Under the pieces are notes generated by a model, which was given only the letters and a program-made list of their open reading frames with translations, was not told where the DNA came from and ran no database searches. A program made the translations under genes and the position numbers. From a virus: a DNA stretch of 44,101 nt. The stretch spans positions 1 through 44,101 of the IMG/VR virus record IMGVR_UViG_3300009408_000482; one strand, written 5' to 3'. Shown piece after piece: positions 1 to 44,101 of this stretch (positions are counted from its first letter, which is position 1; every line of letters starts with the position of its first letter).

Positions 1-239
1 GCCAGGAATACGCCGGGCAAGGAGAACAAGAGGGCGCAGTTCGAGGCCATCAGGTTCTTCGTGTCCGAGAGAGCATCCAGGTTCGCGCAGTTGGGCGTGG
101 ATCCGTCGCTGCTGCAGCCGGAGATAAGCGCGAAGCAGATACGGCAGGGCGGCTTCAGGGGCATCGCTCCGGAGCCGGGCGTCGCGGGCGGGTTCTTCGG
201 CGGCGGCGCGTCCGGAGCAGGCAGACTGGGGGGCGGCCG
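1..239. repeat. Terminal direct repeat (circular overlap), left copy
   Basis: These bases are identical by eye to 43863-44101. Reading frame is kept across the join, so the last virion gene continues from the right end into the left end. The simplest reading is overlap of a circularly permuted or closed assembly with a unit length of 43,862 bp. A true short terminal repeat like that of T7-type phages is possible, but it would have to lie inside a coding sequence. Confidence 0.93.
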
Positions 240-306
240 TTTCACGTCGCGGAATCAACCGAACAGTGGGGCGTCCAACATCAGGTCGCTGACCGGATCG
301 CCCTAG
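1..306 (+). CDS. 3' end of the 996-aa virion protein that starts at 41178
   Basis: Frame 1 is open from the first base to TAG at 304-306 and continues the frame leaving the right end of the window. These are the last ~101 residues: a charged helical stretch, then a Gly-rich, low-complexity tail (GGFFGGGASGAGRLGGG). No start codon belongs here. The stop overlaps the stop of the convergent minus-strand gene ending at 303. Function is discussed under the 41178 entry. Confidence 0.85.
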   Translation, partial: ARNTPGKENKRAQFEAIRFFVSERASRFAQLGVDPSLLQPEISAKQIRQGGFRGIAPEPGVAGGFFGGGASGAGRLGGGRFTSRNQPNSGASNIRSLTGSP

Positions 307-527
307 ACGAGTTCCGATCTCCACGTCCACAGCCGTATCTCCTCGGACGACGCGGGATCGTACAGGCGTATGAAGATGTCGCCTTTCGCCGTGTGCCCTA
401 TCCTCTTGGCCGGTACATGGAGCGCGAGCACCGCGAAGTCGGCGGGCGTCGCGACCGCCTCTCGGAACTCATTGAGCATGGGACGCATCGAAAGAAGTAT
501 GGAGTTCACGGAGTCCAACAGGCTCAT
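303..527 (-). CDS. Small hypothetical protein, 74 aa
   Basis: Not recognised. Starts at ATG 527-525, which overlaps the stop of the upstream zinc-ribbon gene as ATGA, with a GGGAG just before the start. The N-terminus is helical (MSLLDSVNSILLSMRPMLNE). The second half reads like a small beta fold that may bind nucleic acid or a virion part (FAVLALHVPAKRIG, IFIRLYD, EEIRLWTW). It is last in a three-gene overlapping operon on the minus strand and meets the last virion gene tail to tail, with stops overlapping at 303-306. An upstream in-frame extension exists but would run through the zinc-ribbon gene, so I rejected it. Confidence 0.68.
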   Translation of the reverse strand: MSLLDSVNSILLSMRPMLNEFREAVATPADFAVLALHVPAKRIGHTAKGDIFIRLYDPASSEEIRLWTWRSELV

Positions 528-784
528 CTCCCTGCGGGCATCTCGTCGAGGAGCGTCTTGGCGAAGTCCATGGCTGAGCAACCCCATTCGCCTTTCACGC
601 AGTCCTGGCATATGCGCCTGACGGCCTCCAGCGGATCGTCGATGGGGCAGTCGCACGCCGGGCACGCCTCCATGTCGACCACGACGCAGTGCGGGAAACG
701 CGATCCGCATCCCGTGCACACATCGTATTCGGCCACGCCCTCCGGCACGCCGACATCCAGATCCAGCATCCTTACCCGTCTCAT
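524..784 (-). CDS. Small zinc-ribbon protein, 86 aa
   Basis: Contains CTGC, CPAC and CQDC Cys pairs (about residues 23-70), typical of one or two small zinc ribbons. The C-terminus is helical (MDFAKTLLDEMPAGR). Start chosen at ATG 784, which overlaps the stop of the upstream gene by four bases. ATG 769 is an alternative with a better Shine-Dalgarno-like GGTAAGG. It is the middle gene of the 1254-303 operon, so it is probably translated by coupling. Role unknown; phage zinc ribbons of this size often bind host polymerase or nucleic acid, but nothing here shows that directly. Confidence 0.72.
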   Translation of the reverse strand: MRRVRMLDLDVGVPEGVAEYDVCTGCGSRFPHCVVVDMEACPACDCPIDDPLEAVRRICQDCVKGEWGCSAMDFAKTLLDEMPAGR

Positions 785-1254
785 CGCGCTTGGTTGGGAC
801 TGCTGGGTATGATGTGTTCCCCCTCCAGCGGCGCCCACGGTATCTCGGACCGCGTCTTAGAGTCCGCCGCCGCCTCCGCGACAGGCTGTGCGACCTGTTC
901 GGTGGCCTGTTCGACCTGTTCGGGCTGCGTGGTGACCTGCGTCTGATCGAACGCCAGCAGCCTTGAGAGCACCGCGAACGACAGTTGCAGGTTGTCGATG
1001 TTCTGGGCCACCACGTTCAGGCTGCTGAACACGTTCGACATCAGCCTCGCGGAGACCTGATCCGCGTCGCCCGCCTCCTGCATCTGCTTGATGAAGCCCC
1101 CCAGGGTCTCCACCGCCGGGGCCCCGAACCTCACCATGAGATCGGCCAGCGCTATCATCGCCCGCATCGCCTCCTCCGGCTCCAGCGCGTCCGCGGTCGC
1201 CCTGAGCCACAGGGAGTCCAGCTCCGTCAGTCTGTCAACAACCTTGTCCGCCAT
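781..1254 (-). CDS. Helical protein, 157 aa, first gene of minus operon
   Basis: Starts at ATG 1254 after a strong AAAGGAGGTG Shine-Dalgarno site, with TAGAAT (-10) just upstream, so the longer in-frame extension to 1767 is not used. Residues 1-100 are predicted helical (MADKVVDRLTELDSLWLRAT, then a leucine- and valine-rich segment). The C-terminal third is Gln/Thr/Glu/Val-rich and low complexity (TQPEQVEQATEQVAQPV). This could be a small structural or scaffolding-type protein, but no family is recognised. Its stop overlaps the next gene start (ATGA). Confidence 0.75.
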   Translation of the reverse strand: MADKVVDRLTELDSLWLRATADALEPEEAMRAMIALADLMVRFGAPAVETLGGFIKQMQEAGDADQVSARLMSNVFSSLNVVAQNIDNLQLSFAVLSRLLAFDQTQVTTQPEQVEQATEQVAQPVAEAAADSKTRSEIPWAPLEGEHIIPSSPNQAR

Positions 1255-1274
1255 GATGCACCTCCTTTGATCCC

Positions 1275-1280
1275 ATTCTA
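1275..1280 (-). promoter_or_regulatory. TAGAAT -10 box for the 1254-303 operon
   Basis: TAGAAT on the minus strand lies directly before the AAAGGAGGTG ribosome site of the 1254 gene. No good -35 is visible at 16-18 bases. The same arrangement (gaTAGAAT, a few bases, AAAGGAGG) is seen before the GroES gene, which supports it as a real element. Confidence 0.5.
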
Positions 1281-1359
1281 TCCTTTGATGAAGTGTTTGC
1301 CTTGCGGCCCACCCCGGACACACACGGCAGTAGCCAAGGAACCCGACAGGAGAACCCAT

Positions 1360-1980
1360 ATGGCATTCCCGACGAGATACAGTGAACTGCGTGCCAGGGG
1401 CGGCATCGAGCTGCACGCGGAGTGGACGGACGCCACGACGCCCGTCATGCTCACGCCCGACTTCCCAGGCACGAGGGGACCCGGCAGGACCAAGCTGCTG
1501 GGCGACATCGACGGCAGCGCCAACGTCACGAACATCAGGACGCAGGCCGGGGCCGCCATCGACCTCCCGGGCTTCAGGGTCCACGCCACGGACAGGGTGG
1601 CCGTGGACTACACGGGGGGGGCGCTCCAAATCAGGGACATCGCCACGGAGCCGTCGCTGCCCGACGCGGTGGTGGCCGACTCGGCGCTCATCGGCGTCAA
1701 GGTCGGGGCTGACGTGTGGCTCTACAGCGGCAAGTCCGAGCACGCGTGGGAGGTGGTCTATATGCACATCGAGAACGGTCCGGTCGCGTCAGTCAAGTAC
1801 GAGTTCACCGACGAGGCGGGATCCCCGGTCACGAAGTTCGGCCCCATCTACATGGGTGTGGACAGCCACAGGACCATCGACATGCCGTGGCGGAACACCG
1901 TGGACGACAGGATCATGCTCAAGGCCGACAAGGCCGGAGCCGGGTCAATCACATTGTGGGTGATGAGGGAGTCGGTGTGA
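1360..1980 (+). CDS. Probable structural protein, 206 aa
   Basis: Start at ATG 1360 with ACAGGAG upstream; the longer open frame to 985 lies over the divergent gene and is not protein-like. The sequence is mostly beta strand with alternating hydrophobic residues (ALIGVKVGADVWLYSG, HAWEVVYMHIENG, AGSITLWVMRESV), as in small head or tail decoration proteins. AGG and ATA codon use matches the virion genes. It lies directly downstream of the end of the virion block when the genome is closed into a circle and before the fibre genes. No family recognised; function is inferred from position and fold character only. Confidence 0.7.
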   Translation: MAFPTRYSELRARGGIELHAEWTDATTPVMLTPDFPGTRGPGRTKLLGDIDGSANVTNIRTQAGAAIDLPGFRVHATDRVAVDYTGGALQIRDIATEPSLPDAVVADSALIGVKVGADVWLYSGKSEHAWEVVYMHIENGPVASVKYEFTDEAGSPVTKFGPIYMGVDSHRTIDMPWRNTVDDRIMLKADKAGAGSITLWVMRESV

Positions 1981-2040
1981 CGCATGATGCGGTGTCGGAC
2001 CCGTGGATGGTCATCATGCTGATGGGCATCGAAAGGTGAT

Positions 2041-2135
2041 CACGTGAAGGAGGGACGCCCCTCACCGTATCCCGTTCGAAGAGGGACGCCCCCGGAGGGG
2101 GCGGCCTGATGGGACGGGTGGAGGGGGCGGCCTAA
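2041..2135. repeat. Palindromic GC element with flanking half copies
   Basis: The full 36-bp element is at 2071-2106. It contains a TTCGAA box and a hairpin core GCCCCCGGAGGGGGC, and matches copies at 11580-11615 and 12047-12082 base for base. A truncated copy lies at about 2047-2062, and part of the 3' arm is repeated near 2118-2133. It sits in the only sizeable gap between the 206-aa gene and a lower-GC gene pair, so it may act as terminator hairpin, recombination point, or both. No T-tract follows. Confidence 0.8.
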
Positions 2136-2175
2136 TGTGGCAATCAGACCGACAAGCGCGGTGCAGGGGGGTTAA

Positions 2176-2388
2176 GTGACTCAGGCTGAGTTCGAGGACA
2201 TTGCATACAGTGGTGAGACACCGGATGCAGCAGTGTGGGCTAAGCTTGTCGAGATCGGTGTGGATACAAATGCACACTTGCCGAGTGCCATGCGCGAAGC
2301 GGCTGAGGAATTGATACGTGCAGGTGGAGATCCACGCAATGGTCTTCCAGCGGAGCCGGAGTGGGTGCTTGAGACGGTTGGACTCTAG
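2176..2388 (+). CDS. Small acidic hypothetical protein, 70 aa
   Basis: Starts at GTG 2176 after a CAGGGGGG run and ends 11 bases before the next gene. It is acidic and mainly helical (TQAEFEDIAYSGETPDAAVW, MREAAEELIRAGG). Codon use differs from most of the genome: Arg is CGT/CGC/CGG rather than AGG, and GC is visibly lower. With the next gene it forms a cassette directly behind a palindromic element, which suggests separate acquisition. Function unknown; possibly a virion accessory or chaperone for the repeat protein that follows. Confidence 0.65.
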   Translation: MTQAEFEDIAYSGETPDAAVWAKLVEIGVDTNAHLPSAMREAAEELIRAGGDPRNGLPAEPEWVLETVGL

Positions 2389-2399
2389 GAGAGTGTCAC

Positions 2400-3602
2400 A
2401 TGCCTGATGTCACATATGGACCTCTGAAGACGTTCGACAGCGGTGCGAGTCAGACTCGTTGGATTAACATAGCGAAACTGACTGCGACGACAGCTCTGGT
2501 GGTATGGCGGGAGGATACGCAAGCGTCTCCGAACAAAGGCTCAGCCTATGTAGCCACGATTTCCGGGACGGACATTACCTTCGGCGCGAAGAAGACCATC
2601 GAGGATGTGAGTGACATGGAAATCAGGGCGCTGAGTTCCACCAGTGCTCTCATGTGTTTCTTCGGTAACGGAACAAACACAGGCAGGAGCAGGGTACTTA
2701 CGATATCCGGCACGGACATAACCGTTGGCGCGGCACACACACACCAGAACGAGAACTCGGCTTTCAACATTATTGCATTGCTTAGCCCCACGAAATTCGT
2801 AGTTGGATACCGCGACCAGACACCGACGGCGGGGTCTGGGGCGGCCAGAGTGGGCACCATATCCGGTACGGACATAACCTTCGGTACACAGGCGGATTTC
2901 GCACCGGGGGGCATATTGGGTGCACTGCCACACATGGTGGAAATTGATTCAACGCACTGCGTGGTCTGCTACAGCGACTCCGGCGACACATTCCGCGGGG
3001 TCGCCAAAGTAGGGACCATATCAGGCACGGATTTGACCTTCGGCACCGGGACACAGTTTCAACCCAATGCCAACAGCTCCGGTGCGTCGAACATATCATG
3101 TGATTTTCTGGACACAAACAAGTTCGTCGTAATGTACTTCAATTCATCCTTAAAGGGCGCATGTAAGATAGGGACTGTGTCGGGGATCACCATCACATTC
3201 GGTGCGGAGGCGCAGTGGATGACAGGTACACCAACGGGAACTCTCAGAATCAGGCCGCAATACTGCACGAAGCTCGACACGGACAGTTTCTTCGTCATAT
3301 ATCAGGACAACACCGACTCCAACCACGGCACCGGAAAGATAGGCACCGTGTCAGGGACAACGATCACATACAGCGCGGAGGTGGAGTTCCTGTCCGTGAA
3401 TGGAGTTGAACACATGGGGTTCGACATACTCAGCTCCACGGTGGGATTGGTTGGGTTTGAGGACACATCGGACACCAACAACGGGAAGCTTACGGTCGCC
3501 ACATTCTCAGGACTGGTGCCGTCAGTGTCCTTCACCCTCCTCCTCGCGCCGCCGAACCTCCAAGGCAACATAGACACCCACATCGGAAAGGGGATGCAAT
3601 AA
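2400..3602 (+). CDS. Beta-propeller-like repeat protein, 400 aa (putative receptor-binding or virion surface)
   Basis: ATG 2400 follows CTAGGAG. The protein is built of six to seven repeats of roughly 50 residues. Each has a strand such as TKFVVGYRD or STHCVVCYSDSG, then the signature (V/A)xTISGTDITFG. Such repeats suggest a beta-propeller or solenoid, as in adhesins and phage receptor-binding proteins. The same unit recurs in the middle of the giant protein at 27578-32833. No signal peptide or membrane segment is seen. GC is lower and Arg codons are mixed compared with flanking genes, so transfer or domain sharing is likely. It ends one base before the next ATG, so it is probably cotranslated with the fibre gene. 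Function is inferred. Confidence 0.8.
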   Translation: MPDVTYGPLKTFDSGASQTRWINIAKLTATTALVVWREDTQASPNKGSAYVATISGTDITFGAKKTIEDVSDMEIRALSSTSALMCFFGNGTNTGRSRVLTISGTDITVGAAHTHQNENSAFNIIALLSPTKFVVGYRDQTPTAGSGAARVGTISGTDITFGTQADFAPGGILGALPHMVEIDSTHCVVCYSDSGDTFRGVAKVGTISGTDLTFGTGTQFQPNANSSGASNISCDFLDTNKFVVMYFNSSLKGACKIGTVSGITITFGAEAQWMTGTPTGTLRIRPQYCTKLDTDSFFVIYQDNTDSNHGTGKIGTVSGTTITYSAEVEFLSVNGVEHMGFDILSSTVGLVGFEDTSDTNNGKLTVATFSGLVPSVSFTLLLAPPNLQGNIDTHIGKGMQ

Positions 3603-3603
3603 C

Positions 3604-5394
3604 ATGCCGCTTCACATAAGACGAGGCTCTTCGGGCCAGTCGGTCCCGATGGTAATGCTTCTGTCCGCAGACGGGACGCCGGCCACAGGTCTCGTGTCCA
3701 CCACACTTACGGTGACATACGTAAGGAACTCGCTCGGGTTGGTCTATACGACCCCTATAAGCAATGCAGGCGTGGCGCTCGACGCCGGCAGCCTCACGCA
3801 TCTCGACAACGGCGTCGGGGAGATAGGCGCGACGGGCACCCCGGGACTCTACAGGGTGGACTTCCCGGACGCGGCCTTCGCCACAGGCGCCGCGGACAGG
3901 GTGTATCTGGTCGTGACCGGACCAACCATAGTGCCGGCGACGAGGGAGGTGTTCCTCACGCAGTCGGACGACAGATTGTCTCCATGGGACGAACTGCGCG
4001 CGTCTCACACCACGGCGGGCACGTTCGGAGAGGGCGCGGCATCCGTGCAGGGCAACGTCACCGGCAGCGTCGCGTCCGTCACTGCATCGGTCGTCACGGA
4101 CGCCGCGTCGCGAACCGCATCCCAAGCCGACGTGTCATCCCTCGCCACGTCCGCCGCGCTGGGGACTGTGGGCACCAACGTGGGCTCCATCCTGGTGGAC
4201 ACCGCCGAGATAGGCACGGCCGGGGTGGGACTCACCAACCTGGGTGGGATGTCAGCCGGAATGACCACGCAGGTCAGGACCGAGGCGGACTCCGCGCTCG
4301 ACGACACCGTGGTCGTCAGACGCGCCACGGCGCAGGCGGGATCGGCGACGACGATAACTCTGGACGCGGGTGCGTCGGGCGTAACGGACTTCTACAAGGA
4401 CATGACCGTACGCATCGTGTCAGGCGCGGGAGCGGGGCAGTCGCGCGCCGTCACGCTGTACAACGGCACCACCAAGGCGGCCACCGTGGCTCCGGCGTGG
4501 AAGACGAACCCGTCCGCGACATCGGTGTTCCGCATCCTGTCGAACACGGCCACGGGCTGTGTGCTGGGCGATGTGCTCGGCAACGTGCAGGGGGACGTGC
4601 AGGGCGGCGTGCTCGGCTCCGTGGCCACGGTCACGGCGTTGGGCGCGGGTTCCATCGTCGCCGCCAGCTACGCGGCCGACGCCATCACGGCCTCCGCCAT
4701 AGCCACCGACGCGTTCGGCGCGCTGGAACTGGCCGCCGACGCCGCCGTCGAGATAGCGGACGCCGTCTGGGACACGCTCAGGTCGGCGCACACCGCGGTG
4801 GGCAGCTTCGGCGAGGGCGTCGCGTCCGTGCAGGGCAATGTTACGGGTTCCGCGGCATCCGTCACGGGGGCGGTCGGCAGCGTGACAGGCAACGTCGGCG
4901 GCAACGTGAGCGGATCGACCGGCTCCGTGCTGGGTAACGTGAACGGCAGCGTGGGCTCCGTGGTTGGCTCAGTCGGGAGCGTGACAGGCAGCGTCGGGAG
5001 CGTCGTCGGATCGGTCGGCAGCGTCGCTGCCGCCGTGACCGTCGGCACCATGCAGGCAGGCGTCATCGACGCAGCGTCCATCGCGGCAGGTGCGGTAACT
5101 GCTGCCAAGTTCGCGGCGGGGGCGGTGGACGCCAACGCCTTGGCCGCCGACGCGGCTCAGAAGATAGCTGACGCGATGCTGGCGACTACCGTGGACACAT
5201 TCAACACCGCGGATGTGGCGTTGACCACTACAGCTTCAATGCGTCAAGCCATGTCCATCATGCTCAGCGCCGTCGCAGGCGTGACAGCCAATTCAGGTGC
5301 GCTTCTGAAAACGCCTGATGGCACAAGCAACAGGATAACGGCGACATTGCTGTCGAACGCCAGGACAGCCATGAGCCTCACACCCAGTACATAA
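3604..5394 (+). CDS. Tail fibre-like protein with Gly/Ser/Val repeats, 596 aa
   Basis: Residues 1-130 form a beta-rich N-terminal domain that may anchor to the virion (VMLLSADGTPATGLVSTTLT). A linker with WDELRASHTTAGTFGEG and SVQGNVTGSV follows. A small beta domain (DMTVRIVSGAGAGQSRAVTL, about 260-310) is a type I know from many phage fibres. The WD.LR.SHTAVGSFGEG linker is repeated near 390-410, followed by strict valine-spaced repeats (GSVGSVVGSVGSVTG, about 415-480) that would make a fibrous beta-helix or triple-stranded stalk. The C-terminus is Ala/Thr-rich. It follows the repeat protein by one base and precedes a holin-like gene, as fibre genes often do. No catalytic site is visible. 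Confidence 0.85.
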   Translation: MPLHIRRGSSGQSVPMVMLLSADGTPATGLVSTTLTVTYVRNSLGLVYTTPISNAGVALDAGSLTHLDNGVGEIGATGTPGLYRVDFPDAAFATGAADRVYLVVTGPTIVPATREVFLTQSDDRLSPWDELRASHTTAGTFGEGAASVQGNVTGSVASVTASVVTDAASRTASQADVSSLATSAALGTVGTNVGSILVDTAEIGTAGVGLTNLGGMSAGMTTQVRTEADSALDDTVVVRRATAQAGSATTITLDAGASGVTDFYKDMTVRIVSGAGAGQSRAVTLYNGTTKAATVAPAWKTNPSATSVFRILSNTATGCVLGDVLGNVQGDVQGGVLGSVATVTALGAGSIVAASYAADAITASAIATDAFGALELAADAAVEIADAVWDTLRSAHTAVGSFGEGVASVQGNVTGSAASVTGAVGSVTGNVGGNVSGSTGSVLGNVNGSVGSVVGSVGSVTGSVGSVVGSVGSVAAAVTVGTMQAGVIDAASIAAGAVTAAKFAAGAVDANALAADAAQKIADAMLATTVDTFNTADVALTTTASMRQAMSIMLSAVAGVTANSGALLKTPDGTSNRITATLLSNARTAMSLTPST

Positions 5395-5405
5395 GGGATA
5401 CGCAC

Positions 5406-5738
5406 ATGCCTGACTTCGACTCCATAGTGACACTCCTCAATCAGGGCGGGTTCGCCGTCATGAGTGTCGCGTTCATCGCCGGGATGGTGATGATGTGGAG
5501 GAAGGACGCACGCGCCGAGAGGACCCTTGTCATGCTTCAGGACAGGGACGAGGACGCGCACGACTCTGCGGTCAAGCTGGACGCCATGCTCACGGTAGTG
5601 GAGAGGAACACCTCCGCGATGTCATCCCTCAAGTCCGCCGTGGACGCCAACACTCAGACCCTTACCCGACTCAACGGGGATCTCGACAGACGCATGTCCG
5701 AGATAGTGGCGGAGGTCAGGGAAGTGAGGCGTCGTTGA
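5406..5738 (+). CDS. Single-TM coiled-coil protein, holin candidate, 110 aa
   Basis: ATG 5406 follows the fibre gene by 11 bases. One hydrophobic helix spans about residues 13-31 (GGFAVMSVAFIAGMVMMW), then a charged coiled coil runs to the C-terminus (VERNTSAMSSLKSAVDANTQ). Size, one N-terminal membrane span, and position after the tail fibre fit a class III-like holin or a lysis accessory protein. No endolysin gene is recognisable nearby, which weakens the lysis call. A small tail chaperone or membrane-anchored structural protein is the alternative. Confidence 0.75.
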   Translation: MPDFDSIVTLLNQGGFAVMSVAFIAGMVMMWRKDARAERTLVMLQDRDEDAHDSAVKLDAMLTVVERNTSAMSSLKSAVDANTQTLTRLNGDLDRRMSEIVAEVREVRRR

Positions 5739-5739
5739 T

Positions 5740-5919
5740 GTGCCTCGACTGACTCCGAGAATGATACGAGGGTTGCTTGACGATCAGGAGGCGTTGCTTG
5801 AGATCTTCGACGATCTCACTCCAGCCCAACTCATCATACTGATAGCCGAAAGGGACAGGAGAAGGGGGGTCCAGTGGGACTCCGTTCCCCCCGAACCGGA
5901 CAGCCAGGATGCGGGCTGA
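5740..5919 (+). CDS. Small hypothetical protein, 59 aa
   Basis: A GTG start at 5740 follows the previous stop (TGA 5736-5738) by one base, with GTGAGG about nine bases upstream. The protein begins MPRLTPRMIRGLLDDQEALL, continues as an amphipathic helix (IFDDLTPAQLIILIAERDRR) and ends acidic and Pro-rich. The helix-rich, Leu/Ile-repeating middle resembles small regulators or holin-region accessory proteins, but no family is recognised. The frame is too short for a standard ORF cutoff. Support comes from the tight coupling and clean codon use. Confidence 0.55.
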   Translation: MPRLTPRMIRGLLDDQEALLEIFDDLTPAQLIILIAERDRRRGVQWDSVPPEPDSQDAG

Positions 5920-5949
5920 CCATCCACCCCCACTATTATACCCCGGCGA

Positions 5950-5955
5950 TAGAAT
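5950..5955 (+). promoter_or_regulatory. TAGAAT -10 box of the GroES gene
   Basis: gaTAGAAT is followed by a few bases and then AAAGGAGGT, the ribosome site of the GroES gene. This matches the arrangement before the 1254 minus gene. A second AT-rich hexamer (TATTAT) lies about 15 bases upstream. No clear -35 element. Confidence 0.5.
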
Positions 5956-5976
5956 ATCCCCAAAGGAGGTGGACGG

Positions 5977-6354
5977 ATGGTCGACAACACGGACAAGATT
6001 TTCGGTAGGGACAACGCCACGAAGGTGGAGATGCTAGGCTGCACGATACTGGTGAGGCGCAATGAGGCCAAGAGCATGGTCGGATCCATATACATGCCCG
6101 ACGCCGCGAAGGATCGTCTGGACATAGGACCCGTGGTCGCGTCAGGACCGGATTCGGTCTTCAAGGTGGGTGCCGTGGTGGAGTGGAAGTCGCATGCCGG
6201 TTCCGACGGGCTTGAGACATTCGATCAGTTCCATATGGTGCTGGATGATGACGATGTCCTGATGGTGCATCACTTCGATGAGTGCTGGTGCGGAGGTAAG
6301 GACGGCAAGCATGTCAGTGGAACGAAGAACGGCGAGGATCCGTTCACCGCATGA
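5977..6354 (+). CDS. groES: GroES (Cpn10) co-chaperonin homologue, 125 aa
   Basis: Cpn10 proteins form a heptameric lid on GroEL and promote release of folded protein in the cytoplasm. The fold order is visible: opening strand LGCTILVRRNE (about 20-30), a mobile-loop-like segment KSMVGSIYMPDAAKD (corresponding to GGIVLPD in GroES), IGPVVASGPDS, FKVGAVVEWKSHAG, and the closing DDDDVLMVHHF. The core is about 100 residues, as in bacterial GroES. An extra C-terminal tail of about 25 residues holds CWCGG and ends FTA. T4 gp31 is the known precedent for a phage co-chaperonin needed for capsid folding, so a role in folding the capsid protein is plausible here. Strong AAAGGAGGT ribosome site; the stop overlaps the next start. 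Confidence 0.88.
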   Translation: MVDNTDKIFGRDNATKVEMLGCTILVRRNEAKSMVGSIYMPDAAKDRLDIGPVVASGPDSVFKVGAVVEWKSHAGSDGLETFDQFHMVLDDDDVLMVHHFDECWCGGKDGKHVSGTKNGEDPFTA

Positions 6355-6551
6355 CAAGGACGGAGTTCAGAAAGCTCGTGAGAAGGACCGCCAAGCCCAT
6401 CGCCGCGCAGGCGGGGAAGGGCAGGGACGCGGCCGTGCGCGTGTCCAGGCGGCTGATGGAGATGTGGGACATGGCCGACGAGGCCAGGAGAGCCGAATTG
6501 GAGGTCATCGCCTTGAGGATACAGGATAGGCTGGTCGAGGAAGGTGCCTAG
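6351..6551 (+). CDS. Small basic helical protein, 66 aa
   Basis: ATG 6351 overlaps the GroES stop (ATGA), so translation is probably coupled. The protein is nearly all helix with many Arg residues (MTRTEFRKLVRRTAKPIA, RVSRRLMEMWDMADEARRAE). No domain recognised. It is convergent with the minus-strand pair that ends at 6560, nine bases away. It could be a small DNA-binding or adaptor protein; nothing specific supports either. Confidence 0.65.
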   Translation: MTRTEFRKLVRRTAKPIAAQAGKGRDAAVRVSRRLMEMWDMADEARRAELEVIALRIQDRLVEEGA

Positions 6552-6559
6552 CAGGCCCG

Positions 6560-6805
6560 TCACTTCTCCTTCAGGGCGAATCCACCGCATATGTGGCAGA
6601 ATCTAGCCCCTTCCCTGTGTTCCTCGACATCGCATAGACACACGCCGCCTTTCAGCAGCGCGTCCTTGATGGCCACAATGTCGTCCTTGGACTTCGCTGC
6701 GTCCTTGATGGCAGCCCTGTATTTGTCGTTGTGTTCCACGCCCATGCCAGCCATGCCATATAGTACCATGCCGGCGAACAGGATGAACAACATGGCGTGG
6801 ATCAT
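6560..6805 (-). CDS. Membrane-anchored zinc-ribbon protein, 81 aa
   Basis: Residues 2-22 form a hydrophobic helix (IHAMLFILFAGMVLYGMAGMG), probably a single membrane span. A charged linker (KDAAKSKDDIVAIKDALLKG) follows, then CLCD and CHICGG Cys pairs near the C-terminus that look like a small zinc ribbon. Start ATG 6805 overlaps the upstream gene's stop by four bases. This TM-plus-zinc layout is unusual for a phage of this type and could place a nucleic-acid or protein contact at the membrane. Function unknown. Confidence 0.72.
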   Translation of the reverse strand: MIHAMLFILFAGMVLYGMAGMGVEHNDKYRAAIKDAAKSKDDIVAIKDALLKGGVCLCDVEEHREGARFCHICGGFALKEK

Positions 6806-7377
6806 CGCTCCGGCCTCTCAGTGACGGCGGCGACGACCTTGCGCGGCCACTGCACCGTCAGGGTGCATCCACCGCCATCGCCGGACGCGTGCCACACGGC
6901 GTCGCCGAGGATCGCCTTGCGGATGAGCTCCGTCGCCTGGCTGGCTGTGAGTCCACTGTATGTCGTTGGTTCCATGGGTCTGTCAGTGCAGTGGTTCACG
7001 ATCTCGCCGCTCTCGCCATCCGCCCTGTCCTGTCCGCCATGTTTGCCGCACAGCCAGCAGTCGCCGACCAGCTTGCCCCTTGCGCCACAGGTGTTGCACA
7101 TGCCCACGCAGGCGCGGCAATACTCATCCAAATCATGCGGAGTGTCCGCCCAAATTGACAGCACATGGTCGAATTGTTCGTCCGAAAGCGAGTCGAGCCA
7201 ATCGGAGGTCTCCGCCGTCTGCGGCAGGCACCCGCCCGAACCCCTCTCGCCCTTGTCCGGCGCGGCGCCGTGCCTCGCCTCGAACAGCCGGACGCATCGC
7301 ACAACAATTCTCTCGTTCAGGATGCTGTCCTTGTTCGCCGTCTCAATGTCCGCGTTCACGCTAGCCCAGGTAATCAT
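6802..7377 (-). CDS. Cys-rich accessory protein, 191 aa
   Basis: ATG 7377 has AAAAGGAAAT upstream and a clear minus-strand promoter at 7421-7449. The N-terminal half is charged and helical. The middle has C-rich pairs (YCRACVGMCNTCGARG, then GDCWLCGKHGG; about residues 86-115) consistent with a zinc-binding module of DnaJ or ribbon type. The C-terminal ~60 residues read as a separate small domain (LTASQATELIRKAILGD, CTLTVQWPRKVVAAV). No known family recognised. It is first in a two-gene minus operon with the membrane zinc-ribbon gene. Confidence 0.75.
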   Translation of the reverse strand: MITWASVNADIETANKDSILNERIVVRCVRLFEARHGAAPDKGERGSGGCLPQTAETSDWLDSLSDEQFDHVLSIWADTPHDLDEYCRACVGMCNTCGARGKLVGDCWLCGKHGGQDRADGESGEIVNHCTDRPMEPTTYSGLTASQATELIRKAILGDAVWHASGDGGGCTLTVQWPRKVVAAVTERPER

Positions 7378-7420
7378 ATCATATTTCCTTTTGGTCCAAG
7401 TCCCATCGCTCTACACCCAC

Positions 7421-7449
7421 ATTCTACCATATCCGCGGACGCCCGTCAA
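7421..7449 (-). promoter_or_regulatory. Sigma70-type promoter for the 7377-6560 operon
   Basis: On the minus strand, TTGACG (7449-7444), a 17-base spacer and TAGAAT (7426-7421). Predicted transcription starts near 7414, giving a leader of about 37 bases with a Shine-Dalgarno site. It also shows that TAGAAT functions as a -10 in this genome. Confidence 0.72.
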
Positions 7450-7485
7450 GCGGCTTTCTTATGTTTCCCGCGCCGCCGATAAGAC

Positions 7486-7821
7486 ATGGACCTCCCCGTC
7501 TCCAACGGCACCTACGACGATCGCACGGTCGGGAGGTTCCTGCGCAAGACGGAGATGGACGGACACGGATGTCTGCTGTGGACGGCGTGCCTGGACTCGG
7601 GCGGCTACGGCATCTTCCGCATATCCTCCACCAAGGTGGCCAACGCCCACCGCGTGTCGCACGAGATGTTCACCGGCCCCATCCCCCCAGGCGAGTGGAT
7701 ATTGCATTCCTGCGATGTCAGGCGTTGCGTGAACCCCGACCACCTTCGAATGGGATCGGCCAAGGAGAACACGGCGGACATGTGCCGCAGGGGCAGGCAA
7801 CGCCGTTCTCGCAAACAATAG
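7486..7821 (+). CDS. HNH endonuclease, 111 aa
   Basis: A free-standing HNH nuclease of the small phage type (HNH_3-like) that cleaves DNA with one metal ion. Visible elements in order: CLLWTACLDSGGYGIFRI (about 29-46), AHRVSHEMFTGPIPPGE with the first His (about 54-70), LHSCDVRRCVNPDHLRMGS carrying the C/H/N/H residues (about 73-92), then the NTADMCRRGRQ tail. All expected catalytic and structural residues appear intact. It opens the plus-strand accessory run. No Shine-Dalgarno site is evident before ATG 7486. Such genes are often mobile and inserted between phage genes; in some phages HNH proteins near terminase assist packaging, but terminase is distant here. Confidence 0.9.
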   Translation: MDLPVSNGTYDDRTVGRFLRKTEMDGHGCLLWTACLDSGGYGIFRISSTKVANAHRVSHEMFTGPIPPGEWILHSCDVRRCVNPDHLRMGSAKENTADMCRRGRQRRSRKQ

Positions 7822-7829
7822 AACTCCGC

Positions 7830-7835
7830 TATAAT
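7830..7835 (+). promoter_or_regulatory. TATAAT -10 box, leaderless geometry
   Basis: Perfect TATAAT ends five bases before ATG 7841, so a transcript starting 6-7 bases after the box would begin at or near the start codon. No Shine-Dalgarno site is present. The -35 region (TTCTCG at 18 bases) is weak. Confidence 0.65.
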
Positions 7836-7840
7836 GGTGT

Positions 7841-8074
7841 ATGGCAAAAACAAATGTGTGCAAGGAACGGGATCGTCGCAGAGCCACCTGCCGGATGCTC
7901 ATCGCGATGGTCAGGAAGGAACAGCCGGATTGGGACGCCAAACAATGCGCCGGATGGTTGTCGAAACACATGAAGGGCATCCGTGCGGCCATCAGGCGGG
8001 CTACGAGGAACGCCATCATCGACGAGATGATGCACGATTATGTGGAGACGGGCCTGGAAGGGTGGAAAGATTGA
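7841..8074 (+). CDS. Small basic helical protein, 77 aa
   Basis: Predicted to be translated from a leaderless mRNA (TATAAT five bases before ATG). The protein is basic and helical, with two Cys and several Arg/Lys clusters (CKERDRRRATCRMLIAMVRK, HMKGIRAAIRRATRN). It may bind nucleic acid. No family recognised. TGA 8072-8074 overlaps the TTG start of the next gene. It heads a run of overlapping genes to 10349. Confidence 0.7.
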   Translation: MAKTNVCKERDRRRATCRMLIAMVRKEQPDWDAKQCAGWLSKHMKGIRAAIRRATRNAIIDEMMHDYVETGLEGWKD

Positions 8075-8334
8075 ACATCATACAGTACACACGACCCTAC
8101 GGCATGTGCGACGGGTTAATCCTCACAGGTGACGGCGTGGCCGAGGTCCGGGACTCACGGATAGTGGGGGAGCTCGTCTACGACACCATCGAGCTTTGGT
8201 GGCAGGGCCCGTGTCTCTGCCATTGGTGTGGACATAAGTGGCACTCCGTCATCGAGACGGACTGGAATGGCACCACCCCCTGCGGCTTCGAGTGTCCGGC
8301 ATGCGGCAAAATGGATGGGATGGCGGCCGAATGA
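8071..8334 (+). CDS. Zinc-ribbon protein, 87 aa
   Basis: TTG start at 8071 overlaps the previous stop (TTGA), with GAAGGGTGGAAAG upstream. Residues 1-45 are a small beta-rich segment. A two-pair zinc ribbon follows: CLCHWCGHKWHS and FECPACGKMDG (about 49-82). Layout resembles small phage zinc-finger proteins of unknown role. The stop overlaps the next start as ATGA. The alternative start at 7834 would cover the preceding gene and was rejected. Confidence 0.68.
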   Translation: MNIIQYTRPYGMCDGLILTGDGVAEVRDSRIVGELVYDTIELWWQGPCLCHWCGHKWHSVIETDWNGTTPCGFECPACGKMDGMAAE

Positions 8335-8591
8335 GCAACTCGAAGCCCTATTGGTGTCCACGGTGCGGGATCGAGCCGTCGCTGCCCACGCATTCCTACT
8401 GCCGGGAATGCCGCAACGAGTACGCCAGGGAGCACCGGGCCAAGCGCAAGGCCGAGGGACTTTGCGGGTGGTGCGGTCGGCGCGTGGATGGCACAGGCAG
8501 GGGCAGCATCTCCTGGTGCAAGGAACACAGGGAGATGCACCGTGCCAGGATGGAGGGGTACAGAAGAGCCGACGGGGTATTACCAAGGTGA
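8331..8591 (+). CDS. Multi-Cys zinc-finger protein, 86 aa
   Basis: ATG 8331 overlaps the previous stop. Cys motifs in order: WCPRCG, YCRECRNEYAREHRAKRK, LCGWCGRRVDG and SWCKEHREMH. These would make two zinc knuckles with basic helices between them, a pattern also seen in the larger protein at 17368-17892, so the two may be distant paralogues. Such CxxC plus Arg/Lys helices are common beside phage HNH genes. DNA or RNA binding is likely by inference. Longer in-frame start at 8238 is rejected because it overlaps the zinc-ribbon gene. Confidence 0.74.
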   Translation: MSNSKPYWCPRCGIEPSLPTHSYCRECRNEYAREHRAKRKAEGLCGWCGRRVDGTGRGSISWCKEHREMHRARMEGYRRADGVLPR

Positions 8592-8639
8592 TGGATGTCA
8601 CCGGAAGATTTTCCGAGGGAGAACGAGAAGGAAAGCATC

Positions 8640-8999
8640 ATGTATGGACTACGGGATTGGATCAAGACCGCCGGATGCATATGCGAAGGCAGCGGGTGGC
8701 ATGTGGACATGACGGAGATGATGTCCCTGCGGCATCAATCCGAGCTGGTGGAGCAGGTCTTGCCCGTGCTGCGAACTAAGCTGGAGCGGATAAAGGGCAG
8801 GAGACTGGCGTATTCCCTGATCGAGGAACCCGGCGAGCGGGAGAGAAGGTGGGCGCGGCAGGTGGAGTGCCTGCTCAAGGCCGAGATTCGCGTGAACGAG
8901 TGCGACATCGACAGGGTGGACGCCGAGCGCAAGGCGCTGGCTGCGAAGAACTTGAGGGACTTCTACGGAAGGCAAGGAGCCGAGAGGAAATCGATATGA
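8640..8999 (+). CDS. Hypothetical helical protein, 119 aa
   Basis: Start chosen at ATG 8640 because GAAGGAAAG lies just before it; ATG 8595 in the same frame would add 15 residues. The protein is helical and charged (ELVEQVLPVLRTKLERIKGR, ECLLKAEIRVNECDIDRVDA), with Cys only near the start (CICEGSGW). It may be a coiled-coil adaptor. No family recognised. Its stop overlaps the next start (ATGA), continuing the coupled chain. Confidence 0.7.
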   Translation: MYGLRDWIKTAGCICEGSGWHVDMTEMMSLRHQSELVEQVLPVLRTKLERIKGRRLAYSLIEEPGERERRWARQVECLLKAEIRVNECDIDRVDAERKALAAKNLRDFYGRQGAERKSI

Positions 9000-9634
9000 A
9001 GGACTGGCGGGACAGGATGGGCATCCGACAAAGGATGCTGACGGACGGAAGGAACCTCGCCTCGCTCTCGGAGGACGGGTCGCACGTCGTCATGCAGCTC
9101 ACGAAGGGGCTGCACGCGCTCGTGGACCTGCGCGACTGGCCGAGGGTCAGGGAGATGCAGTGGACCGCCATGTCGTGCTCCAAGGCGGGCGGGAAGCCGG
9201 TCCACAACGCCGCGACCTCGGTTCGTGCGGGCAAGGGCGAGCACTACAGGACCCATCTGCTGCACCGCCTCGTCATGGGGCTGGAGGTGGGCGATCGCAG
9301 GCATGTGGTGAGGACCGACACGGACGGCATCGACTGCCGCAGGTCCAACCTGACGGTCACGGACGGCGTCTCGGTGGCGCCCAGGCGGAAGCAGTCCACC
9401 ATGAGGGGCAACCCGGTCACGTCGAGGTACATGGGGGTCAACCTGTCCAAGCGGCGCAACAGGGACGGGACGGTCAGGCACTACTGGGACGTGCGGTGCA
9501 CCTGGGACGGCGGGCAGCACTTCCTCGGCGTGTTCCCCCACACGGACGAGGGCGAGGTGGAGGCGGCGATGGCGTTCGACGCGGCTGTCAGGGAGCACCG
9601 GGCCCCAGGGGCGAGGACGAATTTCCCGTGCTGA
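8996..9634 (+). CDS. HNH/AP2-type homing endonuclease-like protein with altered HNH motif, 212 aa
   Basis: ATG 8996 overlaps the previous stop, with GAGAGGAAA before it. Two parts are visible. Residues about 25-120 follow the HNH layout of phage homing endonucleases (LTKGLHALVDLRDWPRV, THLLHRLVMGLEVGD, DGIDCRRSNLTV). Where functional relatives have a D-H-x-(N/D)-G core before the NRRSNL stretch, this protein reads VVRTDTDGIDCRRSNL, so a key His is missing. Residues about 145-210 are an AP2-type DNA-binding domain (SRYMGVNLSKRRNRDG, WDVRCTWDGGQHFLGVF, AAMAFDAAVREH, ending TNFPC). Likely a DNA binder with a weakened or lost nuclease. A related protein lies at 17907-18368. Confidence 0.82.
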   Translation: MKDWRDRMGIRQRMLTDGRNLASLSEDGSHVVMQLTKGLHALVDLRDWPRVREMQWTAMSCSKAGGKPVHNAATSVRAGKGEHYRTHLLHRLVMGLEVGDRRHVVRTDTDGIDCRRSNLTVTDGVSVAPRRKQSTMRGNPVTSRYMGVNLSKRRNRDGTVRHYWDVRCTWDGGQHFLGVFPHTDEGEVEAAMAFDAAVREHRAPGARTNFPC

Positions 9635-9687
9635 CACGCATACACGTCAACCGGAATCACATCAGGGCGAACGCGAAAGGCGCATCG

Positions 9688-9843
9688 ATGCCGGTCCTGA
9701 CGGTCAAGACATACAGGTCGAACATCAAATGCGACAGGTGCATAATACACGGACCGAGCGAGGTCGTCTACAGACCCGATGACCCGTTGCCGTGCGGCGC
9801 GAAGTGCTGGATCGAGACTAATGCGGAGGTGGAGATATGCTGA
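9688..9843 (+). CDS. Small Cys-containing protein, 51 aa
   Basis: Start chosen at ATG 9688 with GAAAGGCG upstream. A GTG at 9628 overlapping the previous gene's stop would give 71 aa and cannot be excluded. CDRC and CGAKC pairs suggest one zinc site. The rest is beta-like (MPVLTVKTYRSNIK, SEVVYRPDDPL). No family recognised. The stop lies within the start region of the next gene. Confidence 0.55.
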   Translation: MPVLTVKTYRSNIKCDRCIIHGPSEVVYRPDDPLPCGAKCWIETNAEVEIC

Positions 9844-10349
9844 AATGGATAACGGGCATTGTGGCACTGTGCAACCCGCTGAGGAAGGCCGGCCCCGGAG
9901 GGGGCGGCCGCAGGCTATGCGGCCAGTGCAGGTTCGACCTGACACAGGAGCGGACGCGCAACATCACCCTGCTGGAGCGCAACGTGGAGCTTTCCCTCGA
10001 GATGGCCAAGGTCCAGGCCAGGAATGATGCGGGTGAACGGGAGAACTCCATGCTCAGGGGCAGATGCCGGGCGGCGGATGCGCTTGAGATGGAGAGGATG
10101 GCCAGCCGCTACGGCCAACTCCCGCCCACACGGGACATCCGTACAGCAGCGGCAATTCAACGGTTCCTCGCAGGAGGCCTGTCAGGCCCGCAGCGGGCCT
10201 TGCAGGGTCAATTCGCCCAGCAGCGGCAATTCAACGGCATGACGCAGCACGAGTACATGAGGCAGTTCCTCGGCGGTCCCATGTCGTCGGCCATGATGAA
10301 CATCGCGCAGTCGACGGGGCTTCCGCTCAACAGGTGTCCAGCCCCATGA
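9837..10349 (+). CDS. Coiled-coil protein carrying an in-frame palindromic element, 170 aa
   Basis: ATG 9837 overlaps the preceding stop; GGAGGTGGAG precedes it. A short hydrophobic start (MLKWITGIVALCNPL) is followed at residues 16-25 by RKAGPGGGGRR, encoded by a copy of the GC palindrome that is otherwise confined to non-coding DNA. Next comes CGQC, a long charged coiled coil (NITLLERNVELSLEMAKVQA), and a Gln-rich C-terminus with RQFNGMTQHEYMRQFLGG. Function unknown. The last 23 bases overlap the convergent HTH gene. The element insertion keeps the frame, so the gene may still be functional. Confidence 0.7.
   Translation: MLKWITGIVALCNPLRKAGPGGGGRRLCGQCRFDLTQERTRNITLLERNVELSLEMAKVQARNDAGERENSMLRGRCRAADALEMERMASRYGQLPPTRDIRTAAAIQRFLAGGLSGPQRALQGQFAQQRQFNGMTQHEYMRQFLGGPMSSAMMNIAQSTGLPLNRCPAP
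9881..9910. repeat. Palindromic GC element inside a coding sequence
   Basis: Diverged copy of the element family (GAGGAAGGCC followed by the CCCCGGAGGGGGC core). Length and phase keep the 9837-10349 frame open. Confidence 0.65.
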
Positions 10350-10824
10350 CGCGCATCAGCTCCACGCCCTTGGCCTGCGCTCCGTCGGGCATGTCCACCC
10401 AAGCCCATGTCCTGCGGCGCGTGACGGCGTAGACCGTGGATCTGCCCACCCCGTACGCCCCCATGATGTCCCTGACGCTGCACCCCGCCGCCCGGAGGCA
10501 GAGCATCTCCCGCACGGAGTACTCGTCCAGGACCCTCGGCCTGTGGTTGTCGGGACGCCCCGTGTCCTCGAAGTCCGAGTCCACCCTGGCGTCGTCGCCC
10601 TCGTCGAAGTCCTCCGGGAAGGGGGAGAAGGTCCCGGACATGGACACTGGTCCCGGACCGGGGGGGGCGGGCATGAGGTAGGAGCCGTCCATCGACACGC
10701 GGACGATGTCCCGGTCCCTCAGCGCCCGGCGCATGAACGGATCGGTCTCGTCCACGCGGCAGAGGCCGTCCAGCACCCCGTCCGGCGTCACCAGCCCGCC
10801 AAGCCTGTTCACGCGCACCCTCAA
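10327..10824 (-). CDS. HTH DNA-binding protein, 165 aa
   Basis: The C-terminal part (about residues 99-143) reads as a helix-turn-helix of the resolvase/Hin-like or MerR-free type: DEYSVREMLCLRAAGCSVRD, then IMGAYGVGRSTVYAVTRRRT. This is the usual 'S..DIA..YGVSRSTVY.I' pattern, so sequence-specific DNA binding is likely. The N-terminal half is basic at first (RVRVNRLGGLVTPDG), then acidic and Pro-rich in the middle. I place the start at TTG 10824, five bases after a TAGAAT box, as a leaderless gene. ATG 10842 in frame would put that box inside the gene. It is divergent from the gene at 10937 and may control both. It overlaps the convergent gene by 23 bases. Confidence 0.78.
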   Translation of the reverse strand: MRVRVNRLGGLVTPDGVLDGLCRVDETDPFMRRALRDRDIVRVSMDGSYLMPAPPGPGPVSMSGTFSPFPEDFDEGDDARVDSDFEDTGRPDNHRPRVLDEYSVREMLCLRAAGCSVRDIMGAYGVGRSTVYAVTRRRTWAWVDMPDGAQAKGVELMRVMGLDTC

Positions 10825-10829
10825 GCCGC

Positions 10830-10835
10830 ATTCTA
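10830..10835 (-). promoter_or_regulatory. TAGAAT -10 box, leaderless geometry (minus)
   Basis: gaTAGAAT on the minus strand ends five bases before TTG 10824, the same spacing seen for plus-strand genes at 7841, 14226 and 16313. No Shine-Dalgarno site. Its upstream region overlaps the divergent promoter at 10850-10878. Confidence 0.55.
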
Positions 10836-10849
10836 TCGTCATCCCCGCC

Positions 10850-10878
10850 TTGACATCCGTGAGGATGTATCGTAGACT
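10850..10878 (+). promoter_or_regulatory. Sigma70-type promoter upstream of the 10937 gene
   Basis: TTGACA (10850-10855), 17-base spacer, TAGACT (10873-10878). Perfect -35 and near-consensus -10. Predicted start near 10885 gives a leader of about 50 bases to ATG 10937. Together with the divergent TAGAAT box this forms a compact regulatory switch next to the HTH gene. Confidence 0.78.
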
Positions 10879-10936
10879 ATGCGTGTGGGCGATGGTCGTC
10901 CGGTCCGGGGATCAAGATGCGGAGGAGAACGAAGCC

Positions 10937-11314
10937 ATGAAAAAGAAAACCCTGCAAGCAGCCTGTGAACGGGTGGGCGGGATGTTCGGCAGTTCCGTCG
11001 TGTACCACGGCGTGCTGGACTTCGTGAAGAATGACAACGGCATGTACGAACTGAGGGACGCGGACACGGGAAAAGCCCCCAAGAGCTCTCTCCCGGACGA
11101 CGACATCGATGCGGTCGTGTGCTACGGCGGCGACCTGAACTCCATCGAGATACATTTCCACCCGCAGACCGAAAGGGCGGAAGTGATGCGCGTGTTCACG
11201 GGTAGGTTCGGTTTGGGGCGGACCGTCTCGAAGGTATCCGAACCGGGGCATGCGCAGGCCATCGTGCTCGCGCCGATGAGAGCCGGGTCATGGGACGCCG
11301 AATGCATGCGATGA
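10937..11314 (+). CDS. Hypothetical protein, 125 aa
   Basis: ATG 10937 has GGAGGAG nine bases upstream and lies behind a strong promoter, so it is probably well expressed early. It begins with a Lys run (MKKKTLQAACERVGGMFG) and continues as a mixed alpha/beta fold with an acidic centre (SSLPDDDIDAVVCYGGDL, SIEIHFHPQTERAEVMRVF). No motif recognised. It stands alone between the HTH gene and a tiny leaderless gene, a position typical of early host-takeover or anti-host proteins; that role is a guess from context. Confidence 0.75.
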   Translation: MKKKTLQAACERVGGMFGSSVVYHGVLDFVKNDNGMYELRDADTGKAPKSSLPDDDIDAVVCYGGDLNSIEIHFHPQTERAEVMRVFTGRFGLGRTVSKVSEPGHAQAIVLAPMRAGSWDAECMR

Positions 11315-11325
11315 CCTGTGTGGTC

Positions 11326-11331
11326 TATAAT
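11326..11331 (+). promoter_or_regulatory. TATAAT -10 box, leaderless geometry
   Basis: Perfect TATAAT directly abuts ATG 11332 and ends six bases before an in-frame ATG at 11338. No Shine-Dalgarno site and no clear -35. Confidence 0.55.
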
Positions 11332-11454
11332 ATGCGCATGGATATTGATATGACAGTTTGGACGCCGGAAACCGTTGTCAGCGTGGTGAATCAGCTTTGG
11401 TGGGCAGTATTCTGGATATTTCTATGCATCGGAACCCGACCACGCAGGCACTAG
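11332..11454 (+). CDS. Tiny membrane peptide, 40 aa (38 aa from second ATG)
   Basis: Two in-frame ATGs (11332, 11338) lie directly behind TATAAT; the second has the spacing seen at other leaderless genes. After a short polar start (MDIDMTVWTPETVVSVV) a Trp-rich hydrophobic helix follows (QLWWAVFWIFLCIG) and a basic end (TRPRRH), consistent with one membrane span with the C-terminus inside. Lower GC than flanking genes. Could be a superinfection-exclusion, lysis or toxin-like peptide; no family is recognised and it may be too short to be certain. Confidence 0.45.
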   Translation: MRMDIDMTVWTPETVVSVVNQLWWAVFWIFLCIGTRPRRH

Positions 11455-11561
11455 CCTGGGATAGGCCGCTACCGTTCACACGCTGTGACAAATCCAGCAC
11501 CTTCGAAGAATGCTAGGATTTCACATAGCGTGCAAGCACGCTGCGCGATATCCATGCATTG

Positions 11562-11615
11562 GGACGCCCCCCGCAGTTACCCGTTCGAAGAGGGACGCCC
11601 CCGGAGGGGGCGGCC
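11562..11615. repeat. 54-bp perfect inverted repeat, left copy (contains palindromic element)
   Basis: This is the exact reverse complement of 13288-13341. Bases 11580-11615 are the 36-bp palindromic element. The other 18 bases (11562-11579, GGACGCCCCCCGCAGTTA) are specific to this pair. The two copies bracket about 1.67 kb of mostly non-coding DNA that starts just before the tRNA. Confidence 0.9.
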
Positions 11616-11631
11616 GGGCGATGACACCCAC

Positions 11632-11666
11632 CGTCACCAGCCCGCCAAGCCCGTCCACGCGCACCC
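11632..11666 (-). pseudogene. Remnant of the HTH-gene 5' end
   Basis: This 35-bp stretch matches 10786-10820, the first codons of the HTH gene, with two mismatches, and on the minus strand it reads RVRVDGLGGLVT versus RVRVNRLGGLVT in the gene. No HTH domain or intact frame follows. It is either a gene fragment moved together with the neighbouring palindromic element or a duplicated DNA site that overlaps the start of the gene. The rest of 11455-11798 holds no gene I can support. Confidence 0.6.
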
Positions 11667-11776
11667 GCCGCTCCGCAGGGATAACGCACGCAGGGAGGGG
11701 TAGTTTCCGAGGCCAACCGAAACCGCCTTTTGCCTCCGCCATTGTGATGTTGCCCTGGAAACCGGATATCACGAGA

Positions 11777-11782
11777 TATAAT
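11777..11782 (+). promoter_or_regulatory. TATAAT -10 box of the tRNA gene
   Basis: TATAAT ends 16 bases before the mature tRNA 5' end, leaving a short 5' leader. The -35 region is not convincing. Confidence 0.6.
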
Positions 11783-11798
11783 GACAAGGGGAGCGGTC

Positions 11799-11872
11799 GG
11801 GACTGTAGCTCAATTGGTCAGAGCACTGGATTGTCGATCCAGAGGTCAGGGGTTCGAATCCCCTCAGTCCCG
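11799..11872 (+). tRNA. tRNA-Asp, anticodon GTC
   Basis: A full cloverleaf can be drawn by hand. Acceptor stem GGGACTG pairs with CAGTCCC, followed by discriminator G. D-arm is AGCTCAATTGGTCAGAGCA, anticodon stem CTGGA/TCCAG with loop TTGTCGA (anticodon GTC), variable loop AGGTC, and T-arm GGGG TTCGAAT CCCC. CCA is not encoded. It decodes GAC/GAT, and GAC is very common in the virion genes. It is the only tRNA seen and lies at the edge of the repeat-rich region, which is also a typical position for a recombination site, though no integrase is present. Confidence 0.95.
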
Positions 11873-12000
11873 TTGGAGGTTGCTCAGTAGGGGACGAGAA
11901 GCAGCCAGAGGGGTGCTGGAGGCAATGCGTCGCGGTTCGTATCCACCACCTCTCCAGTGCATCCCGTTCAGTGCAGTCAATCTCATCCCACACACTCCCC
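11873..12000. other. Non-coding spacer after tRNA
   Basis: No plausible gene. It contains a purine-rich stretch and, near its end, the first diverged copies of the GTTCA(C/G)TGCA unit that becomes a clear repeat after 12001. Open frames here run through the tRNA or the palindrome and have no ribosome site. Confidence 0.6.
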
Positions 12001-12082
12001 GTTCACTGCATCCCGTTCACCGTTCACTGCATCCCGTTCACTGCATCCCGTTCGAAGAGGGACGCCCCCGGAGGGGGCGGCC
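12001..12082. repeat. GTTCACTGCATCCC direct repeats leading into a palindromic element
   Basis: The 14-bp unit GTTCACTGCATCCC occurs at 12001-12014, 12022-12035 and 12036-12049, with a diverged copy near 11965. The last copy runs into the 36-bp palindromic element at 12047-12082, which is identical to those at 2071 and 11580. The downstream flank (CCTGATGAGACGGGTGGAGG) also resembles the flank of the 2071 copy, so the mobile or duplicated unit is longer than the hairpin alone. Confidence 0.85.
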
Positions 12083-12122
12083 TGATGAGACGGGTGGAGG
12101 GGATGACACCTGAACACCTGAA

Positions 12123-12181
12123 CAGCCAACACAGCCAACACAGCCAACACAGCAGCTCTCCCCCGGCGGTAGCCGGGGGAG
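12123..12181. repeat. 9-bp tandem repeat followed by a 10-bp perfect stem
   Basis: CAGCCAACA is repeated three times in tandem (12123-12149). Directly after comes a hairpin with arms CTCCCCCGGC (12158-12167) and GCCGGGGGAG (12172-12181) and loop GGTA. No T-tract follows, so it is not a classical terminator. Confidence 0.85.
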
Positions 12182-12275
12182 GCGGCCACAACCCCCTTGG
12201 CTTTGCGCACACAGGCTTCAATTCATCATCCGGCACTTGGACACCATTTTCCCCCGGGGACGCAGCAGAGCGGCT

Positions 12276-12356
12276 TAGAATGCGTTCTGTGGACATGTCC
12301 GTTTTGGTGTAAGCGCCCAAAAAACCCCTCTAAACGCCCACCTAGGGCGTCTTTTG
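12276..12356 (+). ncRNA. Candidate short RNA with its own terminator
   Basis: A TAGAAT box (12276-12281) is followed about 50 bases later by a rho-independent terminator: ACGCCC (12334-12339), loop, GGGCGT (12345-12350), then CTTTT. A transcript starting near 12288 would be about 70 nt. The only ORF inside it is a five-codon ATG frame; a longer frame begins at a CTG and is not convincing. The RNA call rests on promoter plus terminator only. Confidence 0.4.
12334..12356 (+). terminator. Rho-independent terminator
   Basis: Six-base GC-rich stem ACGCCC/GGGCGT, five-base loop, then CTTTT. It ends the putative short RNA or any transcript coming from the tRNA. Confidence 0.6.
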
Positions 12357-12433
12357 CCCACCCCGACGCCGCTCAGAGGCCCGTACGGGGGGGCAATTCC
12401 ACCCTGGCGCATCTTATCGGATCCATCCGATAA

Positions 12434-12467
12434 GGCCGCCCCCTCCGGGGGCGTCCCCCTTCGAACG
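12434..12467 (-). repeat. Palindromic GC element, reverse orientation
   Basis: Reverse-oriented copy with GGCCGCCCCCTCCGGGGGC and TTCGAA at the far end; one or two differences from the 36-bp consensus. It abuts the first TTATCGGAT palindrome. Confidence 0.8.
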
Positions 12468-12594
12468 GACCCGTTATGTCACGCCCATAATGCGCATCAG
12501 CCTTTTCGGCCCGATGGAACTTACCCGGTCAGCGCCGCCCGGAGGCCGTACAGGGGGGCAATTCCACCCTGATCCCCCCGGAGGGAGGATTCGC

Positions 12595-12634
12595 GGGGGC
12601 GGCCGGACCCATGCCCAAGGAATTCGACCGTCTC
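12595..12634. repeat. Duplicated palindrome-arm/ATG module, copy 1
   Basis: About 40 bp ending AAGGAATTCGACCGTCTC recur at 13051-13091. Each copy begins with the GGGGGCGGCCGGA arm of the palindromic element and contains an ATG followed by codons for (P/S)KEFDRL. The frame from ATG 12611 runs 42 codons, the other opens into unrelated sequence, so I do not call genes; they look like duplicated debris or a remnant of one small gene. Confidence 0.7.
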
Positions 12635-13030
12635 CTGATCCCCGATGAAGGTCGGCGCATCCTATCGGATCCATCCGATAAGGTCGGCCGCCCATGTGTC
12701 ACGCGCAGCGTAATGTCACGATGGATGAGGGTCCGGTAATGCGCATCCACCTTATCGGACCCGCGCATCTTCCCGGACCATAAGTTCCATTGGCTGATGA
12801 AAAGGACCCGAACCCCTCCGGGGGCCTCAGAACAGGGGTGTCCGTTTACGGGAGGACTCGGACAGTCCGATAACAGGATAACCGGGTCCGGACCCCTCGG
12901 GGCCCCGATGTTATCGGACCATGGGAAAAGGTGTCCCTGAACGGTGTCCGTTCGCGCAGGGATATGCGGACCTCGACCGTCCGAAAGGCCAGACCCCCCC
13001 AGCGTACAGACCCCGTGGGAGGGATCGCGT

Positions 13031-13091
13031 GAAGGAGGGACGCCCCCGGAGGGGGCGGCCGGATCCGATGTCCAAGGAATTCGACCGTCTC
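13031..13091. repeat. Palindromic element plus duplicated KEFDRL module, copy 2
   Basis: A palindromic element (13037-13060) preceded by GTGAAGGAGGGACG, as at 2043, is followed by the second copy of the AAGGAATTCGACCGTCTC module. Confidence 0.75.
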
Positions 13092-13287
13092 ATCACAACC
13101 CGGGGATCAGGGTCGCATTCCGCCCCGTCCGGTAATGGGTGGCGGGGCAGCCCCCTGCGGCCGGCCCGTCCGGCCCCTGGCGGCGCGGGGGGGGCTAGTA
13201 AAAGACCTCGTCACAGAATGGGGAGGGGTGTTTATGCGGAGGCTGGTGGCGAGTATGCCATGATGCGCACCACGCTGGCCGCCCCCT
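13092..13287. other. Non-coding GC-rich spacer
   Basis: No supported gene. It contains a G/C run (GGCGGCGCGGGGGGGGC) and GC-rich half-palindromes related to the repeat family. Open frames here are repeat-driven and lack ribosome sites. Confidence 0.55.
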
Positions 13288-13341
13288 GGCCGCCCCCTCC
13301 GGGGGCGTCCCTCTTCGAACGGGTAACTGCGGGGGGCGTCC
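13288..13341 (-). repeat. 54-bp perfect inverted repeat, right copy
   Basis: Exact reverse complement of 11562-11615, including a full 36-bp palindromic element in minus orientation. Confidence 0.9.
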
Positions 13342-13345
13342 CCCC

Positions 13346-13398
13346 TTCACGCGGTTCCTTCACGCGGTCCCTTCACGCGGTTCCTGCACGCGGTCCCT
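13346..13398. repeat. 13-bp tandem repeat, four copies
   Basis: TTCACGCGGTTCC, TTCACGCGGTCCC, TTCACGCGGTTCC and TGCACGCGGTCCC follow head to tail. The unit resembles the GTTCACTGCATCC repeats near 12001, which suggests a shared origin. Confidence 0.88.
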
Positions 13399-13474
13399 GT
13401 GTGGTCCTCGACCCCATGTCCCGCAGTTGCTTGGACCGCGGATGCCTTCAAACGGTTTCTCTCCGTGTGTCCGT

Positions 13475-13687
13475 TCATGCGTCCTCCCCCATGCCATCGC
13501 ACCTCTCCCTCAGCTCCTTAGCGGCGGCGAGGGCGCGTGGGACGGAGCATGGGGAGGTGTGGGGAACATTGTCGCCGCAAGTACGACCGCATCCGCCGCA
13601 GTTGCACGACCCGTCACTGCAGTCCTCCGCCAGCTCCTCCAGCAGGTCTGCGATCTCAGTGTTCGTCATTCTGATTCTGGACATCAT
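13475..13687 (-). CDS. Small Cys-rich metal-binding protein, 70 aa
   Basis: ATG 13687 (second ATG 13684) has a strong GGAGGAGG site upstream and TATAAT further up at 13741-13736. A helical acidic start (TNTEIADLLEELAEDCSDGS) leads into a dense Cys cluster (CNCGGCGRTCGDN, about residues 30-42) and a C-terminal helix (RALAAAKELRERCDG). The Cys spacing could hold a zinc or iron-sulfur site. It is the only supported gene within about 2.7 kb of repeat-rich DNA and runs opposite to the flanking genes. Role unknown. Confidence 0.72.
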   Translation of the reverse strand: MMSRIRMTNTEIADLLEELAEDCSDGSCNCGGCGRTCGDNVPHTSPCSVPRALAAAKELRERCDGMGEDA

Positions 13688-13735
13688 TGCCTCCTCCGAG
13701 CATCTGCCGGCCCTCCTGGGGCGGCCTGTCCTCCC

Positions 13736-13757
13736 ATTATACACGCCCCGCTATAAT
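13736..13757. promoter_or_regulatory. Divergent TATAAT pair
   Basis: Minus-strand TATAAT at 13741-13736 serves the 13687 gene (leader about 45 bases). Plus-strand TATAAT at 13752-13757 points into an ORF-free, hairpin-rich tract. No strong -35 for either. Confidence 0.5.
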
Positions 13758-14194
13758 TGTTCACCGGGGCGGCGCGGCCGTCCCGACGCGGGGTGGTCAG
13801 GTGCCCACTCCGGCGACGCGCCCGTTAGTGCGGGCGTCGCCCGTGCGTTAATCCGTGGCTGTCACGGACGATACACACAAAGCGCGCGTCGCCGGGACCA
13901 AGCCTCCGCCACGCAAGGCCGGCGCGCGGCAATGTCGCTTGATCGCGGCGCGCGGGTCCGTTCGCGTGACTTCGGGACACCGTCCCGTCGCCCGAGTCCC
14001 CCGGCAGGGGGATCGCCGTCCGGCGTAGGGAGCCTGTCTCGCTTGGGGTGGATCGAGTTGTCGGCCACCTGCCCCAAAGTGAAGCCAATGACATGGGTGC
14101 GCGCCTTCTTGGCTGCGATGTGTGATTCACGCCTGCGGCGTGCCCCGGCACAGGGAACACCGGTGAGCCCTGAAGCGGCGCAGCCGCGCGGCTC
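13758..14194 (+). ncRNA. Hairpin-rich tract, candidate structured RNA
   Basis: No protein-like frame: the open plus frame uses Arg, Ser and Pro-rich low-quality sequence and loses the AGG bias. Many perfect inverted repeats are present. An 11-bp stem (13810-13820 with 13885-13895) encloses hairpins 13821-13834 and 13852-13868. Further stems: 13973-13987 (CGGGAC/GTCCCG), 13997-14012 (TCCCCC/GGGGGA), 14083-14088 with 14109-14114 (AGCCAA/TTGGCT), 14128-14142 (CACGCC/GGCGTG), and nested 14165-14194 (GAGCC/GGCTC around GCGGC/GCCGC). A plus TATAAT lies just upstream. This is the size and pattern of a structured RNA; strand and class are unproven, and I do not recognise tmRNA, RNase P, SRP or 6S motifs. 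Confidence 0.4.
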
Positions 14195-14214
14195 GGGAAA
14201 CGATTTTCGCGGGA

Positions 14215-14220
14215 TAGAAT
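14215..14220 (+). promoter_or_regulatory. TAGAAT -10 box, leaderless geometry
   Basis: gaTAGAAT ends five bases before ATG 14226 (and two bases before ATG 14223). No Shine-Dalgarno site precedes the methyltransferase gene. No clear -35. Confidence 0.62.
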
Positions 14221-14225
14221 GGATG

Positions 14226-15779
14226 ATGGAGACATACCCCAACCACCCGATAGCCGACGTGTTCCCGATGATGCGGGAGGATGAACTGGTCAAGCTCGCG
14301 CAGGACATCCTCGACAACGGCCTGCTGAACCACATCACCCTGTTCGAGGGCAAGGTGCTGGACGGGAGGAATCGCATCAAGGCATGTGCGATGGTGGACG
14401 TTGTTCCGCAGGTCGCGGAGTACGCGGGGGATGATCCGTTGGGGTTCGTGATATCGCAGAACAAATACAGGCGGCATATGACCCCAAGTCAACTCAGTGC
14501 CACTGGAGTGGACGCCGAGAAGCAGTACGCCGTCCTTGCCAGGGATAGACAGCGGAAGGCTGCGGCTTTGGCGAGGTCGATGGCGGACGAACACAAGTCG
14601 CGCAAGATCACTCGGGCAGACAACTGCGTGATTCCTCCGCAGGATCCGGAACTGCGCAAAAAACTGGGCAAGGCGATATGCGACATGCATGGATTCCCGC
14701 ACAATGACGAAGTGGGCAACATGATGATCGATATATACTCCAAACCTGAGCCGGAAATTGACGAAATCAAGGCTTTCAAGGATGCCAAGACGACATATGT
14801 ATACTTTGTCAAGGATGGCGACAAGGTGAAGATCGGTCGATCTGACGATCCCGAATCGCGTGTGTGTGACCTGCGTACAGGTAACCTTGATGTGTCGCTC
14901 ATTGCCCAATTCGAGTGTCCGTCGCCCAAGACCGAGACGGTACTTCACAAATTGTTCGCCGAACACCGCATCAGCGAGGAGTGGTTTAGGTTATGTCCTG
15001 ACATCGAGAGATTCATTGCTTTTGTCAATTGTGACAAAAGCAGGTTTTCCGTCCATGCAAGGGTAATGGTATCCAAAGTCTTGGGTGTATCTACCGGGAT
15101 GATCGGCAACGCGAAGAAACTAAAGTCCGAGAGTCCTGAACTGTTTGCGCAGGTCAAGTCCGGCGAGAAGACTCTTTCACAGGCAATGCGTGACCATACC
15201 AAGACAAAGGCGATGGCGAATGTGAAGCCGTTGCCCGACGGCACCTACGGTGTCCTGTACTGCGATCCGCCGTGGACATACGACGACAAACTCGCCATCG
15301 ACGAGGGCGACAGCGCATACGGCGGGGCGGAGAGGCACTATCCGTGCATGACGATGACCGATCTGAAGGCGTTGGACGTGCCAAGGCTCGCCGCGAACCG
15401 GAGCGTGATGTTCATGTGGGCCACGGTCCCATTGCTTCCGCAGGGGCTTGAGCTGCTGAAGGCATGGGGATTCGAGTACAAGACACATTTCGTGTGGCAC
15501 AAGATGGCGCACAACGTCGCCCACTACAGCAGCGTCCGCCACGAGCTCCTGCTGCTCGGCACCAAAGGGTCATGTCTTCCAAGGCCTGTACCCGGGACGG
15601 ACTTCTATGGCGTGGCGAAACTCATACCGAGTGTGCAGGACATCAAGCGCACGGGACACAGCGTGAAGCCGGCGAGGTTCAGGGAGATCATCGACCACCT
15701 GTACCCGGGCGGACCCAGGATTGAGTTGTTCTCCAGGGGGGATGTGCCGGATGGATGGAACACATGGGGAACGGCGTGA
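14226..15779 (+). CDS. ParB / GIY-YIG / MTA-70 adenine methyltransferase fusion, 517 aa
   Basis: Three domains. Residues about 5-95 are ParB/sulfiredoxin-like (HPIADVFPMM, GLLNHITLFEGKVLDGRNRI). Residues about 187-255 are a T5orf172/GIY-YIG-type domain (TTYVYFVKDGDKVKIGRSDD, TETVLHKLFAEHRISEEWF). Residues about 335-517 are an MTA-70-type methyltransferase with motif IV DPPW near 347, TVPLLPQGLELLKAWGF, and a GHSVKP segment; this class methylates adenine N6. After the GIY-YIG part comes SKVLGVSTGMIGNAKKLK, the helical linker that normally joins ParB to the methylase, so the GIY-YIG unit is inserted in that linker. Codons around 14700-15180 are visibly less GC-rich. Start at ATG 14226 (or 14223) fits the -10 spacing; the open frame back to 12921 is repeat DNA. 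Likely DNA modification, perhaps protection from host restriction. Confidence 0.88.
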   Translation: METYPNHPIADVFPMMREDELVKLAQDILDNGLLNHITLFEGKVLDGRNRIKACAMVDVVPQVAEYAGDDPLGFVISQNKYRRHMTPSQLSATGVDAEKQYAVLARDRQRKAAALARSMADEHKSRKITRADNCVIPPQDPELRKKLGKAICDMHGFPHNDEVGNMMIDIYSKPEPEIDEIKAFKDAKTTYVYFVKDGDKVKIGRSDDPESRVCDLRTGNLDVSLIAQFECPSPKTETVLHKLFAEHRISEEWFRLCPDIERFIAFVNCDKSRFSVHARVMVSKVLGVSTGMIGNAKKLKSESPELFAQVKSGEKTLSQAMRDHTKTKAMANVKPLPDGTYGVLYCDPPWTYDDKLAIDEGDSAYGGAERHYPCMTMTDLKALDVPRLAANRSVMFMWATVPLLPQGLELLKAWGFEYKTHFVWHKMAHNVAHYSSVRHELLLLGTKGSCLPRPVPGTDFYGVAKLIPSVQDIKRTGHSVKPARFREIIDHLYPGGPRIELFSRGDVPDGWNTWGTA

Positions 15780-15820
15780 GCGGACCGCGCCGGACGGATT
15801 GGACGCGTGGGGAGCGGAGA

Positions 15821-16306
15821 ATGGCTAAGTTGGTGTCGAGCGGGTTCTGGCAGTCCGAGGCGAAACTGCGCATCCATGTCTCGTTCGCGACCGACACGGC
15901 TTGGATATTCAGCGTCAAGGCGGTGAAGGAACTGATAAGATCGGATTTGAGCATACCGAGATACACCAAACCGACTTCGTCGGGGTTCCTGGTTCCCATC
16001 GACAGCATCGAGACGAGGCGGATCGCGCTGACCGGGGCGATGCTGGAGCATGCGCCGCACGACGCGGCCAGCGAAAGTGTGAAGGGCGGTAGCGCGGAGA
16101 CGGTCGCCAGAATGATCCTGACCGGATGCACGTCCGCGACCAAGAAGGAGGACATCGCTGGCGTGGACTTATGGTGGCACGGCAGGGGAGTTCAGGTGAA
16201 GCACGACTACGGCGCGGGATACACGGGGAACTTCTGCATTGAGACCAAGGAGCGGAACGCCCGCGGGCTGTATTCGTCCGGCGCCCACTCCGGGGGCGGG
16301 CTATAA
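15821..16306 (+). CDS. PD-(D/E)XK-like nuclease candidate, 161 aa
   Basis: Start chosen at ATG 15821 with GGAG seven bases upstream; GTG 15776, overlapping the methyltransferase stop as GTGA, would add 15 residues. Residues about 110-145 read KKEDIAGVDLWWHGRGVQVK. An Asp followed by (Q/E)VK after a short strand is the active-site layout of many phage PD-(D/E)XK nucleases and resolvases. The N-terminal half is beta/alpha and not diagnostic (IPRYTKPTSSGFLVPIDS). Location directly after a DNA methyltransferase suggests a modification-linked nuclease, a Holliday junction resolvase or host-DNA degrader. Call rests on the motif only. Confidence 0.6.
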   Translation: MAKLVSSGFWQSEAKLRIHVSFATDTAWIFSVKAVKELIRSDLSIPRYTKPTSSGFLVPIDSIETRRIALTGAMLEHAPHDAASESVKGGSAETVARMILTGCTSATKKEDIAGVDLWWHGRGVQVKHDYGAGYTGNFCIETKERNARGLYSSGAHSGGGL

Positions 16307-16307
16307 T
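16302..16307 (+). promoter_or_regulatory. TATAAT -10 box, leaderless geometry
   Basis: Perfect TATAAT ends five bases before ATG 16313 and overlaps the stop of the previous gene. No Shine-Dalgarno site follows. Confidence 0.65.
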
Positions 16308-16312
16308 GGATC

Positions 16313-16564
16313 ATGGAGACCACCTGCATCGGACCACGCCTGCCCAGAGACACCGACGCCGCGAGGGCGGCCGACGCCTACGCGCGTCTGTTCCGCGATC
16401 CCGACGCCCCCATATCGTTCTCACCGTGCCGCAACGATCCCGGGATATGGTTGGCCGTGTTCAGGGGTCGGCTGATGTCCGGTGGACATTGGTGGCCGCA
16501 CGGCGCGGACGCCAGTGGTCTGACGCGCATGAAATGGAAATTGGAGCGGATCGTCGATGGCTGA
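16313..16564 (+). CDS. Hypothetical protein, 83 aa
   Basis: Predicted leaderless start. Helical first half with Arg/Ala (DTDAARAADAYARLFRDPD), then Trp-rich (GIWLAVFRGRLMSGGHWWPH) and basic to the end (LTRMKWKLERIVDG). No domain recognised. It heads a second run of coupled small genes to 17345. The stop overlaps the next gene by eight bases. Confidence 0.7.
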   Translation: METTCIGPRLPRDTDAARAADAYARLFRDPDAPISFSPCRNDPGIWLAVFRGRLMSGGHWWPHGADASGLTRMKWKLERIVDG

Positions 16565-16838
16565 GTGCAGTGAATGTCAAGGAACAGGTTGGATTGAACT
16601 TCTCACCTCCGTCCGTAGGTGCAGGTCGTGTCCTCTCGGCGGCGGGTTCGAGGAGCGCGTCGAACCCATCGTCGATGAGCTCGTGGGCGGCGGCTCGCCC
16701 GCGGACGCCGGACGCCGGCTGGCCGGGACACTGCGCGGGATGATGCCGGTGTCGCGCATACTGCCGCCGAAGATCGACAATTCCGACATCGAGGAGGGTT
16801 GGATCGCGGACGACGGGTCCTCGGAGGTTCCGTTCTGA
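16557..16838 (+). CDS. DnaJ-type zinc-ribbon protein, 93 aa
   Basis: ATG 16557 lies in the 3' end of the previous gene with TTGGAGCGG upstream. The N-terminus has CSECQGTGWIE and RRCRSCPLGGG, the CxxCxGxG pattern of a DnaJ-like zinc knuckle (about residues 4-30). The rest is acidic (EERVEPIVDELVGGG, ending EEGWIADDGSSEVPF). Probably protein or nucleic-acid binding. The stop overlaps the next start by one base. Confidence 0.75.
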   Translation: MAECSECQGTGWIELLTSVRRCRSCPLGGGFEERVEPIVDELVGGGSPADAGRRLAGTLRGMMPVSRILPPKIDNSDIEEGWIADDGSSEVPF

Positions 16839-17113
16839 TGCTGGGCGCATCCAACATATCCATCGGGGATGCGATCATCGCGCTGCGGAACATAGCGCAG
16901 GCGATGGACTCCATGCCTCGCGCGTGCGCGTGGTCGGACATCATATGCGAGCTGATGTCCAAGGACGAACTGGACCCCGACGAGATATCGCAGTTGACGC
17001 AGGTCGGCGAGGCCATATGCTCCTACGCCCGGAACATGTCGGACGACATGAGGCAGATGGACGACATGGAGCGAGAGGCCGAGAGGCTTGAGAAGGAGGA
17101 GAGAGATGGGTGA
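16838..17113 (+). CDS. Helical acidic protein, 91 aa
   Basis: ATG 16838 shares a base with the preceding TGA; GGAGG lies about ten bases upstream. Almost entirely helical (IGDAIIALRNIAQAMDSMPR, DDMRQMDDMEREAERLEKEE), with an acidic coiled-coil end. No family recognised. It overlaps the next gene's start. The longer frame from 16799 would run through the zinc-ribbon gene and is rejected. Confidence 0.7.
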   Translation: MLGASNISIGDAIIALRNIAQAMDSMPRACAWSDIICELMSKDELDPDEISQLTQVGEAICSYARNMSDDMRQMDDMEREAERLEKEERDG

Positions 17114-17345
17114 CGTGAGTGACGCGATAGGCAAACTCGTGACGAGGGAGAGCATCATAGGCAACCTGACCAGGATGATACTCCTGGACGACCGCCAGAG
17201 GGCGCTGCTCGACTCGGCGTGGGATGAGTTGCAGTCCCTAATATCCGACGCGGGGTTCTACGACGAGAGGTTCCTCGGAGCCGCGCTGGCGAGGGCGACG
17301 CGGCTGCGGGCCGCCCCGGACGAATCGGACCCCGACGCCGAGTGA
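17106..17345 (+). CDS. Helical hypothetical protein, 79 aa
   Basis: ATG 17106 follows AAGGAGGAGAG and overlaps the previous stop. Helical and amphipathic (SIIGNLTRMILLDDRQRALL, DSAWDELQSLISDAGFYDER), ending acidic. No domain recognised. Last gene of the 16313-17345 coupled run. Confidence 0.7.
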   Translation: MGDVSDAIGKLVTRESIIGNLTRMILLDDRQRALLDSAWDELQSLISDAGFYDERFLGAALARATRLRAAPDESDPDAE

Positions 17346-17367
17346 ATGTTCTTTTCGCCGCGTCCGC

Positions 17368-17892
17368 ATGCGCATGTATGTCTGGATGCGGAAGACCATC
17401 ACCCCTGAACAGAAGAGGGAGTCCCACCGCCGCCGCACCAGGAAGGCGCAGAGGAAAAGGCGCGCACGCGCCGCCAGACTCGGCCTGTGCAACCAATGCC
17501 AGGCGCAGTTGGAGAACGCATCCAGCCCCACATGCGCCGAATGCAGGCGCAAGTCCGACATCCGCAGCAAGGCCCTGATGGAGAGCCGCATCAGTGAGGG
17601 CATATGCCCGATCTGCCGCAACCCGTTCGATCAGCTACACCGCGTGAACAGGTACATCAAATGGTATCGCGGAGAGTCCGCGTGCTTCTTCTGCGTGAAC
17701 AGGCCCAAGATAATGGTGCGCCGGGGCATGTGCGTGAAATGCATGAGGAGGAGGCGCGTCGAGGGCCGCGACAGGTGCGACATGTGCCTGGCCGACGCGA
17801 GGATCAGGGACGCCGACAGACGCAGGCGTAGGGCCAAGGTCATGTCCGCCAGGATGAGGAGCGTCCGCAGGAGCTCGCGGCGAGCTCCATAG
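17368..17892 (+). CDS. Triple zinc-ribbon basic protein, 174 aa
   Basis: Three Cys-pair sets are visible: CNQC/CAEC (about 41-62), CPIC/CFFC (about 80-109) and CVKC/CDMC (about 122-140). They are separated and flanked by Arg/Lys-rich helices (RRRTRKAQRKRRARAARLG at the start, RRRRRAKVMSARMRS near the end). This strongly suggests nucleic-acid binding. The motif style matches the 86-aa protein at 8331-8591. ATG 17368 is the first of three nearby starts and has no good Shine-Dalgarno site. It lies directly before an HNH/AP2-like gene, just as the smaller relative lies near one at 8996. Confidence 0.76.
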   Translation: MRMYVWMRKTITPEQKRESHRRRTRKAQRKRRARAARLGLCNQCQAQLENASSPTCAECRRKSDIRSKALMESRISEGICPICRNPFDQLHRVNRYIKWYRGESACFFCVNRPKIMVRRGMCVKCMRRRRVEGRDRCDMCLADARIRDADRRRRRAKVMSARMRSVRRSSRRAP

Positions 17893-17906
17893 TCTATTTT
17901 GTTTCC

Positions 17907-18368
17907 GTGCATCCGCGCACATCCATGAAGCCGAACGGCATGAAGGTCGATCTGGGCAAGGGCGCATATGCCATGGTTGACGCATCCAAACATGAGGCGG
18001 CGTCGGCGATGAGATGGCACATGGTCCGCAGGGGCGGCTCCAGATCGTACGCCGCCACGAACGTGCCCGATCCCAAGCGGCCGGGCAGGAACACACTGCT
18101 GTATCTGCACAGGTTCGTCACCGAGGCCGGGCCGGGACAGAAGGTGGTGTTCAGGGGCGACACGCTGGACTGTAGGCTGCGGAACCTGATCGTGATCGAC
18201 AAGACATCGTCGCACAACGGCGTGTCGAGGATGGGCAGGATGTGGCAGGCCACGGGGCATGTCGACGGCACGCAGGTGCACATCGGTCTCTTCCGCACGG
18301 AGTTGGAGGCCGCCGCGGCGAGGAGGAGGTTCGATGACGGAAGATCCAAGAGAAGGAGAGAGCGATGA
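17907..18368 (+). CDS. HNH/AP2-like DNA-binding protein, 153 aa (paralogue of 8996 gene)
   Basis: GTG 17907 lies six bases after a TATTTT box and lacks a Shine-Dalgarno site; ATG 17925 is an alternative. Same plan as the 8996 gene: opening VDLGKGAYAMVDASKHEA, then TLLYLHRFVTEAGPGQK, then the HNH-end remnant GDTLDCRLRNLIVID, then a short AP2-like module GVSRMGRMWQATGHVDG, HIGLFRTELEAAAARRRF. As in the relative, the central D-H of active HNH enzymes is absent, so cleavage is doubtful and DNA binding more likely. It may derive from a homing endonuclease. It ends Arg-rich and overlaps the next gene by 35 bases. Confidence 0.72.
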   Translation: MHPRTSMKPNGMKVDLGKGAYAMVDASKHEAASAMRWHMVRRGGSRSYAATNVPDPKRPGRNTLLYLHRFVTEAGPGQKVVFRGDTLDCRLRNLIVIDKTSSHNGVSRMGRMWQATGHVDGTQVHIGLFRTELEAAAARRRFDDGRSKRRRER

Positions 18369-18525
18369 GCGAGACGAAGCCTCAGACGGGGAAACCGCAG
18401 ACGGGGAAACCGCAGACGGGGAAACCCCGGACGGACTCGAGCAGGAAACGGAATGGTCAATGGGCGAGCAGGACGGACACAGGGTCCCCACCGACTTCAT
18501 CTCAGGATTCGACGGCCTTGTGTGA
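18334..18525 (+). CDS. Small acidic protein with GETAD repeats, 63 aa
   Basis: ATG 18334 has a strong GAGGAGGAGG site upstream. Very acidic, with three GETAD/GETPD repeats from a 15-bp tandem repeat (18383-18427), and a well-formed C-terminus (VPTDFISGFDGLV). The other frame over this DNA (18365-18517) is also open because a 15-bp repeat keeps both frames, but its Ser/Thr/Arg-rich product looks less like protein. Acidic, short and directly before packaging genes; could be a packaging accessory or DNA mimic. Not recognised. Confidence 0.55.
   Translation: MTEDPREGESDERDEASDGETADGETADGETPDGLEQETEWSMGEQDGHRVPTDFISGFDGLV
18383..18427. repeat. 15-bp tandem repeat, three copies
   Basis: CAGACGGGGAAACCG is repeated head to tail (last copy ends CCC). 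In the 18334 frame it encodes GETAD; in the 18365 frame TGKPQ. Confidence 0.9.
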
Positions 18526-18835
18526 GACCGCGATATCCCCGGAGGACAGGGAAGTCATCGACGATGTCGTGAGGAATTACAACGCACAGCCGTCGAGATG
18601 GCACAGATACGGCAGGGATTTGCTGTCGTCGGCGGGCTTCCCACAGAACTGGAACACCGCGTTCGGCAAGGAGTTCGAGGCGCATCTCGACTCCGAGGCT
18701 GTGTGCGACGCGCAGTTGGCGTCCATCATCAGGTTCTACAGGGATAACGGGACCGACCTGCGCGTCAGGTTCCTGCTGAGATCCACGACGTCCATGTCCA
18801 CACATTCGTTCCTGCGAGGCAGGCTGAATGCCTGA
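18518..18835 (+). CDS. Possible terminase small subunit or packaging protein, 105 aa
   Basis: Start uncertain. TTG 18518 overlaps the stop of the acidic gene and gives a clean protein from ETAISPEDREVIDDVV. ATG 18365, with AAGGAGAG upstream, would add 51 low-complexity residues. The body is helical (VVRNYNAQPSRWHRYGRDLL, DAQLASIIRFYRDNG) and basic at the end. It overlaps the terminase large-subunit start by eight bases, the usual place of a small subunit, but no HTH motif is clear. Function assigned from position only. Confidence 0.55.
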   Translation: MCETAISPEDREVIDDVVRNYNAQPSRWHRYGRDLLSSAGFPQNWNTAFGKEFEAHLDSEAVCDAQLASIIRFYRDNGTDLRVRFLLRSTTSMSTHSFLRGRLNA

Positions 18836-20813
18836 GAGCGTCGACTACACATGGGACACGCCCGTCGATCTCGCGCAGTACGCGAAGATCTACGGCGACG
18901 GGGGAAGCCTCCGCAGGAAATGGGGACTGCCGAAGGGATACGCGTCCATGTCCCCGGAGGACAGGAAGGCGGCCCGCCTGAAGGTTCTGAGGGATCACTC
19001 AAGTCCTGAGAGGTTCACGAGGGCGTTCGATCTGTTCTGCTCGCATTTCTTGCAGCGCGACCACACCGACTATGCGGAACTGCCCAGGGAACTTCAGTTC
19101 TACAAGCGGAAGAAACCACCCGCGCTCATCCACCACATGATGGCCGACTGGGTCAGACGCTATCCGTTCAACCTGTGCGCGATCCCCCGCCATTTCGGGA
19201 AGAGTGCCGTGATGGGCATGGCGATGCCGCTGTTCCTGTCGCTGACGAAACCCTCCGGCTTCAAGATACTGTACGTGATAAACAGCAACTCGTTCATCAA
19301 GCAGAGGTTCGCGGACCTGATGCTCCAACTCGAGAGCAACCCGCTCATACTCGAGGACTTCGGCGTCAACAAGCCACCCAGGGGCGGTGACAGCATCTGG
19401 ACGAAGAACATACTGATGCTGAACAACCGCAACACCATCATGGGCATGCCGATAGGCGCGCGCGTGTTGGGAATCCATCCGGACTGGTGCTGCATCGACG
19501 ACGCCGAGCAGGATCCGGACGACCCGACATCCGGTCTGAAGGATACGGATCTCATCGCAGCCAGGTTGGACAACTACATCTTCTCGACCATCATGCCGTC
19601 CCTGGACCCGGGGTGCGGCATATTCTGGATCGGCACGCTGATCAGCAAGCGGCACTACATCTACCACGCCGCGTTCTCCAAGGAGAAGAAGTGGGAGTTC
19701 TGGAACCGCGCGGTGTATCCCGCCATAGACGACGCCACCGGCAAGGAACTGTGGAAGCACAAGTTCGACGAGGGCGCCATCGACAAGATGAGATATTCCC
19801 TCGGCAGCAAGTTCGGCGCGAATGTGATGAACAGGCCGGGCATGGACTCGGACCCCGTGTTCTTCCTCGACGACGAGTTCCACATGTACAACGTCATGTC
19901 GGGGCCCCACCCGAAGGACGAGATAAAGCCATTGGAGTCCAAGTCGGTCATCACATACAACGTCATCACGACCAACTCCTCGGGCGACATAGAACCGATC
20001 CCGATGCAGGAGCACGCGGGGCACCTCATATCGAACATGTACAGGTTCGCGACCGTCGACTATGCCAGATCGTCGCACGCAAGGGCGGACTTCTCCGTCG
20101 TGATGGTGATGGGCAAGGATGTGGCCAAGCGACTGTGGATACTGGATCTGTGGGCCGGCAGGATAGGTCTGGACAGGACAGGGACCGGCAAGGGCAAGAA
20201 GCTGCTGAGCGAGGACATCCTCATCAGGAAGGCGTGGGAGATGTGCGTCAAGTGGAGGACTCACACCCTCTGCATAGAGTCGACCGCGATACAGCAGTAC
20301 ATGCTCGCGCGGGCCAAGTCGGACATGGAGGCCTGGATGCTGAAGGCCAACTTCGGCCTGAACATAACGGGCACGAAGTACCCCAGCCAGTGGTCCAAGG
20401 AGGACAGGATATGCAACGCGCTGGAGTGGAGGTTCAACAACAACTCCATCCTGCTGCCCGCTCCGCTGAGGAAGCAATGGCCGTTCAACATGATGTTCAT
20501 GCAGATACGCGACATGACCCGCGACGGCAGCAGGCTTCGTCATGACGACTGTCTGGACACCTTGGCGATGCAACACTTCATGGATGGGCATCAAAGCGGC
20601 ATCAAGGAGCATGTGGCGCGCAACAGGACCGCGTTGGACAGGATGAAGGACGGCGAGGTTGTCGACGAGCACGGAATGCCTCTGGCCTCGTTCCTCACGC
20701 CCGACAAGATCACACCCGCCCTCATAGACGCAATCGTGTCGAAGAGGGCGGAGCAGGAGGACGAGGAGGACGACTACGCGCCAGGCGTCAACTGGTTCGG
20801 GATCAATTTCTGA
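18828..20813 (+). CDS. terL: Terminase large subunit, 661 aa
   Basis: The ATPase/nuclease motor that packages DNA into the prohead. ATPase part: a Walker A variant AIPRHFGKSAVMG (about 118-130) and Walker B HPDWCCIDDAEQ (about 217-228). Nuclease part: MYRFATVDYARSSHARADFS with the first catalytic Asp near 409, a strand HTLCIESTA (about 482), and RHDDCLDTLAMQ near 570 holding late acidic residues. 661 residues is in the T7/T4-like range and longer than small-phage terminases. Start at ATG 18828 overlaps the preceding stop. It is followed after 35 bases by a small membrane protein and the portal gene. Confidence 0.93.
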   Translation: MPESVDYTWDTPVDLAQYAKIYGDGGSLRRKWGLPKGYASMSPEDRKAARLKVLRDHSSPERFTRAFDLFCSHFLQRDHTDYAELPRELQFYKRKKPPALIHHMMADWVRRYPFNLCAIPRHFGKSAVMGMAMPLFLSLTKPSGFKILYVINSNSFIKQRFADLMLQLESNPLILEDFGVNKPPRGGDSIWTKNILMLNNRNTIMGMPIGARVLGIHPDWCCIDDAEQDPDDPTSGLKDTDLIAARLDNYIFSTIMPSLDPGCGIFWIGTLISKRHYIYHAAFSKEKKWEFWNRAVYPAIDDATGKELWKHKFDEGAIDKMRYSLGSKFGANVMNRPGMDSDPVFFLDDEFHMYNVMSGPHPKDEIKPLESKSVITYNVITTNSSGDIEPIPMQEHAGHLISNMYRFATVDYARSSHARADFSVVMVMGKDVAKRLWILDLWAGRIGLDRTGTGKGKKLLSEDILIRKAWEMCVKWRTHTLCIESTAIQQYMLARAKSDMEAWMLKANFGLNITGTKYPSQWSKEDRICNALEWRFNNNSILLPAPLRKQWPFNMMFMQIRDMTRDGSRLRHDDCLDTLAMQHFMDGHQSGIKEHVARNRTALDRMKDGEVVDEHGMPLASFLTPDKITPALIDAIVSKRAEQEDEEDDYAPGVNWFGINF

Positions 20814-20848
20814 TCCTCTATTTAGTTTACATCCGGGAGACACGCATC

Positions 20849-21154
20849 ATGGACACGGTAATTCAGGCGGGGACGGTCATCTCGATGTTATCGCTTTCGT
20901 TTCTCGCCATAGCGCTCGGACGCATGCTGTGGAGGAGAGACGCGAGGGCCGTCGTCAGGAACGACGGATCGGTCAAGTCGGTCGGACATCCCATATCGAT
21001 GTCGGCCGCGCTCTCCGACGCGGCGAGGAAGGGCGAGCGTAAGGTGGACCTCTCCAACATGGACAACGCGGAGGACATCCCGGATGACGAGAGGGTCGAT
21101 CTGGGATACGGCTTCTCGGCGAGCTTCAGCCCCGAGTTCGCCAAGGAGGACTAA
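20849..21154 (+). CDS. Small N-terminal TM protein, 101 aa
   Basis: ATG 20849 follows CCGGGAGA and a TATTTA box. One hydrophobic helix (TVISMLSLSFLAIALGRML, about 9-27) is followed by a basic patch (WRRDARAVVR) and an acidic C-terminal half (NMDNAEDIPDDERVDL). Position between terminase and portal is typical for small virion or packaging factors; a membrane span there is less usual. The stop TAA abuts the portal ATG. Could be a minor capsid or a lysis protein; unproven. Confidence 0.72.
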   Translation: MDTVIQAGTVISMLSLSFLAIALGRMLWRRDARAVVRNDGSVKSVGHPISMSAALSDAARKGERKVDLSNMDNAEDIPDDERVDLGYGFSASFSPEFAKED

Positions 21155-23215
21155 ATGCCCGCCAAGATAGAACTTCCGAAGAAGAAGGACGACGTCACGC
21201 TGGTCAAGGTGCTCGACAACGCCCTGTCCCAGATAGAGCAGGTCAGGAATCCGCACTCCGTCGAGTGGCTCGTCAACCACTGGTTTCTCAAGGGTGCCAG
21301 GGGCTTCCGGCGGCTCAACTACCTCAACGGCAGCATAGACGGGCAGATCGCGTTCGAGGACTCCCGGGGCAAGCTCAGGTTCAAGTATGAGGGTGCGTTG
21401 GGCATGGTCCAGACCAAGGAGGGCCAGCTAGGGAACATGGATCTCGGACCGTCCGTGACCGCGAAGCCGTTCAGCCTCGACGCTCAGAGACGCGCCGCCG
21501 CCGGGAAGGTGTTCTTCGACAATGTGTTCCCCGCCGACAAGACGAACGATCCGGCCAAACTGGCCAAGCAGAACATACTGCACTACGGCATCGTCGGCAT
21601 GATGCCCGAGTTCGACAGGTGGCCGGACGGATCCAGCACATACTCCATATCCATCATACCTCCGTGGGAGCTGGGGTGCATGCCTGTCAATGTGTCCAGC
21701 CCGAGCGAGGCATCCGCCATAGTGCGCGACAGGTGGGTCAGCCTGGAGTGGCTCAAGGCGCAGCCGGAGTTCAAGCTTCCCGCCAAGGCCAAGACGCACG
21801 ACCTGAAACCCATAGACGTTATCTTCGGCACCACCCCGAACAGGGTGCACGGCCCCATATCGTCCCCGTCCGCGGGCGTGGTGACCGACACGGTGAACTC
21901 GGTGCTGAACAAGGGACGCGGCAAATCCGGCACCGGGAGGTCCACCTCCCCCCATGTCAGGCTCGTAGAGGTCTGGCAGAAGGGGCTGGAGGCACCGTCC
22001 GGCTACACCCTCAAGAGATACATAGCCAAGGTGGGCGACGTCATCATCAGGGACGAGACGTTCGGAGACATCAAGTGGGCCGAGGCCAACCCCGACAAGC
22101 CGCTTCCGCCGCCGTTCCCGATAGGGATCGCCAACTGGTTCAATGTCGGCTTCTACGGACGGCCGTTCGTCACGCCCATCGTCGAGGTCACGAACGAGGT
22201 GGAGGAGTTCCTGTCGTCGTATTTCCGCAACATCGCGTCCGTCAACTCGATGGGAGCGTTGCTCGTGCCGGCGGGCATGGGTCTGGATCACAAGCGGCTG
22301 AAGAACCAGGGCGACATGAAGGTCATAACCTATTCGCCGAACCCACTCCTGCCGGATGCGGCGCCGCAGGCCATACAGCCAGTCAACTCAGGGTCCGCAC
22401 CCGCGCAGGCCGCGCAGTTGGCGCTGCAGTTGGCCAACGACATGGGGGGCACCGGGGGACTCATAGCCGGGAACACAGGCAGGCTGGACAGCAGGAACGC
22501 CATCGAGTCCACGTTCAACATCCAGAACATACCGCTGGACGCGCCCGCGAGATCGCTGTCGGAGGCGTTCGCCCAGGTGTACAGGGCGATAATGTACGAG
22601 GCGAGGGTCAGGTTCACGGAGGCCGACAGGCTGGAGCTGGTGTCGTTCGACGAGGCCGCCGCCGGACTGAGGATAGACAAGGACGGCACCGTGAAGCTGG
22701 ACAGCACGGGACTGCCCTGGCCGCACCAGGTCAATGTGAACGTGAAGAACGCATCCGTGGAGGCGAGGACGAACGCGAAGCAGGAGGCTCTGGAGTCCCT
22801 GGTCGCCGGCATCATCACGCCGTCCCAGTTCTGGATACTCAACTTCAAGAAGGAGTTGGGTTACGTTCCGGGCGTCAACGAGGACATCAGAGGCCAGGTG
22901 CAGACGGCGCAGCTCAACAACCTCACGCTGTTCTCGGACGGCGAGACCCCGGGCGAATTCATATACTCGCCCCAGTCAGACAACCCCAACATCCTGCTCC
23001 AGATAGTGAACGAGTTCATGGGTCAGACGTTCTATAAGAAGTCGTCCGTCGAGGTGAGGGAGGCGTTCGAGTCCTACAAGAGGATACTCATAGAGTCGGT
23101 CGGCGGTGAATTCCCGGAGCAGATCCCGAACGCGGAGGACGCGGCGGCGCAGCAGGAGCAGTTGATAGCGAGGCTGCAGCAGCAGCAGGCCCAGCAAGGT
23201 CAGCAAGGTCAATAA
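21155..23215 (+). CDS. Portal (head-tail connector) protein, 686 aa
   Basis: Forms the dodecameric ring at one capsid vertex through which DNA passes. Order, length and sequence character fit podovirus portals: a helical charged start (TLVKVLDNALSQIEQVRN), the WFLKGARGFRRLNYLNGS segment, IIPPWELGCMPVN, NWFNVGFYGRPFVTPI, a long EVTNEVEEFLSSYFRN helix (stem/crown region), and a Gln-rich C-terminus (LQQQQAQQGQQGQ). GGAGG lies eight bases before ATG 21155. Placed between terminase and scaffold, as expected. No catalytic site is expected. Confidence 0.87.
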   Translation: MPAKIELPKKKDDVTLVKVLDNALSQIEQVRNPHSVEWLVNHWFLKGARGFRRLNYLNGSIDGQIAFEDSRGKLRFKYEGALGMVQTKEGQLGNMDLGPSVTAKPFSLDAQRRAAAGKVFFDNVFPADKTNDPAKLAKQNILHYGIVGMMPEFDRWPDGSSTYSISIIPPWELGCMPVNVSSPSEASAIVRDRWVSLEWLKAQPEFKLPAKAKTHDLKPIDVIFGTTPNRVHGPISSPSAGVVTDTVNSVLNKGRGKSGTGRSTSPHVRLVEVWQKGLEAPSGYTLKRYIAKVGDVIIRDETFGDIKWAEANPDKPLPPPFPIGIANWFNVGFYGRPFVTPIVEVTNEVEEFLSSYFRNIASVNSMGALLVPAGMGLDHKRLKNQGDMKVITYSPNPLLPDAAPQAIQPVNSGSAPAQAAQLALQLANDMGGTGGLIAGNTGRLDSRNAIESTFNIQNIPLDAPARSLSEAFAQVYRAIMYEARVRFTEADRLELVSFDEAAAGLRIDKDGTVKLDSTGLPWPHQVNVNVKNASVEARTNAKQEALESLVAGIITPSQFWILNFKKELGYVPGVNEDIRGQVQTAQLNNLTLFSDGETPGEFIYSPQSDNPNILLQIVNEFMGQTFYKKSSVEVREAFESYKRILIESVGGEFPEQIPNAEDAAAQQEQLIARLQQQQAQQGQQGQ

Positions 23216-23233
23216 GGCAAACACGGAGGTCAA

Positions 23234-24190
23234 ATGGCAGACGAGACGATCGCAGACACGGTTGAGAATCAGGTGGACGGCACGGAGGCGGACGCCAAGG
23301 GCGAGGCGGCGGGCAGCCTGCCGGAGTTCGTGGACATCGTCGTGGACGGCCAGCAGCAGCGCATAACGGGCGCGGAGGCATTGAAGCGCCTGCAGATGGA
23401 CGCCGCGGCGCAGGTCAGGTTGGAGAGGGCGGAGAGGACGCGTCAGGAGGCCGTGGACCTCGTCGCGAACTCCAAGACTGCCAGTCAGGTCGACTCCCTC
23501 CTTAATATCGTTTTGGATCAATCCAAGTCTCAGGAGGATCGCCAGACGGCGATGTCCGAGATGTTGAGGCTGAAGGGCACCAGCGTGGAGGACATAAGCG
23601 CCATGAACCAGAACCTGACGACAAATCAGACGCAGGTGCAGCAGGCCGCTCAGGCCGTGGAGAGCTCCGCGGCCGGATCCTCGGAGCATGAGCAGGCCAT
23701 CATGCAGTTGGCGCAGGTGCTCAAGGAGGTCAAGGATAACCAGACGTCGATGCAGGACACGATGTCGGGCCTCGACACGGAGAGCCTCCAGCGCGAGAGA
23801 CAGAGGCAGCAGGCGGAGTTGGACTCCATGTTCGACTCCGACAAGGAACTTGGCTCGTTGGCCAGGAGGTTGGGACCCAGATCGAAGGACGACGCGAAGA
23901 AGATGGTCTGGGATAAGTATGTCCGAATAGCCACGGACACGCAGCGACCGGGACTCGAGAGCATGCAGGCGGCCCTCGCAGAAGGTAGGGCCTTCTACAG
24001 TAACATCGACACCCCGGAAGGATTCTCGATACCCGGAAGCATTCCCGGATTCGGTTCCGAAGGAAGCGTGAGCACGTTGAAGCTCGACGGACCACCGAAA
24101 CAGGCGCCTATCACCGACTCTGAGGGTTTCTCGGACTGGATAAGCCAGACCATCGCCCTCAAGGCCATAGAGAGGCATAACCAGGAATAA
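23234..24190 (+). CDS. Scaffolding protein, 318 aa
   Basis: Acidic and mostly helical, with Gln/Glu-rich coiled coils (LERAERTRQEAVDLVAN, TNQTQVQQAAQAVESSAAG, SLQRERQRQQAELDSMFDSD), the usual features of a podovirus scaffold that guides capsid assembly and then leaves. An ordered C-terminal tail (EGFSDWISQTIALKAIERH) could be the capsid-binding helix. CGGAGGT precedes ATG 23234. It lies between portal and major capsid protein. No protease signature, so scaffold exit rather than self-cleavage is likely. Confidence 0.82.
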   Translation: MADETIADTVENQVDGTEADAKGEAAGSLPEFVDIVVDGQQQRITGAEALKRLQMDAAAQVRLERAERTRQEAVDLVANSKTASQVDSLLNIVLDQSKSQEDRQTAMSEMLRLKGTSVEDISAMNQNLTTNQTQVQQAAQAVESSAAGSSEHEQAIMQLAQVLKEVKDNQTSMQDTMSGLDTESLQRERQRQQAELDSMFDSDKELGSLARRLGPRSKDDAKKMVWDKYVRIATDTQRPGLESMQAALAEGRAFYSNIDTPEGFSIPGSIPGFGSEGSVSTLKLDGPPKQAPITDSEGFSDWISQTIALKAIERHNQE

Positions 24191-24230
24191 GCTGCGCCCG
24201 ATGCGGCGCACCAACGGATAGGAGAGAACA

Positions 24231-25715
24231 ATGGCACAGATCATGTCGACATCCGGAGACGTGGCCAGCGCGATAGTGCAGGCCATCGAGCCGGGCATCC
24301 AGGACTGGACGGTCCACAAGGCCGATCCCGTCTTCATGAACCTTTTCACCACCAGCAAGGAAGTGGTCAAGTCCGGCTTCGGACCCGGCTACGTCTCGCG
24401 GCGCGTCTATCAGGACGGCCTCAGCGGTGCCGCATGGTACACGGACGCGCTCGGCGCGGCCGAGGCCAACGTGACCGCCAGCACCGTGGGTTACGCCGCG
24501 GCCGCCGTGTACCCGGGACTCGACGAGTACCGTGACGCGACGACCTTCCAGAGGACGCTCGCCATCACCCGACTGGTCGGCAACCTGATCCTCCCGCTCG
24601 ACGTCCTGCGCGCCAACGCGCTGGACAGCGCCGTGGGGGACATCGTCGGCAAGCGCATCTCCTCGGAGGCCAAGCGCATCTCGCACATGAGGACCAACTT
24701 CATGTACGCGGACACCGACAACTCGCTCGGCTCCGTGGCCAGCATCACGGCGGGCGGCACAACGTCGGACTCGACGGCCACCATCACACTCACCCGCGTG
24801 AGGGCACGTCAGCTTCCCGGAGGCATGCCCATCGAGATTTGGGCAAGTGACTTGACATCGCGCAAGCATTCCGCCGGATCGCCCATCTCCACGACCAAGG
24901 CCATCTGCCAGGTCGTGTCGTACGACACCAGGACGGAGACCCTGAAGCTGTCGCTGCTCAACTCGGCGACATGGTCCGCTGACTTGGCGGCCGGCGACAA
25001 GATCTTCATGCAGAACCCGAGCACGGACGCAGGCACGGACATGAGCGGCGGAAACCGCTTCAACCTGCCTTTCGGCCTGTTTGATCAAATAAAGGAGAGC
25101 GGTACCATATGGTCAGAGGGCGGGCAGTCGGGCATCGATCTCGCGGTCAGGCCCAACTTCTCCTCGCTCGCGGTCGACAGCGGCAATGTGTTCCTGACGG
25201 AGGATCAGCTCCATAAGGACTACGGTGCTTTTGATGACCGGTATTCCGGCATCGACGGCGCCGAGGTCGACACCGCCCTGACCACGAACGGCGTCATGGT
25301 CGGGCTGCTAAACAATCAGGCCGGATCGGAGACCCGCGACCGCAACGGGTTCACCCGCAAGGCCAAGATGGGATGGACTGTCTTCTCGTTCACCTACGGT
25401 GGACGCGAGGTGGACATCCAGATCTCCCGCTCGCTGCCGAAGGGGACATTCGTGTCCTTCAAGACGGCCGACGGGAACTTCAAGGAGTTCGTGCCTCCGG
25501 GTCTGGCGCGTGAACGCGAGGATGGAAGCAAGATCCCCGGCGTCAAGTTCGTCAACCCGGAACTCGGATACCCGGACATCTTCAGCCCGTTGCTGACGAC
25601 CTCCGGCGCGACTACGGAGTTCAAGCAGGCTCCCTTCGGCGTGTACACGCAGGTCGCGTTCGACCAGCCGATGGGCATCATCAGGACCAACATCAAAGAG
25701 GACCTCAGCTCGTAA
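24231..25715 (+). CDS. Major capsid protein, 494 aa
   Basis: HK97-fold candidate by position and composition. The N-terminal arm is helical (SGDVASAIVQAIEPGIQDW), followed by DPVFMNLFTTSKEVVKSGF, a beta-rich P-domain-like stretch with AAAAVYPGLDEYRDATTFQR, and a long helix (VLRANALDSAVGDIVGKR). A Thr/Ser/Ala segment near 160-260 may be an inserted domain. The C-terminus is beta (GVYTQVAFDQPMGIIRTNI). 494 aa is longer than the T7 capsid protein. Lies after the scaffold, with AGGAGAG before ATG 24231 and a terminator 25 bases after the stop, so high, discrete expression is likely. Confidence 0.87.
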   Translation: MAQIMSTSGDVASAIVQAIEPGIQDWTVHKADPVFMNLFTTSKEVVKSGFGPGYVSRRVYQDGLSGAAWYTDALGAAEANVTASTVGYAAAAVYPGLDEYRDATTFQRTLAITRLVGNLILPLDVLRANALDSAVGDIVGKRISSEAKRISHMRTNFMYADTDNSLGSVASITAGGTTSDSTATITLTRVRARQLPGGMPIEIWASDLTSRKHSAGSPISTTKAICQVVSYDTRTETLKLSLLNSATWSADLAAGDKIFMQNPSTDAGTDMSGGNRFNLPFGLFDQIKESGTIWSEGGQSGIDLAVRPNFSSLAVDSGNVFLTEDQLHKDYGAFDDRYSGIDGAEVDTALTTNGVMVGLLNNQAGSETRDRNGFTRKAKMGWTVFSFTYGGREVDIQISRSLPKGTFVSFKTADGNFKEFVPPGLAREREDGSKIPGVKFVNPELGYPDIFSPLLTTSGATTEFKQAPFGVYTQVAFDQPMGIIRTNIKEDLSS

Positions 25716-25721
25716 GGGTTC

Positions 25722-25877
25722 TCAGTGGTCGGGAACAGGGGGCCGCGTCCTTCGGACGCGGCCCTTTTTCTGCTCACAGATAAGCACATACCTATGCAGC
25801 GTGTCCAATTGTGACCTGTCCAGCATGGATATCTGTTTCTTGACGAAGTTGATCCCGTTCCTGATGTTCATCATCAT
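25722..25877 (-). CDS. Small basic protein antisense to the capsid terminator, 51 aa
   Basis: ATG 25877 (start MMMNIRNGINFVKKQISMLD) has GGAAGGAGAA before it and a strong promoter upstream. The remaining sequence is basic (HRYVLICEQKKGRVRRTRPP). It reads through the hairpin of the major capsid terminator and ends at TGA 25724-25722, seven bases past the capsid stop. The overlapping frame starting at 25980 is not supported because it lacks a ribosome site at its start. Function unknown; also possible that the promoter makes an antisense RNA. Confidence 0.58.
   Translation of the reverse strand: MMMNIRNGINFVKKQISMLDRSQLDTLHRYVLICEQKKGRVRRTRPPVPDH
25740..25769 (+). terminator. Rho-independent terminator after the major capsid gene
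   Basis: Perfect 11-base stem GGGCCGCGTCC (25740-25750) and GGACGCGGCCC (25754-25764) closed by a stable CTTCGG-type loop, followed by TTTTT (25765-25769). It lies 25 bases after the capsid stop. Confidence 0.92.
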
Positions 25878-25891
25878 TCTCCTTCCGGCTC

Positions 25892-25919
25892 ATTATACCC
25901 CCTCCTCCCGCGGAGTCAA
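25892..25919 (-). promoter_or_regulatory. Strong sigma70-type promoter on minus strand
   Basis: TTGACT (25919-25914), 16-base spacer, perfect TATAAT (25897-25892). It drives the 51-aa minus-strand gene or an antisense RNA towards the capsid gene end. Confidence 0.78.
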
Positions 25920-25967
25920 CCCCCTTATGAAGTCTCCACTCGCCGCCCACACGGGGAGGTCCACTGA

Positions 25968-26432
25968 ATGTCAGCGACAACCATCATCAAGGCAGGCTGG
26001 ACGGCCTGGGTTCCGGAGGTCATGCGCGAGGCGAAGCCGGCATGCCTGGCCTTCATACGCAGGCTGCTCAAGACAGACTCGGCCACGCTGTACTGGCACT
26101 CCTACACACGCAACTGGGTCGTGTGCGTGAGGGAGCGCGTGCGCGGACGGGACGGGGTGTCGGAGCTTCAGGTCGTGTCGCACTCCCCGGACATGGGACC
26201 GCCAGTACTCACACGCGAGACCGTGGAGACGCTGAAGTCCAAGTGCTTCCGGAAGCATGCCGTCATGGAGGCCCTCGACCGCATGGAGTCCGACGGAGCC
26301 TCGCGGGACCACGAGGAGCACGAGGAGTTCAAGGACAGGCTCCTGATGGAGGAGAAGGCGTTCAGGAAACTCAGGATACACGATCCAGACAACATATCCG
26401 CCGCAGATCTCAGGAAGATGGGGGAGCTCTAA
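25968..26432 (+). CDS. Head or neck accessory protein, 154 aa
   Basis: ATG 25968 follows GGGGAGGTCC. Begins with a Trp-rich short domain (AGWTAWVPEVMREAKPACLA, YWHSYTRNWVVCVRERVRG) and ends as a charged helix (EHEEFKDRLLMEEKAFRKLR). Position between capsid and adaptor genes suggests a head-completion or capsid cofactor, but I recognise no family. Its stop abuts the adaptor start. Confidence 0.7.
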   Translation: MSATTIIKAGWTAWVPEVMREAKPACLAFIRRLLKTDSATLYWHSYTRNWVVCVRERVRGRDGVSELQVVSHSPDMGPPVLTRETVETLKSKCFRKHAVMEALDRMESDGASRDHEEHEEFKDRLLMEEKAFRKLRIHDPDNISAADLRKMGEL

Positions 26433-27350
26433 ATGGCCACTCTGGTGGACTTCATACAGCGCGTCAGGGACTTCGTCAACGAGTCCGGACTCAACGCCAA
26501 GTACACGGACGCGAAGATACTGCGTGAGATAGAGAGCGCGTACTCCCTGGTCATCCCGGAGCTGTTCATGGTCGGCGGATCCTTCGCTCTCGTGAACGTC
26601 GACATCAAGGTGGTCTCAGGGCAGGCGTCATACGCCCTTCCGCCGCACGTCGGCCAGATACTGAGGCTGGCCAAGGTGGACGGTAACGGCAACATCCAGT
26701 GGGACTTCACGCCCAGGTCGGTGTGGAACCCGGCCGGATACGGAGTGAGGGTGAACCCGCCGAACATCGTGTTCGATCCACCGTGGCAGCGCGGGGAGAC
26801 GCTTCGGCTGACGTATCTGCCCACCGGGGAGATCAGGTTGGCGGAGGGCCCGCTCGACGCGGCCAGCACTGCGTCGTCGCTCGTCCTGGGTACGCCAACG
26901 AAGGGCGCGCTCGGCACGCACCAGGAGGAATACGCGGGATACAACGTCACGCTGACGGACGCGAACGGGGATCAGGAGACGTTGTTCGTGGACTCCTCGT
27001 CCCGCGCGGCCGGCGCGCACACGCTGACGGTCATGCCGTCCGCCACGCTGAGCGTCGCCGCGACCACAACGTACGAGGTCGTACCCGTCGTCAGCGAGGC
27101 CGTGAAGACAGCCGTCGTGTCGCTCGCGGCCAAGAACATCGCGGGCAGGGAGGGCAGGCAGGACAGGGAGGCCGGCATACTCAGGCAGTACCAGCTCCAC
27201 ATCAGGCAATTGATGCTGCAGCACGGAAACATCGAGAACATACTCGGCCAGCACTTCACGGCCGACACCTTCGACAACGACAGGTTCGCGGGATCCAGGT
27301 TCTCGCACTTCAGGACCAACACGGACGGGACCACAACCGTCGGACTGTAA
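26433..27350 (+). CDS. Adaptor (tail tubular protein A-like), 305 aa
   Basis: The N-terminus has the pattern of podovirus adaptors that join portal to nozzle: VDFIQRVRDFVNESGLNAKY, TDAKILREIESAYSLVIPEL (an alpha-helical 'inEa..rytd..i...i..ay' type start). A beta segment (SYALPPHVGQILRLAKVDG) and a small domain with DANGDQETLFVDSS follow. The C-terminal helix bundle (VKTAVVSLAAKNIAGREGRQ) ends in a flexible Thr-rich tail. GGGGGAG precedes ATG 26433. Located directly after a head gene and before the nozzle-like gene, as in T7 gp11-gp12. Confidence 0.7.
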   Translation: MATLVDFIQRVRDFVNESGLNAKYTDAKILREIESAYSLVIPELFMVGGSFALVNVDIKVVSGQASYALPPHVGQILRLAKVDGNGNIQWDFTPRSVWNPAGYGVRVNPPNIVFDPPWQRGETLRLTYLPTGEIRLAEGPLDAASTASSLVLGTPTKGALGTHQEEYAGYNVTLTDANGDQETLFVDSSSRAAGAHTLTVMPSATLSVAATTTYEVVPVVSEAVKTAVVSLAAKNIAGREGRQDREAGILRQYQLHIRQLMLQHGNIENILGQHFTADTFDNDRFAGSRFSHFRTNTDGTTTVGL

Positions 27351-27360
27351 AGGGGGAGAC

Positions 27361-27567
27361 ATGCCGTTCATATCCAGGCCCAGGTTCGTCAACAGGACCC
27401 CGGCGTCCAGGTTCATATCCCAGGAGTTCCCGCAGACCGTAGTGCCGAACCTCACGAAGGAGGACGAGGACAGGCTCATGATATCCACCCCGTCCGGCAC
27501 GAACCTCGTGCCCGGCTTCGGGATGAACTCGCAGTCGGCTTCGGTCAGCACCAGCCTGAACAGGTAA
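27361..27567 (+). CDS. Small virion-region protein, 68 aa
   Basis: ATG 27361 has AAAGGGGGAG upstream. Beta/coil-rich and basic at the start (MPFISRPRFVNRTPASRF), with a Ser/Thr-rich end (MNSQSASVSTSLNR). Lies between adaptor and nozzle genes with short gaps, so it is probably a minor tail part. No family recognised. Confidence 0.7.
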   Translation: MPFISRPRFVNRTPASRFISQEFPQTVVPNLTKEDEDRLMISTPSGTNLVPGFGMNSQSASVSTSLNR

Positions 27568-27577
27568 CGGAGGGGAC

Positions 27578-30500
27578 TTGCCCAGGAACTCGAACAGATC
27601 GTGGCCGTACGACAACTTCCGCAAGATGTCCGTGGACCTCTCGCAGACGCGTCAGACAGCCGTCGGTCCGCCCAGGCTCGTCGGCGTGGACGGCAGGGAG
27701 TTGGGCGGCCTGCGCAGGGACGTCGGCTTCAAGTCGCTTCAGTTGAGTCAGGTCGGACTGCTGCAGACGCAGGCGAGGGCGCCGACATGGTTCTCCGGAT
27801 TCGAGATACAGAAGGGCGTGGACAAGAAGAACCTGATACGCGGGTTCGCGTTCCTGGACGGCTCGTCGGTTCTGTTGCATTGGTACGACACGCAGACCGG
27901 AACGTTCCCACTGCCGCATTTCGTGTCCACGTCGTTCACCGGAACGGCGGATGATCTGGATCTAACGGTCAGGGGCAAGTTCATATACATAACCGGCGTC
28001 GGCACGGCAGGCGCGCCGATGGTCGTGTGGCACGACGGCACTGACTGGATGATGGAGGACATGGGTCCGCTGATCCTCGACGGCTGGGTCCCGGCCGCCG
28101 CGCCCACCGCGCAGGCAACGGGCGGACTTCTTTCGGACGGGGACTACCTCGTAGCCGTCAGGAAATTCAACTCCGAGAGAGGCGTGTTCGACGGGACATC
28201 CAAGTTGCAGTCAGTCTCGCCCGCCAGCGCCACCACGACGCAGATCATAACATGGGAGGGCCTACAGGCCGCCAACGGTTTCGACCAGGCATACCTGTAC
28301 AGGAGTGTCAGGAGCGGCACTACCATGTATCTCGAGAGCATATTGGATCTCCCATCCGCCGGATTCGTGTTTCCAAATTTTGGCAGCGCCACGTTGGGAC
28401 TCACCGATCAGCAACTGCAACTGCAGGACACATTCGAGCCTTTCGTGGATCCGGTCAGGAAGCCGCCCAAGACCGACAGGATAAACACCTTCCAGGGCAT
28501 CACAGTGATGAAATTGACGGGCGATGACGCGGGCGAGCAGGCCGTGACCGACCTGATATGGACCAAGACGGAGAGGGTCGCCCCGGAGGAATTCGGACCG
28601 GACAACGTGTATCCAGGCCCGTCCAACATCGGATCGGTGATCCAGTTCATAAACGCCGGGGACTTCCTTCTGGGCATCACGCCCGTGTCCACCATACGCA
28701 TACAGAAGGCCGGCATCGACATGGCCATACAGCCCATCCACAGGGGATGGGGACCACTGTCCAGATACGCCGCGGTAGACTTCGGACCGGCTGTGATGAT
28801 AGCCGGCCCGAGGGGCCTCTACTTCATCGAGGCATCGTCCGGCAGGCTGCAACTCATCGAGGCCGTCGACAGGCTGATGACCAACAACGACGAGTGGCTG
28901 CTGGACATACTCGCCGATCAGGGCAGCGCGGGCGCGCCCAACATACAGTTGGCGTACGACGAGCCTCTGGGATGCATATTCATCCTGAACTCGGTCAAGA
29001 AGGAGGCGATCTGCTTCTGGACCAAGACCTCGCGGGTCACCATCAGGGAGGACATGCCGTTCACGCTGGCCACCACGGCTGTGCATCCGGTCACAGGCGG
29101 AGCCAGACGCGCCATGTTCGCAGGCATCGCCACGGGCGGATCGCCCGCGTTCGTGCAGGCCGACAAGGTGTTCTTCCCGGACTCGTTCCGCGAGGGACCG
29201 GACGTGACACCCACATTCGAGAACCCCGGCATGCAGACCATGCACGGCGCGCTGAATAAGGCCACGAAGGTCAACGGTCTGGCAACGGGAGGCACGGTCG
29301 AGTCGCTGATAGACACCTCGAACACGTTCGGAATGGAGGTGTTCGGCGCCTTCGTACATGTGTGGCAGACGATAGGTGGCGTGGAGACAAGGACGCGAGT
29401 GTTCGCCGTACCGGCCCCAGCCTTCGTGTTGGACGACTTCAACAGGGCCGACGCGCCGGATCTGGGACCCAACTGGAGTCAGACGGGTTCAGGCACGTCC
29501 GACTACTGGAACGTGGACTATTGGTCCGCCGACTATTGGTCCGCCGACTACTGGGCATCGTCGTCCGCATTCGCGATAGCCGTGTCCGGATCCAAGGCGC
29601 TGGGCATCAACATCAACGCCGGAGCCGTGGAATACGCGGCCATATGGAACACGGCTGTCCCGGCGGCAAGCTACGACGTCGAGGCATCGTTCACAGCCGA
29701 CGCCGCAGCATTGCCTTGGTTCCAACTGCATGGCCGCAGGATATCGAAGACCGAATTCAACACGGAGGGTTACCTCATGACGGCGGCAACGAAGACCGCC
29801 GGAATAGCCGGACGCACACTGACAGCGGACACGGTCAATCTGGAGTATGTCAGCCCGGTCAACACCAAGACACTTATCGGAAGCGTGCCATTCGCGTTCG
29901 TGTCAGGCACGACATATACGCTGAAGATGGGTTTGAGGAACAATGTCCTGACCGCGCTCGTGGACGGAAAGGAAGTCCTGCGCAGGGTGGTGGATGATCA
30001 GGCCATCGTGGCAGGTCCACAGTTCAAGAAGGATGATCTGCTGTCAAGCACATTCTCCGTGGACAGGGTGGACTCGAACAGGATGGTCGTGTGCTACAGC
30101 GAGGACTCGGACAGCGCGCTTTATGTCAGGATAGCCACCGTGTCCGGCACGGACATCACATGGGCGGCGAAGTCGCCCGTCGTCGCGACACCCGGAGGTT
30201 TCTTCGCCGATGTCGCCGCCGTGGACGTCAACACCGTTCTTGTCGGATTCTTCGACGCGAATGCCGGTCCGAACGGCGGCGAAGGCAAAATAACAAAGTT
30301 CGCACTGACCGATACGACATTGACTATCAACAGCACATCCACGTTCGCGCCGTCCGTAAACACGCTGGAGGGAGCGAGATACATAAAGCTGGCCAGGTTC
30401 GACTCCGGCACATACGGAATAGCATGGATCGATTGGGAGAAGGACGGGTTCGGAATCGAGAAGAAACTCACGAGGGCGAGGATACTGACGGCTGTCGGAC

Positions 30501-32833
30501 CGATTTCGATGGGTCCCACAGTCGACATACACTCAGGCAGGACGAACGACTTCGGTGTCGAACTGATTCCGTTGACGTCCACCACGGCCATCGTCACATA
30601 TGCGGACTCCGACGACGACAACAAGGGGAAACTAAAGGTAATCACAGTGTCGGCGGGCATCATCACGCAGGGACCGTCCGTGACCTTTCACGGTTCCGCA
30701 GGGGGCATATCCAAGGACATATCATACGGCGCCGCGAGATGGTCCGACACCGAAGCCGTCATATCGTTCAATGCGGTGCTTGAGCAGGACTCGAGGTCAG
30801 TCGTGATCACGGTGTCCGGCCTGGACGCGACGATTGGCGCGGTGTCTCAGCCCGCCAAATTCGCGAACAAGGCCGACTGGGTGGACATGGACACGGTGGG
30901 GGACGACGCGTTGTCGTTCGGCGCTAACCAGGAGTTCTCGCCCGCGCTCTCCGGCACCTCCGACAATTTCGCCGTGGCGTCACTGTCGTCCACCAAGGTG
31001 GTCGCCGCGTATCTCGACAATTCGTCGGTGGGCAAGATCATAGTCGGAGACGTGACGGGTATAACCGTCACATGGGGTCCGGCGGCGGGCACTACATTTG
31101 GCGGATCCAGGAACATATCCATATCCGTGCTGTCGTCCACCAAATGCGTGATGTCATGGATAGATCTAGTGTCGGCGCAGCCCTTCGCGGTGGTAATCAC
31201 CGTGACAGGTCTCTCCGCGACACTTGGCGTACAGACCAGCTCAGGTCAGATAGAGAGTCCGGCCAATCCGGTGCATGAGCAATGGACGACGGCCATGGAC
31301 TCGACACATGCGATCATAATGTGGAAACTCACTGGCGCCAGCGCCGTAAAGGCCATGGCCATGGCCATCTCAGGCAGCACGATATCCACCGGCGTGTTCG
31401 CGAATATCAACAATCCGTCGGGAAACCATCCGCAGGGCATCAGGGTGGAGTCGCTCGACTCCACGAGATGGCTCGTCGCCATGTCGAACGGCGGCGGCAA
31501 CGAAGTCATACTGCAGACCGGGGATCTGGCGGGCCTCACCGTCAGCGCCGGCGCGTCCACCACACTCCAGGGCGGATCCGGGGCCACGCCCGCGCAGATG
31601 TCCTTGAGGAGGTTGACGTCCACCACCGCAGTGCTGGCGTTCCAGAAGAACAACGGCGCCGATTGGTCCGGAAAGGTCGCGGTGATAACCGTCACTGGCG
31701 CGGATGTCACCGCAGGACCGGTTTCTACATTCAAACACGTGTCCGAGGCCGCGATAGTCGGCTTCGATGTGGCCGTAATGACCCCCACGTCATTCAGCGT
31801 ATCATGGATGGACTCGGGGGCGGGCGACACGGGAAACTCGATACTGGGCACCGTCTCCGGCACGTCGCTTTCGTTCCCCGCGCCGAGTCAGGTGTGGTTT
31901 GTGAGCGAGCAGACGGGCGGACTTACAAACAACATAGTCAGAAACGCGCCGCTGGGCGCGTCGTCGTTCATCGCATTAGCCCAGAATCAGGTGGCCGACG
32001 CAGGGTTGGCGTTCATCGCACAGGCCACAGGACTGACGGGTAAGCGTCTGGTGTTGACCTACAGGGATGTTGGCGCCGACAATTTCGGGAAGGCCAGGAT
32101 AGGCAATGTCGTGTCGGGAGAGGTTGTGTGGGTGGAGTACAGCCAATTCCTGTTCCCGACCACCCCCGCGCAGATAGCGTCCAACTCGGCGGACGCACGG
32201 ATAAACCGCGTCACGCATGTGGACTTCGACACGGCGTTCGTGTTCACCAAGGACGCCGGCGACGGCGGCAAGGGCAAGGCCATACTCCTTGAGGTACCGA
32301 CGCTCGGCGCCGCGCAGATATTGCTGAGTGGCGGCTTCGCCGGCTTTGGGATATCGTTCGACGCCGGTTCCGAGTCGGCGTCCGTCGACGACTTCCGCAT
32401 CATAGAGGAGGTCAACACGATAGGGCTTACGCCGTCGCTGCCGCAGGCGGTCGCGTCGGGCGACAGATATGCCATCGCCCCCGTCCCGTTCAGGGTGACC
32501 TTCCCGGCGCTCTCGGAGGAGGGGGCGGTGGACCATTTCCGCAGGACCATCGTGGAGACCATGAAAGGGCTGATATCCAATTACAGGCCCAATCAGGTCA
32601 CCACGGTGAACGAGAAGATGAGGTTCCAGGTGTTCAGGAACGGAAACAAGGTGGAGCACGCGGGCAAGGAAGTGAACCTGGATGTGGATCAGGACGACTT
32701 CGTGGCCTCGTTCGGCGGCGTGTCCGGGCATGTCATGCACCCGGGCATGGAGTCCTTCGCCTCGAACTCCGACATGGAGCTCATCGCCGTGCGCGTCGAG
32801 GGAGGCGTGACGGACAGCGACATAGACCAATGA
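27578..32833 (+). CDS. Giant nozzle-like tail protein with nested concanavalin-like and repeat domains, 1751 aa
   Basis: TTG start at 27578 with GGAGGGG before it. Residues about 1-610 resemble a podovirus nozzle (tail tubular B-like): VLLHWYDTQTGTFPL, IYITGVGTAGAPMVVWHDGT, GLYFIEASSGRLQLIEAVD. Near 613 a LamG/concanavalin-like domain begins (FVLDDFNRADAPDLGPNWSQ) with a WNVDYWSADYWSADYW repeat, running to VLTALVDGKEVLRRVVDDQ near 803. From about 811 to 1578 there is a long array of propeller-like repeats (KVAVITVTGADVTAGPVS, SVSWMDSGAGDTGNS). Then the missing concanavalin end appears (GFAGFGISFDAGSESASVDD), and the C-terminal ~150 residues return to nozzle-like sequence (FPALSEEGAVDHFRRTIVET). 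Repeats match the 400-aa protein at 2400. Likely both tail conduit and receptor-binding or glycan-binding protein. Confidence 0.78.
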   Translation: MPRNSNRSWPYDNFRKMSVDLSQTRQTAVGPPRLVGVDGRELGGLRRDVGFKSLQLSQVGLLQTQARAPTWFSGFEIQKGVDKKNLIRGFAFLDGSSVLLHWYDTQTGTFPLPHFVSTSFTGTADDLDLTVRGKFIYITGVGTAGAPMVVWHDGTDWMMEDMGPLILDGWVPAAAPTAQATGGLLSDGDYLVAVRKFNSERGVFDGTSKLQSVSPASATTTQIITWEGLQAANGFDQAYLYRSVRSGTTMYLESILDLPSAGFVFPNFGSATLGLTDQQLQLQDTFEPFVDPVRKPPKTDRINTFQGITVMKLTGDDAGEQAVTDLIWTKTERVAPEEFGPDNVYPGPSNIGSVIQFINAGDFLLGITPVSTIRIQKAGIDMAIQPIHRGWGPLSRYAAVDFGPAVMIAGPRGLYFIEASSGRLQLIEAVDRLMTNNDEWLLDILADQGSAGAPNIQLAYDEPLGCIFILNSVKKEAICFWTKTSRVTIREDMPFTLATTAVHPVTGGARRAMFAGIATGGSPAFVQADKVFFPDSFREGPDVTPTFENPGMQTMHGALNKATKVNGLATGGTVESLIDTSNTFGMEVFGAFVHVWQTIGGVETRTRVFAVPAPAFVLDDFNRADAPDLGPNWSQTGSGTSDYWNVDYWSADYWSADYWASSSAFAIAVSGSKALGININAGAVEYAAIWNTAVPAASYDVEASFTADAAALPWFQLHGRRISKTEFNTEGYLMTAATKTAGIAGRTLTADTVNLEYVSPVNTKTLIGSVPFAFVSGTTYTLKMGLRNNVLTALVDGKEVLRRVVDDQAIVAGPQFKKDDLLSSTFSVDRVDSNRMVVCYSEDSDSALYVRIATVSGTDITWAAKSPVVATPGGFFADVAAVDVNTVLVGFFDANAGPNGGEGKITKFALTDTTLTINSTSTFAPSVNTLEGARYIKLARFDSGTYGIAWIDWEKDGFGIEKKLTRARILTAVGPISMGPTVDIHSGRTNDFGVELIPLTSTTAIVTYADSDDDNKGKLKVITVSAGIITQGPSVTFHGSAGGISKDISYGAARWSDTEAVISFNAVLEQDSRSVVITVSGLDATIGAVSQPAKFANKADWVDMDTVGDDALSFGANQEFSPALSGTSDNFAVASLSSTKVVAAYLDNSSVGKIIVGDVTGITVTWGPAAGTTFGGSRNISISVLSSTKCVMSWIDLVSAQPFAVVITVTGLSATLGVQTSSGQIESPANPVHEQWTTAMDSTHAIIMWKLTGASAVKAMAMAISGSTISTGVFANINNPSGNHPQGIRVESLDSTRWLVAMSNGGGNEVILQTGDLAGLTVSAGASTTLQGGSGATPAQMSLRRLTSTTAVLAFQKNNGADWSGKVAVITVTGADVTAGPVSTFKHVSEAAIVGFDVAVMTPTSFSVSWMDSGAGDTGNSILGTVSGTSLSFPAPSQVWFVSEQTGGLTNNIVRNAPLGASSFIALAQNQVADAGLAFIAQATGLTGKRLVLTYRDVGADNFGKARIGNVVSGEVVWVEYSQFLFPTTPAQIASNSADARINRVTHVDFDTAFVFTKDAGDGGKGKAILLEVPTLGAAQILLSGGFAGFGISFDAGSESASVDDFRIIEEVNTIGLTPSLPQAVASGDRYAIAPVPFRVTFPALSEEGAVDHFRRTIVETMKGLISNYRPNQVTTVNEKMRFQVFRNGNKVEHAGKEVNLDVDQDDFVASFGGVSGHVMHPGMESFASNSDMELIAVRVEGGVTDSDIDQ

Positions 32834-32881
32834 TGCGTCCTATGAAGTGTTGACGCACATCGTCCATTTGGGAGAGATGAT

Positions 32882-34399
32882 ATGGGCCTTACCGGAATAG
32901 TCGATATCCTCGGACTTGGCCTTGACGCCGTCGGAGGCTTCGCGCAGTTGAACGAGGCCGAGCGAAGGCGCCAGAACCCGCCGGAGGTCGGCAGGCAGAC
33001 GGGCCGCAACGACGCCGTGACGTCCTTCCAGGGCGGGGACGTGCCCCGCGGCGGGTTTCAACTGAGTCCGTTCCTCCAGGGTCAGATCAACTCGCTGGAG
33101 GCTCCGCAGGAGACCGTCAAGGGAGGCCTGTTCAACCTGTTCGATGTGCCAAACCCCGAGTTCCAGGCGTTCAGCGACTCCATCCAGAGGGCGCAGCAGA
33201 TAGTCGGATCCGACACCATAACCGAGACGCAGGCGCAGCAACTGCAGCAGATACTCAGGGACACCGGCAAGGACGAGCTGGCCGGCGAGATAGGCTTCCA
33301 ACTCACTCAGCAGACAGGGGGTTTCAATGTCGATCCGGGCGTGAGGGATGTCCTGCAGGCCGGCATAAACGACACGCAGACGGCCAGGGACATCACCGAG
33401 AGGGATCAGATCAGGCAACTCAGATCGCTCGGGATAACCCAGGGCATAAGGACGGAGCTGCTTCCGAAGTTGAGGGGCGAGCTGAACAACGGCTTCCTGT
33501 CCGCCAGAAGGGATCAGGGGATCGCCGAGAACAGGGCGATAGGCGCCCTCCGCGCAGGCGCGCTGCCGGCCATAGCCCCGGTCATCCAGGCGCAGCGTCT
33601 CAGGGACGAGATAAACGGCAGGCTGGAGGACACGTCCGTCGCCCGACTGGAGTCGCAGAGGGTCGCGCTGGACAGGCGGCACGACAACCAGCTCAACTCC
33701 GCCAGGGTCCAGTTGGAGCAGCAGTTCCCGGGAAACCCCGGACTCGTGGAGAGCCAGCTCAACCAGATCAGGTCGTCGCAGTTCCAGGAGATAGGGACGC
33801 TGCAGAACGGACTCATAGCGGACTTCGCGAGGCTGGAGTCCGACATCGATGTGCAGACCGCCGGCTTCGTGCAGCAGTCCACGGTAGCCGCCGCGGGACA
33901 GCTCGTGGACCTGTCGAGGTTGGAGTCGCAGGCGAGGGACATCTTCTCTGCCAGGCGCAACCAGATAAACCTGGCCAAGATAAGCAGCGACATGAGCATC
34001 AGCATGCTGGACAGGGACAACAGGGCGCAGGAGGCCCAACTGCTCCGCTCGTGGAACGAGATACTCGTCCCCGAGCAGGAGCTCGTGAACCAGATATTCA
34101 GCCTGAACACCTCCCTGGAGGACAGGCGGGTGGCGTTCCAGCAGGGCACCTTCCAGCAGGGTCAGGCCGGGCTCAACCAGCTCTCGGTCGCGGTCAGCAA
34201 CTTCCAGGCAAGGAAGGACGCCGAGAAGGCCGCGGACGCGGCGAGCGAAAGCAACAGCTCGTTCGGCGGACTCGGCTCCGCGGCCGGCACCGCGCTTGGC
34301 GCAGTGTTGGCCGCACCGACCGGCGGGCTGTCCATCGCCGCCGGGGCCTCGCTGGGTGGAAGCATCGGCGGCGGCATCGGATCGTCGTTCAAGAGTTAA
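32882..34399 (+). CDS. Putative internal virion (ejection) protein, 505 aa
   Basis: ATG 32882 follows TTGGGAGAG. Mainly helical, Gln/Arg/Leu-rich (ETQAQQLQQILRDTGKDELA, ERDQIRQLRSLGITQGI, FLSARRDQGIAENRAIGAL). The C-terminus is a long small-residue hydrophobic stretch (AGTALGAVLAAPTGGLSIAA, ending GGSIGGGIGSSFKS) that could insert into or cross a membrane. In T7-like phages the genes after the nozzle (gp14-gp16) encode internal proteins that are ejected into the cell envelope; position, helix content and membrane-active end fit gp14-like function. Confidence 0.66.
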   Translation: MGLTGIVDILGLGLDAVGGFAQLNEAERRRQNPPEVGRQTGRNDAVTSFQGGDVPRGGFQLSPFLQGQINSLEAPQETVKGGLFNLFDVPNPEFQAFSDSIQRAQQIVGSDTITETQAQQLQQILRDTGKDELAGEIGFQLTQQTGGFNVDPGVRDVLQAGINDTQTARDITERDQIRQLRSLGITQGIRTELLPKLRGELNNGFLSARRDQGIAENRAIGALRAGALPAIAPVIQAQRLRDEINGRLEDTSVARLESQRVALDRRHDNQLNSARVQLEQQFPGNPGLVESQLNQIRSSQFQEIGTLQNGLIADFARLESDIDVQTAGFVQQSTVAAAGQLVDLSRLESQARDIFSARRNQINLAKISSDMSISMLDRDNRAQEAQLLRSWNEILVPEQELVNQIFSLNTSLEDRRVAFQQGTFQQGQAGLNQLSVAVSNFQARKDAEKAADAASESNSSFGGLGSAAGTALGAVLAAPTGGLSIAAGASLGGSIGGGIGSSFKS

Positions 34400-34408
34400 G
34401 GAGGCGGA

Positions 34409-37147
34409 ATGCCGGTACAGAGACTTGACACCACCGCACCGAACGTCAACGCACCCGCAGCGGCGGTCGGTCAGTCCACGCAGGCCGCGCAGCAGAGGAA
34501 CGCCTCGGGACAGGCCGCGCGCGGACAGGACGCCGCCATACTCGCCGACGCCAAGAAGTCCGCATTGCAGGCGCAGATAGCCATACTGAACGCCAACACC
34601 AAGAGGACGATCGCCGAGGAGCAGATATCGGCGCAGGAGCAGGCGAACATCCAACGCAGCGTCACGAGCCTCGTCAGCCAGGACGCGTCCATGAAACAGC
34701 AGGACGAGCAGTTCAAGATCAAGCAGCAGTTCAAGGAGAAGACATTCGACTTCGAGAAGCAGAAGCTGGAGTTCGACACGGCCGTGTCGGAGCTCGACAA
34801 GTTCGCCGCCACCACGGCGCCGCTCCCGCGCAACGAGGACGGGAAGTTCGTGGATGCCGCCCTGAACGACCAGCAGGCGGCACTGGAGTCAAAGGTGGAG
34901 TCCACGTCCAACGCGTTCGGGCGCACGGTCAGCAAGGAGGCCATCCGCATGAGGACGGCCGTGCCGCTGGCGACCTTCAACAACGCCATCCAGGTCGAGG
35001 CCGACAAGGTCAAGAAGCAGAAGCAGGTGGACGACAGCGCGCTGAGGATCAAGAAGAGCTCCGAACTGGAGAACAGGCAGACGTCCAACTTCCTGCTCAC
35101 CACCCAGTCGCGCAAGGAGACCATATCCACCCAGTTGAGCCAGTCGTTCTCGGACGGAACGTTCTCGCAGGCGAAGGTCAGACTCGTGTTCGCCGACGCC
35201 ATGGGCGTCACGCCGGAGCTGCGCGAGGCCATCAGGCTGGCGGACGCAGGCACGCCGGAGGAGGCCCGCAGGGCGCTGTCCAAGGTCGCCCCGGAGGAGA
35301 GGGCCGCGTTCCAGAAGGCCATGGAGCAGTTGCCCATCGGAGTGCCCGGCACGGACAAGGAAGGCAAGGGCAGCGTCGTCAACACGTTCGACGACATCAT
35401 GAAGTCGGCCGGCATACCCAAGAGCGTACAGTCGCAGGTCCGCACTGGACTCAGGCAGTTCAACATGAAGATGACGGGCTTCGCGAGGACCACCAAGGAG
35501 CACGCGGGCCGCGAGGTGACCAAGGCGGTCGACGGCGTGAGCAGGTTCATGTTCGACTCGTTCCCCGACAACCCCGAGAGGGCGAGGAAGGGCATGGAGA
35601 TATTCCGGTCCAGGTTCTCGCTGCCGGAGTCCTCGCTGAGTGACGAGGACAGGAAGATAAGGGACATCGTCAACATACCCGATCCGACGCAGGAGCAGTT
35701 GGACGAGGTGGGGTCGATACTCGTGAACATGGAGACGCTGGACAGGCGCAACGGGACCACCGTGGCGCAGCGCGCGATAGCGACCCGGTCCAACGGCGGA
35801 CTGCTTCCGGACCCGAGCACGCCGACGCCCGCGGTCGCGGCCACGTCGGCCGCGCGGACGGATCAGGGCGACCTGAACCCGGCCTCGCCGCAGACGGGCG
35901 CGGCCACGCCGCTGGTCGGCGTCCAGTCGGAGGAGACGGCGGAGGGCGCGGCGGACAACCCGGCGGAGGAGTCCAAGGAGAACCCTGCCATGAGGGCGCT
36001 GACGGCCACTCCGGAGGAGACGGCGGAGGGCGCGGCGGACAACCCGGCGGAGGAGTCCAAGGAGAACCCTGCCATGAGGGCGCTGACGGCCACTCCGGAG
36101 GAGATGGCGACGAGGTCCAGGTTCCAATCCTCCAAGACACGGTCCGAGCAGGTGAAGGGCATCAAAGCCAAGGAGGAGCGCAACCTCAAGACCGAGGATG
36201 AACTCAATGCCATCAGGAGGGCGAAGGGCAGGCAGACCGGCGGCGTGTCGCGCGTCGTCACATCGATAAGGGAGGCCATAGACACCCTCAGCCTGTCCGC
36301 GTTCAACAGTGATCCCGAGGCGCAGTTCGCGGAGTCCACCAAGGCATCAAGGATATTGGGCGCGTTCGGCGGATCCAAGGATGAACTGAAGCGCATATTC
36401 GGCATCGACAACAGGACCATCGACAGGCAGTTCCAGGACGAGGCCACGAAGAGACTAGAGAAGCCCGGCGTCAGCGAAGTGATCAAGGGACAGCAGAGGA
36501 AGACCCTGGACGCGCTGCTGAACAAGGATGTCCTCACGGACCGCGAGAGGGAGAGGCTCGTCCGCATCACCGGCATCGCCACCAGGACGAAGAAGGGCAG
36601 GGACATCAGGGACAACATCAAGCAGGTGCTGGACACGAGGAAGGATGAACTCACGGAGGGTCAGGTCAGATCGCTCAACAGCCTGCTGAGGAAGACGCCG
36701 ATGCAGATATCCTCCAGCGAGAACTCCGACAAGGTGGGCCGTACCCTGGCGAGGATAGGGAAGACGCTGGGCGCGAAGCCGGTCCGGAACGCCGGACGCA
36801 CTGTGATCGAGAGGTTCGGAGGGGATCCGAAACAGGAGAGCCGGATAGCCGCGGGCATCAGGGAGCAGATACCGACCATAATATCCAAGTTCTCGCCGAG
36901 CGGATCGATCACGCCGCAGGAGGTGGCGGAGCTGAGGAGGCTGTCGCAGTTGGACGATCTCAACCTGGCCGACAACGCCGCGCTGGACAGCTTCAGCTCC
37001 ATAGTGAAGTCGGTGAAGCAGAGGATCGCGCAGTCGCAGCAGCAACCGCAGCAGGGACAGGCGAGACCGCAGCAGCAACCACAACCGCAGGCACAACCGC
37101 AGGCACAGCCGCAGGCGCAGGTTCCCGCGCAGGCCGGAGGCAGATAA
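34409..37147 (+). CDS. Large internal virion protein candidate, 912 aa
   Basis: ATG 34409 follows TAAGGAGGCG. Helical and coiled coil throughout (QAQIAILNANTKRTIAEEQI, KQQFKEKTFDFEKQKLEFDT). Contains a disordered linker with a perfect 28-residue tandem duplication (about 508-563; EGAADNPAEESKENPAMRAL in each copy) and a Gln/Pro-rich C-terminus (QPQAQPQAQPQAQVPAQ). Size and place match T7 gp15/gp16-type internal proteins that form the DNA ejection channel. No lytic transglycosylase motif is recognised. Function inferred from position and composition. Confidence 0.66.
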   Translation: MPVQRLDTTAPNVNAPAAAVGQSTQAAQQRNASGQAARGQDAAILADAKKSALQAQIAILNANTKRTIAEEQISAQEQANIQRSVTSLVSQDASMKQQDEQFKIKQQFKEKTFDFEKQKLEFDTAVSELDKFAATTAPLPRNEDGKFVDAALNDQQAALESKVESTSNAFGRTVSKEAIRMRTAVPLATFNNAIQVEADKVKKQKQVDDSALRIKKSSELENRQTSNFLLTTQSRKETISTQLSQSFSDGTFSQAKVRLVFADAMGVTPELREAIRLADAGTPEEARRALSKVAPEERAAFQKAMEQLPIGVPGTDKEGKGSVVNTFDDIMKSAGIPKSVQSQVRTGLRQFNMKMTGFARTTKEHAGREVTKAVDGVSRFMFDSFPDNPERARKGMEIFRSRFSLPESSLSDEDRKIRDIVNIPDPTQEQLDEVGSILVNMETLDRRNGTTVAQRAIATRSNGGLLPDPSTPTPAVAATSAARTDQGDLNPASPQTGAATPLVGVQSEETAEGAADNPAEESKENPAMRALTATPEETAEGAADNPAEESKENPAMRALTATPEEMATRSRFQSSKTRSEQVKGIKAKEERNLKTEDELNAIRRAKGRQTGGVSRVVTSIREAIDTLSLSAFNSDPEAQFAESTKASRILGAFGGSKDELKRIFGIDNRTIDRQFQDEATKRLEKPGVSEVIKGQQRKTLDALLNKDVLTDRERERLVRITGIATRTKKGRDIRDNIKQVLDTRKDELTEGQVRSLNSLLRKTPMQISSSENSDKVGRTLARIGKTLGAKPVRNAGRTVIERFGGDPKQESRIAAGIREQIPTIISKFSPSGSITPQEVAELRRLSQLDDLNLADNAALDSFSSIVKSVKQRIAQSQQQPQQGQARPQQQPQPQAQPQAQPQAQVPAQAGGR
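35930..36097. repeat. 84-bp perfect tandem duplication inside the 912-aa gene
   Basis: Copy 1 is 35930-36013 and copy 2 is 36014-36097, identical by eye, keeping frame and adding 28 residues. A following GAGGA shows the start of a third, diverged unit. Confidence 0.93.
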
Positions 37148-37870
37148 ATGGCCGAGAGCAATTTCCAGAGACTCAGGAGGCTACTAGGCCTGAAGGGCCT
37201 GAAGCCCGAGTCCGACAGCGCTAGAATAGCAAGACGCCTGGCCGGCCCCGTGGAATCCGACGCCGCGCGGATAGCCAGACGACTCGCGGGCGAACCCGCC
37301 ATCAAGGGGCTTGGCAGGACGGCCGCCGCCGACACTGCGGTCGCGGGCGAGGGCATCGCCGCCAAGCTCGGCCTGAACACGCTGGGCGGAGCAGGCAAAT
37401 TCGCGCTCAAGGGAGCGGGGGCCGTCGGGACAGCACTCGTGATATCCGACATAATATCGGCCCTCGAGGGTGACGATAACGAACTGGACCCGTCCGTGCT
37501 GTTCGGATTCGACATCACCAAGAGGGAGAAGAAGCGGCTCGCCAAGGAACTCAAGGCCATACAGAGGAGCCAGCAGTCCGACGAGATAGCAGGCTTCCTC
37601 ACACGCAAGGAGTTCGGATCACCCGACAAGCCGCTTGCCGCCGGACCCACGAGACAGGACGCCATCGACCTCCGCGCAGCGCAGTCGCTCGTGCCCCTCG
37701 CGGCCATCACGGGCAAGTCGGCGTCGGAGCTGATAGGCGAGGACTCCACCGACGGATCGCGGGTGCTGAACGCGCTCACGAGCAAGGAGGAGGACGAGAT
37801 AAACAGGATCATCGTGAAGGAACGCAGGACGACGCAGGACAGCGTCAACGACTTCCTGTCGGGGAGATAA
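37148..37870 (+). CDS. Virion-region protein with hydrophobic centre, 240 aa
   Basis: ATG 37148 follows CCGGAGGC and abuts the previous stop. The start has a repeated motif (ESDSARIARRLAG, then ESDAARIARRLAG), a basic amphipathic helix that may bind DNA or membrane. The centre is small and hydrophobic (AGKFALKGAGAVGTALVISD), then charged helices. Fits another small internal or ejected virion component. No family recognised. Confidence 0.68.
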   Translation: MAESNFQRLRRLLGLKGLKPESDSARIARRLAGPVESDAARIARRLAGEPAIKGLGRTAAADTAVAGEGIAAKLGLNTLGGAGKFALKGAGAVGTALVISDIISALEGDDNELDPSVLFGFDITKREKKRLAKELKAIQRSQQSDEIAGFLTRKEFGSPDKPLAAGPTRQDAIDLRAAQSLVPLAAITGKSASELIGEDSTDGSRVLNALTSKEEDEINRIIVKERRTTQDSVNDFLSGR

Positions 37871-37873
37871 CGC

Positions 37874-38284
37874 ATGGCCGATCCGGTAACCACGGCTGCG
37901 AAGATAGGCAAGGGCGGACTCGCCGCGGGGGGGCTTCTGGGTTTCTTCGGGCTCGCCGCGCCGTCTCTCATAGAGGGCGTCAAGGGTTCGCTGGAGAGGG
38001 GCAAGGCCCTCGCCGACTTCGTGGACAGCCCCGACCTTCTCAGGGCCAAGTTCGACGAGCAGTCGCGCGACGGCGCGTTCGACGCGCTTCTCAGGGACGT
38101 CAGGCGGCAGAAGCTCGCGGCCATCGTGTCGGCCAACCCGAGGCTCGCGGCCACACTGCGGGCGCTTCAGATGGGTTCGCCGCAGCCGAGGCTCACCGGC
38201 AGCGAAGTGAGGATAGGCGGCACGAATTCGACTGACGCAGTGGACGAGAGGATCGTGTCGTCGAATCTACTTGACAGATTCTGA
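37874..38284 (+). CDS. Small helical virion-region protein, 136 aa
   Basis: ATG 37874 follows GGGGAGAT three bases after the previous stop. Begins with an Ala/Gly hydrophobic segment (GGLAAGGLLGFFGLAAPSLI), followed by charged helices (FDEQSRDGAFDALLRDVRRQ). Probably membrane-active or an internal virion protein. Its last codons contain the -35 of the next promoter. No family recognised. Confidence 0.68.
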   Translation: MADPVTTAAKIGKGGLAAGGLLGFFGLAAPSLIEGVKGSLERGKALADFVDSPDLLRAKFDEQSRDGAFDALLRDVRRQKLAAIVSANPRLAATLRALQMGSPQPRLTGSEVRIGGTNSTDAVDERIVSSNLLDRF

Positions 38285-38298
38285 TAAAGTGTTACCTT
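38271..38298 (+). promoter_or_regulatory. Strong sigma70-type promoter for the 38373 gene
   Basis: TTGACA (38271-38276), 16-base spacer, TACCTT (38293-38298). Predicted start near 38305 gives a leader of about 70 bases that includes a small inverted repeat around GGATCCC and GGGGATC (about 38321-38339). Confidence 0.7.
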
Positions 38299-38372
38299 GA
38301 TGGATGTATATTGACTGTCGGATCCCATGGGGGGATCGGGGCATATGCCCGGACGGCGAAAGGGAATAAGAA

Positions 38373-38909
38373 ATGGCTGCATCGCATGAAGCAAGAGGGA
38401 ACTACATTGGTTACAGTTCAGATGGCCGTCGCGGGTATCCCGTGATGACTATCGACGACAGGAGCGGTGACGGCGTTCAGCGCATGGTCTCCGAGGAGAC
38501 CGTCGTGGTCGTGCCCATCAACGGTGCCATGGCGACCACCGGACTTCCGGTGTTCTCGGCCAGGGGTAAGGCATGGAGGATTACCGATGTCGAGGAACTC
38601 CATTCAGTTGCGGAGGCTACCGCTGCCACGCTCAACGCCAAGGTCGAAGTGGTCGATGCCGCCGAGGCTGCCGGATCAGGTGTTGATGTGGTCGGTGCCA
38701 CTGATATGGATCTAAAGGCCGCCGCCGTCCAGACGCTCCAGAGTGCGACTGTCATCACGGCAGCGTCGGCGAACAAGGTGTCAGCCGGCCAGCATGTTCT
38801 GCTGCACGTGGCGCTGGACGACGCTACTCCCGCTGCGTCCACGGAGTATCGAGGTTGTGTCATCATCACGCTCGTGCCTGAGACGATGACTGCGGTCGCT
38901 ACCAGCTAA
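38373..38909 (+). CDS. Highly expressed structural protein, 178 aa (decoration or surface protein?)
   Basis: Own strong promoter, AAAGGGAA before ATG 38373 and a large hairpin after the stop: built for separate, high expression. Beta-rich, Ala/Val/Thr-rich sequence (VMTIDDRSGDGVQRMVSEE, VVVVPINGAMATTGLPVFS, AAAVQTLQSATVITAASANK, ending IITLVPETMTAVATS). Codons differ from neighbours (more CGC/CGT for Arg and GTC/GCT/ACC), as in highly expressed genes. This fits a capsid decoration, head-fibre or major tail-surface protein. Exact family not recognised. Confidence 0.75.
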   Translation: MAASHEARGNYIGYSSDGRRGYPVMTIDDRSGDGVQRMVSEETVVVVPINGAMATTGLPVFSARGKAWRITDVEELHSVAEATAATLNAKVEVVDAAEAAGSGVDVVGATDMDLKAAAVQTLQSATVITAASANKVSAGQHVLLHVALDDATPAASTEYRGCVIITLVPETMTAVATS

Positions 38910-38925
38910 GAACCTTTTTCCGCCG

Positions 38926-38958
38926 AAGGAGAGGCCGCCCCCCGGGGGCGGCCTCCTT
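38926..38958 (+). terminator. Large GC hairpin after the 38373 gene, probable terminator
   Basis: Nearly perfect inverted repeat: AAGGA and GGCCGCCCCC (38926-38942) against GGGGGCGGCC and TCCTT (38944-38958). CTTTTT lies before, not after, the stem, so it is an atypical terminator or RNA-stability hairpin. The core resembles the palindromic element family. Confidence 0.55.
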
Positions 38959-38984
38959 GACGCGGGTATACCCGGGAGTCGAGC

Positions 38985-40856
38985 ATGGCCGGAAACATAT
39001 TCCAGAACATAGCGCAGGGCATCGGAGGTGCTGTTCAGGGCGTCGGCGACTTCTTCGGCAACGTGTTCCGTGGACTTACAGGCCAGAACAGGCCTAAGCC
39101 CAATGTGCGCGGAACCCCACCCAGGAACACCAGACCACCGAGTAGGCCTTCTCGGAGACCTGTCCAGTCAAACTCCGTGACAGGCGCAGCGCCAGCGGCA
39201 GGCGGACCAATACTGAACAAGGATAGGATAGGATCCGGCATAAAGAACCCAGTGCGACCCGCGCGCACGCCGACTCCAGCTACGCCAGTGCCGGAGCCGC
39301 AGCCTGTCAACCCGATACAGAACCTACTTGATGCCGTGCAGGGACAGACGGGTACGCAGACGCCTACAGGGTTCTCTGGGCAGGGGGGTTCAGCATTCGA
39401 CAGGGCGAGTCAAGAGGCACTCGCCAATGGTCAAGCGCAGTTGCCCGGCGCACCTAACCAGTTCGCAGGAGGAAGCCAGGGCTTTCAGGAGTCTTCCGGA
39501 GGACCCGGCCCGCAGTCGGGCGTGCCGTTGGATCAGCAGCCCGGACAGGGTCCTCAGCAGCAGACTCCGGTTGATCAGACCGCTCTGCTTCAACAGATAT
39601 TGCAGACAAACCAGACCCAAGGCGATCAAGCTCAGCAACAGTTGCAGGATCAACTAGGTCAATTGGGTCAGGAAAATCAGCAGTTGGCAGAACAGGTGGC
39701 TGGGCTTCTTGGAGTCGCTCCACCCGCTCCGCAGCAGCGTCCCGGAGGACTTGCAGGCGGAGGCGTCACGGCTGGATCAGGCGCTGGCCAACCTAACAAT
39801 GCCGAGTTCCTGCAGGGATTGGCGCAGCAGCTCATCGATGGCGGCGTCAGCAGATCTGGCGACATCCCGTCGGCGGGCATAGACATAGGTGGCCAGGCGT
39901 TCTTCGCGAGGCCGAACGCCATAGGCGGATCGCAGGGATCCACGGGACTCAACGCGAACGCACCCGGCGCCCCGCAGCAGGGCAACTTCGAGCTTCTCGA
40001 TCAACTGGGCCAGTTGGCCGGGTTCGCCCCGGGCAGCTTCACCGCGCCGCCCCCCCCGCCCGGCACCAGGGCGGGCGTGCCGATACTTCCGGGCGCCTCG
40101 AGGAGTGATCAGGTCCGCGCCGCCGCGAAGGCCAGCGGCAACATAGGCCCGAACGGCAAACCCACGCCTGGTTTCAGGCCCATAACCAACGCTGACGGCG
40201 ACATTGTCACAGTGCCACCTCCCGCCCCGGAGGAGGCCGCGCAGGTGTTCACCAACATACTCGACGCCATACCGGAGCTTGAGGGTTTCCTGAACCCAGT
40301 GGTGGCGTCCGGATCGTCCAGGTTCGTCGGCGACATCAGCGTCAGGGAGGGCGACATAGCGCCCGGATCGAGGCTCATACAGACACCCTCGCTGGACTCG
40401 TCCGGCCGCGTCGTGCAGGGACAGCTCGTGCAGCAGTTCGTCGGGAACGATCTCACGCAGGCGCAGAGACAGTTCAACCTCTCGCAGATGCCGCAGGAGA
40501 CGCAGGACGCGGCGTTCGCCGCCAACACGGAGGGCAGCGATCTGGCACTCCTACTGCAGTCGCTCAACCCGCCCACGCCGAAGCCGTCACCCGTGGATCA
40601 GTTGCTGTTCAGCCTGATAGGGGGCGGAGGCCTCGGCGGTGGACAGCAGACGCAGCAGACCGCGCCCGCCCAACAGCCGTTGGACATCCCGATCGCGGAG
40701 CCCGCGCCCCAGCAGGCCGGTCAGCTTATAACGGACGCGCAGATAACGCCGCAGTTCGCCGGGTTCGGCAACCAGGGCGGTCTGGATCAGAACACGCTCC
40801 TGCTGCTCACGTCGCTGCTCGGCGGCGGGGCCAACAGGGGCGTACTGGGTGCGTAA
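38985..40856 (+). CDS. Gln/Pro-rich virion protein, 623 aa
   Basis: ATG 38985 follows CCGGGAG. Starts with an amphipathic Gly/Phe helix (NIFQNIAQGIGGAVQGVGDF), then long disordered Pro/Arg and Gln-rich parts (TPPRNTRPPSRPSRRPVQS, QQLQDQLGQLGQENQQLAEQ). A central folded part (about 390-500) reads IVTVPPPAPEEAAQVFTNIL. Ends Gly/Leu-rich (TLLLLTSLLGGGANRGVLGA). Composition suggests a flexible internal or ejected virion component. No enzyme motif seen. Confidence 0.68.
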   Translation: MAGNIFQNIAQGIGGAVQGVGDFFGNVFRGLTGQNRPKPNVRGTPPRNTRPPSRPSRRPVQSNSVTGAAPAAGGPILNKDRIGSGIKNPVRPARTPTPATPVPEPQPVNPIQNLLDAVQGQTGTQTPTGFSGQGGSAFDRASQEALANGQAQLPGAPNQFAGGSQGFQESSGGPGPQSGVPLDQQPGQGPQQQTPVDQTALLQQILQTNQTQGDQAQQQLQDQLGQLGQENQQLAEQVAGLLGVAPPAPQQRPGGLAGGGVTAGSGAGQPNNAEFLQGLAQQLIDGGVSRSGDIPSAGIDIGGQAFFARPNAIGGSQGSTGLNANAPGAPQQGNFELLDQLGQLAGFAPGSFTAPPPPPGTRAGVPILPGASRSDQVRAAAKASGNIGPNGKPTPGFRPITNADGDIVTVPPPAPEEAAQVFTNILDAIPELEGFLNPVVASGSSRFVGDISVREGDIAPGSRLIQTPSLDSSGRVVQGQLVQQFVGNDLTQAQRQFNLSQMPQETQDAAFAANTEGSDLALLLQSLNPPTPKPSPVDQLLFSLIGGGGLGGGQQTQQTAPAQQPLDIPIAEPAPQQAGQLITDAQITPQFAGFGNQGGLDQNTLLLLTSLLGGGANRGVLGA

Positions 40857-40867
40857 GGAGGATGGAG

Positions 40868-40972
40868 ATGGCGCAGCATGTGAGGAAGCCCAAGCCGGCC
40901 AAGGCGTCGAAGCCCAAGATCGTGAAGGCGTCCAAAGTCAAGAGGGCGAGCAGACCAAGGAAAGGAAAATGA
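40868..40972 (+). CDS. Very basic mini-protein, 34 aa
   Basis: ATG 40868 has AAGGAGGATGG upstream and is followed directly by the next basic gene. Mostly Lys/Arg/Ala/Pro/Ser (MAQHVRKPKPAKASKPKI), resembling histone H1-tail or protamine-like peptides. May bind DNA in the head. Too short for family assignment but the ribosome site and tight spacing support translation. Confidence 0.6.
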   Translation: MAQHVRKPKPAKASKPKIVKASKVKRASRPRKGK

Positions 40973-40973
40973 C

Positions 40974-41177
40974 ATGGCCAAGAGGAAAACGGCACCACGC
41001 ATCAAAATGATGGACGAGGCGGAGTTCGCCGCGGAGCAGATAGTCCGCAGCAAGATACTCAACACCCCCCAGGCCAAGGCCCAGATCAAGAAGGTCGCCA
41101 AGGCCATAAGGCAGGCGGCCAAGGATCCCGTGAAGGCTAAGCCCGCCAAACCCGCGCCGAAGCGGAAGGGGAAGTAA
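40974..41177 (+). CDS. Basic H1-like protein, 67 aa
   Basis: ATG 40974 lies two bases after the previous stop with AAGGAAAG upstream. A helical middle (MDEAEFAAEQIVRSKILN) and a Lys/Ala/Pro C-terminal tail (VKAKPAKPAPKRKGK) like bacterial histone-H1 tails. With the 34-aa neighbour it forms a pair of DNA-binding candidates in the virion gene block. Function inferred from composition. Confidence 0.66.
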   Translation: MAKRKTAPRIKMMDEAEFAAEQIVRSKILNTPQAKAQIKKVAKAIRQAAKDPVKAKPAKPAPKRKGK

Positions 41178-44101
41178 TTGGGAGAACCGAGTTCGAGCCA
41201 ACTGGCGCTGGGCAACCTCGCGAGGGGGGACCTCGGCGCGGCGGCGCAGTCCCTGTTCAGCCCCGACACCCTCGCGCCGAGGCAGAGACGGACACTCATC
41301 GACGATCTGCTGCCGAGCAGGAACAACACATTCTATGTCAAGGCACTGAATGTCATAACGGATCCGATAATACTCATCGGACTGGGACTGCATCTCGCCT
41401 TCCCCATCGTGCGCGCGGGCGAACTCTTCAAGTTCAGCGAGAAGGTCAAGGGCCTGAACAAGTCCCTGATACCCGGCATATCCAACCTGGCCACGCCGGA
41501 GACCATCTTCAGGGGACACCCTGTCCTGGAGCAGCTCAACAGGGCAGTCGACAACATCATCGACTTCCAGTCCAGACACGCGCAGGGCTTCGTGGACGAG
41601 ATATCGAAGTTCGAGAAGGCCGCGTCCAAGGCGGCGGGCAGGGCCGTCAAGTTCGACACGGAGACCGAGACGCTGCTGGGCATCAGGCTGGACGGCCTCG
41701 CTAAGCGGGGCAGCAGGACACGCGGCCAGTTGGCCGAGAGGTTCGGCGTCTCGGGTCTGGTGAACAGGGCCGAGGTGGACGCGGTGTTCAACCAGGCACC
41801 GTTCAGGGATCTCGAGCGGGGGTTCAGGGGCAGGCTCAACATGATGTTCGACGAGGCCATCGCCGGACTCACGCCTGAGCAGTTGCAGAGGATGTCGAAG
41901 CAGGTCGGCGCGGAGAACATCGCGGTCGGCGGCGTGGACTTCGTGGAGGACTTCCTCCCGCGGCTGAGCGTCACGGGCAAGGTCCAGGACTTCGCGTCGG
42001 TCGCCGAGGCGGCGTCGAGCCAGAACCGCAAGGCGTATCTCTCCGCGGTGGACAATGTCAGGACGAGACACATCAAGCAGAGGGTGGGGGGCATGGCGCC
42101 CGCCGTGGACGATCTCCGCTCCCTGGACCCCAAGTTCATCAACGAGCAGGAGTTGTCCGCACTGGAGGATCAGTTGCGCGTCGCCGCCGACGCGGGCGAG
42201 GATATCGGGCAGTACACCCTGAAATCGAGCAGATCCCTGACGGCCTACAACAACGGCCTCGGCAGGTTCCACGGGTTCAACCTGGACGACGTGGGCATCA
42301 ATATAGACGAGTCCAGAAAGGAGCTGGACAGGCTCGGCGCGACGAACCCCAACGCGAGGTTCATGTCCAGGGCGCTCGACTCCTACATCGACGTCATCCA
42401 GAACAAGCACTCCGCCAAGCAGGGCACGCTCGCCTCCGCGTACGAGTCCATGAGGAACGGCATCGTCAGGAACCTGGAGTCCATCAAGGGAAAGAAAGGC
42501 TCGCCCCAGTTCAAGGCGATGGGCAAGCTGCAGGACATGCTGCTGAACGGCCCGCTCAGCTCGTCCAAGAGGATCGACCAGAACATCGCGGGCTTCTTCT
42601 TCACCGGTGCGCTGGGCGGCAACCCGTCCAGCGCTTTTTTGAACTTGCTGCAGAGTTTTACCACCACAGGACCGCTCATCGGGGCGTCCGCGCTGGCTCA
42701 GGGCATGGTCAAGGCCGTCAAGCAGCAGAGCAGGTACTTCAGTCTCAGGCTGGGCGGCAAGGGAGTGGCTGAAGCGGTCGAGGCCGCGTTCCCCGCGGCC
42801 AAACGCGCGGGCGTAGTGGGCGAGGACTTCATACAATTGGTCGTCAGGGACAGCGAAGAGGCCCTCACCAAGGTCAGACTCGGCGGAACCGGGCGCTTCG
42901 AGAAGGTGCAGAACGCCCTTCTCGCCATGTTCTCGACCACGGAGAACATGAACCGGGTCGCGGCCTTCGAGGGATCGCTGATCAAGGCATCGCGCGACGG
43001 ACTGAAGGGCGCCGAGGCGACGCAGTTCGCCACGCGCGTGGCGAAGACCACGCAGTTCTTCGCGCGCGGACCGCTCGGAACGCCAATGGCGTTCCTCAAG
43101 TCGCCGTCCTCGCTGCGGCAGTTCCTGTCTTTCACCACGAGGCTGGGCGAGTTCACGGGCCAGGCCACCACATTCGGATCGGCCACCAAGTCGTTTGGCG
43201 GCAGGAACTTCGGAACGCTGGGCAGGATGCTGCTGACGGCGGGCGTGCTGCGCAACGCGGGTTCCGAGTTCCTCAACGCCGACCTGTCGAACGGACTGCT
43301 CTTCGGGGGGCTGCCGTCCCCACGCGACCGTGGCCCGTTCGCGCCGCTGCCCGTGTCCCCGGCCGTCGGCTTGTTCGGCGCCGTGCTCTCCGACTTCGCG
43401 TCGGGCGAGTTTGAGGAGACGCCCAAGTCCGCCGCGCTGCTCGTGCCGGGCGGGGTGGCGCTCAGGAGGCTTACGCTGTTCAGCCCCGCCGCCGCGCAGG
43501 CGCTGGGCAGGGAGTTCGTGGACCTGAACGACGAGGACGAGAACGGACTCGTTCCGCTGTTCTCCAGCAACGGATCGCTGAAGGGCAGGTTCTCCAAGTT
43601 CCAACTCTTCCTCAAGGCGTCGGGGCTGCCGTTCGGCGACATACGCGCCACGTCCGCGCTGTCAAGGCGTCTCAGGGGACAGTCGCAGGCGATAAAGGGT
43701 ATCAGGAGATCGTTCATCAACGCGCACCTGAACAACGATCCCGTGAAGGCCGAGCGTATAGGCATGGAGTACAGGCGGAACTTCGGGGTCGATCTGGACG
43801 TCAGGCCGCAGGATCTCGAGGCAGCCAGGTTCAGGCGCACGGTGACTCAGTTGGAGCGCACCGCCAGGAATACGCCGGGCAAGGAGAACAAGAGGGCGCA
43901 GTTCGAGGCCATCAGGTTCTTCGTGTCCGAGAGAGCATCCAGGTTCGCGCAGTTGGGCGTGGATCCGTCGCTGCTGCAGCCGGAGATAAGCGCGAAGCAG
44001 ATACGGCAGGGCGGCTTCAGGGGCATCGCTCCGGAGCCGGGCGTCGCGGGCGGGTTCTTCGGCGGCGGCGCGTCCGGAGCAGGCAGACTGGGGGGCGGCC
44101 G
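41178..44101 (+). CDS. 996-aa virion protein (runs off right end; continues at 1-306)
   Basis: TTG start at 41178 directly after the previous TAA, with GGAAGGGG upstream. No stop before the window end; in the circular unit the protein ends at 306 (996 aa). Mostly helical with hydrophobic stretches (VITDPIILIGLGLHLAFPIV near 55-75). Central folded part (DFVEDFLPRLSVTGKVQDF). A later segment (LIKASRDGLKGAEATQFATR, then ARGPLGTPMAFLKSPSSLRQ, about 600-650) resembles the LPD38-type region seen in very large phage proteins. Likely the largest ejected internal virion protein. No transglycosylase or protease motif identified. Confidence 0.78.
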   Translation, partial: MGEPSSSQLALGNLARGDLGAAAQSLFSPDTLAPRQRRTLIDDLLPSRNNTFYVKALNVITDPIILIGLGLHLAFPIVRAGELFKFSEKVKGLNKSLIPGISNLATPETIFRGHPVLEQLNRAVDNIIDFQSRHAQGFVDEISKFEKAASKAAGRAVKFDTETETLLGIRLDGLAKRGSRTRGQLAERFGVSGLVNRAEVDAVFNQAPFRDLERGFRGRLNMMFDEAIAGLTPEQLQRMSKQVGAENIAVGGVDFVEDFLPRLSVTGKVQDFASVAEAASSQNRKAYLSAVDNVRTRHIKQRVGGMAPAVDDLRSLDPKFINEQELSALEDQLRVAADAGEDIGQYTLKSSRSLTAYNNGLGRFHGFNLDDVGINIDESRKELDRLGATNPNARFMSRALDSYIDVIQNKHSAKQGTLASAYESMRNGIVRNLESIKGKKGSPQFKAMGKLQDMLLNGPLSSSKRIDQNIAGFFFTGALGGNPSSAFLNLLQSFTTTGPLIGASALAQGMVKAVKQQSRYFSLRLGGKGVAEAVEAAFPAAKRAGVVGEDFIQLVVRDSEEALTKVRLGGTGRFEKVQNALLAMFSTTENMNRVAAFEGSLIKASRDGLKGAEATQFATRVAKTTQFFARGPLGTPMAFLKSPSSLRQFLSFTTRLGEFTGQATTFGSATKSFGGRNFGTLGRMLLTAGVLRNAGSEFLNADLSNGLLFGGLPSPRDRGPFAPLPVSPAVGLFGAVLSDFASGEFEETPKSAALLVPGGVALRRLTLFSPAAAQALGREFVDLNDEDENGLVPLFSSNGSLKGRFSKFQLFLKASGLPFGDIRATSALSRRLRGQSQAIKGIRRSFINAHLNNDPVKAERIGMEYRRNFGVDLDVRPQDLEAARFRRTVTQLERTARNTPGKENKRAQFEAIRFFVSERASRFAQLGVDPSLLQPEISAKQIRQGGFRGIAPEPGVAGGFFGGGASGAGRLGGG
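43863..44101. repeat. Terminal direct repeat (circular overlap), right copy
   Basis: Identical by eye to 1-239; see left copy. Confidence 0.93.

Follow-up and report, generated by a model that had tools for sequence, protein, structure and literature searches.

The open reading frame at positions 27578-32833 (+) of the window, a 44,101-base stretch that comprises an entire IMG/VR virus record, encodes 1751 amino acids in a single frame without a stop, with a TTG start and a GGAGGGG Shine-Dalgarno-like motif upstream, and we consider it likely (probability of about 0.72) that the product is the nozzle of a divergent short-tailed phage carrying a nested adsorption module of ~1,000 residues whose likely role is to recognise a glycan or a receptor. 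A preliminary description had proposed a conduit protein with an inserted receptor- or glycan-binding module, nested at three levels. All three levels are found and the count must be corrected to four, as the module itself lies inside a small hairpin domain of the nozzle; the comparisons below show the nesting, the repeat family and an insert-free homologue, and from them a nozzle fold and glycan binding are proposed.

Of the inner levels, the beta-sandwich had been described as a LamG/concanavalin domain at residues ~613-803 with its last strands displaced to near residue 1585. The strings on which that description drew are located at residues 616 (FVLDDFNRAD), 793 (ALVDGKEVLRR), 1585 (GGFAGFGISF) and 1600 (SASVDDF). 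A search of viral contigs for the motif DDFNRxNGxLGSxW returned 19 stretches, from which 15 uninterrupted domains (L125-L143) were cut for a profile. This profile matches the ORF twice, residues 618-802 to profile positions 2-141 and residues 1584-1607 to positions 149-171 of 175, so that the two matches are complementary, ordered and free of overlap. With the C piece appended to the N piece the score climbs from 25.4 to 36.5 bits, a gain of 11, and the best completing window among ~1,450 that were slid along the chain starts at residue 1582 (others away from that site: mean 26.0, maximum 31.3); none of 1000 shuffles of the C piece reaches the joined score (maximum 33.2 bits). The Pfam family DUF7257 (E=6.6e-4) gives 16.3 bits for the N piece alone and 19.8 bits for the joined pieces, both below the curated cut-off of 27, and the best stretch of the joined match crosses the junction. 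Judged by profile, residues 613-811 (29414-30010, +) and 1580-1611 (32315-32410, +) are thus one split lectin-type domain, whose chain is interrupted immediately ahead of the final strands and picks them up on the far side of the propellers, much as the preliminary description had it. The family profile also matches the solved levanase chains 4b1l, 4b1m and 4azz (E about 5e-6), which are the CBM66 fructan-binding beta-sandwich; the term lectin-like is used here on the basis of this match, and the sandwich of the ORF may likewise bind sugar. Within its first piece residues ~642-661 (29501-29560) form a tandem DYWNVDYWSADYWSADYW repeat.

The insert in the sandwich, refined to residues ~812-1579 (30011-32314, +) within a ConA-type domain of residues 613-1611, consists of ~768 residues of blades of ~50 amino acids, the best of which end in a (V/I)(T/S)GTxxTxG-like motif. 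These match the blades of a stand-alone ORF in this genome (2400-3602, +), which is 400 residues long, has seven blades and belongs to the same propeller family. A DNA pattern for the blade motif matches many viral contigs, and the spans of the repeats in the ORFs of those contigs fall into two peaks, at 300-400 and 700-800 amino acids, corresponding to 7 and 14 blades, with the length of the insert fitting the 14-blade class. Individual scores are reached by only some blades of the insert, and the count of ~14 comes from length and model. The AlphaFold2 model was computed with propeller rows only, from 25 fourteen-blade relatives, because MAFFT misaligned mixed rows of sandwich and propeller. 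Its pLDDT is mostly 70-88 across most of residues ~826-1440, and weaker at ~1085-1110, at ~1210-1235 and in the last blades of the insert. The best solved Foldseek matches of this model are proteins such as Elp2 (E about 1e-11), which have double seven-bladed propellers, with TM-scores that are low as a result of comparing the entire chain, low-confidence parts included. The ~770 residues of propeller-like repeats that had been noted earlier are therefore borne out by repeat family, modelled blades and structural matches, and the insert is probably a tandem pair of seven-bladed propellers. Other family members are found in proteins that have collagen repeats and further traits of fibres. In the window the stand-alone propeller adjoins a 596-residue protein rich in GSVxGxVGSV repeats (2400-5394, +), and the two are probably another adhesin pair.

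A second case of a propeller within a sandwich is provided by a fibre-like viral protein (L093:4968-8927, +), in which a LamG-like domain is broken up by a ~350-residue propeller of the above family with seven blades. The chain also has an intact LamG copy, whose alignment to the split domain continues across the point of excision (25% identity over 220 columns, E=2e-5). The insertion there is near the start of the domain, the LamG is of another type, the protein is fibre-like and only one propeller is involved, and the two cases together imply that on at least two occasions a propeller of this family has become inserted in a sandwich of lectin type.

Evidence for the outer levels comes from a relative in which they are encoded without the module. 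A search with the terminase of the window in 396 genomes of one phylum gave a single relative, 33% identical, on a contig with homologues of the portal (E=1e-75) and capsid (E=5e-26) in the same order; the contig ends before the nozzle. A two-row terminase alignment then led to four related viral contigs, among them record G400, of 55,673 bases, whose two ends each have part of the capsid gene, so that the record is apparently circularly permuted. G400 encodes an 884-residue homologue (L172:11960-14611) that holds the equivalent place in gene order, is without the ~1,000-residue module and matches residues 18-224, 247-520 and 1575-1738 of the ORF (phmmer E=2e-24 overall). The joined outer parts score 300 against it, as compared with a maximum of 81 in 300 shuffles. 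Since the relative encodes these parts contiguously, both flanks of the ORF, residues 1-519 (27578-29134, +) at the N-terminus and residues 1612-1751 (32411-32830, +) at the C-terminus, belong to one protein, and since ~35 residues separate the last two matches in the relative and ~1,050 in the ORF, the module is an insertion; its loss from the relative is a less likely alternative. The earlier claim that the sequence on both outer sides is nozzle thus holds as far as a single protein is concerned, with the identity as nozzle coming from gene order and a weak profile similarity.

The point of insertion can be placed closely. The best restart of the C-terminal part is at residue 1607-1611 (score 89, with a maximum of 60 elsewhere), and residues 565-612 of the ORF joined to 1613-1638 align without a gap to ..NGTATATSSSTLTDANATL..SREILTASGGVFAFTEVF..TGDTYAVSPVPF of the relative, scoring 90 where the halves give 44 and 54; none of 2000 shuffles reaches the joined score. 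From this gapless alignment we conclude that the module sits in the hairpin of a small nozzle beta domain, whose first half follows the end of the N-terminal part in residues 520-612 (29135-29413, +), a segment that aligns when joined to residues 1612-1638, and whose second half opens the C-terminal part, giving the fourth level of nesting. The alignment to the relative through residues 18-520 also disposes of one candidate, namely that the propeller-like repeats are the channel propeller of the nozzle itself, as the relative aligns there without them.

Several further features of these related phages were observed. At ~238-410 of the 884-residue protein the relative has ~170 residues as against ~36 in the protein of the window, including a stretch that matches phrog_165 'tail sheath' (E=4e-6); this is perhaps a second variable insertion point, possibly the nozzle tip. 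The terminase of another related phage (L169:9932-12985, +) carries a ~455-residue insertion beginning CFTGDTEVYTPMG that looks like an intein. On two related contigs (L166 and L167) the capsid gene is followed by parallel-beta-helix-like proteins, some in tandem, in place of the adaptor-nozzle order, and additionally by a LamG-like protein in L166; both contigs end in that region.

Assignment of the outer parts to a tail nozzle draws on the surrounding genes. The window encodes a terminase at 18828 (PHROG E=3e-41), at 21155 a protein that weakly matches portals and, at 24231, a putative capsid protein named by its position after the portal, an order that is kept in the relatives. The gene preceding the ORF, at 26433-27350 (+), is an SU10-type adaptor (PF24175, E=8.8e-6, 26.7 bits, just under the cut-off of 27), and a homologue of it (E=8e-26) precedes the nozzle of the relative as well. 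Adaptor homologue, nozzle and a homologue of the protein at 41178 follow in this order in both genomes, the long proteins downstream of the nozzle may from their position be internal virion proteins, and the neighbourhood reads as that of a short-tailed phage. A two-row nozzle alignment gave a weak match to phrog_3287 (probability 11%, E=0.003), a family that includes a protein annotated as 'stabilization protein'. The match lies at GWGPLSR..GPRGLY, a motif earlier used to find the family, so that only the row of the relative is independent. On this gene order and weak profile similarity the outer parts are probably a tail nozzle, which would have a platform and a seven-bladed channel propeller, the latter perhaps contained in the stretch from residue ~350, and would assemble as a hexamer that forms the DNA gate.

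Searches of the outer parts against PDB, Pfam, PHROG and NCBIfam gave no match, solved nozzles included, and AlphaFold2 from the single sequence of residues 1-612 had a pLDDT of 32. A DNA pattern for the nozzle found one 490-residue family of the phrog_3287/stabilization type (L144-L147), too distant to align with a single sequence, and its use on bacterial genomes yielded nothing that phmmer could match to the nozzle parts; a DNA pattern for the terminase was without hits. Among phage records there was no match to the whole protein or to the nozzle part, portal, capsid, adaptor or internal-virion protein, and terminase matches were distant only, while single-protein scans of viral and bacterial contigs gave no match. 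Elsewhere in the window, a 952-residue frame at 12921-15779 (+) matches, within a single chain, MT-A70 DNA methyltransferase, MUG113/T5orf172 nuclease-type and, weakly, ParB-like families, and its first ~430 residues may be non-coding.

In view of these results it must be asked whether the ORF might instead encode an adhesin, either a large tail fibre or a tailspike-like protein, in which the outer parts common to it and the relative serve as anchoring domains. The domains inserted here are of kinds commonly met in fibres and minor tail proteins, the outer parts match no solved nozzle, and their single-sequence model has a pLDDT of 32. We nevertheless regard such an adhesin as unlikely, since the 884-residue homologue has no recognised binding module and follows a separate fibre gene with propeller and collagen features directly after the adaptor homologue, since both genomes would be left without an identified nozzle, and since the weak profile match to phrog_3287, with its member annotated as a stabilization protein, is co-located. 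Somewhat less improbable, though still the minor option, is a purely structural insert that lengthens or braces the nozzle without binding a receptor, as the domains of the SU10 nozzle or the 'crass domain' of crAss001 do; both the crAss001 muzzle and the SU10 nozzle carry large inserted domains for which no receptor binding has been shown (PMC10172136, PMC9509320), but the families of both modules of the ORF are otherwise met in fibres, minor tail proteins and a carbohydrate-active enzyme.

An artefact of assembly, in which a fibre gene was joined into a nozzle gene, has to be considered because the exact architecture occurs in one record only, a second copy being found neither among phage records nor in scans of viral and bacterial contigs. 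It appears very improbable nonetheless: the reading frame is uninterrupted over 1751 codons and across four boundaries, all of which coincide with the edge of a domain or strand, G+C is uniform (60% in the insert and 62% in the nozzle part), the sandwich is interrupted and completed at precisely the right strands, and an independent propeller-in-LamG case is provided by L093. We therefore retain the nozzle with a nested adsorption module as our preferred reading.

Nozzle-type proteins with insertions have precedent. T7 gp12, SU10 gp17 and P-SCSP1u gp23 (PMC6702177, PMC9509320, PMC10575957) follow an adaptor gene, as does the ORF, are similar in total length to its ~750 non-insert residues and belong to families that accept insertions between propeller blades; the solved nozzles have no detectable sequence match to the ORF, and their insertions are tip, Ig-like or dock elements whereas that of the ORF is a lectin-type module with propellers. 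The fibre dock of T7 gp12 connects its propeller with the C-terminal platform (PMC6702177); the SU10 nozzle has its fibre-dock loop as an extension of blade 1, and its tip domains enter between blades 2 and 3 (PMC9509320). The muzzle protein gp44 of crAss001 (PMC10172136) is likewise of nozzle type with large inserted domains, placed in the channel propeller and built from several chain segments, but these are Ig-like domains and the 'crass domain' rather than a CBM66-like sandwich with a double propeller. Together with SU10 it establishes that proteins of this type tolerate large insertions. By profile, DUF7257 (PF23918) of actinophage minor tail proteins and the levanase CBM66 belong to the same sandwich family as the split domain, yet the collected DUF7257/CBM66 domains are uninterrupted and that of the ORF is split by ~768 residues.

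The closest working parallel is the evolved Dit (evoDit) of lactococcal skunaviruses, in which inserted carbohydrate-binding domains aid adsorption (PMC10688798). In evoDit (PMC10688798, PMC6669499), as in the ORF, a module of carbohydrate-binding type lies inside a conserved component of the tail channel and the N- and C-terminal parts align to an insert-free form, the 884-residue homologue in the present case. The ORF can thus be viewed as an analogue of evoDit, a likeness of principle and not membership of the Dit family, for evoDit is a siphophage Dit rather than a putative podovirus nozzle, its inserts in the cited phages are of 168-319 residues as opposed to ~1,000 that are themselves nested, and its role in adsorption has been shown. 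The principle is known; the host protein (a nozzle), the size and the depth of nesting are unusual, and a search of open papers turned up none that describes a nozzle with a module of this kind, although this does not prove that none exists.

How such a protein might work can be sketched. The module of ~1,000 residues would be inserted into the hairpin of the small beta domain that separates the putative channel propeller from the C-terminal part, and would comprise a DUF7257/CBM66-like beta-sandwich with ~14 blades, most probably a pair of seven-bladed propellers, set in just ahead of its last strands. Were the protein a hexamer like known nozzles, six arms, each of a sandwich and a double propeller, would surround the tail, perhaps near the place where T7-type fibres dock, a position suggested, by analogy only, from the site of insertion. 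The module would likely serve to recognise a receptor such as a surface glycan, either in place of a separate fibre or in addition to one. Receptor binding and channel opening would then reside in one chain, with a covalent path from receptor contact to gate, and the cell-gripping element probably belongs to the very component that opens.

The relative offers a possible counterpart. Between adaptor and nozzle, G400 has a gene for a 777-residue protein that combines repeats of the sortilin/BNR type with a collagen-like stretch and looks like a propeller fibre in its own right; the corresponding slot in the window has only an ORF of ~69 codons, and a propeller module lies within the nozzle. The most economical interpretation is that the conduit chain has itself taken on adsorption. 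We tentatively suggest, as a possibility that falls short of an even chance, that the nested module replaces the separate propeller fibre of the relative and that binding to the receptor exerts a direct pull on the chain by which the channel is closed. Such replacement would be functional and not by descent, as the propeller of the G400 fibre and the insert of the window belong to different families. The true receptor binder could also be the second propeller protein of the same genome (2400-3602).

It is difficult to test how receptor binding triggers the opening of podovirus nozzles, since the fibre and the gate are distinct proteins with a non-covalent connection. If the present reading is true, a binding module within the nozzle chain makes the coupling directly testable, with the insert-free relative as a natural control. 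The ORF would then extend the principle of the evolved Dit to podovirus-type tails and document stepwise growth of one domain within another, from hairpin to sandwich to double propeller.
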